Of a DNA stretch of 64,000 nt, positions 1 to 64,000 are shown in pieces (the stretch's first letter is position 1; every line of letters begins with the position of its first letter). The position numbers and the translations under genes were made by a program. The notes under the pieces were generated by a model. That model made no database searches. It was not told the origin of the DNA and saw only the letters and a program-made list of their open reading frames with translations. The DNA comes from Vicia villosa (lineage: Eukaryota > Streptophyta > Magnoliopsida > Fabales > Fabaceae), in NCBI RefSeq assembly GCF_029867415.1, contig NC_081185.1, positions 110,540,913-110,604,912 on the forward strand, read 5' to 3'.

Positions 1-339
1 AAATTGCAAACCTTAATTTCTTGAGTGTGTGTGTTTAAGAGAGAGAAAGAGATTCGTTTATTTGTTTATATTTCTTTCTCGCTATTTCGCGAAGTTGCAA
101 AACCCTTTTTCCACAACCTTGTTTTTCTTATCAGGTTCCCGCCACTTTGTTTGAAGTGAGATTAAGGCTAGGATCTACTTTACTTGGATAGTGCAAGTAT
201 TTTGGAAGAAATGTTCACAAATAGTTTATTCGGTGCAGGAGTTTTTCGACAATTTAAATATTTTTGTTGAAGATTTGTTGCTATTGAATCATAATTACTG
301 AAGTTTGAAAGAAAGGTTTTGACTTGTTTATAGCACACT

Positions 340-1075
340 TTGGAACCAAGGGACGAGGATAGTCAGGAAAGATCCAAAACAGCAGAGTACTGCTACAGGT
401 CAGTTGAGCAAAGTGTTGCCACAAATATCATTAAGTTCTTCTGCTTCCATGACAGGGCCAGTTGTGTTGAATTCTACACAAGTTTCTGCAAAGGGAACTC
501 ATCCTGCTGTGAAACCTGTCTGTATCCAGCAGTATTAACTAACAATAAAAATATAATAAGTTAACCGGAAAATTGTATTCGTGCAGAAGGGGTCAACGTT
601 GAGAAAGTATGTGAGGAAGTTTCCTCAAATATTGAGCATGTTCCTCTGGTAACAGTTGCTTTTCCTATGGTTGGTACTGTTACAGAATTGACTGATCATG
701 GCTTGAAATATTCTTCTGTTGTAACCAAAAAGAGGTTGCTGATGATCATGATGGTTGCAGATTGAAACTCATGAATGAGCCTTCCGATCAACAAGACAGT
801 GGTGAAGGCTGTGTTACTGATGAATAAAAGATAACCTTGTCTGCTGATATGTTGGAGGATGATTCTTATAGTTCTGATTTCGAGTCAGATGACAACCATG
901 CGGTAACTGTTGCGGTAGACATTGGACTCTGACCATGACTCGAGACAAAGGAATGATGATGGTGACATTCTTTATGGGGTCCTCTGTGGCTTATATGATG
1001 GAGAAAACATTACTGTGTTAAAAATTGTGCGTCATCGGAAATAGAAACTGGGAGAGATCAAGCTAACTTTTGTAT
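340..1075 (+). pseudogene. Decayed coding fragment, family not recognised
   Basis: Several short stretches on the plus strand read like degraded protein-coding sequence. There is an open stretch from 340 to 564. Around 600-735 there is a reading frame rich in Val, Glu and Thr, and around 850-900 an acidic serine-rich stretch (DDSYSSDFESDD). These are interrupted by stops, for example near 775 and 825, and by frame changes, and no single frame covers them. The acidic low-complexity character resembles disordered regions of plant nuclear proteins, but I could not assign a family. It may be the end of a gene that continues left of the window, or a captured gene fragment. The following 1080-1700 bp is AT-rich with another short coding-like patch near 1605-1715. 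Confidence 0.3.
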
Positions 1076-1715
1076 TTTTGAATGGTTTAATTATTTTTGT
1101 TTCACTATTACCAACATAATTTGTGGGTACATTGCAGGATCAAACTAAAATGGTATTGGGATATGTAACATATGCAGATGAAGAAATAATTCATGCAATA
1201 GAAGCCGGTACCATAACAGCGAGATTTTAATTATTTCAATCCGTTTATTATTTTTGTTTTACCATGACCACCATAGTTTGTGGTTGTAGGATCAAACTAT
1301 AATGATACAAACTCTGAGGTACAAACTCCAGCCATGGAAATTGTACCGAAAGAAGTGAGTTTTAATTATTTTTATTCTTTTTTGTTTTACCAACATAAGA
1401 ATTTCCTTGTAACCTACCACTCTTTGTATTTCTTTTTTTTAAGTTGAGTGGCTTCAAATGTCTGCAACACATCAAACCTTGTATGGTCATGGTTTAGCAT
1501 TTGTTTTGTTTTTCTTCAGTAGTGAAGCCCTTAAAAAGAATGTTAATTTGCCACCAAATGATAAGAATGTCACATAAATAATACTATGACATCTTATTCT
1601 CAGTTTGTAGGTTGATCTTCGGAGAGGAAGAGGGCGATGGTGTGTTGCGGAGTATGCTGTGAACAAGGACATAACCAACTGTCCTGTTTCAAAACATCCG
1701 GAGAAAGCGGTTTGA

Positions 1716-2660
1716 GACAGTAATGTCCTGATTAGTTTGTGAGAACAATTTCTGTTAAATTGTTTGACTCTTTCTAGACTTTGGATGGTTTGTGTTCGGT
1801 TTTCAACTTTAAAAGATATTTTGCCACATACATACAGGCATATGCGATTATGCTATGGTAGTTCCTCTCTATCTCGATCTAGATCTTAAAATCTTACAAT
1901 TTTGCGATCTCACGCACCCTCAACGATCTCAATTTTAAGTAAAATTGTGTGTTGTAGCCAAATTGTGAAAAACCGTAAAATCGATGATTTTACGTGATCT
2001 TGGCTAATATCGACCATGATCGGCCGTTTCCGGCCACTACCATTACAAGTCCAAAAGGATGACAACTGACAAGATAGGCACAACAATTATTGTTTGACGG
2101 CCACTATCATTACAAGTCCGAAAGGATGACAGGATAGGCACAACAATTATTGTTTGGTGGTGGTGAATGAATACATGCCTTTTAAAATCATGAAGTTTAA
2201 TCATCTCGGCTGTAGGGTTTGTTTTAAATAATGGGACTATGATAAACCAAGTCGTAAAATAAATGTGTCTCTAAAGTCAGGCAAAGAATATGAAAGAGGG
2301 TCATTTTCCTATTAATACATTTGTCAACCTAACTACCATGTAAAATACTTTAAATATATAGTATTATTTTTTCATTTTAGTAGGATCTTATGATTTTTGT
2401 TATGATATCACGTTTTATGATTTTGCAACTCTTTTTTGATCTTAAGAATATGATTGGGTAGAATCTTCTGATCTTAGCTATGCTTTTATGTTTTACGATC
2501 TTATAATCCTCTTCCAATCTTATGCGAGATCTCGATCTTGACAAGAATTTGCTTTTGATTGGAAACTTATACTAGACAAAATTCCTACCAGGGTGAACCA
2601 ATTTTGGTAACAGATAGCTTTAGTCATTCTTAAGGGTAGGCTTTTTCCAGTTTATTTGGC
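1716..2660. other. No gene seen; unassigned dispersed sequence
   Basis: No supported coding region. Stretches near 1860-1990 and 2380-2540 are rich in GATCT/AGATC motifs, and a short direct repeat (ACAACAATTATTGTTTG) occurs near 2079 and 2138. This looks like degraded repetitive DNA, but I could not assign it to an element class. Confidence 0.3.
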
Positions 2661-2665
2661 AGGCA

Positions 2666-2818
2666 GTGTTCTGTTGGTTAGACTTCATTGTGGTGCTTTC
2701 ACTAGAATGATATGTATTTTTCTTTTTATAAAGATATCAGGTAGGGTTCTGTTGGTTGGACTTCATTATGGTGCTTTCACTAGAATGGTATGTATTTTTC
2801 ATCTTATAAGGATATCAG
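2666..2818. repeat. Imperfect tandem duplication, about 75 bp unit
   Basis: A unit starting GTTCTGTTGGTTAGACTTCA at 2668 recurs at about 2747, and both copies end in TATCAG. The copies differ at several bases. A shorter related piece (GGTATGTATTTTTCTTATAAG) follows at about 2844. Confidence 0.75.
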
Positions 2819-3214
2819 TCGGAATGACCTAACTACTTCAAATGGTATGTATTTTTCTTATAAGGATATTAATAGGAACGACCTAACTACTTCAAAAAAG
2901 AAAGAAAAAGGAATGACCTATTTGAATTTATCCTAGTTACGCATTGAAGGTGGTTTTTGGAGAGAGTATGATCGTGGCTTTGTCTATGTTATGAATGGTG
3001 TACTAATCAATGGATTATATGTCTAGGCTCTAAGTGGTATTGTAGGTTCATTGTTGATATATTTCTCCTTGGACTTGTGTAGAGAGGTCCTTTAAATCTT
3101 TTCATTTGACGGTCAACACGTGTAGTTTGACCTTTATCTAGTGTGCCTCTAGGGCATGCATATCCGCTGGTCCGCCCAAGCCCTTGTGACTTGGGCGACT
3201 CGATCTAATACACA

Positions 3215-3283
3215 ATGGGATTTGACCTAGTTTATAACATCCTCCCAAGACATGGGATTTGACCTAGTTTATAACATCCTCCT
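3215..3283. repeat. Short direct duplication, about 30 bp
   Basis: ATGGGATTTGACCTAGTTTA followed by TAACATCCTCC occurs at 3215 and again at about 3253, in otherwise unassigned sequence. The surrounding 2819-3815 holds no supported gene. Confidence 0.7.
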
Positions 3284-3817
3284 AAGCCATTAATTGACAA
3301 AACAATGTTATGGCTTACTTTATGAATCATAATGATCTAACCCTTATAATAATGGGCGTGTCACCAAAAGCAAAATAGGACGAGGGTTGTCGTAGGTCAT
3401 GATGGTTTGTGAATCCTAGACGATTGACGTGATCTTGGAGCTCCTCTAACGCACGTCAAAGTACACCCTATAGATGTCACACGTTCTTTGTCGGGTTTAT
3501 GATTTTTTGGAATCAGATATCGTGTAAATATTTGTCATTATTCTTATCCTTAAAGGTCTACACTGATTAAGTCGTTTCCCTACTTTGATTAGACCCATAT
3601 ACTTCCCTTTCTAACATCACTATCTTAGGTGTGAAGCTAGATGACTTGGGATGGTACGAACAATTATTACTTTGAATTTGGATGGAGACTTGCTTTTTCT
3701 TGATGATGTGTGATGGCAATCTAGAACTTGCCAAATTGTTGCAAGTAATATCTAGGTGAATAACATTAAGTATCGAACAAGCAGTCTGCAATTAGTATTG
3801 AATCAAAAAATTTACTC

Positions 3818-4125
3818 AATAACAACAACACCAATAACAACTAAGCCTTATTCCACTAAACGAGATCGACTACATGGATCAAATTCTTTCATAATTTTTT
3901 ATCCAATTCATTTATCTTAAGGTTTTTATTAATAATTTTTCTTATAGTTTTTTGAGGTATTCCTACTCTACTTATAACATAATATACATGTCTTCTATCT
4001 ATATGCACTAACCACCTAAGTCTATTTTTCACCATCTTTTTTATTGTAGGTGCTACCACAATACTATATAAAGTTATCATTTCTAATCTATCTCGTCTAG
4101 TCGTAACTTACATCCAACATGTTAA
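3818..4125 (-). mobile_element. RTE-type LINE, 3' end (C-terminus of reverse transcriptase protein)
   Basis: The minus strand at 4080-3889 encodes a 63-residue stretch that matches the conserved C-terminal tail of plant RTE-clade LINE proteins, with motifs of the type KKMVKNRLRWLVHIDRR and KKTIRKIINKNLKINEL. Beyond the coding end, minus-strand 3' sequence runs into a stretch whose plus-strand form is AACAACTAAGCCTTATTCCA and CGACTACATGGATCAAATTC, near 3837-3880. This is the well-known conserved 3' tail of plant RTE elements. Only the end is present; the endonuclease and the polymerase core are missing, so this is a 5'-truncated, inactive copy. Confidence 0.75.
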
Positions 4126-4598
4126 TCAAGTGCCTCCAAACATAATAGGGAGGTGAATTGTGATATTCTCGCGGCTAATTAATAAAATCTTTTTACTTTT
4201 TAAAAATATTTATTTTAGAGGTAAAGAATAAGATAGAAGAACGAAGAAGATGAAGACATAAACACAATGTAAATAAAATAATTAACATATATTAAAGAGA
4301 TAAGACTTTAGAGAGAGTGCACTAGAGCCCAAAGAAGTTAAGTATGGAGCTCAACAATAATCCTCAAAGGTAAAAACCATTGTAATTAATCGAAAGAATA
4401 ATACTTCACATCGAGATAAATTCAACGTGCGTTCACGAAAATTGCACTTGATTCTTAAAACAATAAGCAACCCCCTTACAAAGATAGCTCGATAAAAAAA
4501 GGAGGGAGGGAGAGGGAATCTATGAGTCTAACTCCTTTCCAAGTGTTACCACCTTCCACTAGATTATCTCTTGCTCAAGATGAACCCGTTCCCATTCA
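4126..4598. other. No gene seen
   Basis: AT-rich sequence with no supported frame or recognised repeat terminus. Confidence 0.4.
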
Positions 4599-4854
4599 AC
4601 TGATTCTTCTGCTCCCCTTTTCTAATATGAAGGCCTATGTAAGGAACTCGAGATGATGAAAGAGATGGTCCAAGATCCTCTAATGCAAGGATTGCTTCAT
4701 TTGTGGCAATAAAGACTTGGAATGAAACTGATTCTTCTGCTCCCCTTTTCTAATATGAAGGCCTATATAAGGAACTCGAGATGATGAAAGAGATGGTCCA
4801 AGATCCTCTAATGCAAGGATTGCTTCATTTGTGGCAATAAAGACTTGGAATGAA
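4599..4854. repeat. Near-perfect 128-bp tandem duplication
   Basis: The 128-bp unit beginning ACTGATTCTTCTGCTCCCC at 4599 is repeated at 4727. I noticed one difference in the body of the unit (GCCTATGTAAGG against GCCTATATAAGG). The low divergence indicates a recent event. The minus-strand frame over it (4895-4680) is open only because the duplication lacks stops; no protein family was recognised. Confidence 0.9.
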
Positions 4855-7600
4855 ACTATTTCAGACCGGCTAAAGACCCAATAACACATGCCCAATTCAG
4901 GGGCGTAACTAAAAACATCATTAGAGAAGACTAATGAACAAGTGGAACCTCAATGGAGAGTTAGACATTTGACCTAAGCTACCAATGCATGAACCACCGT
5001 CAAATATGATTGAATAGCTTATCATAACACACACCAAATCAAAGAAGGACAATTTTAACTGTCATCCATATATTAACCATGCCACGCACCATAACATGTG
5101 TTATCTCATTCTCACTCTTGCAGATTACTCTGCTATTACATCATTGATTTGGACGTAGGAGTGCTAACCTTAGAGGTCCACCTCACTCCATCACACCAGA
5201 GATTCTTGCCATTATATCGAAAAGACTCTCTCCCTTTATATATCTAGCCAATCTTTCTTGTTATGTGAACAAAACACCATAATAATAGAAACACTCATTT
5301 TTTAACATTCTAACATCTTTTTGTTGGATAAACCTAATGTGTTGTCTCAGACAGTTTCACACTTTAAAAATGAATTTCACATAAATAGGAAGTACTGAGA
5401 TTGATATGGAATTTTCCTAATAAATTGACACGTGTTAGAGAAAATGTTCTTAACACTCTTTTATTATTATATAGTCTGAATAAAATAACAAATCTTACAA
5501 GACATTCAAAAAAGACAAAATAAACTTTAAAAATAAAGTCTACGACAAATTATAGATTGAACCGAAACCTTTAAAATTTTAATTAGGTCGGACAACGTAG
5601 TCTCGAATTAATCTATTTTCACTCATATCAACTATCTATTAAAAATAGTTTAGAAAGAAAATAACTTTAAAATAATTCCAACTAGTTAATAAATTTCATA
5701 ATTAAAACCAAATAGGTCATAGTTATTTTTTTGTATCCATTGGCATTAGCATCATGTTGAAGTTTAATAGCTTAACTGCATAAAAATTAGATACCTAACG
5801 ATTTGGTTTTCATGGCCAACAAAAGTCAGGGATACGAATCTGAACCTTACCTACCTTACACAATTATAATATCTATGCCTACCAATTGAATCGAGAAATA
5901 CTAGCTCCCACTATAACATGATCGAGTGAACCTATTTGCAGAGAGATTATTTTACATCTGCAGATGCTCATGCATTTTTATCATAAGAACAAATTATATT
6001 ACAACTTACAAGTATATATATTCATTGTGATGTGAAAGGTAGAGAATATTCCTTGTAGACCGTATAATTTGTGGATAAAAAGAAGAAAACAATTTAATTG
6101 GCATGTGAAAAAGATGCAATAGACAAGAACTTTAGCACCTACCACTAAATTGTTGATGTTATTGATTTAAGACAGCATGCAATCACATATTGACACCTGA
6201 AATATATTAGATTCTGAGTTACTATTCCTTTCCCATTTTTTTATTAACATAATTTCTCATAATATCTGTACTATTTCAACAAAAAATATTGAACAATTTT
6301 TTCAACAATTTTTGGTCTAACAAGGTGAATGAAGTTACTTTATATAAATGTATGTTTTATTTTTAATTAAGGCAAGATTTGAGTTTTTTCTAATATACTC
6401 CTTCACTAGTAATACTATTGGATTTGATGTGTAGGTGAGTGATCCGAATGAGATTTGATTTTTTCAATATACCTGAACACTATTAAGCTTAATGCACATA
6501 TAAATGGTGTCTGGTCCAAATTGATACACTCCCTCGCGCCTAATATTATTGAGTTTTCCTGATCACGCCTAATATTATTGAGTTTGAGTTTGACGTGTGG
6601 ATATAAATTGTGAACGACCGAAGTAGCATATATAAATAATATATATGACCAAAATCGACAAACTATACTCTAACTTAACTTTACAAAAACAAATTTGAAA
6701 AATGAGAGATGAAATAAAATTATTTGTAAATGAGAGATGAAATAAAATTATTTGTAAGATTTATCTTTAATCAATTTGGAAGTTGTATTTTCCCCAATAA
6801 GAACAATGTAAACCAACAATTATGACAGTTAATCATCAACCACTATGATCAAAATAATTAAAAGAACCAAGCATTATAAAGCCACTTTTGAACTCAGGAC
6901 AAAACAATACCCACCACTACTAATTAAAAAAGTTATGGTAATAATAATTACAATGCTATAAATTCAAGAAATGCTTTGGGGATAGCATGTAAACGTGGCC
7001 TTTTCTTTTTGTAAGAGACAAGAGATTCCACTATTGTTGCCTATCAAGTCACTCACTTTCAAACATGTTTGTGAACATAACATAACCACATTCATTTGTT
7101 ATTAAACTTTCCATATTTGTCACTTTGTTCCAACTTCATTTTTCTCCACTGAGCTCTGCTCCTTTAAAACTTCAGGTGATAAAGCATTCAAGAAAATGAG
7201 ATATACATACACTATCTTCAGTCTTCATATCTACTGGTAAGTCCAAGTAGCATTTCCTTCATTTCCATATATTTTTTATTTTCTGTTTTTGCTTTTTTCT
7301 TCATGTTTTTCTTTGTTGAAAAATTTAAAAATATACTTTATATTTGAATACTATGATACTTTTAGTAGTTGTACTTGTAACATCTTTACTGGTGTCTCAT
7401 CATGTTACCTGAATTGATGTTTTTCTAAATCTCAAATATTCAGTGTTCTAAAGTATAAACAAAACATAAACAGTCATAAGTAATTTCATATTGTTTAATA
7501 GTGGTGCTATTCTCAAAATATTCCTCAATGAAACATATTACATGCAAAATTAAACATACATAAAAGATAATTGAAGAAATACAGTTTTTTATTGCATAAT
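4855..7600. other. Long AT-rich intergenic stretch, no gene seen
   Basis: No supported coding region. Small direct repeats are present: CGCCTAATATTATTGAGTTT at about 6538 and 6565, and a 28-bp unit (AATGAGAGATGAAATAAAAT) at 6701-6728 repeated at 6729-6756. There is no recognisable element terminus. Confidence 0.5.
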
Positions 7601-7608
7601 TTTTTAAA

Positions 7609-7702
7609 AAAGAAATTAACAGTTATTCTTAATTTTACAAAAAGAAATTAACAGTTATTCTTAATTTTAACAAAAAGAAATTAACAGTTATTCTTAATTT
7701 TA
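7609..7702. repeat. Three tandem copies of a 32-33 bp unit
   Basis: AAAGAAATTAACAGTTATTC followed by TTAATTTTA occurs at 7609, 7641 and 7674. It ends just upstream of a MITE insertion. Confidence 0.85.
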
Positions 7703-7728
7703 CTAATAATTTAGATTAAAACGACTAA

Positions 7729-8156
7729 GGGCCTGTTTGTTTCAGCTTTAAAGAAATAAATTTTTTTTCTTGTAGTTTTGAAAATAGATTTTTCAAAACC
7801 GTTTTACAAAATATTACAAAGTTTCTTATATTCGTTTTTTTAAATGAAACACTCAGTTTAACATCTTATCACATAAACATATATTATTGAAGATCAAAAC
7901 CTATTCAAAATCGCAATTTTTTCAAAAAATTGTATTTCAAAAATGATTTTTATGAAAATCTATTTAAAATAGCTTCAAAATTAAGTGATTTTTTAAAATT
8001 TTGATGAATTATCTAAAATCACATTTTAAGAATAACTATTCAAACAAAAATTTTATTTGAAGCTTTTATAAAAAGTTTCTTTGTAAAAATTTTTTACACA
8101 AAATTTTGTAACACTATAAAAATTATTTTTAAAAAAAAGTCAAAACAAACGGGGCC
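7729..8156. mobile_element. PIF/Harbinger (Tourist-like) MITE, 428 bp
   Basis: The left end GGGCCTGTTTGTTTCAGCTT and the reverse complement of the right end, GGCCCCGTTTGTTTTGACTT, form a terminal inverted repeat. The element is flanked on both sides by TAA (7726-7728 and 8157-8159), the 3-bp TWA target duplication typical of PIF/Harbinger elements. The interior is AT-rich with no open frame, so it is non-autonomous. Confidence 0.85.
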
Positions 8157-8159
8157 TAA

Positions 8160-8504
8160 ATGTCATTGTTCAAGTGACACTTCTTAGCAATATTTTGAAA
8201 TTCATGTTGCTGTCATAGTTATGGATTATTCCTAGGGAAAAAAAAAACCCAAGCCAAGAGTTTACGTCTGCATCCTTTAATAGATCTGTCCCGTCTCATC
8301 CCTTTTTCTTGCCAGACATTTTAGACTTAAAAGTTTCAGTATTCGCCGACCCTTTCCACCTCGCCCTTATTTTTTTTTGCAGAATAAACCAAAATTTTAT
8401 ACCCACACTCTCAACTATATCCACTTTACCCTATTTTTTTAGGGTCTTTTACAAGACAGGCCTAAACAGAACATACATGTCAATTTCCCACCACTAATTA
8501 ATCC
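8160..8504. other. No gene seen
   Basis: A 62-residue open frame at 8309-8497 resembles nothing recognised and looks fortuitous. Confidence 0.4.
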
Positions 8505-8726
8505 ATTGATTACTACTATATGTTAACAAACATGTAGGATTAATAATTATTGTTCCACTGATTACTACTGTATGTTACTATATGTTAACAAACATGTAGG
8601 ATTAATAATCATTGTTCCATTGATTACTACTATATGTTAACAAACATGTAGGATTAATAATTATTGTTCCATTGATTACTACTATATGTTACTATATGTT
8701 AACAAACATGTAGGATAAATAATTAC
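8505..8726. repeat. Higher-order tandem repeat, (52 + 62 bp) x 2
   Basis: Four copies of a unit beginning ATTGATTACTACTATATGTT start at 8505, 8557, 8619 and 8671. Copies 2 and 4 carry an extra TACTATATGT-type insert, so the array reads as a 114-bp dimer duplicated once. The last copy is incomplete. Confidence 0.85.
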
Positions 8727-9157
8727 TTTTGCACGATTTATACATGAATGCTGAGTCAAACACTTTGTCCTAGATTAACGATTATACTTTCTTACTACCC
8801 TTAATAGATCAAATGGATAATGAACTAATATTTTAGTTAGTGTCTATCATCACTAATATTTACTTTTCCATAGTTTTATTTGGATTACATACATATGATA
8901 AGATAATTTACAATTTAACCTTACATAACAACAACTAGTAGAGGATAGGCCAGTTGTGGTACCAGTTTAATATCTATTAACTATAACCTACTTATGCACA
9001 AAATTTGACATCCGCAAATATTTTAAATAAACAATTTGGATTGGCATAGATAGTTGAATAGGACATGTCACATGAGTCCAAATCCCTCTTAATTTCAATA
9101 GTTTTGCTTGGTTAGGAGATTCAAAATAGGTAATACAATTCTTAGATCACAATCATC

Positions 9158-9510
9158 TAAGTCTATGTTTGGTTATGCTTGGTTGTTCGGTAGACAGCAT
9201 CAAACTCAATTCAGGACTTGTAAAATTAATTCTGGAGTGTTTGGTATTCTCAAACAGTTTGCTGTTACTGTGTTTTTTCTGGTTCAGAATTGATTTTTTT
9301 ATGAAGCTACAATTTCTATCTTCTTAAAATCAATTCTCCCTTTGCATCAATTTTTCTTTTTTGCCCTTAAATTGAACAATATCCTTAATTCTTACCATTT
9401 TTTTTATCCTTTTCGTAATTTACACATCCAAAAGCCATTTTGATAAAAATATTCAAACAATATTTTTCATACAAATCACTTTTGTTGTGAATATATCCAA
9501 ACATAAATCA
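9158..9510. mobile_element. MITE-like element, first copy of a family shared with 36970-37215
   Basis: The left side reads CTATGTTTGGTTATGC and the right side ATCCAAACATAAATCAC, giving imperfect terminal inversion. The interior is rich in AATTGATTCT/AGAATTGATT motifs. The same layout and motifs occur at 36970-37215. The class is not certain because no clear target duplication was found. Confidence 0.5.
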
Positions 9511-10477
9511 CTTTATATTAAATCTAATAAACACTGAAATCCCTGAATATGGGTCTGGTTTTCGATATTAACCCAATTAAAGTCTCATTATCATGGGCTA
9601 ATATAAATTAGCCGCACCCCCCTTTTTCTTAATATACTCTTTTATAGAAGGCTTTTACTACTAGTAGTAACTTTTTAGACTTTTAATCATGTAACCATTA
9701 TAATTGATTACCAATATAGATTTCTCTATATTGGCATCAAATAATAATCGTTAAATTTAATTTAATATAATAGCTCAGATTTACATGAATGATATTACCA
9801 GATATAATTAATTGAAATATTCTCTAATAAAATGTTACTATATTTTCTTTTAGCCCATCTCTTCAATATTTCCTTAAACCTACAAAAACTTCACTTTTTT
9901 TTAGATTTAAACTTACAAATGCTATTTTTGAAGTTAAATATTTTCAAAAGAGTTAAGTTAAAATATTATTAACTTATAGGAAATTACTTCAAAAATATAT
10001 CTCAAATTAAATAAAATATACAAAATATTTATAAAAATAAAGTGTCAGCCTAAAATATTTTTATACTATTATTTAGGGTTGGAAATAGACTAGGCTATAA
10101 TATAAAAGGTCTAAGTCCGACCTATGATAAACTTACAAGGCCTCAGTCTAGTCTATGACCTACTATCGGTTTTTTTTCGACCTGCCATGGTCTGTCAGCC
10201 TATTTAAAAGTCTATTTCTCAGTCTTATAGGTCGGCCTATATATGAATATATAAGTCGACCTATTTAACAATTTTTTTAACATATATGCATATATAGGCC
10301 ATATATATTAGTCTATTTAGACTATTTTTAATATATATGAAAATATAGGCCGCCTATAAAGCTTGTTAGGATTTTTTATAACTTAAATTTGACCTATTTA
10401 ATTAAATAGATTTTTAAAAATGTTTAAGTCTGACATTTTTATTAAATAAGTCTGATCTGATATGATATGACCTTAAG
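9511..10477. other. Degenerate dispersed repeat, no gene seen
   Basis: From about 10074 to 10470 the sequence repeatedly uses short motifs such as GGCCTAT, GTCTATT and CGACCTAT in both orientations. This resembles the interior of legume hAT-type MITEs that start with a GGGTTGGAAAT-like end. The termini are too decayed to define. Confidence 0.3.
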
Positions 10478-10597
10478 TATGTCTCAGTTGACCACTGGTT
10501 TAGCATATTTTCATCCCTTCTCTTATCTAAGGAGCTATATGTCTCAGTTGACCACCGGTTTAGCATATTCTCATCCCTGCTCTTATCTAACGAGAAC
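10478..10597. repeat. Tandem duplication, 60-bp unit
   Basis: TATGTCTCAGTTGACCACTG at 10478 recurs at 10538 with a few substitutions, and the unit runs through CTCTTATCTAA in both copies. Confidence 0.85.
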
Positions 10598-11867
10598 TTG
10601 TGATATTAAATATTGAATAATATTGATCTTAAGTTTTAATTGTAGACTAAAGGTGTTTCCAAAAAAAAATGTACACTAAAATTGCATATGTATATCAAAC
10701 CGCTTTGATATTTTTGTATTATGATTATATTTCAGTTAAATTCTTTCTTAAAATTTAATGTGAGGAAGAGAGTTTTCGCCCTCTTCTCTATTTTTGGCTC
10801 TATTAACTGAATTCTTATTTATCTAATTTAAAAAGTTAAAATTTATTTTAAATGTAAAATATTTTGAAAATAAATTATTCAATTTGTGTGTTGGGTAAAA
10901 TTACTTCAAATATAAAATATTTTAAAAATAACAAACAATTGTAACGATCTAATTTTTTATGATGGATTCGGATTCACTCAAATGAACACCTGTGTAAAAG
11001 CATGGCAACACGTCGTGAATTGCAACAGGTGAGAGCGGTGAAGGAGGGCAGTAGGCCAACGACAGGAAAGGACGATGCCATGGCAGCACATTGTGACCTC
11101 TAAGTTTTAGACTAAGAAATGTGGCATTATCTTGTGTATTCAATTGGTTCAATAAACAAGAATGACTCAGTTTTTTTATTTAAATAACATTCTGATTTCT
11201 GATTAACCGACCAACTCTGAGCTGCTTGGAGAAAACAAAAATGTTGTTTCATAGAAGAGGTCACACCAAAGGTTGTTTGGCCATGGAAAACAAAATCCAA
11301 CGAAAAAAATCTTAAGTATATATAAAGTATGGAGTACTTTAGATTTGGCAAAAATATTAAAAAATTTACTTAGTTTTACAACATTGCTAGGTGTCAAGTT
11401 GTAAGAGAGATCCTTCTCCTTCTCACCAGGCTATATTAAATTGCGGTTAACACCAACCCTCAAAAGACACAGTATCACATCACACATGCTCCTACATACT
11501 CGGTCTTTCCTTACTTTGTTATTACATCAACTCTCACTACCGTCTGTGTGTACTAAGCAAAACAAACACTCACTTATGCATTTACCAAATACCCTTTTCA
11601 TCATCCACATGCATATTTACCACTTTTCGTTGCACCTTTTTCAGCTCCCAAAATCCATGATATTGTTACCATAAAAGTCTTGCATCTTGCCAACTGAAGT
11701 TTTAACCTCAAGGAACAAAGAAAGACACTGCCAATTATTACTACAAGGTTACAACGTTTCGGCTTCTATTTAAACGGTTTTTTGAACCTTTATTAGCTTG
11801 ATATTGTTGTCCTGAAGCCTCTTCTTGGTTCTGTTGCAGTGCATTTACTCATTTTTCTATCTGGAAT
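10598..11867. other. Upstream region of the SPX-MFS gene
   Basis: No separate gene is supported here; the open frames at 10949-11397 (minus) and 11441-11674 (plus) match nothing I know. The last few hundred bases probably hold the promoter, the 5' untranslated region and perhaps a leader intron of the gene starting at 11868. I could not define a transcription start. Confidence 0.35.
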
Positions 11868-14800
11868 ATGGTTGCTTTTGGCAAAAAGTTGAGAGAATCA
11901 CAGATTCAAGAATGGAAAGGGTATACAGTTTTGATATTTGTACCAAAGTCAGTAACGTTTTTATTTTGATTCATGTAACACACGCTTAACTTTTTTTTCT
12001 TCCAGATACTACATTAACTATAAGTTTATGAAGAAGAAAGTGAAGAGATATACAGAACAAATTGAGGTTGGAGCTCAAAATCACCATAACATACTCCGCG
12101 ACTTTTCATTGCTTCTAGACAATCAGGTGAATATATCTAAGGATATGTTTGGATTGGTGGTAAATATAATATTATTAGTAACACGTACTTGAGAATTTTT
12201 TTTTTTAAGTCTTTCTTTGCTTTTGAGTTTCAGATAGAAAAAATTGTTTTGTTTCTGCTTGAGCAACAAGGAGTTCTGGCGGGGAGGCTTACGCGTATTG
12301 GAGAAGATCACCAAAGTGTTGTACAGCAGCCAGATTGTTCAAAGATATCTGAAGTCCAAGATGCATATAGAGAAGTTGGAAGAGATCTATTAAAGCTTCT
12401 TTATTTTGTGGAAATGAATGCTACTGGTTTGAGAAAGATCTTGAAGAAGTTTGATAAACGAATCAGCTATAAATTCGCCGACTATTATGTCAAGACTCGC
12501 GCAAATCATCCGTATTCTCAGCTAAGACAGGTTCTAAGGCACGTGGTAATGTTTCTAACCCTGATATATATCCTGGTTAATGTTCAGGGTCGTCTTAAGT
12601 TTTTGAAAGTCATGTGTAAGTTAGTTACGATTCAACTGGGACAAAATAATGAAAGACTCTATTTAGTCATGGTTTACCCGTGACAACTCTATTATGAGCC
12701 CTATTTAACTCAATTTAACTGTGGATAATTTGAACACACCTTGCACATCCTCAAAGACGGACCTGGGCCTATTAATGTTACAATTCTATTGTTGCAAAAT
12801 GTAAGGTAGGATTTTGTATCATCTTTGGTATCATGTAAAAGTTTCTTTGCAGGGAATTGGTGCTGTTGTGGGAGTCTTGTCTCATAATCTTGCAGACATT
12901 CATGATTTACAAAGGAGTCAAGGAAGCTACATTTCTATATATGACCAACCTTCTTATGCTCATCAAGTTAGTTTTTGACCCATTGTTTACATTATACAGT
13001 TATGGTTGGTAATTGGTATTCAGTATTCTTCAAACACTTGATGAGGATTTCCTTTTGAATTTTTCTTGAAGGATCCAATTCTTGTATCTATCAAAGCAGC
13101 AACAGACAAATTATCCAACTCAACAAGTTTCCTTCAGTATTTGGGAAGACATGCTTTTATCATGCAGCAAGAAGAACTATCACCATCTCCGTCCGAAGAA
13201 AACACTATTGACGAAAGATATCATTTTATGTCGCTTCTTTTGAACTTGGCAAGCACATTTTTGTATATGGTCAATACTTACATCGTTGTACCTACGGCCG
13301 ACAACTACTCTTTAAACCTTGGAGCTGCTGCAAGTGTTTGTGGCGTCGTCATCGGTTCAATGGCTGTTGCACAGGTGTTTGCTTCTGTTTACTTCAGCGC
13401 GTGGTCAAACCGATCTTATCTAAAACCTCTTATATTCAGTACCATCGTTCTTCTAATCGGAAACATCATGTATGCATTGGCCTATGATCTTAACTCAGTA
13501 GTAGTTCTTCTTATGGGACGACTTTTCTGTGGGCTAGGCTCTGCAAGGGCGGTGAATAGGCGTTATATCAGCGACTGTGTGCCGGTGAAACTTCGGATGC
13601 AAGCATCAGCAGGTTTTGTCAGTGCAAGTGCTCTTGGAATGGCTTGTGGTCCAGCTGTTGCTTGTTTGTTACAGACTGAGTTTAAGATTTACAAGTTGAC
13701 AATGAACCAAGACACGCTACCTGGATGGGTAATGGCTGTTGCGTGGCTCGTTTATCTACTTTGGCTGTGCACTTGTTTTAAGGAACCAGAAAATGTTTGG
13801 GCTTATGAAGCAGAAACTGGTATGTATATGTCAGCAAGGTTCCTTGTATTCATTTTTTTTATATGGTATTACTTTTATTTACGGTTCTCTAAACGCATAT
13901 AGGAGAACAAGCAGTGCACATTGCAGTAGAGAATAGTCCTGCACAACCATTACTAATGAATTCAGAAGCAAGAGAGCAAGATGTAAATGTAGATGAAGAA
14001 AAAGACGATGACGAAGAAGTTTATGATAAAGCTGAATCTCAGAAACCTGTTACTTCTATTGCGCTGGCGTATAAGTTGCTTACACCATCAGTAAAGGTAA
14101 GGAACCTGTTATGATTCTTCTTACTTTCTTAACTTTCTTCTATTATTTGAAGTCTGAATCAATCTTTTGCTCTAACTATGAATAATTTTACTAGGTTCAA
14201 TTGTTTGTGTATTTTATGCTCAAGTATGCAATGGAGATATTGCTCGCTGAATCAAGCCTTGTAACAGAATACTATTTTGTTTGGTCAACAACCAAAGTAG
14301 CCATTTTCCTTGCATGCCTTGGTCTTACTGTCCTTCCCGTGAATATTATTATCGGAAGCTACATCGGCAACATTTTTGAAGAAAGGTAGACCTTCTAGTT
14401 TATATTATTACTACGACATTTTTCACTTTAGACAATGGAAGAATAGACGACGACTTAAAAACCATTACGAATTCATATTAGATCTTTACTTGTCGGTTGG
14501 CTTGTACTTGCAGGCAAGTTCTACTAACATCAGAAATCATGGTTTGCATTGGACTACTCCTAAGCTTCCATACGTTAATCCCTTATTCAGTAACTCAATA
14601 TGTAGGATCGGCCCTTATCACATTTGTTTCTGCTGAAGTTCTCGAAGGTAATATATATTCTCATAATTTGTTTCTGCTGAAGTTCTCGAAGGTAATATAT
14701 ATTCTCATAATACGGTAAAGTTTTCTCCTTGAACATGGCTTAATATTATTGTTTTTGCGTGAACAATTCAGGAGTTAACCTTTCACTTCTATCGAAAATG

Positions 14801-15010
14801 ATGTCATCGCGGCTTTCGCGTGGAACCTTTAATGGAGGTTTACTTTCAACGGAAGCGGGAACTCTAGCTCGAGTTATTGCAGACGGTACGATAACAATTG
14901 TTGGGTATTTCAGTGAAAGTAAACTACTGAATGCCACTCTACTCCCTGCTCTACTTATCTGCATCTCATCCATTGTTGCTACCTGCTGCACCTACAACTC
15001 TCTGTATTAA
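11868..15010 (+). CDS. SPX-MFS (PHT5/VPT-type) vacuolar phosphate transporter, nine exons
   Basis: The predicted coding exons are 11868-11920, 12006-12126, 12234-12545, 12853-12966, 13072-13819, 13903-14096, 14195-14385, 14514-14647 and 14772-15010. All introns are GT-AG, the phases agree, and the total is 2106 nt (701 residues plus stop), the usual family length. Residues 1 to about 150 are an SPX domain, with the N-terminal [12 protein letters not shown] helix and the later KKFDKR lysine cluster (129-134), which in SPX proteins binds inositol pyrophosphates. From about 245 onward is a major facilitator domain with the family motifs [17 protein letters not shown] and [10 protein letters not shown]. 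An acidic cytosolic loop lies at about 478-493. Plant relatives sit in the tonoplast and load phosphate into the vacuole; that role is inferred from family. The only anomaly is a duplicated exon 8 donor. No disabling change was seen. Confidence 0.93.
14623..14710 (+). repeat. 44-bp tandem duplication across the exon 8/intron 8 junction
   Basis: The 44-bp segment starting TTTGTTTCTGCTGAAG at 14623 is repeated at 14667. Each copy carries the end of exon 8 and its donor (GAAG|GTAATA), so donors exist at 14648 and 14692. The first restores the conserved frame. The second would add 44 nt and shift the frame into an early stop in exon 9. Confidence 0.92.
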
Positions 15011-15695
15011 TATAATAGTAGTAGTTTCCCTTCCATGAAAATCAGTGATGTATAAATATGTATAGATGCTGCAAACTTTTAGGAATTTTTATTTCTTTAC
15101 CTTGTTTGTAGGAGAACAATATCTATTTAAAGAAATATCAGTCTATTTCGTCTATGATAATTCGCATTATCAGAGATATAATAGTCATTGAAAATAACAA
15201 GTTTATAATTGAGCTTTTATACAAGCTTCAATTGAGTACATGATAAGATTGATAAGCCTAGTTATATCAAATTTTAACTAACTTTTCTAACTGAATTCAA
15301 AAAGCTGTTATGACAGTTTGAAAGCCTTAAAGGCCTTGAGTATCGATTGCTTGTGATGCAAGTTACTTGAGATCGCCATTTTTTTCTTTTATATTTTGAT
15401 CCTACTTTTCTTTGTCATTCAACACGCTCCCACAAACTTGACAATGGTAAATGTTATCATTCCAAACTTGGATGCAACTGAATTAAACTTTGGAGGAGCT
15501 AAAGCCTATGTTAAAAAATCAACTAACTACTCTTGTGTGGGTATAGGTAGTAGTCTTAGAATACTTTTTAAACCTTTTCTCTCACAAAATGATAAGCTAT
15601 TTCTAGATTTTTGTTCTCTCATGAAAGACAAAATTTGATGCAATATAAATTGCACTTTTAAGAGTTACATTACAACACAGGTTGTTTGATGCAGT
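15011..15695. other. 3' flank of the SPX-MFS gene, no gene seen
   Basis: Probably the 3' untranslated region of the preceding gene, then AT-rich sequence. An 80-residue open frame at 15396-15638 has no recognised similarity. Confidence 0.35.
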
Positions 15696-15698
15696 TGA

Positions 15699-15843
15699 CA
15701 TTCAAATCCTTCAAAAGATATAGCAGCCACTATAGTTTACATGTTGCATTCAAATCCTTCAAAAGATATAGCAGCCACTATAGTTTACATGTTGCAGTAG
15801 ATAAGGCATGATACTTATTGCAGTAGATAAGGCATGATACTTA
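15699..15843. repeat. Two adjacent tandem duplications (48-bp and 26-bp units)
   Basis: A 48-bp unit (CATTCAAATCCTTCAAAAGA) starts at 15699 and 15747. Immediately after it, a 26-bp unit (TTGCAGTAGATAAGGCATGA) starts at 15792 and 15818. Confidence 0.85.
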
Positions 15844-15931
15844 GCTTATGAAGAAGATCTTGAAATAGTTTGTTGCTTCTTATTTCTACAAGATATGAGG
15901 GAATTACATAGGAAGAAAAGGAAGTCAATGG

Positions 15932-16290
15932 TTGACCTTCTTGAATCAGTGCAACTTGCCTAGTTTGCGATGGGAGAGTTTAGTGGCTAGATATTTACCC
16001 GAGAGATGTCTGCACCAGTTTGGGTATGCTCAAGGCATCCCTTTACTAATCCCTGATGTGCCATTTGAGGGCATTGATAGATGGTTTATGTCTAACATTG
16101 TTAGCAGTGCCATTGCTATGAGAGATAATGCATCAGAGGTGTAGTGACTTGGTAGTGTGAGGATGATTACTTAGAGTGGTACGTTACAGTATCAGACCCT
16201 CGCATCATCTCACCTGATCAGCCTATTGATAATGCTAGACCTTTCTAGGATGGAAGACCTTGAGATGGCGTGCCACCACCTTCACCACAT
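15932..16290 (+). pseudogene. Plant mobile domain (PMD/MAIN-like) relic
   Basis: The open stretch 15932-16144 encodes a segment with RYLPERCLHQFGYAQGIP and GIDRWFMSNIV, which resembles the C-terminal part of plant mobile domain proteins. These are often annotated as serine/threonine phosphatase 7 long form homologues and are frequently carried by Mutator- and gypsy-type elements. After a stop at 16142 the similarity continues in another stretch (DYLEWYVTVSDPRII, about 16168-16205). The N-terminal domain is absent, so it is a broken fragment. The family call comes from recalled motifs. Confidence 0.55.
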
Positions 16291-16499
16291 CCTCCTGGTA
16301 TCACTGACCAGCATCGACGTGTTAGAAAAAATCAATTTAAATCAAATGGAATCGAGGCTAGAATCGTGTACGGAACACTTTCCTTATAGTATTTCAAGCA
16401 CTCCCAATTTGTTTTGGAGTTTCTACGCAGGAATACCCAGGATAATTCAGCCTTATCGAGTTTGCACAAGACCGGCGAAAACTCGAATGTAGCGAAGAG

Positions 16500-17460
16500 T
16501 GCTCTGGAATTATTCTAAAGGATTTTCATTTTTGTGTTGTTTTTCTGAATTCATAATGAATTATTTATAGGCCACATTGGTATTGTTTCACAAGGTAGCG
16601 ACCCTTGGTGAAACAATGTCTTTTACCAAAAGTCACAATGATTGGCCAATAACAACACACTTCAAAAGTTGCATGGTTTCATTCTACAACACTTCATGAA
16701 GTGTTGCCATTTTTCAAATTCACTTCTCTTGTCATTTTGGAGCAACTATTATAATAATTACAACACGACTACAAAGGATAACACTTCTTTCAAATAACCT
16801 CATGAATTTGGCAAACCTAGATGATGGGATGTATGTCTGGTTGTCCTAGATAGTACACATTTCCTGTGATGGACCTGAGTAGATTTTACTGGTTTGTTTA
16901 TTTTTTGATGTTGCTGACATTATTTATATATTATTGACAATTTGATATATTATCTTATCTTAACATTTCATTAGAAGAAAACTAACATTACATTACTTAA
17001 CAAGAACAATGTTTAACATAACTTAACAAGACAATAACATGAATAAAACTTAAATAGTACTAGACTATTAAGGACATTTCAACATTTTGATAATATCAAT
17101 GACATATCTGGAAATTGTCACATGCTCCTCAATCGGACTCTTTGTTTCATATCAGTGATATGTGCTCCACACGACTTTTAAATCTTCATCCATCTATAGC
17201 TCAAACTTACTAAACCTGATCTTCCTTTTATTATGAATTGATGATGAACAATACTCAAGCATAACCACCTTTCTATTGTCGATATGATGCACAATATTAT
17301 CTAATTTGGATTTCAGAATGACAACAGAGGTGTCTAATGTGAGCGTAAAATAAAATAGAGGTTTCATGTTGTTAAAGTACACAAATGTGAGATATCAATA
17401 TAGAGACATTTTTTAACAACATATGATGCATATTTATATAAGTTTGGAATTATTATGGAG
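16500..17460. other. No gene seen
   Basis: AT-rich. The minus-strand frame at 17382-17194 is short and unrecognised. Confidence 0.35.
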
Positions 17461-17469
17461 CACCCAATT

Positions 17470-19190
17470 TTTTTGGTGCAATTACAATCCTACCAAAATG
17501 TCAACAAAATCCTAACCGTTAAAAATTAACAAAATCCTAACCGTATACTTGATTCGATTAACATAAATTATGTCTTTAATTTATATTAATTATATTATTT
17601 TATTTTAGTATTATGCTGGTATTTTTATTTTATTTCAGGTATTTAATTTTTCTCGAGTTAGATTAAAAAGAAGAGAAATAAAGTATTTTCGAAGGATTAT
17701 TCAGTGAAGAAATGCAAAAGACCGTATTGGAGGACCATTATTTAATCAAGAAAATAAGAAGAAAAAAAATAATATGGAAGAAAGTGGGGGCGCCCACCCT
17801 CTAGCCTTGGGGCCCCCACCCTCAAGTGCCATTCCAGTGAAGAGAAGAAAGAAGGAGGCGCCGACCCTTGCTACATGGGGCCCCCGCCCCTAAGCCTCTG
17901 CAAAGAAAGAAAAAAAAGAAGAAATAGGGACGTCCGTCCCTTGCGCTTGTGGCCCCCGCCACAAGCGTTATTTTAGGCATTTTCTCCAGAAATTTCACAC
18001 GTTCAAGTTTGTTCACAGCAACAATTCAACGTTCTTCTCCATGGTTTTCGCCAGAGCGATTCTTCAGGAATCACAACTTCCACTTCCCCTAAATTCTCTC
18101 CTTGCACTGTTACGAAGATCACTTATAAAAAGGGGCTGAAACAACATTTGGGGGTTCCGCCGTTTTTACCCAGATTTTTGATAGAGTTCAGAGCTTTACT
18201 TCCTCTCAAGTTTCCTTTCAATTTTCTAGTTCCCGCATTAGATTTCTACACCGAAAATCTACTGCCAATTTAGTTTGTTTTTAAACTTCCAGAATTAGTT
18301 TTAGGTTTTACTTTTCGTTCTATTTTCTTTTTCTGCAATTGATTTGTGTTCCGAGAAGAGAAGAAGCAAAAAGTCTACCGGTCTGTGGAGGATTTGCATA
18401 TGATACTCAAAGTATATTTCAAGCTTCAATTTTATTTCCAAGTTTTAATTATTTACATGCTTTGCAATTTTAATTTTATATATGAAAATATGTATGAAAT
18501 TTCGTTTGCTATTTATTGCTTCGATTCTGTTATAAATACTATGTCTGGCTAAGTTTATTAACTCTGATATCTAATATTAAACCGAAGGGATTCTGAAACG
18601 AATTGGCACATTTTATTTTATAATCAATTCTCTTTTCTAGTTCGATTCTTATTATTAATATTAAGACTGCTTTATTACGAGAGTATAAAGCAATATAGAG
18701 GTTTAAATTAATAAAAACGAGAGTTTGAGATTTTAACTGGACAGTAAGAATGAAACGTTAATTTTGAATACAGCGATAACGCTTTAAGATTAATTGAACT
18801 CTATTTGTTTTCAAAAAGTGTTTTTGGAGTTTTAAATGACACAGCGAGAGCGATCATCTAGGTCCAATTATATAGTCGGAATCAATAAACACGAGAGTAT
18901 GAGACAAAGATTTTAAAATTGATAGTTTCCACTGAAAGAAGTTGTGATATTTGAAACAGTGCCAATAAATTACCGAACCCCTGAAGTTAGATAAATTACA
19001 TATCGGAGTTTGCTTATAATTAATTTTAGACTCTTTTTAATTACTTCGCCCCCCGTATTTTCGTCATAGATTGATTTTTGATCCTTTGGGTTTGATAATC
19101 TTTAAAGCTACACGATACAACTGTACACTTGCAGACACAAATCTATAGACATATTAAGTCGCGATCAAGCACTACTAGGTTGACACCAAT
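17470..19190 (+). mobile_element. LTR-like segment of a Ty3/gypsy-type retrotransposon (possible solo LTR)
   Basis: There is a GC-rich stretch at 17780-17965 with three diverged repeats of a (G)GGCGCC...TTGGGGCCCCC type motif. A strong TATA box in context (TATAAAAAGGGG at 18124) follows, then the pyrimidine-rich TTTCTAGTTCCCGCATTAG, then TTTCTGCAATTGATTTGTGT (about 18329). This order resembles long LTRs of legume Athila/Tat-like gypsy elements. No internal protein region follows, so a solo LTR or a fragment is likely. Exact ends and target duplication could not be fixed. Confidence 0.4.
18124..18135 (+). promoter_or_regulatory. TATA box of the LTR-like segment
   Basis: TATAAAAAGGGG lies downstream of the GC-rich repeats, in the position expected for the U3/R border of an LTR. 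Confidence 0.4.
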
Positions 19191-19287
19191 TTATTACACC
19201 GTAAAAAAATTACACCATATGCATACATCTCTTTTAGTGTTGCTCAGATGCCAATGTAAAATTTAAAATTATTAAAAAAAGGATAAA

Positions 19288-19457
19288 GCTAACATGTGCC
19301 CCAAGGGCACATGTTAAGAAACCTAAATATAGTAAATTAGTATTGGAAAATGTAATAAACACATTAATTATGAACTTTTTATGAAAACAATGCACAATTT
19401 TTTAAAAAAATTTTCTACATTTAGCTCTTAACATGTGCCCTAAAGGCACATGTTAGC
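19288..19457. mobile_element. 170-bp MITE whose terminal repeats are themselves hairpins
   Basis: The left end starts GCTAACATGTGCCCCAAGGG (19288) and the right end is its near-perfect inverse, ending GGCACATGTTAGC (19457). The terminal inverted repeat is about 32 bp. Each terminus also contains an internal palindrome (AACATGTGCC / GGCACATGTT). The interior is AT-rich and non-coding. I could not define a convincing target duplication. Confidence 0.8.
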
Positions 19458-19744
19458 ATTTTAATTATGAATTTGTATTTTTGGTATAAAATACGGTGCA
19501 GTTGTAAAAAAATAGTGTCAAAGGAGAATTTTCTATAAAATTTCATGTCTTTTAAAGGTCTCTGGATTGTTATGTCATATCATAGCCCTCTATTTTATAG
19601 GTAAAAAATGTCTTTGCAATTCAATTTTAACCATCATATTTGGACTAAAATGTTATAGTATTCTGTGATCGACAGTCCAATCCACCAACAATGTCAATTG
19701 TTTTATAGTTTACTCATATATAAGAGTTTTTAGAATGGATCATC

Positions 19745-19881
<137 letters not shown>

Positions 19882-20517
19882 TTAACATACTAATATAATA
19901 ATGTATCATATTTAACTCGTCATATAGAAATTTGATCTACAAACAAAACACCAACAAATCCTTCTTTGTGTTGCATTAAATCCTAAAACAAAACACCAAC
20001 AACACAAAAAGAAATACATTGTTAAAGAATCTAATAATACAAACCATCAAATATAAATTCGTCTATGTTCTTCACAATAACTCCTTATACTAGTTTTCTT
20101 TTTATCTATTACTCTTCTTTAAGTCTAAATTAAGAAGACGCAAAAAGTCAACAGTGTTGTATATTTGAAAGCTAAACAAATTATATGTCCGCTATACATA
20201 CCAATTAACAAATATTCAAATTTATTACATCTTAATATCATATTCACCTCAAACAATATCCATAAACTTATGGACTATGTAACAATCTCAAATAATACAT
20301 TTATGTTGAAAAAAACTTATGAGAATAATCCATAGTTGGAATTAACAAATATGAGAATTTTTTATAACAGAGTTAATTTCACAAAATAGATCGATGATTC
20401 TTTAATTGTAGATGATGTATATCTTAGATTCAACATTGATTTTTTTTATAAAAAGTTCTAAGCTCACACCCCCACAAACCATAATCAAACAAAATACAAC
20501 TTGCAATTGAAATTGAA

Positions 20518-20616
20518 GAATTTATAAGTTTCCTACCATTTGAAGTAATGCTCTACATCTTCTCATTATTAAATTTGAGGGTATTAATATTGACAAGTCT
20601 CGGGTCAAAGGAATGA
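20518..20616 (+). pseudogene. F-box domain relic, copy A
   Basis: The plus-strand frame reads EFISFLPFEVMLYIFSLLNL and then ILTSLGSKE before a TGA where the family has Trp. This matches an F-box helix pair of the type found at the start of plant F-box/FBD/LRR proteins (xLPxExxxxILSxLxxxxxxxTSxxSKxW). Only about 33 codons are recognisable. Downstream sequence to about 21300 is non-open but conserved among copies, so it probably represents the decayed rest of the gene. Confidence 0.65.
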
Positions 20617-22636
20617 TAAATCTAATAAAAATATATTTATCAATGATATCATAAAAGCCTAAATCTTGATGAGTTAAAGATGTCTGCTGGAATTGGTAAA
20701 GTATTCCTTATTATTCAGATATACATATTACAATCAATTATTGTTCAAAACAGACAATTCAATCTACTTGTAATCAAAACTCCCCAGACCTTCATACAAT
20801 GTGCATAGTGAAAAAAAACTATTCCATAAATTATATATATGACAAATCAGTAGAAGGTTGATCAATGATTTCATTTTGTATCATGTCAATATTCAATTTG
20901 AGAAGTTAATGTGGTGCCCTTTAACTTCATTTGTCATGATAGTGTGAAACTATTGGTCAACCTTCTTCCTAATTATGGGATGGTCTCATCACTATGCACC
21001 ATAAATGGAGGTAAAGCGTTTTGTATGCGAAGTGATTGAATTTTTTATTTCTTAAAATAATTAAATTTGATACGTATATCTAATTTGTAAGGGAAATTCT
21101 ACTCAATTCACAGAAGACTATTTGGAGACATCTTTAATTCATTAGAATTTAGGATTTATGATATCATTAACAAACATATTTTCACATTTTATCGACATGG
21201 AATTTCTTTGACATTTTATGACATGAGATTTACGAATGATAATACCTCCAAATAATAAGGAGAACATATAGAGAATTACTTTATATGGTAGCAAATATAT
21301 GAAATCTTTGATTTCAAATGCATATTGTATTGTTTATTTAAACTATAACCCTCCACATTTTGTACTTCCTACATGATTGTTACTGATGTTTTCCATTTTA
21401 CACTAAAAATAAACATTATATTTAACAATGGGGAATATAGAATGTGCTGGCTATGAATTAATAAAGTTTAATAAAAGCAAACATGAAGTCAATAAAGAAT
21501 CATGACTAACAAAATAGAATTAAATTAAAAAATTTAAATATGAATATAGTATGAAGAGATATTTTTTCGACTATAAAGCTAATCATCAATATATATTCAA
21601 ATACTCATAAAATCACTAGCAATGCATCATATTTAACTTAATAGGTCTTACCTTTCTCATGCTATGATAAGCTTGGATATCATGAATCACCCAATATATT
21701 TATTCCATATTCATCACTTATGTGAGCAGTTCTTGTAAGCTCAATCTGAGAACTTCCATTGAAACAAAACTCTATAAAATAACAATTTTTAAACAATCAG
21801 ACTATACAAACCATCAAACACAAAATCATAATCATTAACTATAACAACAAATTCATGTTTTCTTTAGGGTTTTAAAAAGCAGTTCAACGGCAATAGATCC
21901 AATATAAACAATAGATTTGATCATTTAATTCAAACAAAAAATCAGCACAATTTGAGATTTTAGATTTCAACATTGATATTAATATACATAATCAGTTTAC
22001 AAATTAAATTCACGAACCAAAATAAGTTAAAGGTACCACAAGGGAGTGATAACATTATATGATTAACGAATCAACAAAAGGTTACCTTGGGATTGAGAGT
22101 TTGCTGTATCTATCTTCCCTATATATTCATTACTGAATTACACCATCGCGGAGAAGACACCAGGGAGATTATTGATTGAGATCTTCAAGGAGATTGATCA
22201 GGAAGATTCAGATCTAACAAATCAAGGCATTGTATATCTGAAAGCTATACATACCAATTAACAAATATTCAAATTTATTACATCTTAATATCATATTCAC
22301 CACAAACAATATCCATAAACTTAAGGACTACTACGTAACAATCTCAAATAACACATTTATGTTGAAAAAATTGATGAGAATAATCCATAGTGGGAATTAA
22401 CAAATATGAGAATTTTGTATCAACGGGGTTAATTTCACAAAATAGATCGATGATTTTTTAATTGTAGATGATGTATATCTTAGATTCAGCATTGATTTTT
22501 TTTTTATAAAAAATTCTAAGCTCACACCCCCACAAACCCCAATCAAATTCCATGATCACTAAAGGAATGCTCCATATCTTCTTAGTGGAAGATTGATGGC
22601 AAAAGAAACAAAATACAACTTGCAATTGAAATTGAA

Positions 22637-22735
22637 GAATTTATAAGTTTTCTACCATTTGAAGTAATGCTCTACATCTTCTCATTATTAAATTTGAGGG
22701 TATTAATATTGACAAGTCTCATGTCAAAAGGAATG
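22637..22735 (+). pseudogene. F-box domain relic, copy B
   Basis: The same F-box stretch as in copy A, with TCAAAAGGAATG carrying an extra A that changes frame before the conserved Lys-Trp position. Downstream, open stretches at 22800-23018 and 23068-23250 cover conserved but frame-broken sequence. Confidence 0.65.
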
Positions 22736-24299
22736 ATAAATCTAGTAAAAATATATTTATCAATGATATCATAAAAGCCTAAATCTTGATGAGTTAAAGA
22801 TGTCTGCTGGAATTATTAATTCCCACATACATATTACAATCCATCAATGCGAATTGGTTAAAGTATTCCTTATTATTGAGATATACATATTACAATCAAT
22901 TATTGTTCAAAATAGACAATTCAATCTACTTGTAATAAAAACTCCCCACCTTCATACAATGTGCATAGTGAAAAAAAAACTATTCCATAATTTATATGAC
23001 AAATCAGTAGAAGGTTGACCAATGATTTTATTTTGTGTCATGTCAATATTCAATTTGAGAAGTTAATGTGGTGCCCTTTAACTTCATTTGTCATGATAAT
23101 GTGAAACCATTGGTCAACCTTCTTTCGATAATGAAGGATAATGAAGCCTATCATTATACTAATTGTGGGATGGTCTCATCACTATGCACCATAAATGGAG
23201 GTAAAGTGTTTTGTATGCGAAGTGATCAAATTTTTTATTTCCAACAATAATTGAATTTGATACGATACTAATTCGTAAGGGAAACTCTACTCAATTCATG
23301 ATATCATTAACAAACATATTTTCACAATTTATAGACATGGGAGTTCTTTGACATGATTTACGAGTGATAATACCTCCAAATAATAAGGAGAACAGGTAGA
23401 GAATTACTTTATATGGTAGCAAATATATGAAATCTTTGATTTCAAATGCATATTGTTTTGTTTAGCATATTGTTAGAAATATGGTGTTTATCAAATACAC
23501 ATAAAATCACTAGCAAGGCATCCTATTTATTTTAATAGGTCTTACCTTCCTCATGCTATGATGAGTTTGGATATCATGAATCACCCATTTTATTTATTCC
23601 ATATTCATCACTTATGCGAGCAGTTCTTGTAAGCTCAATCTGCAAAGAAAAAAAAGACTATCATGAGAACTTCCATTGAAACAAAACTCAATTATAAAAT
23701 AACAATTTTTAACAATCAGACTATACAACCCATCAAACACAAAATCATAATTATTAACTATAATAACAACTAATTAATGTTTTCTTTCATTTTGCCAGGT
23801 TTTTAAAAAAACAGTTCAACGGCAATAGATCCAATATAAACAATAGATTCGTTCAATTAATACAAACAATACTATTTATCGTGGAAAATCAGTATCCAAA
23901 TTAAATTCACGAATCAACAAAATGTTACCTTGAGATTGAGAGTTTACTGTATCTATCTTCCTTTCATCACTGAATTACACCATGGCGGATCTGCTCAGAG
24001 AAGGAGATTGATCTGGAAGATTCAGATCTGACGAATCAAGGCACTGTATATATAAACAAGGATCATGAGATAATAGAATAGAACAAGTGGTACCGATTGG
24101 AGAACCGAAGTCAGTGATAGCAGAAAACTGCGGAATAGTTTCATTGTTGTATAAATGAAAGTGGAACTGATGCCTACGTAAACGGATCGACAACCCAAGA
24201 AATATCAGGAGCAGCAGAAGTTTTCAAATATTAAGACCTAAAATGTATAGAGGTTTTTACAACTAAGATTACTAGAGAAATCTATTTATAATCGACCAT

Positions 24300-24689
24300 C
24301 AAAACTATTGTGTTTGGGCCTTGCTTCATTGGACTCAACATATTTTGGGCCCAGACTCAACATATTTTGGGCCCACTCTTTCTAGAGTTGAATTGTGGAG
24401 ATCAATACTATACTAAGAAAAATAATGCCTCTGTTAATTACATCCTAATCTCATATTAATCCATAGATTGGTTTCATTTTAAGGATAAAACTGTCATTAC
24501 AATTAAATTGAATTTGTCATTAATGTATTAAGTATTTTCATTAATTATTTTTGATGTTTTTACGTATTTTATGCTGCAGACACAATCATCACATAAGCTG
24601 CTGCATCTATTCAGTTTCCAAAAAACATGCATAATTAACATTTGCAGTGAAAAACGTAAAGCCGTCTGTTTGGTTTCCAAGTAAGTTGT
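24300..24689. other. No gene seen; short duplication
   Basis: GACTCAACATATTTTGGGCC occurs twice, at about 24332 and 24354. There is no coding evidence. Confidence 0.5.
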
Positions 24690-25204
24690 ATGCATTTATT
24701 TTTTTTGTTCTTCCCCTCATTTCATCCAAATATATTGATACGACACATAAAATATAATGCATATAATTGTTCCCTGACCTCTTCTTCTCATTCTTTCACA
24801 ATCTGCCAAGTCTCTTTCACTCTTCCATTAACAAGCACCGGCGGTGGTGATTTCGGTGCCGTTTCGGTGAACGGCCGGAGGGAGATCGATTGGAGATCCG
24901 CACCGGTGCCGGAGGATGGTCTGTTGCGGCTTTGTGGAGGTGGGAGATTCAGTGCGTCTTGGTTGCTTCGTCGTACTTCTTGGCGTCTCGGTCTAAAAAT
25001 TCATGTGATCGAAGCTGTAGGGAATCTGGATCTGCTTTTGCGGCGGAACGGAGATATGGTGGGTCGCGACCTCGAGACGCCATCAAAGACAGTTGCTGTG
25101 CAAAGCGAGATGCGCGGTCGGACTGGTGTTCTGCGGATCTGGACCGTGACTTTTTCTTCCTTTTCTTTTCCTCTATTTTCGTTACTGAGTTGATGTTTTT
25201 CTAA
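24690..25204 (+). other. Isolated GC-rich patch with overlapping open frames
   Basis: Between about 24830 and 25150 base composition jumps well above that of the surrounding AT-rich DNA, with many CpG dinucleotides. Two overlapping plus-strand frames are open: 24690-25193 (167 codons) and 24890-25204 (104 codons). Neither translation resembles a family I recognise, and both owe their length partly to composition. It may be a captured gene exon, a 5' untranslated region or part of a retroelement. I do not call a protein. Confidence 0.4.
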
Positions 25205-26180
25205 TCATCATTTTATAAAAGATCTTCATTATTTTCACACGATTGTTTTAAGTTTCGAATTTAAATAGATAATAATTATCCAATGAATTACTATTAAAAA
25301 ATATTAAATCACAAGCCCCAAGTTTAATATCTATTTTTTATTACTATTATTAATATTATTAATATTATTAATATTTAATTTTTGGAATTTTTAAAATCAA
25401 AAATTTAATATTTATGATATATTTTATTTTAAATCCTAAACCCTAAATATTTTAATTAAATCATCATTTATTAACTTTAATTTATAGTTCTTACACAACA
25501 GTGATGGTTACTACTTTTTTAAATATTTTTTAATTAAAAAATTAGAAATTAAATTAAATTCATTCTCATATTCATTATGATTATTTTTAAAATATATCAT
25601 TAAATATTTATTTAATATATGATCATAAAATTATATAATATCAATAGAATCCATAAATTTATAATACATAAGAATTTTAAAATTAAAAGCATGTCCGACG
25701 GGCCGAACCTTTTTTTCTAACGGGCCGACAAAATATTTACTTAAATTGAACAGATATTATATTATAGATCATATGTTCTAACGGGGCGACAAAATATTTT
25801 AGTTTATGCGACCCGTACGAACACACGGGTAGATGACTATTTAATTATTTTATTTATTTTTGAACTAAACTATACATTTTTGACGGGTCGAGATTAGTTA
25901 ATTTATATATCTTTTATATACTTTCTTAACCATCATTATACTATATATTTATTTATTATTTATAATGATAAAAATCATTTATTTATACTATATTTATTTA
26001 TTAATAGTCATTGAGTGTTTTAAATACTTACAAATAAAAATCAATCAGAGTAATAACTACTATCCTAGAATAATTGTTGTAATAATTAGTCATCGGGTAA
26101 TACTTTCAATTATAACTATTATACTCATTCACTATTCACGTGGAAAGATTTTTTCAAAAAATCTGCATTCAAAAATTGGA
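25205..26180. other. AT-rich stretch with a Helitron-like hairpin
   Basis: No gene is supported. The repeated words CGGGCCGA (25699, 25724) and GGGGCGACAAAATATTTTAG (25784) lead to a hairpin at 25811-25830. Confidence 0.35.
25811..25842 (+). mobile_element. Possible Helitron 3' terminus
   Basis: GCGACCCGTACGAACACACG continuing to GGT forms a short stem (ACCCGT/ACGGGT). It is followed six bases later by CTATT, close to but not matching the Helitron terminal CTRRT. Plant Helitrons often end with just such a GCGACCCGTGCG-type hairpin. No matching 5' end was found. Confidence 0.3.
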
Positions 26181-26484
26181 GTATGACAAACATTAATACA
26201 AACAAACACCATCATTTACATTGTTATAGTGAAAGATTCCAAAAACTTAAGGCCATTTTCATTTTGATCCATGTAGGTTTTACTTTATCTATTATTTTGC
26301 AATTTTATAAATCGAGAAAACATGATATGCTTTTGCATGATTGGCATGATAAAAATGAAAATAAATATAATGCACCTACATTGAACTTGTAGTGGCGAAC
26401 CATAACATCCACAGATAATGGAAGCAAACATGCTGCTTGTAACAGCACAATTCAAAATTGCGCCCCCTCCATAACAATCCTTTA

Positions 26485-27261
26485 GGGTGTGTTTGGTTCG
26501 AGGTAGAGCGAGAGGAGGGAGGGGAGGGAATATTTAAAATAAAATGTGTTTGGTTCAATTTTTAGGAGGGGAGAGGAGGAGAGGGGAGGGGAGCAAAATC
26601 CCTCCAAATGACACTTTTTGCGTTCCCCTGAATCGGGAGATTCGGAGGGGAGGGGAGGGGATCTGAGTTTTAATATTAATTAAATTAATATCTTTACTAA
26701 AATATCCTCAATTTTATTTTATTATTTTAAAAATATTATTTTCTTTCATGTTCCTAATTTTCTTTTTGTGATTTTTTCTCGATTGGTTCTCAGCCTTCCA
26801 TCAACTTATTATAATTATTCTTCACCTTCAAATTATTTTTTATTTTTTTATTTAATAAAAATTATAACTACTATAGTTTTTTTGTTTTTTTTATTATAAT
26901 TTATTTTATGTATTCAGGAGTTGTTATCAACGCATAGTTTATTTTGTGTCGAGAGTTATAAGTACTCATTTTTTTAATATTATGCTATAAGTTATGACTT
27001 TTTAATCACTCAGTTATACAAATATTATTTCCAAGAAAATATTTATGAAATTTTTATAATTGAATATCATATCACTAATATAAAATTACAAGGATAAAAT
27101 TGTAAATTATTATTAAAATCTCTCCCCTCCCCTCGTGAACCAAACATATTTTTAAACGAAATCCCTTCCCTCCCCTCCCCTCCCCTCGTTTGAACCAAAC
27201 ATATATATAATTACAAAAAATCCCTCCCCTCCCCTCCCCCTCAGTTGAACCAAACAGACTC
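26485..27261. mobile_element. PIF/Harbinger-like MITE, 777 bp, with G-rich/C-rich ends
   Basis: The left end GGGTGTGTTTGGTTC and the reverse complement of the right end, GAGTCTGTTTGGTTC, are terminal inverted repeats flanked by TTA on both sides (26482-26484 and 27262-27264). The subterminal regions hold runs of GAGGGG on the left and CCCCTC on the right, repeated several times and punctuated by further GTTTGGTTC/GAACCAAAC words. The interior is AT-rich without an open frame. Confidence 0.78.
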
Positions 27262-27305
27262 TTAGAGTTTTATATATCTCAACTCAACAAAGAAATGTTG
27301 CTAGA

Positions 27306-27332
27306 CACTACTAGAAAAAGTTGAAATAGCCA
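27306..27332. mobile_element. CACTA-type terminus at the left border of the viral insertion
   Basis: CACTACTAGAAAAAG is a typical plant CACTA (En/Spm) element end. It directly precedes the viral sequence, and subterminal-type CACTA motifs appear just after the viral sequence at 34543-34620. Confidence 0.5.
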
Positions 27333-27347
27333 CGAAAATTTAAAATA

Positions 27348-27755
27348 ATGTCATTATCTGAAGAAATTGATGTGATGTATAAAGATTTAAATAACACAAT
27401 GAATGAAATAAATAAAAATATTATATTATTAATAGAAAATACCAATAGAATTGCAGATTATACCTTTAATAAAATAAAAAATGGTCTTAATGAAATAAAT
27501 AATATACATGAAACCCTTGATGAAATTAATAGAGATAAAGAAATTGATGAAGATATAAATATTCAATAAATTAGAAAAATTCTTTATCAATTAGAAACCT
27601 TGTTAAAACATGAAGAAAGTAATAGAAGTATAACAATAAAAGATTTAGAAGAAATATTAGTTAGAACAAAAGAAGTAAACCAACTAAAAGTAGTTAAACA
27701 AGAACCTATAACTACATTTATGTTAATAAACCCATCATCTTCATGGAGGGGATAA
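27348..27755 (+). pseudogene. Viral small ORF upstream of the coat region, coiled-coil-like
   Basis: An open stretch from 27348 (ATG) to a TAA at 27567-27569 continues in the same register of residues after the stop to about 27755. It is rich in Asn, Ile, Glu and Lys with heptad-like hydrophobic spacing (IADYTFNKIKNGLNEI), consistent with a coiled coil. By position it could be a virion-associated-type protein or the N-terminal extension of the coat ORF. Family membership is not established. It is interrupted, so non-functional as it stands. Confidence 0.5.
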
Positions 27756-29189
27756 AAACTGAATACATAGAAGCATTAAGAAGATCTAATGATATTGAAG
27801 AAATTAGACAATTGATGGAACAACTACAAATAATAGAAGAAGAAAATAAACAAGTAGAAAAAATAGAAAAAAAAAATAGAAACTAAGGAAGAGAATAAAG
27901 AAGTAATATTAAATTATAATTCTTCCGAAATAGGATCTGAATTAGATATAGACGAAATATTTATGGAAAAAGGAGAAACAAGTAATTCTAAACAAAAAAG
28001 AAAACGTGAAGAGAGTGGGAATCCTCATAGTTCTTGGGAAAACTATGAAAATGAAACTATGAGTCAAAGAGGTTATGCAAAGGCTAGTGGAAAATGGACA
28101 AAAGTTGCAGAAGAATTTAAACCTTATTATGAAGAAACTAAATCTAAAAAATTATTAAACTTAGACTGTGTAAGAAATCCAGAGGATATACTACAAAGAT
28201 GGTCTAATGATATGATTATGCTTATAGAAACCGATGAAAAATTTTCTAAGATAAACCTAATGGATGTCAAGAATTTAATAGCTTATAGAACAACAGGAAA
28301 TGTGCTGAAATTCTTAACAAGTATTAATGATGAAACATGGAATCAATATATAGGAATTGTAGAAAATAATAATCAACAATTTGCTAAACTAATAATGGAA
28401 TTAATATATAAAGAATTCATAGGCTACAACATTCTTTAACATAAAACAGAAGTAAATAAACTTTTGCGAGAAAAGGTAGAAATTCATCTAATTAATATGC
28501 AGATATGTAATATGTGTGAAATATATAGTTTCATTTGTGAGTATAAAAAATACTATTATGAATTAGATAATGAGACTAGGGAAATATATAGAGGAATCTT
28601 TATATCCAAGTTACCATACCCACTTAGTGCAAAAATAAGAGATATATGAAAATCCCAACCAATTGAATTAGGTGATAGCTTAGGAGAAATTATTCAAATC
28701 TTATATAATGAATTAAGACGACAATGCATAAAGAGTACAAGAGCTAAACAATTAAATAGAGGTAGAACCTCACTTTGTTGTGATATACCAGAGATAGAGC
28801 AACCGGAAAATTATGGTTGTAATCAACGAAGTAGAAAAAGTTATAAAAGAAAACATAAATTAAGAAAAACTTATCCAAGAAAAAAGGCCTATAAAAATAC
28901 TAGAAGAAAGTATTTTAGAAAGAGAAAACAAACACCTAAAAAATATTGTCCAAAAGGAAAAAAGAAATGCGTATGTTGGATATATATGCAATGTAGAAGG
29001 TCATTATGTCAATGAATGTCCAACAAAGAAAGAAAAGGATGTTAAAGAAAAATCCAAACTAATAAAGAAAGTATATAAAATATATAATTTAGAACCATTA
29101 GAAGATGAACTAAGTGATTCTGACTGTAGTGTATATGAATATATAGAGGATGAATTATCTTCAGAAGAAATAGAATCTGAATAGTACAT
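27756..29189 (+). pseudogene. Caulimovirid coat protein region (broken)
   Basis: An acidic N-terminal part (to about 27960) precedes an open stretch at 27963-28439 containing the coat core, with QRWSNDMIML and DETWNQYIGIV. A stop at 28437-28439 is followed by another open stretch, 28464-28649, carrying a KLPYPLSAKI motif typical of caulimovirid coat cores. Next comes a very basic stretch (28830-28960) and a CCHC zinc knuckle encoded at 28968-29019, with a frame change inside it between the second Cys and the rest. An acidic tail ends at a TAG (29181-29183). This order, core then basic region then knuckle then acidic tail, is the family pattern. At least two stops and one frame break disable it. 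Confidence 0.8.
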
Positions 29190-29640
29190 ATATCAAAATT
29201 AAAATTGAAAAAGAAAACAAAGAAACTGAAGCCTATATAGATACAGGAGCAAGTATTTGTATAGCAACCAAAGCATTATTTAGTAAATGGAAAAGATTAG
29301 AAAAACCATTAAAGATTCAAATAGCAGATGGCTCAATACACCTACTAAATTGGGTAGCTACAAGAATTACTTTATATATTGAAAATAAATTATTCATAGT
29401 ACCTACAATATATCAACAAGAAACAGGGTTAGATATAATAATAGGAAATAATTTCTTACGATTATAAGCACCATTTTGCCAATACTTAGAGTATATATCG
29501 ATTAAGGCTCCATATATTAAAGGAAAACAACTGAAAGAAATTATAGATATCCCTATTATTCATTTCCTCACAAACAATTTATTCAAGAAAACAATCAGAG
29601 CTCTCTAGACTAAAACGTGATGAAATTATAGATTTAGTTT
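29184..29640 (+). pseudogene. Caulimovirid aspartic protease region of the polymerase ORF
   Basis: The retropepsin active site DTGAS is encoded at 29240-29254 within AYIDTGASICIA. It is followed by the downstream GLDIIIGNNFL pattern near 29430-29460, which corresponds to the second conserved strand of retroviral-type proteases. A stop follows immediately at 29464-29466, and further breaks separate this part from the reverse transcriptase. In caulimovirids this domain is the N-terminal part of the polymerase polyprotein and matures it; this copy cannot be read through. Confidence 0.8.
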
Positions 29641-29648
29641 GTAGAAAA

Positions 29649-31119
29649 ATGCGTTATGCATTAATTAATTTAGAACCAGGAAGAAAAATCTCAATACATA
29701 TTAAAGAACTATTAGATAAAGTGTGTAGTGAAAACCCACTAGATCCTAAAATTAATAATAAAAACATGGAACTAGTTGAATTGAAATTAAAAGACCCAAC
29801 AAAAGAAATTAAATGTAAACCTATGATATACACAAAACAAGATAGAGATGAATTTGCTGAAGATATTAAGCAAATGTGTGAAAAAGGATTAATAAGACCA
29901 TCAAAAAGTAAACATTCAGCACCAGCATTTTATGTTGAAAAATCATAATGAGATTAAAAGAGGAAAGAGAAGGGTGGTAATTAATTATAAACAAATAAAT
30001 GATGCTATGGAAGGTGATGCGTATTTTCTTCCAAGAAATGATTTAACTATCGAAAGAGTTAGAAATATGAATTGGTTTAGTACTTCTGATTGTAAATCTG
30101 GATTTTATCAAATAAGATTGTCAGAAGAATCTAAAGCTTTAACAGCATTTAGTTGCTCTCAAGGTCAATATGAATGGAATGTTCTTCCAATGGGAATGAA
30201 ACAATCACCAGGTATTTTCCTATGCAGGATGGACTCTATCCTTAAAGAATTCAAAGATTTTTGTCTTATTTATATTGATGATATATTAGTTTTTTCAAAT
30301 AAGGATCTAGATGATCACTTTAAAAAGGTAGAATTAGTACTTAATAGGTGTTTAGAACATGGAGTAGTATTAAGTAAGAAAAAAGCTATAGTAGCTCAAA
30401 ATAAAATCAATTATTTAGGATTAGAAATTAAAAAAGGGAAAATAATAATGCAAAAACATGTATTAGAAAAACTTCAAAATTTTCCCACTAAACTAAAAGA
30501 CAAAAAGGAATTACAAAGATTTCTTGGATTACTAACATATATTTCAAATGATGGTTTTATTAAAAATCTTGCAGCTGAAAGAAAATTACTTCAACAAAAA
30601 CTTAAGAAGGATGCTATTTGGTCATGGACCGAAGAAGACGAAATACTTATTACTAAATTGAAATATTTATGTCGAGATCTTCCTGAATTATATCATCCAT
30701 CAGATGTAGATCTAATTATTATTGAAACTGACGCATCAAATGAATGTTGGGGAAGTGTTGTGAAGGCTAAGCCCCCTGGCCAAAAGAAAAAATTACTATG
30801 CAGATATATGTCTGGAACCTTTTCAGACACCGAAATTAATTATCCTACTCATGAAAAAGAAACATTAGCATTAATTCGGATGTTAGAAAAACATCAAATT
30901 TATGTTCTTGATAAAGAATTTATTGTTAGAACCGATTCTACTTATGTTGCAGGTTTCAAAAATATTAATCATAAAGGAACTTACAAGCAAGGCAGACTTA
31001 TAAGATGGCAGATGAAACTAGCCGAATATAATTACTCAATTACTCACATTAAAGGCAAAAAAAACGTACTTGCAGATATACTTTCTAGAGAATGGAACGA
31101 ATCTCAGAAGACATTTTGA
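29649..31119 (+). pseudogene. Caulimovirid reverse transcriptase and RNase H (frame-broken once)
   Basis: Two open stretches, 29649-29948 and 29932-31119, lie in different frames and together span the polymerase. The first holds the N-terminal RT segment up to the KHSAPAFYVE motif. The second holds the palm with QYEWNVLPMGMKQSP, the catalytic YIDD at 30271-30282, then the connection and an RNase H domain (IETDAS at 30724, HEKETLAL, RTDS, and a final DILSRE). The long 395-codon second stretch shows decay has been modest. The polymerase copies the terminally redundant RNA into DNA. The break near 29940 and the upstream stops make it non-functional as one protein. Confidence 0.92.
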
Positions 31120-32383
31120 AACAACAATTGGAGTTAAAAGAAGCATTAAGAATTCACAAAATAAAAGAGCAAGAACTGATTGGAAAGGAAGTGGAATTAA
31201 TCGATAAGGAAATAAAAATTATAAAATCTCAACTTAGAATGAAAAATCCACTTGAAGAGATTAAATTAAAAGAACCTAAGAAATGGTATGCATTATTTAA
31301 CGGACCATTTCCAGGAATTTATGATGAATGGTATAAAGCAACCCCTCACTGTACAAAAATCTCAGGAGTTATTTATAAAGGGTATGCCACCAAAGAAGAA
31401 GCTGAAAAAACAATGAATGATCATAGAGAATCAGAAAAATCAAGAAAAGAGATTTATCTTGGCCCAAGAACTTTTCAGAAACAACAAAGAATACTGCACC
31501 AGAAAGAACATCCATGAAAATCTTAGGAAGAATCCCCTCTTCCCTGGATAATTTGCCAATTATGTCTCGAAAAGAGTATGAAAATCAGGTTAAATTCTCT
31601 GAAGAAAAATTTAAGGAGAATTTAAAAAGACTTACTTACTGGACCGAGAAAGAAAATACTAATTGTTTCTATATGGTGGATAGAAAGCTTTTTGGAGTAA
31701 AAGCTATAATCACCCCAGGAGCATCCCAGTTACTAACATTTAATATGTTCTAATTTGGACTTATTGAATGCCTTTATTTAAGTAAAAATCTGGAAGAAAT
31801 TAATCTTTTCCCATATAATTTTAAAGAATCAGTCCAGAATTTTAAAAAGAATATTGCTGGAGAAAGAAATATTTATTTAAAATTTTATTCAGCCTATCCG
31901 GATTTTACAACGAATAAACCAGCCAAGCACTTTGTCTTCATTGGAGTAAGTAATAATCAATTTCCGTTAAGAGATGACTCAAAAGAAGAAATGTATGAGG
32001 ATGATCACTTAAATATAATTTTATCTAATCAACTTTCAAGCATATTCTTTCAATGTCAAGCTATTGGAAAGAATTCATGTGTGAAAGTATTGTACAAAGC
32101 ACCTAATCTCCTACTACTAAGCAAGACAAGTGGAAAAGCAATAAAAGATAGAGATATCCATCTATTGACATCTTTTGAGCTACCATTCTATGCATTTAAT
32201 AAGGAGACAATGAATTATAAGCCATGTGTACTTAAGGAGTTATGTTCAAGTATAAAAAAGAGTGAAAATCATGCATGTGAAAGATGTTTTCAAGAAAAAG
32301 ATGCCGTGGAAGTGACCAACTGTCTAGAAAAGTCCATGTGTCTTAAGGATGAGGACAAGGAGGAACCAATAATAGAGTCATGA
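31092..32383 (+). pseudogene. Caulimovirid transactivator/viroplasmin ORF (interrupted)
   Basis: The first open stretch (31092-31517) overlaps the end of the polymerase by 28 nt, a usual arrangement. It encodes the RNase HI N-terminal-like fold seen in caulimovirid transactivators (FNGPFPGIYDEW and GYATKEEAE, about 31278-31410). Open stretches at 31514-31753 and 31991-32383 continue it, separated by a stop at 31751-31753 and at least one frame change. The product forms viroplasms and drives reinitiation on the polycistronic viral RNA in the family. The C-terminal part has clustered Cys residues near 32240-32340. The final stop lies inside the first 36-bp repeat of the intergenic region. Confidence 0.8.
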
Positions 32384-32475
32384 AGATGAGGATAAAGGAA
32401 AACAATAATAGAGTCATGAAGATGAGGATAAGGGGAAGCAATAATAGAGTCATGAAGTAGATAAAGAGTAAAGTC
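32368..32475. repeat. 36-bp direct repeats upstream of the viral promoter
   Basis: The unit AATAATAGAGTCATGAAGAT starts at 32368, 32404 and 32440; the third copy diverges after about 20 bp. The repeats lie about 140-210 bp upstream of the TATA box, where caulimovirid promoters carry enhancer elements. Confidence 0.85.
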
Positions 32476-32579
32476 ATTTGTCATGTAGTATTTAAGTATC
32501 TTAAATAAGTGGTACTATAGATGAATAGTACTATGTATTATTGTGAATAGAAAATAATATTATAATGTGTGTTTAGAGC

Positions 32580-32587
32580 TATAAATA
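32580..32587 (+). promoter_or_regulatory. Putative TATA box of the viral pregenomic RNA promoter
   Basis: TATAAATA lies in the only large non-coding region of the viral genome (32384-32904), followed by a purine-rich GGGAAGAGAAGAG tract. Position and context fit the pregenomic RNA promoter of caulimovirids. Confidence 0.55.
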
Positions 32588-32904
32588 AGTGCTTCTACAA
32601 TGGGAAGAGAAGAGTTGTAGAAAACAACCTTTGTGTAAGTTTCTCTTTAGAAACATATGCTAATCCTTTAGGATTTAGCTTGGCACCTTTTGTGTGCATT
32701 GTTGTAACATAAACTTATATCAATAATACCATGTTTACACTTATTCAAGAATCATTCAATTAAATTACACAACATATATATCTATTAATCAACTATCTCA
32801 CATAAACTTACGGAAGCAGCAGTGGACCAAAATTTCAGAAGAAATCATGATCAGGTATAATTTCTTTATTTACTTACTTTTATTAAGTGTTATAATTTTC
32901 TTAT

Positions 32905-33849
32905 ATGTCTAGCATAACAAAAATGGAAAAAGAAATAGTAAATGATATAGAACATTTACATATTACTGAAGAAGATGGAAATTATGAAGGAAGTATTTTA
33001 ATAGATCCAACCTTATTTCAAAAAATACAAAAGGAAGACTTAGATTTAACTAAGGATGCAAATATGAAAGGAAAAGATAGAATTGGAGGAATAATGAAAA
33101 GATTTAACCAAAAGGATAATATTATATATTATGGTAAAATAATTAATGAAACACCAACTGATATAGCAGATGCCCAAGGACAAACCTATATACAATTATT
33201 AAATAAAAAGAAACTCATGGAACTGAAGAAAAATATAAAGAAAGATGAACATAGAAATAAAATAGGATATATTCATATAGGAGCAGTGCAAGTATTAATC
33301 AAAGCAACTTTTCAAGAAGGAATAAATTCTCCAGTGGAACTAATATTAAAAGATGATAGAATTACAGACCCATTAGATAAAATACTTGGAGTAGTAGAAG
33401 GAAATTTAGCTTATGGTAAACTAAAATTTGAAATACATCCAAATATTGGAATACCTTTAAATACTCAAAGATTAGAGCAAACTTTAACTCTTGAACACAA
33501 ATTCCTTAGAGGAAATTTAATGAGATCAGGAGATAAAATATTTTCAATCACTTATTGTGTTAATTATGCATTAACTAATTCTCACCATAGTATTACCTTT
33601 AGAAATAATAATAATAGAATTGATATTCCAAGTCTTTTTGAAGATATAGGAAAAATTTATTATCCAAAGAAAAATGAAATAACTGAGCTAGGAACTTTTA
33701 TGAATAAATCAAAGTTTTTAGAGTTAAGAAAAAATCAAATACCAAAACCACTTAGATTTTATGAACCTGAAAAAATTGAAGAAAGTGATATTGATAAACT
33801 TTCAAACCAAATAAAAGACTTAACAACATATTTAAAAAATAGATTATAA
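32905..33849 (+). CDS. Caulimovirid movement protein (30K superfamily), open frame retained
   Basis: A 314-codon open frame starts with ATG right after the intergenic region. The core carries the highly conserved caulimovirid movement motif HIGAVQVLIKATF with SPVELILKDDRI, then GNLAYGKLKFEIHPNIG at about residues 170-190. The C-terminal part ends in a lysine-rich helix-like stretch. In the family the protein forms tubules through plasmodesmata. It is the longest viral frame here without an internal stop, unlike coat, protease and transactivator. Length is close to that of related movement proteins. Whether it is transcribed is unknown, and an open frame in an integrated copy does not show function. 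Confidence 0.88.
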   Translation: MSSITKMEKEIVNDIEHLHITEEDGNYEGSILIDPTLFQKIQKEDLDLTKDANMKGKDRIGGIMKRFNQKDNIIYYGKIINETPTDIADAQGQTYIQLLNKKKLMELKKNIKKDEHRNKIGYIHIGAVQVLIKATFQEGINSPVELILKDDRITDPLDKILGVVEGNLAYGKLKFEIHPNIGIPLNTQRLEQTLTLEHKFLRGNLMRSGDKIFSITYCVNYALTNSHHSITFRNNNNRIDIPSLFEDIGKIYYPKKNEITELGTFMNKSKFLELRKNQIPKPLRFYEPEKIEESDIDKLSNQIKDLTTYLKNRL

Positions 33850-33860
33850 ATTTAAACAAA

Positions 33861-34190
33861 ATGAATATTGCTGAATTTAGTATAAAAGAAAAAGAAAAAG
33901 AAATAGTTTTAAAAATAAAAGAAATAGATATAACTTATTTTGATAATATTGAAAATAAAGAGAAAGATTTTTATGAAAAACTAAGATGTATTTGGAAATT
34001 TACTTTACCAAATGACTTAAAAACAAAAATATGTAAAGAATATGGTAAATTATGTGCACAAGCTATACTTTTTGAAAATGAAATAGATTATGCACTAGAA
34101 AGTGATATAAATTATATTTTATTAGTTGAAAGTTTTTATGATGATGAATTTATAATAGACTTAGCTTTAATAGAAAATGATGAAATTTGA
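33861..34190 (+). CDS. Viral small ORF, 109 codons, function unknown
   Basis: An open frame starts 11 nt after the movement protein stop. The product is rich in Glu, Lys and Ile, acidic toward its C-terminus, with no motif I recognise. Position between movement protein and primer site is where caulimovirids carry small accessory genes such as transmission-helper-type proteins, but sequence gives no support for that assignment. Codon and base use match the neighbouring viral frames. Confidence 0.6.
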   Translation: MNIAEFSIKEKEKEIVLKIKEIDITYFDNIENKEKDFYEKLRCIWKFTLPNDLKTKICKEYGKLCAQAILFENEIDYALESDINYILLVESFYDDEFIIDLALIENDEI

Positions 34191-34264
34191 GACTATTTTG
34201 ATGATGATTAAGCTAATAAAAATAAATTATAAAATTATTTCAATAAATAATGAGGTATCATTTT

Positions 34265-34276
34265 TGGTATCAGAGC
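34265..34276 (+). promoter_or_regulatory. tRNA-Met primer binding site of the viral genome
   Basis: TGGTATCAGAGC is the exact complement of the 3' end of plant initiator tRNA-Met, which primes minus-strand DNA synthesis in caulimovirids. It sits in the gap between two small viral ORFs and not in the promoter region. Confidence 0.88.
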
Positions 34277-34323
34277 ACTAAGATTCAAATTAATTAAATA
34301 TAAAAAAAAATTAAAACTAGAAA

Positions 34324-34551
34324 ATGAGTATAGTTAATGAAAGGTTGCGAATTATAGAACTTAATAGTTTAATTAAAAGAACAAGAGGTCACATAAAAAT
34401 ATTATATGATAGACTAGATTATTATTTAATAATAGGAATTGATTTTGAAATTGAAAGAATTACCAAACACCTTTTAGAATACGAAAATAAATTAGATTTT
34501 TATAAATCAAGGTTAAAAGAACTAAATGCATATAAAAATATCCGTCACTGA
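34324..34551 (+). CDS. Viral small ORF downstream of the primer site, possibly end-truncated
   Basis: A 75-codon open frame of viral composition, Leu/Glu/Lys/Arg-rich and helix-prone, unrecognised. Its last codons probably run past the viral/host junction at about 34541-34545 into CACTA-type sequence, so the natural C-terminus may be lost. In the circular genome it would adjoin the small ORF at 27348. Confidence 0.5.
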   Translation: MSIVNERLRIIELNSLIKRTRGHIKILYDRLDYYLIIGIDFEIERITKHLLEYENKLDFYKSRLKELNAYKNIRH

Positions 34552-34620
34552 GATTTGCGACCAAGAAATTAGAGACCAAAGTAAAAATTCGGTCAGTAAA
34601 AACCGTCACTATCATGACTT
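34543..34620. mobile_element. CACTA-type subterminal sequence at the right border of the viral insertion
   Basis: CCGTCACTGAGATTTGCGAC, then AGAGACCAAAG and AATTCGGTCAGTAAAAACCG carry the GCGACC/GGTCGC/CCGTCAC words typical of plant CACTA subterminal regions. Together with the CACTA end at 27306 this suggests the virus lies inside such an element. Confidence 0.45.
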
Positions 34621-34699
34621 ATTTTAGCTGTGAGAGCTTATTCTTTGTTGGCTACTCTCACTCTCTTGAATTTGTAATGGAACATTAATACAACCAAAA

Positions 34700-34738
34700 T
34701 GACAACATTAATACAAACAAATAAACACCATCATTTAC
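34700..34738. repeat. Short repeat shared with 26186-26220
   Basis: ACATTAATACAAACAAA and CACCATCATTTACA occur here and at about 26188-26220, where they are separated by fewer bases. The two copies bracket the PIF MITE, the CACTA remnants and the viral insertion. Confidence 0.7.
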
Positions 34739-34812
34739 AAGAGTTTGGCTATTACGATATGTGAAAGGTTCGATATGTAAGTCATCAGTTTAAGGTTCCA
34801 TGTAATGCTGAT

Positions 34813-35007
34813 ATGATGGACATGATAATAAATCAACATATAATGAATCAGACAGTAGTTGCTGAGATGAGTGAATTGATGATTGTATATGAGCAAGTAT
34901 GCAATGGTTCTCTTGACCATTACCTATCATCCAAAAAGAGTTTATGGGGGAAATTGCACTCATCTCTTTCAAGCATATCCTATATTGCAATAACAGTTAA
35001 AGACTAA
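34813..35007 (+). pseudogene. Receptor-like protein kinase relic
   Basis: A 64-codon open stretch contains IVYEQVCNGSLDHYLSSK, which matches kinase subdomain V and the following helix of plant receptor-like kinases (LVYEYxxNGSLDxxL). Subdomains I-IV and the catalytic loop are missing. A related but more decayed stretch may sit at 26183-26392. It is a small captured or leftover exon fragment. Confidence 0.5.
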
Positions 35008-35367
35008 AAGTTAGAACTATTGTAAAATGTGAGAAAAATTAGTGTGAATTCAGACAAGTTGGGTAAGCAAGCTTCAATTCTCAATTTGATTCTTAAACTC
35101 ATATCTAACAATACAAATCGCTACGGAGATCAAATTAAAGAGAAATTTATGAGGGATTTTTCATTATTTGAATTTTACAAAACAATGTAAAGATATATTG
35201 TAGTGGTTGTGTCTTAGTGTTGTAGTGGGACTTTAAAGTCCCACATCGATTATTAGATAAATAAAATAAGTGTTTATAAAACAAACATAAATATGAGATT
35301 TTAGTTTAAAAACATGCTATCTGTTTATGGGGCAATATGTCCACATGCTTCAGCATCTGGCCTTAAT
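35008..35367. other. No gene seen
   Basis: AT-rich flank with no supported feature. Confidence 0.4.
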
Positions 35368-35652
35368 TAGGGGTGGCAAAACGGGCTCCCCCGCAGCCGT
35401 TTTACCCGGTTTTAGACCCGCTCTCTTTAATGTGCCCGTCCCGTTTTTATGTGGGCTTTTTTATAGAATTTTACTATTTTTAGGCCTAAAAAGACGAATG
35501 CCCACGAGCTTTCCCCGTCCTCACTTTTTTGCGGGGCGGGGCAAGATTTTAGACCCACACTCTTAAAAAAGCCCGCCCCGCCCCACCCCATTTTTTCGCG
35601 GGCATTTGGGGGCGGGCCTAAACGGGACAAACATGCCCGTTTGCCACCCCTA
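35368..35652. mobile_element. hAT-type MITE, 285 bp
   Basis: The left end TAGGGGTGGCAAAACGGGC and the reverse complement of the right end, TAGGGGTGGCAAACGGGC, form an 18-19 bp terminal inverted repeat. Flanks are GCCTTAAT (35360-35367) and GCCTCAAT (35653-35660), an 8-bp target duplication with one change, as for hAT elements. The GC-rich interior gives spurious open frames on both strands. Confidence 0.88.
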
Positions 35653-36716
35653 GCCTCAATCCTAATAAACGGGGCCTCAAATTTAATCGGCTTTCTACAG
35701 CAGTTTTTAAGCTAATTTTTATATTTTATTTGAACTGAAACTTGTTAGTTCATTTAAATTGAGGTTTCAAGGTTTGGTGGCAGCAATTTTAATTATTTCA
35801 TTTAAATTGAAACTTGATGGTAGTTGTTTCAAACTAATTTTTATTATTTTATTTGAACTAGTATTTATTATTTTATTTGGAAATTTATCAAGCGCATATT
35901 CTTTTCTCTTATTTTATTGATTAGTCAAATATTTGTTCTCTTTTGAAATCTATTTATATAATTTTTATTTTTTAATCAAATTTTATTTTCTTTTAGAACT
36001 AATTTATATAATATAATCTTAATAGCCAAATTTAAAAAAAATGATTTTTCTTAATTCTTACAATTTTATTTTATTTTTTATTATAAATTTTATATATCAT
36101 TTATAGTTCATATTTAATGCTCATTGTATGACCAACTCATGTATTATTAAATTTTAAGATGAAATATAACACATTATTATTTTGTGATTTAATCCATTTT
36201 TTTTTATATTATAGAAAGTAATATTTCTTAAATTTATTTATAATAATATATTAAAAAGTTAGCAATATTAATATTATTTTTAATTAAGTCACTATTATTA
36301 AACAAAAAACAAATTAATAAATTAAATTAACTATTTCTATTGATAATTTAGACTTATATATGCCATTAGTAAATTGTTGTGCCATCCTTATAATATGGTC
36401 TCAAAATTTTTATTAGAGGTCAAATTTTAAATTTAAAACAGGGCCTCCAAATCGTTTGAGACGGCCCTGTGCTTCAGTAAAAATATTTGTTTGATTAAAA
36501 AAGTAAACAAAAATTATTAATTAATAAATAATTAATAAAATAATTAAACAGTTAATATATATTTTGCAAAAATTTAATATATAAATAAAAATGATTAATT
36601 TAATGATATTAAAATAATTTAAAAAATAAAAAAATAGTACAAAAAAAGTTTTTAAAAAATGAATAAAAAATAATCCATGTGGGCTTAAAAATAATAAATA
36701 AAATACAAACAAATTC
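35653..36716. other. AT-rich stretch, no gene seen
   Basis: TTTAAATTGA.AACTTG-type words recur between 35700 and 35830 as weak repeats. Nothing codes here. Confidence 0.4.
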
Positions 36717-36833
36717 TATGTGGACTGTCATGCGAGAAAAATAAAAAAATCTTGAGTGAAATATGTGGACTGTCATGCGAGAAAAATAAAAAATCTTGAG
36801 TGAAATATGTGCACTGTCATGCGAGAAGCCTAA
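36717..36833. repeat. Tandem repeat, 44-45 bp unit, 2.6 copies
   Basis: TATGTGGACTGTCATGCGAG starts at 36717, 36762 and 36806 (the last with one substitution and truncated). Confidence 0.88.
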
Positions 36834-36969
36834 CTCGAGAGGAAAACTTTTACTGGCCCTTAAATTTATTTTGCCAACAATAGGCATTATCTCTTCTCTA
36901 CATTAAATATTGTTCTAAAGTTTATTACAAACACAGAAAAAATCCAAGTCCACAAACTAAAAGTTAATT

Positions 36970-37215
36970 AAGTGTATGTTTGGTTTGATTTTTGAAAAGG
37001 CCAAAAGCAATTTTAGAAGTATAGAATTGATTCTGGATGATTTTAAGATGTTTGGTTTGACAAAAGTAGAATTGATTTTGTCTTCATAATTGATTCTATT
37101 TGAAGCTAGAATTTGTAGCTTCTGCCTCCATAATTGAATATGGATGATTTTTACACTGTAATTTATTATTCAACTCACTTTTACATAAATGTATCAAAAC
37201 ATAAGTCAATTTTGT
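36970..37215. mobile_element. MITE-like element, second copy of the family at 9158
   Basis: It starts TTAAGTGTATGTTTGGTTTG and ends CAAAACATAAGTCAATTTTG, with the same AGAATTGATTCT-rich interior as the copy at 9158-9510. Confidence 0.55.
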
Positions 37216-37237
37216 TAAACTCATATCATTCAGAGTC

Positions 37238-38193
37238 CACTACTAAAAATAGACATTTGGTTAAAGGATTTTACATCAGATTTTAAGATATATGATGTGA
37301 AAAATATTTGTCAAAGGATTTTACATCAGACATTTATTTCCACTGTTGTGAAAAATATTTGATTTAGGGATTTTACATCAGACATTTATTTTCACTGTTG
37401 TGAAAAATATTTGATTTAGGGATTTTACATCAGACATTTATTTCCACTGATGTGAAAAATAACACGGTGACAGTTTGGTAAATAAAATGAAATTTTGTTA
37501 TAAATGATTTTACAACGGGCATAGATTTACACCGATGTAAAAAATTCACTGATGGAAAAAATTACGCGGCGGTAGTTTTGTAAATAAAAAGAAATTTTGT
37601 TATAACGGTAAGGTGGATTAATAAGTTCAGTGGTGTATCTTTATGGTCTTTTCTATCTATTTATGTTCAGTTCTTTTTCAATACCACTTTTATGTCGATG
37701 TATCTATGAATTTACTGAGTTGAAATGGCTTAATACATTTGGGTTACTCATTGATGGATGATTAAATAAATATGTCCTGTTAATAACAGATTTTGTACTT
37801 TTTGTATTGAGTTTGCATAAACAAAATGAGATGTTGAATCCTTAACATTTGTTTATATATATTGTTGCTTGATGCCATGATTCACTATATTTATACATTG
37901 ATAGGTGATGTTAAGGTATTTTAAATTCAACACTTTATTATATTTTATAATTATATACTAACAACATATGTCATTTACTAACACCAAATTCTTTATGTAT
38001 ATGGGTAGGCTCATTTCACTATTCTAGAATGTGATGATCCAAAGAAGGATCTGTTGAAGGATGAATGGATTAAATATGCGGGGGAGCGATGGAGAGGTTT
38101 TAAGACACAACTCACTGAAGAATATATTAGAAATCCCAAAGAAGGTCGCCCTCCTGCACATGTCAAGTGTTTGAAAGGACTTAATTATAAATG
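37238..38193. mobile_element. CACTA (En/Spm) element: terminus, subterminal repeats and transposase-region relic
   Basis: CACTACTAAAAATAGACATT at 37238 is a CACTA-type end. It is followed by about five subterminal units, starting near 37263, 37313, 37366, 37418 and 37503, each with GGATTTTACATCAGACATTT and TGTGAAAAAT. Farther in, 38007-38193 encodes a short stretch (KDLLKDEWIKYAGERWRGFK) like the plant transposase region carried by En/Spm-type elements, ending at a stop. The rest of the element, including the other end, is missing; a copia LTR begins soon after. Confidence 0.65.
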
Positions 38194-38363
38194 ATTGGGT
38201 GTTTTTGTACGTTTTCATTGGTTTTGTTGTTGTAGTAGTCCACCGTGTAAACATACTTAAAATTTTGTACATTGTTCCTAGATTAGTACTTTTGTAAATT
38301 AATTGTTCTTGTAGTTTCTCTGAGGTTGGCATACATTTTCCTAAAACATACTTAGCAAGAACA

Positions 38364-39293
38364 TGTTGAAAGAAATGCAAGATGTCCCAGCGTTCAGACT
38401 TCAACATGTTAAACAAGATGTCACAACATGTTTGGTATGACATCCTGACTGCAGAAGATGATCTGTCAAGTGAATCATGCATTTTTATTGCTACAGAATC
38501 TCGTGTTTCAGCTACAAAATATTCGGGAATAATCAATTAGCTGATGTGTTATCTAAGATTGATTCAATCAAGAGATATCCATACTTTCTATAATTGGAGA
38601 CAATGTAGGAAAGTTTGGATTGAAGACCTATTTTCTTGGAGAACAAGTAGCAGTTTATTTGGCAGCCTCGTTGCTGCGTTTTGAAGCCCAGTCCAGTCGA
38701 TATTAATCTTATAAATAGAAGGGTTTTAACCTGGTTTTAAGTGTAACTGATATTTGAGTTTTTAGGGTTATAGGAATCCTTATTTGTTAGATGTGCTCTA
38801 AGTTCTATATGTGTGCATTCACAAACCTGTAGGTGTTGAATGCTGGTTTAATCTCCGAAGATGTTAAGCAAGGAGAGTAGTGTTATTCTCATAAGCTTTT
38901 AAGCATTGAGAATTGTGTGTCTTGGAAGAGTGTCTTCTGTTTTTATTGTGTGTGTTATTTGTTACGGGTTTGTGACGGAGGGGATTTGAGGAGGGCCTCA
39001 TACCTAGGCGAGTCTTAGGTAGAAGTCATAGGAAGGGTACTGATTAAGTGATTAGTTGTAAACGGGGAAGTTTAGCTTCGAATTGATACTATCGTATATT
39101 GATTTTATCCCTGGCTTGGTAGCCTCCAGAGTAGGAAGGTTGTTCCGAACTAGGTAAACAATTTTGTGTGTTATTTACCTTTCTGCACTGTTATTGTTTT
39201 CATTACTGCTGCTGTTTGTTTTATTAGTTTCATCAACATATATTTATGTCATGACATCTCATTCGACATCACATATCTGATACTAGAATTTCA
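38364..39293 (+). mobile_element. Ty1/copia 5' LTR
   Basis: The 3' boundary is defined by ...TTTCA followed by a primer site of tRNA-Met type (TGGTATTAGAGC at 39296-39307). A TATA box (TATAAATAG, 38710) and a following leader-like region fit U3-R-U5. The start near TGTTGAAAG at 38364 is an estimate. The same U5 style recurs at about 59900-60344. Confidence 0.6.
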
Positions 39294-39295
39294 AT

Positions 39296-39465
39296 TGGTA
39301 TTAGAGCAAGCATCCTGCTCTGCATCTGGGTGAGACCTAGGTTAATTTCTGGTACGATGGCCAAGGAGGGAGGATTTTTGAACAGACCACCTGTTCTGGA
39401 TGCAAGCAATTATGACTACTGGAAACCCCGTATGGTGGCTTTTTTGAAATCTATAGACAATCTAT
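39296..39465 (+). pseudogene. Ty1/copia primer site and gag start, truncated
   Basis: After the degenerate primer site, an ATG at 39357 opens a gag N-terminus (MAKEGGFLNRPPVLDASNYD then YWKPRMVAFLKS) characteristic of plant copia polyproteins. It breaks off at about 39460 in a short duplicated word (TCTATAGACAA), where hAT sequence begins. Confidence 0.75.
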
Positions 39466-40032
39466 AGACAATCGATTGCTCATTTGTATGGCTTGTTTGT
39501 GTCCAAGTAACTTGTTCTCTACTTTTGACAAGGCAGAGCTAATTGAGTTTGCAAAGTTTTATCCAAGTGTATTTTGTCTAACTAGTTTGGTGATGCTTGA
39601 TAATCAACTTGAGACTTACATCATTGATATACGTACGAGTGTTGAATTTGCATCTTTGAAAGGAATAAACGATCTTTCAAAAAAATGGTTGAAACTAAAA
39701 GGCATATTGTCTATCCATTACTCTACAAGCTTTTGAAGTTAGCATTGATTTTTCCTGTCGCCACAACAACCGTTGAACGATCCTTTTCTGCTATGAAGAT
39801 TTTGAAGACTAGATTGCGTAATTGAATATGGGACGAATGTATGTGTTCTGCAAAATTGATAATGAGTTAATTATTCAACGGTTTCATAACATGGGACGGC
39901 GCAGAGGACAATTGTAGAATATATGTAATTTTGTTTAGTACAATATAATTTCTTTGAATATATATTATTATAATTATTAACTAAATTTTAGATGTTTGCA
40001 CCCCCTGGACCAGGTTCCTGGCTCCGCCACTG
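39466..40032 (+). mobile_element. hAT transposon, 3' end with transposase C-terminus
   Basis: The open stretch 39476-39736 encodes the C-terminal part of a plant hAT transposase (LENQLETYIIDMR-like and KGINDLSKK-like motifs). In another frame near 39755-39830 is the dimerisation motif TTVERSFSAMKILKTRLRN, broken by stops. The element ends at 40032 with CTGGCTCCGCCACTG, the inverse of the CAGTGGCGGAGCCAGG terminus common in plant hAT elements. The 5' half is missing, so the copy is dead. Confidence 0.75.
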
Positions 40033-41220
40033 TTTGCTCCTCAAGTGGAAATGGCAGATCCTTAAGGAAAAAGATACGTTGTGGCATAATCTCTTGGAGG
40101 CAAGATACGATATCCTTAACTTGCAAATTCTACCCGGAATTAGTAACAGTAAAAGTAACCCCGAATCAACTTGGTGGAAGGATATGATCAACATTGAGAA
40201 GAGGCTTCCAACTTCAAATTTCATTTTTGCTGGTAATTGTTGGGTGATGGACTCTCTACTCCATCCTAGTTTTCTGTTTGGAACAAGGAAGATTTCCTTA
40301 TGGAAACTTTCCCGGACCTGTAAAATTTGAGCACTTTCAAGAAAGTGATGGTGTTTGATATGGGCAATTGGTTTGGGAACGATAAGGTTTAGGGAGACTT
40401 CTGAATTAGTGAGGCAGAGGGCGTTACTTTGCAGGACAGAACAAGGCTCTTATTTGATAATGTGACTTATGTAAACAATTAGGAGGTTACACTGTCAAAC
40501 CAGGTTACGGTTTGCTGGCAGTTGCTCAGGATGGAGGCGTTTTGATCGAAGGGAAGGCCAAAGCTTTTGCTAACTTTTGGAAAAATTTAGTTCCTTATAG
40601 GATTAAAGCCTTTGGTTGGAGAAGTTTTCATAACAGGATCCCAACAAAGGACCAGCTGAAGAGGATGGGTATTGTTTCATCACCTCATGATCTTACTTGT
40701 GTTCCGTGCTTTCAAGAGGAGGAGTGTCTGGATCATATTTTTTACAATTGTAAGGTTACAATGCAGGTTTGGTTAGAAGTGTAGAGGTGGTTGGGCATAT
40801 CAATAAAGTTAGATGGTTGTTTGTTGAGGGATTCTTTTCAATGGCGCAGGAGTCTCATGTTCAAGAAAGTACAAGCAGGGAAGGAATGTATCTTCTAGTT
40901 GGCGGTCCTGTGGTGTGTTTGAAAAGTTAGGAATGGTAGTCTATTTAAAAATGTTGTGTGAAACGCCTCTGACTTGTCATGGGATGTTAAATTGACGGCG
41001 TAGAAATGGTATTTTATTGGATATTCCAATTGTAGTTTTTACCAGTTTTATAAAGATCCTTTATCATGTTTAACTTAAGTTGTTGTTGATTGGAAATTTT
41101 TTCCTCTCGGAGTTGCGATCTCTGTCTTTTGTATGCGGGCAACAATACCCCTGGTAGTCTTTGAATAAAATCATTGCTTACATAAGTGATTCATAAATAA
41201 AAAGTTTTTAGACAAAAAAA
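40033..41220 (+). pseudogene. L1-type LINE relic, C-terminal part of ORF2 and poly(A) tail
   Basis: Right after the hAT end the frame reads LLLKWKWQILKEKDTLWHNL, a motif downstream of the reverse transcriptase in plant L1 elements. The zf-RVT region (VPYRIKAFGWRSFHNRIPT, then the Cys/His residues of CVPCFQEEECLDHIFYNC) is at 40585-40780. Stops and frame changes are frequent. The 3' end has an A-run at 41213-41220. It corresponds to the last third of the full-length LINE at 50.6-56.5 kb but is clearly a different, older copy. The hAT insertion or a deletion removed its 5' part. Confidence 0.8.
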
Positions 41221-41418
41221 ATCATTCCTACCCAATGTCTTATTCTGACACTTCGTCGTATTAATAGAAGTCATTATTTATAAAATTAATTACTACTTTC
41301 CTTTATACTGTTAATGATCTTAATTTTGATTATCATACCTTAGAGAAACATATAACTAATTAAAACTATTGGTTAGTTAATTATTGTCCCTCTGAAATAG
41401 AAAAAATATGATTTTTTC

Positions 41419-42799
41419 TTTACCCACCTCCCTATGGGGGTCACCCCCAGCGAAAAACCCATTTTACCCCGCTTCGGAAATGCATTTCCGAAATATTTTT
41501 TTTTCTAAATTTTTCCAGACTTCGGAAGTGCATTTCCGAAAAAATCCCAAAAAATGGGATTTTGATTAATTCGGAGATGCGTCTCCGAAAAAACAAAAAA
41601 AATCTAAAAATTCCAAAAATTAATTTTAGGATATGAATTAATTTATATATTATAAATTTGATATAATTTATGAGTAATAAATAATAATAATTATATATTT
41701 TGATATAATTTATTAGTTATGAATAATAATTATTATATATTTTTATTCTGATTCATATTTTAAAATTTAAAATTATTTTAATTAAAAAATTAAAAATAAT
41801 TTCACTTACAAAATGAGTTATAATTTTTTATTTATATATTTATAATAATCATTTTGTATTTACAAAAAAAATTAAAAAATGAGTGTTTTAATTTATATAT
41901 TTATATAATAATTATAATAATTATTATATATTTATAAAAATTATTATATATTTATATATTTATATAATAATTATTATATATTAATTATAAATATATTTAT
42001 ATATTTATATAATAATTAAAAAAATTAAAAAAATGAGTGTTTTAATTTATAATAATTATTATATATTTATATATTTATATATTAATTATTATATATTTAT
42101 ATATTATATATTTATATATTTCACTTATAAAATTAATAATTATTATTATATATTAATATATTTCTATTCTGATTCATAATTAAAAAGGAGATAATTTTTT
42201 ATTTAGTTTAAAAAAATTAAAAAAAGATTTTGTCTTAATTTTATTTAATGAATAAATTTTATATTTAATTCTATACAATTCAAAATTTACTTATGGAATT
42301 AAAATGTTTTTGATTTATATAAGTTAGTAAAATAATTTTTAACTTTCAAATAGTTTAGGATGTTTTGATTCACCTTAATTTTATTGATTCACCTTAATTT
42401 TATTGATTCACCTTGATTTTATACCTATTAATTGTATTGATTCACCTTGATTTTAATTTTTTTAATAATTATTAATTATTTCGGAAGTGTATATCCGAAA
42501 CATTCCAACACCAATTTGGTCTTGGAATATTTCGGAAGTTCATTTCCGAATTCCTCCAAGGGGGGTGCGTTCGAAGATGAACTTCCGAAACACCACATTT
42601 TCTGAAAATGTAACTTTATTTCGGAGATGCATCTCCGAAATCAATATTTTATATTAAAAAAAACACGTTTTCGGAAGTTCATTTCCGAAAACACCCTTTT
42701 TAACAAAAAAAAGGTACCTTTTCGGAAATGAACTTCCGAAACAATGGGTAGTGTGGTAAATTCACCGGAGGTGGGCAAGAAGGTTAGGAGGTGGGTGAA
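41419..42799. mobile_element. Non-coding element with nine spaced 20-bp palindromes
   Basis: The ends are inverse to one another: TTTACCCACCTCCCTA on the left, and TTCACCCACCTCCTAA as the reverse complement of the right. Inside each end is an array of palindromes of the form TTCGGAARTGCATTTCCGAA: left at 41473, 41521 and 41570; right at 42480, 42531, 42570, 42620, 42670 and 42721, mostly about 50 bp apart. Two of them (41473, 42620) are perfect; the others have one or a few mismatches. The middle (41640-42470) is AT-rich with TTTATATATT and ATTGATTCACCTT repeats. No open frame. The class is not certain (foldback- or Mutator-like). Confidence 0.7.
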
Positions 42800-43480
42800 G
42801 AAATTTTCAAAAATATATATTATTTTCTAGGATTACTGACTACAAATTACAAGCATATAAATGAAAATAACATTTTATATAATTAAGTATTCCAACTATG
42901 GACACAATTCACATATATTGATGCATATACGTGCCAAGCACTTGAATTACATATCATTTGAGTAAATTTATTTTAAATATATTATTAACAAATATTGGTT
43001 TCAATATTAGCGTTAGACAAGTCTAAATTGTAATAATATAATGAAATTTAGACTATAATAGTTATGTGAAGATCATCCTCTATTTCATCCCAATAAATTT
43101 GCCAAACAGGATTGATATTAAAAGTTTCCATTTGTTTGATTTTATTAGTCATAATTTTTTTGTTGGTTTATTGTTTTCTCTTTTAAAACGGTAATATATT
43201 AGCTCATATATAATTCATTATATATTTTTCGTAATCAACAATCATGTTTATATTTAGTGTGTAATAAAAGAAATAGTAGATATCATGTTAGCAAATAGAT
43301 TTTTTTAAGCAAGGATTGTATTATTTAGAGTATTAGGGATACTCTTGTTCGATTACAAAAATGTTGGAGATACCAAAGAGGAGAAATTCCAGACCAACGA
43401 CAATTTAAGCAAAACTAGAAATAAGATTTTATAAAACTCGTAAATATTGCATTTGAAATGAGTTGTATGTCAAAGAAAGC
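42800..43480. other. No gene seen; related to 49270-49480
   Basis: AT-rich. GCTCATATATAATTCATTAT (about 43202) and neighbouring words recur near 49360, so this is the upstream part of an F-box-derived segment. Confidence 0.45.
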
Positions 43481-43506
43481 AAAATGAACATGCAATTGGA
43501 ATCAAG

Positions 43507-43636
43507 GATCTTATAAGCTTCCTACCATATGAAATAATTATCCATCTATTTTATTCATTGCATTTTGAAATGCGTTATTATTAGCAAGCTTAGTATCAAA
43601 CAAATGGAAGCATCGTGAAAAGTTATTGCAAAGATA
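43507..43636 (+). pseudogene. F-box domain relic interrupted downstream by a MULE
   Basis: The frame reads DLISFLPYEIIIHLFYSLHF, then shifts; the conserved end (LASLVSNKWKHRE) is in another frame. It matches the F-box stretch at 49507 and those at 20518 and 22637. The segment resumes after the MULE at 45275 and continues to about 45430. Confidence 0.6.
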
Positions 43637-43639
43637 CTA

Positions 43640-45274
43640 GGGTTAAATATGTCAGGGGTCCCTATAAATATGCGACCCTGCAATTTTAGTCCCTCTAAAA
43701 TTTTTCTTCAATGAATGGTCCTCGCAAACTTTTCCGTCTCCAACATTGGTCCCTTCAGTTAGTTTTCACTAACAGAGGCTGACATGGCACACCACGTTGA
43801 AGACAGCTTGGCAAAAATCTGAAAACATTTGAAATTACGGGGGTTTTAAACCTCCTCTAAACTAATCCAAAAAAACAAAAAACTTGAATTTGAACTTTTG
43901 TTAAACACCTTACAAATGTTCAATGTTCTTCAATTCAATGCTGCAACAAACTCTAACAATAATTCCACAAAGAACATGACCCAAGAACATCACTCCCACC
44001 CTCTTCTCAGCACGAATTCACCTCTGAAACTCAACTCCTCTGATTTTTCTCCTAACCTCTCAAATCATTGAAACCCTCATGAACCCTAAATCTAAAAAGA
44101 CAAAATTAAATGATGGGGAAGACGAATCAGAGGGGGCAAACATAGGGGTTTTACTCAGCATGGTTCAAACATTCATGGGGTATCCGGAAAAGAAAAGGGA
44201 GATGAAGAAATCTGGATTTCAATTTCCTTGGTTTTTTCATGTGTGCCTCTGTTTGTTTGTTGTTGTAGCATTTTTGTTATTGAGAGGTTGTCAGTGTAGT
44301 ACTAGGAGTGAGGATAGTTGAGATTAAGGAGAGGTTATACTTCTCACAAAAGCAGTATTTAAATTTGCAAATTTGAATAACATTGACTTAGTTCAACCCT
44401 GTGACAGAAGCAAGAGTGTTAGCAAGTATCAATTTCTTTTTTTTGCTGTTGATTTTTCACCAGCAAGTGCTTATGCCTCCAGGGCCTAAATTCATGTGGC
44501 TTATGACTTTATAGACGATAGCTCTTAACTTATTCCTTTGTTTAATTGTATAAAGGCTAACCAACATTTAGTTGTTGCCTTTGGATTTATATTAGTCTCT
44601 TTAAGTGTTTGTTTCATATAAATAGTGATAAGGATGTTTGTTGGAAGGATGATGTGAGAGAGCTAGGATGCTGAAGTTCATGAACCGGTATGCGTGTGTT
44701 ATCACTTGCAACAATAAACTTCCAAAATTTTATTAATATTTCATGTCTGAAATACCAAAGTTGGATTTTAATATATCAACAAGCTAATGAAATCTACTAT
44801 CCTATTTGATATAAGATTTCATCAAACATAATATTGTATTTTACATATTCGAAGATGATTTTTCCAGTAACTACCTTTACTTCCTTTCATCCAACGTTCC
44901 CACAATCTAAAACTATTAGCCACCGACGGGATTGTTGTCTGCGACGAAGGTTTGTAAGGGATTGAGATTGACGAAACTTATGGGTTGTCAAACTTGCTTG
45001 CAAGGTGTTTGGGAAAAGTTCAGAACCAGTATTTTGTTTTTTTCTTGGGTTAGTTTAGGAGAGGTTTAAAACCCCCACAATTTCAAACGTTTTAGATTTT
45101 TGCCAAGCTGTCTTCCACATGGTGTGCCACGTCAGCTTCCGTTAGTGGAAACTAACGGCAGGGACCAATGTTGGAGACGGAAAAGTTTGTAAGGACCATT
45201 TATTAAAGAAAAATTTTAGAGGGACTAAAATTGTAGGGTCGCATATTTATAAGGACTAAAAACGTATTTAACCC
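43640..45274. mobile_element. Mutator-like element (MULE), 1635 bp, with long terminal repeats and 9-bp target duplication
   Basis: The left end (43640-43868) and right end (about 45045-45274) are inverse copies of about 230 bp, starting GGGTTAAATA. Both flanks carry the perfect 9-bp duplication AAGATACTA (43631-43639 and 45275-45283). The related segment at 49600-49680 shows the uninterrupted site. The interior lacks a transposase and holds an 80-codon open frame at 44079-44321, so the element is non-autonomous and may be Pack-MULE-like. Confidence 0.92.
44079..44321 (+). CDS. Small ORF inside the MULE, unknown
   Basis: An 80-codon frame starts ATGAACCCTAAATC. The first third is Lys/Asp/Glu-rich, and residues about 52-70 form one hydrophobic segment (HVCLCLFVVVAFLLL) that could span a membrane. 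No family recognised. Upstream sequence (43940-44078) looks like a 5' leader of a gene, so this may be a host gene fragment captured by the element. Confidence 0.35.
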   Translation: MNPKSKKTKLNDGEDESEGANIGVLLSMVQTFMGYPEKKREMKKSGFQFPWFFHVCLCLFVVVAFLLLRGCQCSTRSEDS

Positions 45275-45598
45275 AAGATACTATCAAGTTGGAATCTTGA
45301 TTAATTGAAAATGTTTACTATAACTATTTGTCAACATATAAACATCATTTCAGGTGAATTGGCTATAGCTTACTTTATTTTATGAATAAGTAAGTATATC
45401 CAAATTAATTATTGTAGACAAAAGAAAAGCCACCCCTACAATGAAGGAAGAACTGATCTTCCACTATTTTTACTATTCTACCCATGAAATCTCTAAAGCA
45501 TTAAGTTTGATTTAACTTGTTAACGAGCATGATTATAACCACCATGACCTACCGAGTAAATATTTATATAAAGAGGAAAAGAAAAAAAGAATAAGCAC

Positions 45599-46335
45599 CT
45601 TCTCAAGCTCATCTTTTACAGCCTTTGCTATTTCATTCTTCTGATTAAAGACGACATCGAGCTTTAACTTCGACACACTGGCTCTTATAACTGAATCAAA
45701 GCAAAAGTATCAAAACCTTTTAAAGAAGCAAGCCACTAAATTATCGATTATAGTAGGACAAAACACAACACAAAAATCTAAAATGAGATAATTTTTTAGT
45801 GTAAAACTGTGTTAAAATAGTGGTCAATTCAAACACTATAATGCAACTCTACTACGCTATAACGACTGTTTGGGAAAACTTATGTCAATAATTGAATGGA
45901 TCATAAAAATCATTATAAGCATACCATAAAATACATATGATTGGATATGTTCCCTTGTGTTGGTGAGTTTATAAAATGCATTTGACGCTTTGTCTGCCAA
46001 AGTGTGGTATTGTACAAATGCAACCACGTTCACAAAGACATTACCCTAAAAAAACAAGTTCATGAAAGTATTATGTTTTCTTAATGTTGAAGTAAAACTG
46101 GTTTGTAATAAGTGAAGGGAAATTTGCAAGCATAATAATCAAGGACCTTTGTTTTCGTCTCACATTTAACATCGTGTTGCTGGACACTAAGCGAGAATCC
46201 ACCGGCTATCTGATAGCCAAGACACCAAGGTAAGCAATGGCATCCAGGTTCTTTAACATCCATAAATCTCCCAAATTGCTCTTTTATAGCCACATTCGAC
46301 TGATTTACTTGGTAACATCCCAAAACTTAACCCAT
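45599..46335 (-). pseudogene. Hypersensitive-induced reaction (HIR) protein, first three exons, disabled
   Basis: The minus strand carries exon 1 (46335-46147), exon 2 (46045-45925) and exon 3 (45690-45599) with GT-AG introns and consistent phases. Motifs are [25 protein letters not shown] and [13 protein letters not shown] in exon 1, [12 protein letters not shown] in exon 2, and VIRASVSKLKLD and QKNEIAKAV in exon 3. They match HIR/band 7 (SPFH) membrane-raft proteins linked to cell death responses. Codon 3 is TAA in place of the usual sense codon, and nothing after exon 3, more than half of the SPFH domain and the C-terminus, is found. It is a truncated pseudogene. Exon 1 and its upstream region are part of a large inverted duplication. 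Confidence 0.85.
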
Positions 46336-46563
46336 TTTCCTGATCTTTTATTGTTGTTGGGTTGGTATTTCACTTGTAGGATGTGTAGATCTAATAAAGT
46401 AATTGGATTTCACTAATTCTACATAGATTGTTTGGCAAAAAAATCATTAAATTCTAACAGGTTTTATATTAGAGCGGGGGAATAACTCTATTTTAAAAAA
46501 TGGTTAGGATTTACCGCTAGTTAGTTGGTATGTTTTTTTATGCTATTTTTTATTTGCTAGTTG

Positions 46564-46737
46564 GAATAGGGATCCATTCCATTTCCTAAAAAGAATGAAG
46601 GGTCTATTACTATAGTTTTGTGTGTATAAAGTTAAATAAATATTAAATATATGTCACATTTCATATAAATATGTGCAATTTACCCGTAAGGCTATAGTAA
46701 TGGACACTCCATTTCTTTTTAAGAAATGGAGCGGATC
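46564..46737. mobile_element. MITE with 9-bp flanking repeat, left arm of the inverted duplication
   Basis: GATCCATTCCATTTCCTAAA and the reverse complement of the right end, GATCCGCTCCATTTCTTAAA, form imperfect inverted repeats that run through ATTACTATAG. TGCTAGTTG flanks both sides (46555-46563 and 46738-46746), suggesting a Mutator-type insertion. Confidence 0.65.
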
Positions 46738-47397
46738 TGCTAGTTGTGGTTGTGATTTTTTTGTGTTGTTCTTTTTTCTCTGTATTGTTAGTTGTTTTGT
46801 TTTGATAGTAGTTTTTTAGCTTTACACTTGTGCCTCCGTTCTCTTTGTATTTTATTTTTAGAACTTAATATTTTATGTTATATATTATAACAAATATTAA
46901 ATAATAACAAAAACATGATAAAGAAGCAGTTGTGTTAATGAAGTTAATAAATATAAAGTATTATGACAAGTTTAATTCTAAAATAAATAGAAGATAAAAT
47001 ATAGTAATAATGTTTTACAATGTTAAAATTTATGAAAATGAAGTGAAATGTTTTATTTGTACTTGCAAGATGAAGGGAAAACATTTCAATTCATTTTAAT
47101 AAATTTTAAAACATTATTACTATATTTTAGATTATGATTATTTTAGAATTAAACTTGTCATAATATTTTATATTTATTAACTTCATCAACACATTTGCTT
47201 CTTTATCATGTTTTTTTTTATTATTTAATATTTGTTATAACATATAACATAAAATACTAAGTTCTAGAAATAAAATAAAAAGATAAAGGAGGCACACATG
47301 TCAAGCTAAAAAACAACTATCAAAACAAAACAACCAACAATACAGAGAAAAAAACATCACAAAAAAAACCATAACCACAACTAGCAAATCCGCTCCA

Positions 47398-47570
47398 TTT
47401 CTTAAAAAGAAATGGAGGTACATTACTATAGTTTTCTGGGTAAATTGCATATATTTATATGACATGTGACATATATTTAATATTTATTTAACTTTATACA
47501 CACAAAACTATAGTTAATAGACTCTTCATTCTTTTGAGAAAATGGAATGGATCCCTGCTCCAACTAGCAA
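47398..47570. mobile_element. Same MITE in the right arm of the inverted duplication
   Basis: The mirror copy of the element at 46564-46737, again flanked by CAACTAGCA-type sequence. It was present before the duplication. Confidence 0.65.
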
Positions 47571-47809
47571 ACGAAAAAACAGCATAAAAAAACCACACCA
47601 ACTACCTAGCTTCAAATCCTTACCATTTTTTGAAATAGTTATTCTGCCACTCTAATATAAAACCGGTTAGAATTTAATGACTTTTGTGACAAACAATCTC
47701 TGTACAATTATTGAAAGACAATTACTTTATTAGATCTACACATTCCCGGATATAAGCTACGTATCCTACTAGTGAAATATCAACCCAACAACAATAAAAG
47801 ATCAGGAAA

Positions 47810-47998
47810 ATGGGTTAAGTTTTGGGACTCTACCAAGTAGATCAGTCGAATGAGGCTATAAAAGAGCAATTTGGGAGATTTATGGATGTTATGGAACCTG
47901 GATGTCATTGCTTATCTTGGTGTCTTGGCTATCAGATAGCTGGTGGATTATCGCTTAGTGTCCAACAACTCGATGCTAAATGCGAGACAAAAACAAAA
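47810..47998 (+). pseudogene. HIR exon 1, second copy (plus strand)
   Basis: ATG at 47810, TAA at codon 3, then the exon 1 motifs IKEQFGRF and EPGCHC with [12 protein letters not shown], ending at a GT donor (47999). Same length as the left-arm exon (189 nt). Exons 2 and 3 are absent because the duplication ends within intron 1. Not functional. Confidence 0.82.
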
Positions 47999-48289
47999 GT
48001 CCTTATTATGCTTGCAAATTTCCCTTCACTTATTACAAACTAGTCTTACTTTAGTTGATTTATTCTGTTTATATCCTTCACAATAATTCTATCTATACAT
48101 CCCATTCACTTTTCATATTCACTTCAGTCTGAGTTTCACTAAATTCAAATTAGTAAAAAATTAATTTGTTTAATTCAAATTTTATAATTTTTTTATTTGT
48201 ACTCCCTAAAAAGTGAGAAACAGTCTACTCAATCTCAAGTATTTTTTAATTCTATCTTTTGGGATATGACGGGATTCATTATATTAGAT

Positions 48290-48870
48290 ATAACTCAAAT
48301 TTTACCAATGGACCCCTTTTATCATGATGAATGAAATAAAAGAACTTGACATTTACTTTTCAAATGGAATCAAGTATCAAATATGCTATTGTTTAACTTC
48401 ATTATCTATTTGAGAAGTTAATGTCAAGATATTACACTTCATTTGTCATAAAATAATGAAAACATTGAGCAACCATTCAGATATTGTTATGAATCCTATC
48501 ATAATTCAAGTTGAGTAACGTTTTCATCACTATACACATTATATAGAGGTGGAGTGTTCAATTTACAAATTGGTTGAATTTCTGAGTTTCTACAATGATT
48601 AAGTTTGATATGCATACTTGGTACATGTAAAAGGTTTAAATAACTCACACCGAAGGATTTTTCTATGTGGATGGATAATTTCAATTAACATCTCTAATTC
48701 ATCAAGATTATGTTATAGATCTTTAGATGGACAAATAACATTTCACTTGATTTTCCTATTCCTTTGTAACAAAGCTTGCCAATAATAAAACCATTAAAGG
48801 TAAAAAGGAAAAGTGATGGGGAATTACTTCATATGGCAGTAAATTAGTTGAATTGTATTTATTTAGTCTC
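48290..48870 (+). repeat. F-box-gene-derived segment, partial copy
   Basis: It shares landmarks with 49860-50310 and 61260-61720: AGAACTTGACATT, CATTTGTCAT, GGTGGAGTGTTCAATTTAC, GAAGGATTTTTC and AACATTTCACTTGATTTTC. The F-box start itself is missing. No long frame remains. Confidence 0.6.
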
Positions 48871-48874
48871 TCAG

Positions 48875-49119
48875 TGGAATTTTGTTGTTTCTCATATTCT
48901 TAGAGAAGGGAATAGTTGTGCATATGTCATTGCTAACTTAGGTTTTTCTTTGACTAATACTACTCGTTTTTCCTCTCTCCCACTGTTTCTATGGAAAGTT
49001 TTTTGTAAAGAATAGACTAGATTTACCTTTCTTTAAGTTTATATCTGGTTGAGAGGGTCTTGGATAGTCCCCCTCTCTTTTTGTGTCCTTGTTATATAAC
49101 CTTATTAAAAAAAAAGAAG
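48875..49119 (+). mobile_element. LINE 3' end fragment with poly(A)
   Basis: A frame reads NFVVSHILREGNSCAYVIAN then LGFSLTNTTRF, the C-terminal RNase H-like end found in many plant L1 LINEs (HIxREGNxCADxLANxG). The coding end is followed by a 3' tail ending TTATTAAAAAAAAAG. It is severely 5'-truncated and lies inside F-box-derived sequence. Confidence 0.65.
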
Positions 49120-49500
49120 CATTCAGTCATCAACTCAAACAATAAGAATTAACAATAATTTTCTTTTTTAAATAAAACTAAACCTGCAACATCACCCCAA
49201 ACCAAAGGCAAATTCTAAGGTGGATACAATTCAACTCACGACCAGATTTATTAGAAGAAATTTAATGAAGCAGACAAACAAAATTACCATAACTTAAAGT
49301 TTCATTTGCCCTAATTTTTTGTCGGTTTATTGTTTTCACTTTTTAAACGCTAATATATTAGCTCATAAATAATACATTATTTATTTCTCATGATTAACAA
49401 TAACGTTTATATTTAGAGTGTAATGAAAAAAATAGTAGACATGATGTTATACTAACAAATGGTTGTACGTCAAAGAAATAAAAAGGAACATGTGATTCAA
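49120..49500. other. No gene seen
   Basis: AT-rich sequence related to 43000-43480, upstream of the next F-box relic. Confidence 0.45.
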
Positions 49501-49506
49501 ATTAAA

Positions 49507-50430
49507 GATCTTATAAGTTTCTACCATATGAAATAATTCTCCATGTTTTTTACTGATTACATTTCGAGACATTATTATTGACAAGCTTAGTGTCAAATAA
49601 ATGGAAGAATCGTGAAATTTTTTTTGCAAAAATTCCATCAAGCTAGAATCTTGATTAACTGAAAATGTTTATTATAACTATACTATTTGTCCATGTATAA
49701 AAATATGTGAGTTGGCTATAGCTTTCATAAAGTATGCATATCAAATTTAATTATTGTAGGAGGGAAAAGTTCAATCAATTTATAAGCTGAACTCTCCAAT
49801 TCCATATAGAGTGCACAGTAAGAAAACTATTCTTCAAATTGGGTTATGACAGGATTCAATACATTAAATACAACTCAAAAAATTTACCAATAGACTCCTT
49901 TCATCATGATGAATGAAGTCAAAGAACTTGACATTAACTTTTCAAATGAAATCAAGTATCAAGTATGCTATTGTTTCGACTTCATATTCTATTTGGAGAT
50001 TGTTATGAATCCTATCATAATTCAAATTGAGTAATGTTTTCTTTATTGTATACACTGTATGGAGGTGGAATGTTTAATTGACAAATTGTTGAAATTTTTT
50101 AGTTTCTACAATGATTACATGGAAGGATTTTTCTATGTGGATGGATAATTTCAATAGACATTTCTAACTCACCAAGATTAGGAAAGATATCCCGATGGAC
50201 AAATAACATTTCACTTGATTTTCTCATTCTTTAGAAACAAAACATGGCAATAATAAAACCATCCTAAGTAATAAGAAAAAGTGACGGGGAATTACTTCAT
50301 ATGGCTGTAAACTAATAAAATCATTGAAGTCAATTGCATGATTCCTTTTTACTTTTGTCTACAATCTTTCATTTTCTACCATCTATATGATTGATCTCAT
50401 TTTTTTCATCAATTTTACACTAGAAATAAA
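49507..50430 (+). pseudogene. F-box gene relic with decayed body
   Basis: It begins with the F-box stretch GATCTTATAAGTTTCTACCA and has the later SLVSNKWKNRE-type end in another frame (about 49575-49620). It continues through the conserved but non-open body: TATGGAGGTGGAATGTTTAA near 50049, AACATTTCACTTGATTTTC near 50205, and GGGAATTACTTCATATGGC near 50287. It preserves the site where the 43.6 kb copy received a MULE. A LINE inserted about 200 bp downstream. Confidence 0.6.
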
Positions 50431-50655
50431 TGGTAACATTAGTTATGTGTATTATATAATGTGTTAATCATGAATTTATATATTACAATTTCCAAAGAAA
50501 AAGCAATGATTTGAAAAACACGAGTATTTCAACCTTTTTGAATCTTGAAACAAACATTTGATAATTTCTCATTAAAAAAATTCGGCTCAAATGACACGTA
50601 ACTCAAATCACTATTACTAGACGAATGAGAGAGTTAGGGCCTTCGTTTCCTGTTC

Positions 50656-52636
50656 ATGGTTAAAGCTGGTTTCGTTCAAGATGAAGGTGGGTGGAGGAGA
50701 GTTTCTTATCTTAAAGGTGGAAGAAGTTCGAATCCGAGATGGGATACGTTTCCATGGGGAGGGGGGAATCAGATTCGAAGGGATGGGAAAGTTGCGTCTT
50801 TGATATCTTTCTACGTCTCAGAGTTTCCGGATACATATTCTGCAAGAGATTTGTTTCAACTCTTTGGGTGTGAAGGAACGGTGGTGGAGGTTACTATTTC
50901 ACCTAAGAGGAATGGCATAGGCAAACGATTTGGGTTCGCTAGGTTTGAAGAGGTGGAAGATGGTAGGCTGCTAGCGGTTCGACTCGACAATATTCTGATT
51001 TTAGGGAAGAAGATTCATGTGAATCTCCCGAGATTTGCGAGGGGAGCGGGTAAGTTTGGAGGAAAGGCGTATTTCGCGACAAATGGGGTTGAGGCTAGCA
51101 GTGGCGATTTTGCAGAGAGGAAGAACGAGGGTATGAATTTCAATACAGGGGCTCGAAGGGAAAATCATTCTTATGTTGACATCGTGATGGGTTCAAGGGA
51201 GAAAGTTGTGAAGGAGTTAGGTTTCAAGGCGGCTTTTTCTTACACATCTTGCGAAGAGCAAAAACTGAGATTCCAGAAGGCTTTTGTGGGCAAAACGATT
51301 TTACCAAGAGCAGATTATAATGTTCAGGTTCACTTGGAGATGGAAGGTATTTTTGCAGTCAAGGTCTCTCCGCTAGGTGGTAATCTATGTCTGTTGGAAG
51401 AGTTAGAGAAAGGTTTCATTGAGGATTTTCTGGGGTCGAATGATTGCTGGTGGAGCCCTTGGTTTAGCGAGGTAAAGAGATGGGAGGCAAAATCGGTTGA
51501 TGAACACAGAGACGCGTGGGTGAGGGTATACGACATCCCTGCTATTGCGTGGCAATCGGACTTCTTTGTTTCTTTGGCGGAGTTTTGGGGATCGTTTTCG
51601 TGTATTGACGAGAAGACGACGGAAGGCAAGGTCCTTGATGTTGCTAGAATTCTGCTTAAAGTTCCAGTTCATTTCATTTTCCCGGATTTTATTCAAGTCT
51701 CAATTGATGGTCGATCTTTCAAGCTGTCGATCATGCTATGGTTCAATTCAGGCTTTCTCCAGTGCTTGTAGAAATAGTCCTATTTTGTGTCCTGTTTCGC
51801 CGCTTCGCACTGCTATTCCTGTGGGTTCTGTTTTTTTGGGGGAGGTGGGTTGTGATGGCAGGGGCATTTTGATTGGCAGTAATGGTGATGGGAGGAAGGT
51901 TGAGACGGTGGCATCTGAGGGGTCGGGGGAAAGAGTTGAAGCTCTTTCCAGTTCTGGTGAGGGGAGAAAGTCTATGGCAGCGGGTTCTGAGGGGTTGGCG
52001 GACAGGGGTGGAGTTTTTTCCGGTACTGTGTTGGTTTCTTGCTGTATCGAAGGAAGTGGGGATGGAGGTAACAATTCTATTTTAGGGAATTTTGATGGTG
52101 AATTATGTCGCCTTCGGAATTTCCGGGATATACAAGGATGAGGGGATCAGTTTGAGGGAAGTGTTAATTTGAAGATGGGTGACTCATTAGAGGAGTCTTA
52201 TAAAGGTGGAAAGAAGAAAATAAGAATGAAGTGTTTGAATGGTTTGAGAGGTTTAGGTAAGGGGTGTGTGAACAAAAGAAGGAAAGGGAAGGAAATTAAA
52301 AGAACAAGTGGCAGGAACAATATGGAGAGGTTGCGTGAGGTTAACAAGAAGGGCTCATTAGAGAAGTTTATCCATAAAGAAGGTGGGGGTCAAAATAGTG
52401 ATTCGGTTTCTTTGTTCTACGACACTCAAGGGGAGGATTTCGATATTAGAAGAAGCAATTCTAGACAATGAGAGTTTTTGAACAATGATGATCCCGGTAA
52501 ATTGTGGTTTGCTATAGTGGCGTTGGGTGTTGTGGATGAGAAGGGGCGAAGCAAACTTCTAAGTAGAATTGAGGATCTAGAAAGAGGGAAGGACATAGAA
52601 GGGAAGGCAAGGAGGGTGTCAAACAATGATTCTTAA
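50656..52636 (+). pseudogene. LINE ORF1: RNA-binding (RRM) nucleic-acid chaperone-type protein, broken
   Basis: ATG at 50656 opens 371 codons. Residues about 48-126 form an RRM with RNP2-like FYVSEF (52-57) and RNP1-like KRFGFARF (90-97). This is the type of ORF1 protein that binds LINE RNA in plant L1 elements. Near 51735-51760 the frame changes, and coding-like sequence continues in the next frame to 52141. In-frame TGA stops follow at 52139 and 52469, and a final TAA lies at 52634-52636. The C-terminal part is Lys/Arg-rich (52200-52340). The final stop overlaps the ORF2 start by one base. Confidence 0.85.
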
Positions 52637-55600
52637 TGATTATTGGTTCTTTGAATATTAGAGGGGGTATGAATGTTCTCAAGAGAAGGAGAATTTCGTC
52701 TTTGATCAAGAGGGGAAACGCGAATATTTTTTTATTACAAGAGACAAAAATTGTGAGTATGGATGACGTGACAGCTAAAAGCTTTTGGAGAGATACGGAG
52801 GTGTGTTATTCTTTTTCCAATTCTTTGGGGAGATCGGGGGGAATCCTAACCATTTGGAATAAGGATGTAGTCGACGTCGAGAATAGCTTTAAAGGGGACG
52901 GTTTTTTGGGAATCAAGGTGAGGTGGAAAAATCAAGTCTACTATGTGGTGAATGTTTATTCTTCTTGTGAGCATAGAAAAAAGAAATTATTGTGGAAGGA
53001 TCTTCTAGGTTTGATGGAGAAATTCAAAGATGGGGATTGGATTTTAGGAGGTGATTTTAATGCTATTAAAAATGGTGGAGAAAGAAGAGGAAGGGCGATT
53101 TTGGAGAATCAAAGAGAGATGAATTTATTCGCGGAATTCATTGACAAGACTCTTTTGGTGGACATACCTTGTAAAGGGAAGAAATTTTCTTGGTTTAGTG
53201 GTGACGGCAAGTCGAAAAGTAGAATTGATCGGTTCCTTTTATCTAGTAAGGTTGTGAATAGATGGGAGGTGATTGGTCAATTCATTGGAGACCGGGATGT
53301 TTCAGATCATTGTCCTATTTGGGTGAAGTCGGATAAGGTTATTTGGGGGCCTAAACCTTTTAGATTCAATAATGAGTGGTTTGCTTTTGAGTCTTTTATT
53401 CCGTTTGTGGAGGGTGAGTGGAAGGGTTTGAAGATAGAGGGAAGAGGTGATTTTGTTTTAAAAGAAAAGTTTCGGCTACTAAAAGACAAACTTAAATGGT
53501 GGAATAAGGAGGTGTTTGGGAGGATATAATTGGAGATGGAGGATGGGGTCTGGGAGATGAACTTAGCCGACGAGAATTTAATGGAGGATGATTACGCTAA
53601 CTTTGACGAGAATATGTGCTTGAGAAGGGAAGCTTGTGGTAGATTTTGGAAGAACTTAAGGATAAAGGAAAATATGCTTCTTTAAAAATCTAGAGTGAAT
53701 TGGCTTAAATAGGGAGACAACAATAGTGGTTTTTTTTCACAAAGTTATGAAACAAAGAAGAAGGATTAATCATTTAGGGCCTTTAAACCACGAGGGGGGA
53801 TGGTAGAGTCGGTGGAGGAAGTGAGGGAAGTGGTGTTTAATCATTTTAATAAAAAGTATTATGAAGATGATACTGTGAGACCTACCTTGGACGGTATTCA
53901 ATTTAGATCTAGTAGTGGAGGACAAGCCTCGGAGATTGAAAAACCTTTTCTTGAAAATGAGATAAAAGAGGCGGTGTGGAATTGTGGTGGGGAGAAAAGT
54001 CCGGGTCCGGATGGGTATTCTTTTTTGTTTCTAAAGAAGTGTTGGCATATTATCAAAGTTGATTTTCTTAATTTCTTCAAGTCTTTCTTTGAAGGAAATT
54101 TCATTTCAAGGGCGGTGTGTTCTTCATTCCTTACTCTTATTCCCAAGTGCAAAAATCCCTTGAGTTTGGACGATTATAGACCTATTTGTTTGGTGGGATG
54201 CATGTACAAGGTGGTGGCTAAGCTTTTGGCGGGTAGATTAAAGGGGGGGTGCTTAATTCGATCATATCTAATTCTCAAAGTGCTTTTGTTCCCGGAAGAA
54301 AATTGTTGGATGGGGTTCTAGTGGCGAATGAGGTGGTGGATTTTGCTAGAAAAGAGGGAAAAAATTTCCTTCTTTTCAAGGTTGATTTTGAGAAGGCATA
54401 CGATAAAGTTAATTGGAATTTTTTAAGGTATATGCTAAAAAGGATGGGGTTCGGTGATAAATGGATGAAGTGGATGGAGTTGTTGATTTTTAATAGTAAG
54501 ATGTCGGTGCTTGTGAACGGGAGCCCTACGAAGGAGTTCTTTGTTCATAAGGGGTTGAGGCAAGGGGACCCTCTTTCTCCTTTCCTTTTGTGTTAGTGGC
54601 GGAAGGATTAACGGGTCTTGTGAAGCAATCAATCCATGTTGGAGAACTCCAAAAGTTCACTCTAAGTGATTCTTGTAGTGTGGACATTCTTCAATTTGCG
54701 GATGACACGTTGATTATGGGAGAGGGAAATTGGAAACATGTCCGTGCTTTGAAAGCGGTCCTTAGGGATTTCGAAATTGTTTCGGGGTTAGGCATTAATT
54801 TCCATAAAAGTAAATTAATAGGGATTAATTCTAACGATCACTTTTTGGATGTCGTGTCTCACTTTCTTTCTTGCAAGAGGGAGGAGTCTAGCTTTCATTT
54901 TCTTGGTATTCCGATTGGTTGTAATCCGAGGAAGGAATCTTCATGGAATCCTATTGTGGCTAAAATGAAGTGTAGATTGGAAGGATGGACAAACCGTTTT
55001 TTGAATTTAGGTGGAAGAATTACTCTTTTGAAGTCCGTGCTTAGCTCATTAGCTATCTTCACCATGTCTTTCTACAAAATTCCGTCTAGAGTGGTGAAGA
55101 AATTTACTAGCATCCAAAACAAATTTCTTTGGGGGGGAGTGGAGGAAAAGAGGAAAATTCATTAGGTAAAATGGAGCGATGTTAATTTGCCTTTTAAGGA
55201 TGGAGGGTTAGGCGTGAAAAATATCAAATTGTTTAATTTTGCTCTCCTTTGCAAATGGAGATGGAGAATTCTTGAAGGAAGTAATTCTTTATGGTACAAT
55301 GTTTTGAAATCTAGGTACGATGACTTAACCTCTATTATTTGTGATGACGGTAGAGGTAGTAAAGTTTCCTCTAATTGTTCCTTTTGGTGGAAGGATTTGG
55401 TAAAAGTTGGTTCCTCTTCCTTTAATGATCCCATTGTTGACAAATGTAGATTTAAAGTGCATAATGGTTTCTCCACTCCGTTTTGGGAATCCTCTTGGTT
55501 GGATGAGAGACCCCTTAGAGAGGAATTTTCGGTTATATTTGATAAGTTGTGCTTGAAAAATGTCTCGGTTGCGGCCATGGGAGGTTGGGAGGAGGGTAGA

Positions 55601-56361
55601 TGGAAGTGGGGGGATTTAGGTGTGAAAGATGAGGGGTTGGGGGAAGTCGGAGCTGATAGTGTGTATGGCGCTCTTAAGGGCCGGTTGATGGAATTCGGGG
55701 GTATGAAGGAAGGTAGGGATTTCGTGGTGTGGATGGGAAAGGCGGATACGGGTTCGAGCTTTTCGGTTGCCTCGTGTTACGATTTTCTTAGGCGGGTTCG
55801 GACACCTCATGGTCCTTTTGACATAAATCATGAGGCCTTTGGGATTCTTTGGAAATCGGAGGTTCCTTATAAAGTGAAGGCGTTTGGTTGGAGACTTTTC
55901 TGTAATAGACTTCCTACTTTAGACCTCTTGTTGAGAAGAGGTATGGCTATTCCCGCGGATAGTTTAAATTGTATTCTTTGCGACATTTGTGAGGAGAACA
56001 TGAGGCACTTCTTTTTTTCTTGCGGGGTGGTCAAGAAGGTGTGGTTGGAGGTAGCCGTTTGGGTGGGAAAAAAGGAGAAGAATGAGGAAGATTGTAAAGC
56101 TAGTTTTTTGGATTGGCATAACTTTTTCCGATCGAAGAAAGTGAAAAAAGGGAAGGAGGGAATGATTTGGCTTGCTTGTGTTTGGACTCTTTGGATTCTT
56201 AGAAACGGTGTTCGTTTTCGGAAGGGTAAGTGGAATGTTAACGATATTGTTTGGAATATTAAGTTTTTAGCTTGGAAGTGGACGTTTTGCGGTAAAATTA
56301 CACATCCCAATTTCTCCTATTACGAGTTTGTTATGGACCCTTTGTTGTTTCTCTCGTAGTA
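52636..56361 (+). pseudogene. LINE ORF2: endonuclease, reverse transcriptase, zf-RVT; broken
   Basis: ATG at 52636 opens an AP-endonuclease domain (SLNIRG, LLQETK, GDFNAI near 53047, SDHCPI at 53302). A stop at 53527 and several stops and frame changes at 53680-53790 follow. The reverse transcriptase starts near 53800, with SPGPDGY at about 53998, DYRPICLVG and FVPGRKLLDG, KVDFEKAYDK, LRQGDPLSP and the catalytic FADD at 54695-54706. The frame shifts at a G-run near 54243 and again near 54590. A TAG at 55163 interrupts before the C-terminal region with VPYKVKAFGWRLFCNRLPT and CILCDICEENMRHFFFSC (about 55860-56020). In active elements this protein nicks DNA and primes reverse transcription; this copy cannot make it. 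Confidence 0.92.
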
Positions 56362-56493
56362 GTAGTTGGTTTGTAATTCTCCTTTTGGTCGGTTGTTTTC
56401 CGAGTCCGCTTGTAAAGGTTTGGAGAACCCTTTGTTCTCCTTATTCATTAATATAGTTTCTCTTGCTTACTTAAAAAAATATTACTAGATGAA

Positions 56494-57179
56494 ATACTTT
56501 GTTGAAGTAGAATGCAGTTTTCATTTACATGATTGCACTGTTGAGTTAATAATTCTAGAATATACTACTTTTTCTTACTCCCTCTCATATGGCCAATGAT
56601 TCACTCATTGACTTAAATAATATGAGTGTGGTAAAATCTTTCTATATATATTAGTTTGAATATAAAAGTAACAAACGATCTTTAGATTGTAATTACTATA
56701 CCTTAAAGAAGCATATATGTGAGTCGAGGAGATGAGAACCTTCATAAAAATCAAACCCTACAAAACAAATCCAAAAACAAAATAACATTGCAACATAATG
56801 AAGCATATATGGTAATAGGCATTATGTCTTTTTAACGTTATATATTGTTCTAAATTCTCTTTCAACCACTGATCACATATAAATAATACATAAATTAGTG
56901 AGATATAGCAAATATATCAAATATATCAAAGATTCATCAAAACTACTAAATAATGCATTTAAGCATTTATTCATCAACTCACAATAAAAAATCAAAGCAG
57001 ACTAATTGAATTACAATGGTTCTAAATTGTGTTCCTTTTGCTGTGAGTGAGCTGTATGGTTTTAAATGTACGTAGCAGAAATTACATGCTGATGCGGTTG
57101 CAATTTAAAACCATAAACACAACTTAAGACAAAAAACACAGACAGTAATATAAAGAAATGAATTTGCCAGTACATACAG
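56494..57179. other. Decayed segment related to 61800-62540
   Basis: Landmarks shared with 61830-62530 are TAAAGTAACAAACAATCT-like, GAGATGAGAACC followed by ATAAAAATCAAA, and CCTACAAAACAAATCCAAAA. No open frame. It continues the segment split by the LINE. Confidence 0.55.
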
Positions 57180-57243
57180 TAAGATTTTCTTGTAGTCCCA
57201 TAGCATCAAACCTATCATTTGGGGTGAACAATTCATGCCCGTC
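57180..57243 (-). pseudogene. eIF4A (DEAD-box helicase) exon relic, internally deleted
   Basis: The minus strand reads DGHELFTP, then, after a small deletion, [11 protein letters not shown]. This matches the stretch before the Q-motif of plant eIF4A ([25 protein letters not shown] type). Only about 21 codons remain. The same exon is longer at 62541-62640. Confidence 0.6.
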
Positions 57244-57249
57244 ACTACA

Positions 57250-58738
57250 AAATCATCACAAACTAAATGATATATTAGTGTTTAGTTAATATACTAGATC
57301 TAAGCCGCAAAGCAAGAAGAAATAAATCAAGCTCAAAATTTTCATACACCGTCTCACTAAAGCAACATTACAACTTAAAAAGTTATATTTTTTTAACCTA
57401 ATGGGCCTGGGCTACTTTTTAAAATAACACATCAAGAGAATTTTACCTGGCACTTTAAAAATTAAATCTCACACCCACATATTTTAGTAATTCACAAATT
57501 GCTCATGGACATATTTGTGTCAAAAGTGCGAACAAAATTTCCGATAATTCATTCAAAATTCTCAGTAGTCGACCAAATTTCCAATTGTTCATTTTTAAAT
57601 TATCGCTACTAATGTATACCTCTAAAAAAATCATGTATCTTTAAACTACAAATTATAAATATTTAATAAATATTAAATAATATGAATTATTTAATGAATA
57701 TAATTTAATTTATAAATTACAAATTATATTCAATAATGTAATAAAATTTATTTTTATTAACTTTTTATTTTAAAAATGTGACATGGCAAATCGTGTGACA
57801 TGGAGCCACATACATAATGACACGTCATAAAATGAAGAGCCAACTAGACAAATTTGAAGGAGAACAAAAAAATTCCAAAAATATGAAATAGAGGGACAAA
57901 AAAGCTAGTTTTTTATACATGGAGACTAAAAAATCATTAAAATCAAAAGAGGGGGATCAAAAGTGTATTTAAGGCTAACTATAATAATAGAAATAGAGAT
58001 AATTATCGATGCACCATTTTTAATACTGAATGCAATCTTTGAGCCAAAAGGGCTTTTTAATTTATTTTTGGGCTTGAATACTGGTCCACTAACAATAATC
58101 ATTGGCCCAATAAGAATGTTATCCTCAAGATTCATGGAGGAATGGTCATGTGTCGATCTATGATTGGAGGAGGAAAATTGAAGTTTTTGCATTAAAGTCC
58201 AAGTTGATGTCACGTGAGATTCATGAGGAGAAAAAATAGGAAACAATGTTGCAATCATGTGTGTCATGCGGTGGAGAGGAAAAAAGGGAAAAGTTGGTGT
58301 TATCATGTGACTTAGAGGAGTTTTGGGAAAAAGAGACGGAGGGGGCAGGGGGTTGAGGATCTTGGATTTAGTTAAACATCATAAATTTTGGGTAAGGAGG
58401 AAGAAGAATTTTGATTTTTTAGGGAGGGGGAGAAGATTGGTTGGAATCCAATATGGATTCTAGTAGTTTAGATTGAAGTTTGGGAGGATCCAATAGATGA
58501 GAAAATGACGATGGGGAAAGAGATAAGGTTGCTAAGTTTGTGGAAAAGGGAACATGTTTGGTCGGTTTGGAATGAGTAATGGGAAAAGAGGACAACATAG
58601 ATGATGGGTTAGAAAAAATGTCCTACGTGAATTAAAAGGAGTGATTGATGAAAGTCAAGTTGGCTTGGCTGAGAGAATTGACCATTTGGAGGGTCCGACA
58701 TGTTACTTTTCCTTTATGGATATGAGTAAGATGACATG
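57250..58738. other. Unassigned repetitive sequence, no gene seen
   Basis: 57250-57360 resembles 63110-63220 (TAAGCCGCAAAGCAAGAAGA), probably an intron of the eIF4A-derived segment. 57880-57975 resembles the outer end of a MULE (GAGACTAAAAAATC, GTGTATTTAAGG). 58140-58700 is purine-rich (GGAGGAG, GGGAAAAG words) with no convincing frame. Confidence 0.35.
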
Positions 58739-59335
58739 TGTCATACCCTAATTTTTACCCCTAAGATACCACCTATCATTCATCAACATCTTTCTCATCA
58801 ATCATTCATTGTCATTCATTTGCATGTGACTTTGGCTAATGTCCTTGCCCAAGGGTGTTTTCTTTGCTAATTTTCATTCATATTGGCAAATTACAAGTTT
58901 GTTCCTACAAGTCAATTTACAAGAAGAAAATACATTCAAACTACAAGAAACTTGCCATGTTTTCTAAGTCCTAAAATTCGAAAGTCCAAAGTTCTAAAAC
59001 TAAGAGGAACCAAATTTTTTCAAGATTCTAAATGGAATAAAATCGAACTTTTGAGCTTCACTTCCATGGGCACTCCTTCATCACTTTCTTGGATCGAATT
59101 ATCCTTGTTCTTCAAGTCATAAGCTCCGTATTTTCCATATCCAATCACCTTGAATCAAAGATCAAAAGGCAAAATGGACATGAATTAAAAAGTGAGTAAT
59201 TTACATAGCCATTCTTCATCAAGTCACCATTCACGATTCTGAATCAAAAGCAAACATTGTAGCTATGATATCATATAAAGTTCCCAACAACAAAAAACAC
59301 ATGTCTAACATATTTTCACACAATAACACATGTTC
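58739..59335 (+). mobile_element. Ogre-like (Ty3/gypsy) LTR fragment
   Basis: TGTCATACCCTAATTTTTAC then CCCTAAGATACC, followed by a CATTCATCA-rich tract (58778-58830), matches the characteristic LTR start of Ogre-type retrotransposons of legumes, as recalled. The open frame at 58883-59122 is not recognised. The right part is replaced by copia sequence at about 59340. Confidence 0.45.
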
Positions 59336-59339
59336 CTTG

Positions 59340-60344
59340 GTTTTATGATTGGAAGCAATTTTGCTAAAACATGGTTCACTTCAAGATATTGTAACAGATT
59401 TCTTAACATGCTGGTAAGACATCACAAATGACAGTTGTTCGGACAGATGTAGTAACATGTTATACCAGAACATCATGACAATTCAGGTTTTAAAATATTG
59501 AAAGATTTATTTTATTTTTATGAAGATTCTGTATGGATTTAGTACTCACACAGTCGTAACTAAGGAAGCAGTTTTTAGGAGCATTGCAGATTTGATTTGA
59601 TTTCATAAAAAGGATCTTGGAGACTTTTTAGGAAATCTGGAAGATTTGTTCATATTTTTGGGGAAAAGATTCAGCAGAAGATTTACTACTAGAAGATTGG
59701 ATTTGCGTGAAGAGTCTAAGCCCATAATGCAAGAGTATATTTAAAAGAATCTTCAAGACCTAAAAACATATGTACATAAGTCTTGCGCATGAGATAAGGT
59801 TTAGGGTTTTTAGTGTGTTCTTGTTCATTGTAATCCACTCGATTATCTCTTTGATAATCATAGTATGACTAATTTTTATTGTTCATTGTCAATATCTCAT
59901 AAGCTTTTAAGCAAGAGAGGATTGTGCGTCAAGTTTTCTATTGTTCATCAGTCAAAAACTTTTAACCATAACTGATTTTGTCTTGGAAAAATGTCTTCTA
60001 TTTTTGGTTATTATTATGGGTTTGTGACTAGTTTGTGAATGGTAGGAAGTGAGAGGGGGTTCTCATATCTAGGAGTATCCTAGTTAGAAATTGCATTGGT
60101 AGTGATTAGGTGACAAACTTGTAAACATGTGTTATTTAGGGTTTCAAAATAATACTACTATATTGGATTTTCTTCATGTCTTTGTAGCACCTTGATGTAT
60201 GTGATGTTGAACCAAACTGAGTAAACAATATATAGTGTTATTTTACTTTCAACAATCTATTTTATATGCATAATTATCCTTAGTGTTGTTACTGATTTGA
60301 TCCTAGTGTCGTAACATCTGGTTTATCTGTGTGCCAGCATTTCA
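59340..60344 (+). mobile_element. Second Ty1/copia 5' LTR
   Basis: It shares landmarks with the LTR at 38.4-39.3 kb: CTCATAAGCTTTTAAGCA, GGGTTTGTGAC with GAGG, GGCGAGTCT/GGAGTATCC with TTAG, GTAAACAA and CATTTCAATT at the end. A degenerate primer site (TTTGCAACAGAGC) follows. The start is not defined. Confidence 0.55.
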
Positions 60345-60733
60345 ATTTGCAACAGAGCAAACACCTTGTGCTATTTTGGGTGAGATCTAGGGGAGATACT
60401 TTCTGGTACCATGGACAAAGAAGGAGGTTTTAACAACATACCACCATTCTTAGATTGCACCAATTATGACTATTAGAAGGCTCGTATGATTGCATTCCTA
60501 AAATCTATGGATAGCAAAACTTGGAAAGTTATCTTAAAAGGTCGGAACCATCCTGTTGTAAAGGACAAATAAGGGAATGAAACTTTGAAACCAGAAGAGG
60601 AATGGTCTAAAGAAGAAGATGAACTTGCTCTTGAAAACTCCAAAGCTTTGAATGTCTTATTCAATGGTATTGACAAAAATATGTTCAGGTTGATAAATAC
60701 TTGTACTGTGGCTAAAGATGTGATGATGTAGTA
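60345..60733 (+). pseudogene. Ty1/copia gag N-terminus, broken
   Basis: ATG at 60411 reads MDKEGGFNNIPPFLDCTNYD, then a TAG replaces the conserved Trp after DY (60474-60476). After that stop come KARMIAFLKSMDSKTWKV and an acidic region with a second stop (TAA at 60570). The sequence ends at about 60733. It is the same gag family as the fragment at 39357, and longer. Confidence 0.78.
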
Positions 60734-61255
60734 AAGCGGCACGCAAAAGATTGGAAGTATTCCTTATTTTATCGTCTCAACAGGAATCGGTGCGAGGGAA
60801 AAAAATGTCGTTTAATAGTTTTCGCGTTTCTGAGCTTAGGTTAAAATGGTTTAAAAGTAAAGGGCGGAAAATAAAACATATGAACAGGAAATAAACACAT
60901 TCTTTGGATATGAGAGAACTCTCAAAACTGAATTTCATATACCCGTCAAATACTTAAACCTACTGATAAATTGTACGCAACCTAAATTACTCGTTAATAT
61001 CATCATGTATCGCTCACAACAAGGTTATGTCTAACACAGAGTTGAGAGAACAATCATATTACTCTTGTTGGCGATGTACCCACTATGAATATTAGACCTA
61101 AATCTATCGCTAGAGTCTAAAATATAATAGGTAATCATCCAAGAATGAGATTTGAGCCGTATATGTCTATAACAACCCAAACCCCAAGCACAAAGCAAAA
61201 ACAAGGATAACACCAATAGATATTATACAATAACATGAGCAATAAATATACATAC
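60734..61255. other. No gene seen
   Basis: Abrupt change from copia sequence at about 60734 to an unassigned segment (AAAGGGCGGAAAATAAAACA near 60856). Possibly another LTR fragment in reverse orientation; not established. Confidence 0.3.
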
Positions 61256-61800
61256 ACAAGTATGTTGTTGTTTCGACTTCATATTCTATTTGAGAAGTTA
61301 ATGTTAAGATATTGCACTTCATTTGTCATGAAATAATAAAATCATTGATCAACTTTTTGGAGATTATTATGAATTCTATCATAATTCAAATTGAGTAATG
61401 TTTTCTTCACTGTACACGCTGTATAGAGGTGGAGTGTTCAATTTACAAATTGGTTGAATTTTTGAATTTCTACAATGATTAAGTTTAATATGCATACTTG
61501 GTTAATAAGTAAAAGGTTTAAACAACTCACACTGAAGGATTTTTCCATGTGGATTGATAATTTCAATAAACATCTCTAATTCATCAAGATTATGTTATAA
61601 ATCTTCATATTGACAAATAACATTTCACTTGATTTTCCCATTCCTTTAAAACAAAGCTTGCCAATAATAAAACCATTAAAGGTAATAATAAAGAAAAGCG
61701 ATGGGAAATTACTTTATATGTCAGAAAACTAATAAAATCATTCAAGTCTATTGCATGATTCCTTTTTTCTTTTGTCTACAACCTTTTATTTTGTGCTATC
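61256..61800 (+). repeat. F-box-gene-derived segment, partial copy
   Basis: It is closely similar to 48400-48850 and 49970-50350: CATTTGTCATGAAATAAT, GAGGTGGAGTGTTCAATTTA, GAAGGATTTTTC and CATTTCACTTGATTTTC. The F-box itself is missing. No open frame. Confidence 0.65.
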
Positions 61801-62540
61801 TCATGAATCATGATTGATATAATATTTAAAGTAACAAACAATCTGTAGAGTGAAATTAATATACCTTAAAAAAGCATATGTCTTTTTAGTATATGAGTCG
61901 TGGAGATGAGAACCATCATAAAAATCAAATCCTACAAAACAAATCCAAAAACAATACCATTACAACATAAATAAAATTTAATTATCTAACAATCAAACCA
62001 TGCAAACAATTCAACACTAAATAATGATCTGTATCCAATAATTTAATATTTTCTTTTATTAACAAACTTATCCAACAAAAAAAAAGTAATAGGCATTACG
62101 TCTTTTTAACATTAAATATTGTTCTAAATTCTGTTACAACTGCGTAGAAATAATCCAAGTCCACAAAACAAAAATGAATGAGATATAGAAAATATATCAA
62201 AGATTCAACAAAAGTACGAAACAAATATTGTCTTTGCATTTGGTGTGATGGATATTAGAGTCGTTGCGGTTTGAATTTCGAGTGAGTTGTGTTTGAAATA
62301 CAATGTTGAAAAATACTTAATGTTAAAATTTAATTACATATGAAGGTGAAAAATGAGCTTTCGCCTTATGAAAATTTGAGATTTGATGAAAATATTTGAA
62401 AAAGAAATTCCAGTCCGATGTGATTGCGGAGCTACCGCATCCGCAATATTGTATCCGCATTTACCGTTGTGGAGTGCAATTTAAACACAACTTAAGACAA
62501 AAAGCACTTAATATAAAGAAATGAATTTGCCGCTATATAC
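61801..62540. other. Decayed segment related to 56500-57180
   Basis: Same landmarks as the segment after the LINE, including CCTACAAAACAAATCCAAAA and TTCTAAATTCTGTTACAAC. It lies between F-box-derived sequence and the eIF4A exon relic. No gene. Confidence 0.5.
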
Positions 62541-62640
62541 CATAGGCATATGTGCTTTGGAGGAATTTCTTATTGTAGATCCATATCATAAACCTATCAT
62601 AGAATTCGTCACATGAGGTGAAGAATTCATGCCCGTCATT
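62541..62640 (-). pseudogene. eIF4A (DEAD-box helicase) exon relic
   Basis: The minus strand reads DGHEFFTSCDEFYDRF, then, after an indel, sequence matching [15 protein letters not shown]-type codons, and ends in GCCTATG|GTATAT, a plausible donor at the conserved exon border. This is the eIF4A segment just before the Q-motif. Frame changes disable it. No further eIF4A exons were recognised. Confidence 0.65.
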
Positions 62641-64000
62641 GACAAGTCTGTGAAGTTAATAAATAGACGTCAAATTACAGAAAAAAATACATGCATAATA
62701 ATTTCAATAATTTCAAATAGATGCATAATAAATTCAATAATTTCAAATATGGAAGAATGTGAAGCCGGACTTGCCATCACTACAAAAACCTAAACATACA
62801 ATAAATGAAAGCCCCAAAATATGTTCAAGAACAACACTGACAACAAAAGAATGAGAGGAAGTACCTAATATATAAAAAATTCCCAAGCAACTATCCAAAT
62901 CCAAACAACTGGGCTCAAATTGAGTACAAAACATTAAATCGTTATCATTATAAGTATTTAAATTGAAAATCAATTTGTCATCATTAAAAAAAAAATTCAC
63001 AATGCACAAACCGATAAATCTAAAAACATGAGTATTTTTTCTGAAAATCAAAAAAATCGTATGAAAACAAAAATAACAATGACAGGTAGATTAATAAAAT
63101 GAAAACTTTGAATGATAAACAATTATATCAACTACAAATACATCACAAACTAAATGATAGATCTAAGCCGCAAAGCAAGAAGAAATAAAACAAGCTAAAA
63201 ATTTTCATACATTGTTTCATACCTTTTTCACTCTAACTGCCACTACCATTTGCTGCTATATCATAGAAAGCAAAAGATCATTTCTATGCTATTTATGACT
63301 ATTATGGTGATTGTTATTGTACATATGATTATGATTTCAAGCAAGTCTAGGAGCAAGGACTGAGGAGTAACTTGATGGTGGAGTTGGAGTAAAACAATCA
63401 CCAAAATAGCCATAAACGACATAGAAATGATATATTTTTATGTTTTGAAGGATGATCAAAACAGCCTTTTCCACGGACTTCTTGATCGGGACTGATAGTT
63501 GGGTATGGTTTTCTCATAGCTAACGAATTCTGCAACAAATTCAAAACAAAATATCATTTATTAGATAATAGAATCAGATCATCGTGTGTGTAAATAAATC
63601 GAAGTAAAAACAATATCAAAACATGGATCTAATCTAAAATATTGTACAATAAGTATGATAAAGAAAAAGCTAAATCAAAAGTGAAAGCGATCGAACCTTG
63701 AAATATAAGAAGAAAAAAAGCACGAAATTGGCACGAGGAGAGCACGAACCAAGAGTGAAAAACATGTGTACGGAATGAAAAAGACATAATATAAAGTTTT
63801 GATTTGAATTCAACCTTGTCATTTTCACAACAAATATAAACACGTAATATAAAGGGAAAGAAAGATGAGAAAGTTCTGGTAGCTTTAATGTGAGACGTTA
63901 GATAGTTGAAATCATGTGGTTATTGTTAGTTTGGAGAGTTGAAGGTTAAGATAAATTTTACACATGTAAATGACTAGATTTAATGTGTAAATCGTTGGGT
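62641..64000. other. No gene supported
   Basis: The minus-strand frame at 63051-62743 (102 codons) is open, but its translation matches nothing known and it lies in AT-rich intron-like sequence. 63150-63220 repeats 57300-57360. The last 500 bp show no recognisable feature. Confidence 0.35.

What the first reader, a model, noticed from the sequence alone, without database searches (positions are those of the whole stretch)
27333..34545. Single genome-length, circularly permuted endogenous caulimovirid
Seen: coat to polymerase to transactivator on the left, promoter region, then movement protein, small ORFs and primer site on the right, about 7.2 kb in total with no duplicated viral sequence at the ends. 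Joining the ends gives a normal circular gene order. This implies capture of one linearised genome opened between two small ORFs, about 270 bp beyond the minus-strand primer site, where caulimovirid DNA carries a discontinuity (known for the family). Most endogenous copies are fragments or rearranged, so a clean monomer is useful. The host is probably a legume, and the lineage may be undescribed.
Basis: partly seen in the sequence, partly recalled or inferred. Interest (0 to 1): 0.8.

Follow-up and report, generated by a model that had tools for sequence, protein, structure and literature searches.

The report
Plant virus riding a CACTA transposon
A nearly whole plant pararetrovirus genome in a vetch chromosome sits between the ends of a cut-and-paste (CACTA) transposon, and copies with the same ends have landed at different places with the transposon's 3-base footprint, which suggests how such viruses can enter and multiply in plant genomes.

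Summary
The viral content is confirmed: coat, protease, RT-RNase H, transactivator, promoter region, movement protein (MP) and tRNA-Met primer site run on one strand for about 7.2 kb, with no repeat at the ends. The interpretation changes. The true unit is 27306-34632: it starts CACTACTAGAAAAA, ends TTATTTTAGCTGTG and is flanked by AGA on both sides. The host assembly (2.03 Gb, very probably Vicia villosa) holds at least 40 MP copies; 31 of 40 show the same right end, 24 of 40 the left end. Of 21 with both ends in hand, 16 have identical 3-bp flanks (shuffles: mean 1.3, maximum 7). Joined flanks of one copy match two uninterrupted empty sites. A 5.3-kb CACTA element in this genome shares 23 of 25 left-terminal bases, has its own 3-bp repeat and carries tnp2 transposase sequence. 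So this is a caulimovirid inside a non-autonomous CACTA transposon, not a random capture at a DNA discontinuity. Changes shared between copies show purifying selection in coat (N/S 0.25), MP (0.33) and RT (0.09); private changes in coat and MP are near neutral. This suggests, but does not prove, a living virus as donor. RT is sister to the soymoviruses compared. Closest analogue: Teratorn (herpesvirus in piggyBac).

The parts
27303..27305 (.). 3-bp target-site duplication, left copy (AGA)
27306..27341 (+). CACTA-type left end, 36 bp
   Evidence: 25-base pattern: 63 hits in the genome against 0 for the reversed control; of 29 of these fetched, 23 are joined to the viral left end; five relatives without virus agree only over about these bases
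27342..34541 (+). caulimovirid genome, circularly permuted, about 7.2 kb
27348..27752 (+). small ORF (ORF C), one internal stop; perhaps the virion-associated protein (inference from its coiled-coil look; no supporting Pfam or PDB match)
27867..29012 (+). coat protein gene, in-frame stops at 28437 and 28647; coat domain in 28440-28646
   Evidence: PF22909 E 6e-5, 23.7 bits, below the cut-off of 27; stops
28864..29181 (+). CCHC zinc knuckle, in another frame
   Evidence: PF13696 E 3e-5, below its cut-off
29174..29464 (+). aspartic protease (A3)
   Evidence: PF02160 E 1e-31
29896..31116 (+). reverse transcriptase and RNase H, open in this copy
   Evidence: PF00078 E 5e-31, PF17917 E 2e-22
31089..32380 (+). 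transactivator gene, over two frames with a stop at 31751; Cauli_VI domain in 31089-31514
   Evidence: PF01693 E 6e-10
32348..32457 (+). three 36-bp tandem repeats upstream of the TATA-like box (enhancer-like, inference)
32580..32587 (+). TATA-like box (TATAAATA) between transactivator and movement protein
   Evidence: read
32905..33846 (+). movement protein (30K type), open in this copy
   Evidence: PF01107 E 3e-42; relatives in V. villosa and Medicago
33861..34187 (+). small ORF A
34265..34276 (+). minus-strand primer site, complementary to tRNA-Met
34324..34551 (+). small ORF B; its stop codon lies inside the transposon end
34542..34632 (+). CACTA-type right end, 91 bp, ending TTATTTTAGCTGTG
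   Evidence: right end seen in 31 of 40 copies
34633..34635 (.). 3-bp target-site duplication, right copy (AGA)

Best explanation
A soymovirus-like caulimovirid came to carry the two ends of a CACTA transposon between its small ORFs, near the primer site. The host's CACTA transposase, supplied by ordinary CACTA elements, cuts the unit at those ends and pastes it into chromosomes, leaving a 3-bp duplication. SHOWN: shared end points, 3-bp duplications at different sites, empty sites for one insertion, and a CACTA element with tnp2 sequence and a near-identical left end in the same genome. INFERRED: that the transposase acts in trans, and that the donor was a replicating virus, probably circular DNA of about 7.41 kb in which an 83-86 bp spacer joined the two ends. 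The inference rests on purifying selection in shared changes and on the spacer being alike in several arrays. After insertion the copies decay.
For: Ends: 31 of 40 copies show the right end and 24 of 40 the left; 16 of 21 with both have identical 3-bp flanks, against a shuffled mean of 1.3 and maximum of 7 in 20,000 shuffles. Of the 5 exceptions, three abut the tandem spacer on the left and one on the right; the fifth (copy 6) has no repeat. Leaving out those four junction copies, 17 were compared over 200 bp of flank: only two pairs are alike, so 15 sites, 14 with the repeat. Empty site: 120 bp of joined flanks of one copy match in full, at 98%, in two uninterrupted places. Transposase: element L109 121-5459 shares 23 of 25 left-terminal bases, has AAT on both sides and holds PF02992 E 2e-58 and PF13963 E 4e-15. 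Live donor, N/S of shared against private changes: coat part 0.25 v 1.02 (19 copies, Fisher 3e-6); MP 0.33 v 0.87 (30 copies; p 0.03); RT 0.09 v 0.41 (7 copies, p 0.04). Spacer of 83-86 bp in four head-to-tail junctions, and a related 60-bp form in a head-to-head pair.
Against: The right end reads CTGTG, not the canonical TAGTG; only 10 of 14 terminal bases pair with the left end, and 22 of 2000 shuffles align as well over the longer ends. Against L109 only the left end is close: its right end (TATTTCTTGTAGTG) agrees with the viral unit's at 8 of 14 bases. L109's transposase lies in several ORFs, not shown to be functional. One copy with both ends has no duplication. No transposase was found in the pieces of the unit scanned. 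No episome, read data or transposition was observed. Some stop codons are themselves shared by two or more copies: 6 in the coat part, 2 in ORF C, 2 in MP, 0 in RT, so part of the spread is by defective copies, duplication or recurrent mutation. RT counts are small (3 against 8), and ORF C alone is not significant (0.43 v 0.91, p 0.07). Nine of 40 copies lack a recognised right end and 16 of 40 a left end in the fetched pieces.
Confidence: 0.75

Rival explanations
1. Chromosome-only amplification: one virus inserted long ago into a short CACTA element, and the dead composite was then copied as a non-autonomous CACTA transposon, with no living virus involved.
For: Shared ends, duplications and empty sites are explained equally well. 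Copies decay: MP is open in 13 of 30. Some stops are shared between copies. The joined 127-bp terminal parts fold end to end like a small inverted-repeat element (z -2.5; 5 of 300 shuffles as low).
Against: Shared changes are depleted for amino-acid change in coat, MP and RT compared with private ones. At two of three of the window's stops tested, 0 of 38 and 0 of 18 other copies carry a stop; at the third, 2 of 16 do.
Confidence: 0.2
2. One reading: accidental capture of one linearised viral genome near a discontinuity by end joining.
For: End joining is one of the standing hypotheses for endogenous caulimovirids (PMC10377300 section 3.1); circular permutation is real.
Against: The same end points recur at other loci with 3-bp duplications; the position does not fit the primer site or a purine tract.
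Confidence: 0.02
3. Segmental duplication or assembly artefact created the copies with equal ends.
For: Two pairs of copies do share flanks, and copies 12 and 29 share theirs.
Against: 15 unlike flank sets among the 17 copies compared, 14 with their own 3-bp repeat.
Confidence: 0.03

Closest known systems
Genus Soymovirus (Caulimoviridae)
   Same: MP, then primer site, then small ORFs, coat, pol and transactivator, as described for WCSV-1 (PMC6482551, passages); RT is sister to a 17-row clade that holds six named soymoviruses (100/98).
   Different: Outside that clade with a long branch; at most 51% identity over 399 columns in the tree, below the 62% RT clustering level used for genus-level units in PMC13308828 (passages; their RT segment may differ from mine); carries CACTA ends.
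CACTA (En/Spm) DNA transposons
   Same: CACTA start and 3-bp duplication (superfamily features in PMC4938662, passages); left end nearly identical to that of a tnp2-bearing element here.
   Different: No transposase found; interior is a virus; right end CTGTG instead of TAGTG.
Teratorn (medaka piggyBac-herpesvirus fusion)
   Same: A viral genome fused with a cut-and-paste transposon (PMC5601938, abstract and section list).
   Different: Plant reverse-transcribing virus, CACTA rather than piggyBac, 7.3 kb rather than 180 kb, transposase apparently supplied by the host.
Alfalfa endogenous pararetrovirus AePV
   Same: Endogenous caulimovirid MP sequence in Medicago (PMC8428138, first of three parts read).
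   Different: Reported as SbCMV-like (59% over 163 aa). Whether it is the lineage seen here was not tested; its sequence was not in hand.

Membership tests
Caulimoviridae | coat, aspartic protease, RT-RNase H and MP domains | tested here: met
   the coat match is below Pfam's cut-off
Caulimoviridae | tRNA-Met minus-strand primer site | tested here: met
   exact 12-mer
Soymovirus | MP upstream of the primer site, then small ORFs, then coat | tested here: met
   order compared with WCSV-1
Soymovirus | RT inside the soymovirus clade | tested here: not met
   sister to the 17-row clade, itself 100/99 (the bootstrap had not fully settled)
CACTA superfamily | CACTA left terminus shared by copies | tested here: met
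CACTA superfamily | 3-bp target-site duplication | tested here: met
   16 of 21; empty sites for one copy
CACTA superfamily | canonical right terminus TAGTG | tested here: not met
   ends CTGTG; 10 of 14 terminal bases pair
CACTA superfamily | tnp2 transposase inside the element | tested here: not met
   none in the pieces scanned; present in L109, so at most non-autonomous
Teratorn-type virus-transposon fusion | viral genome between transposon ends, dispersed with target-site duplications | tested here: met
Teratorn-type virus-transposon fusion | demonstrated transposition activity | not testable with these tools
   needs an assay

The most novel reading that the evidence does not exclude
A plant pararetrovirus that, while still a replicating virus, carried CACTA transposon ends in its genome and repeatedly entered its host's chromosomes by borrowing the host's CACTA transposase: an integrating pararetrovirus with a second, transposon-like life cycle.
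Probability: 0.6. Interest if true: 0.95.

Novelty: new variant of a known kind. Interest (0 to 1): 0.9.

Why it matters
[quoted passage not shown] the same section notes an earlier suggestion that a transposon-derived integrase might be hijacked), and a Teratorn review calls the mechanism of integration and propagation unknown (PMC10175614, passage). Here the footprint points to a specific enzyme class, CACTA transposase. It makes the question testable: look for CACTA ends and 3-bp duplications in other endogenous caulimovirids, and for both ends in episomal viral DNA. It would also be a virus-transposon fusion in a plant and in a reverse-transcribing virus, where the known case I cite is a fish herpesvirus. 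I saw no report of it in the listings of my ten paper searches (open-access PMC only, and only the top rows where many papers matched, for example 20 of 126) or in the passages I read.

Tried and rejected
Rejected: (1) the idea that the virus simply landed in a 127-bp CACTA-type MITE at this one locus. I held it, but searches showed that the same ends travel with the virus. (2) Exaptation of MP: the MP ORF is open here and in legume relatives, but private MP changes are near neutral and 13 of 30 copies are open. (3) Discontinuity as the break. (4) P0121 as the same locus: its copia-like tail is not found in the window.

Led nowhere: scans of IMG/VR, plasmids, Rfam, tRNA scan, PDB searches for ORF C and the protease, Vicia paper searches. 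Not answered because the genome server was busy: the left-end and right-end DNA searches, the right-end pattern and the RT protein search. Rows left out of counts: 29 of the 63 pattern hits were fetched and checked, the others not one by one; the coat and ORF C counts used the 18 and 38 of 68 left-end pieces, plus the window, that covered enough of the gene; duplicate copies were merged for MP but not for coat, ORF C or RT.
Full report
WHAT IS THERE. Separate ORF pieces match the caulimovirid set in order on the plus strand: coat domain (28440-28646), CCHC knuckle (28864-29181), A3 protease (29174-29464), RT-RNase H (29896-31116), Cauli_VI transactivator (31089-31514) and 30K movement protein (32896-33846). 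The coat and knuckle matches are below Pfam's cut-offs; the others are above. The primer site TGGTATCAGAGC is exact at 34265. The copy is broken: reference pol proteins align in three frames, and in-frame stops lie at 27567, 28437, 28647, 29465 and 31751. The two viral ends share only matches of 38 bp or less.

LINEAGE AND HOST. In a tree of 64 RT-RNase H rows (the window and 63 of the 120 listed hits) the window is sister to a 17-row clade that holds six named soymoviruses (100/98), on a long branch (its bootstrap had not fully settled). The best identity in the tree was 51% over 399 columns. MP relatives in legumes form one clade with the window: V. villosa 98%, Medicago truncatula 85%. The genome holding the window has 2,034,964,285 bases. 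Published endogenous units near soymoviruses (passages) could include this lineage; their sequences were not in hand.

THE ENDS. The first clue was CACTACTAGAAAAA, starting 36 bp outside the viral sequence on the left, with AGA before it and AGA after the best-matching right end at 34632. I first read this as a small element into which the virus had inserted. The genome search then gave 41 matches, which I count as 40 MP copies. Among the 30 copies fetched with it, the 91 bp to the right of the viral part is present in 25 (24 besides the window) and missing or truncated in 5; after it the DNA differs between copies, apart from a few duplicates and three copies that run into the tandem spacer. 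With more pieces fetched, 24 of 40 copies show the left end, 31 of 40 the right end and 21 both. Sixteen of these 21 have identical 3-bp flanks, where shuffling gives 1.3 on average and at most 7. Four of the five exceptions abut the tandem spacer at one end; the fifth is copy 6. With those four left out, 17 copies were compared over 200 bp of flank, and only two pairs are alike. So these are 15 separate sites, 14 with the repeat.

EMPTY SITE. For one copy (copy 29) I joined 60 bases of host flank on each side, with the 3 bp once. The 120 bases match in full at two other places at 98%, as expected if the unit was inserted there with a 3-bp duplication. The same search shows that copy 12 shares these flanks, so copies 12 and 29 are probably one insertion that was duplicated.

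TRANSPOSON TYPE. A 25-base left-end pattern (up to 2 mismatches) has 63 matches in the genome and 0 for the reversed control. Of 29 of these fetched, 23 lead into the viral left end and 6 do not. The locus of one of the six (L102), fetched longer as L109, holds an element from 121 to 5459 with AAT on both sides. It carries Transposase_21/tnp2 and the transposase-associated domain, spread over several ORFs. These are CACTA features (3-bp duplication and CACTA terminus: PMC4938662, passages). The viral unit has no transposase in the pieces scanned. Its right end is CTGTG instead of TAGTG and is not close to that of L109 (8 of 14 bases, my count).

CIRCLE AND ARRAYS. One search found the right end and the next left end joined by a spacer of 83-86 bp, made of two units of about 40 bp, in four head-to-tail junctions (two of them about 20 kb apart on one contig). 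A head-to-head pair has a related 60-bp spacer. MP genes in three neighbouring pairs lie 7.39-7.43 kb apart (computed). For two of the pairs the whole spacer was seen, for the third only its end. This distance is close to 7.2 kb plus the two ends and the spacer. The simplest reading is a circular viral DNA of about 7.41 kb that contains both transposon ends; an ancestral chromosomal tandem array would also fit.

WAS THE DONOR ALIVE? I classed codon changes, against the commonest codon at each position, as private to one copy or shared by several. In the coat part (19 copies) N/S is 1.02 for private and 0.25 for shared changes (Fisher 3e-6); in ORF C (39 copies) 0.91 and 0.43 (p 0.07). In MP (30 copies) it is 0.87 and 0.33 (p 0.03); in RT (7 copies) 0.41 and 0.09 (p 0.04). 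Against this, 6 stop changes in the coat part, 2 in ORF C and 2 in MP are shared by more than one copy. Thirteen of 30 MP copies are open. After insertion copies drift; before it, coat, MP and RT were constrained. A transposon would not need a coat or movement protein, so I infer a replicating virus as donor, perhaps with some later spread of defective copies. The MP tree has very short inner branches and end branches from near 0 to 2.3%. With a recalled plant rate near 6.5e-9 per site per year that means insertions up to roughly 3.5 million years old, some very recent; this is rough.

VERDICT. The transposon reading of the unit is strong (about 0.93 on its own). The living-virus step is inferred (about 0.65).

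Noticed in passing
window 26485-27261: Inverted-repeat MITE of 777 bp (GGGTGTGTTTGGTTC.../...GAACCAAACAGACTC) flanked by TTA on both sides, PIF/Harbinger-like (type recalled), just left of the element.
   Followed up: partly
window 35371-35652: Small element with AGGGGTGGCAAA-type inverted ends, hAT-MITE-like (recalled).
   Followed up: no
window 39296-39307: Primer-site-like TGGTATTAGAGC followed by what looks like the start of a gag-like reading frame; perhaps a Ty1-copia-type element (recalled look).
   Followed up: no
window 50638-56359: LINE-like retrotransposon: endonuclease, RT and zf-RVT domains; strong GC skew there.
   Followed up: no
window 46090-48051: Palindrome of about 2 kb, arms 87% alike.
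   Followed up: no
window 20191-24051: Direct duplication of about 1.9 kb, 84-98% alike in pieces.
   Followed up: no
window 37238: Second CACTA-like start (CACTACTAAAAATA) followed by 52-bp repeats.
   Followed up: no
L003 and L004, 2861-3217: Two similar copies whose right part is replaced by an inverted left end, so the unit is bounded by two left ends.
   Followed up: partly
L046 (C7, near 103030900): Two left ends head to head with a 60-bp spacer that is a partial palindrome related to the array spacer.
   Followed up: partly
window 12141-13902: Host gene pieces with SPX and MFS domains; probably a plant phosphate-transporter type (recalled).
   Followed up: no
P0122-P0128: Movement-protein relatives 64-87% alike in Medicago and unnamed JGI contigs, while no RT above 52% is among the 120 of 247 hits listed; may be ascertainment.
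   Followed up: partly
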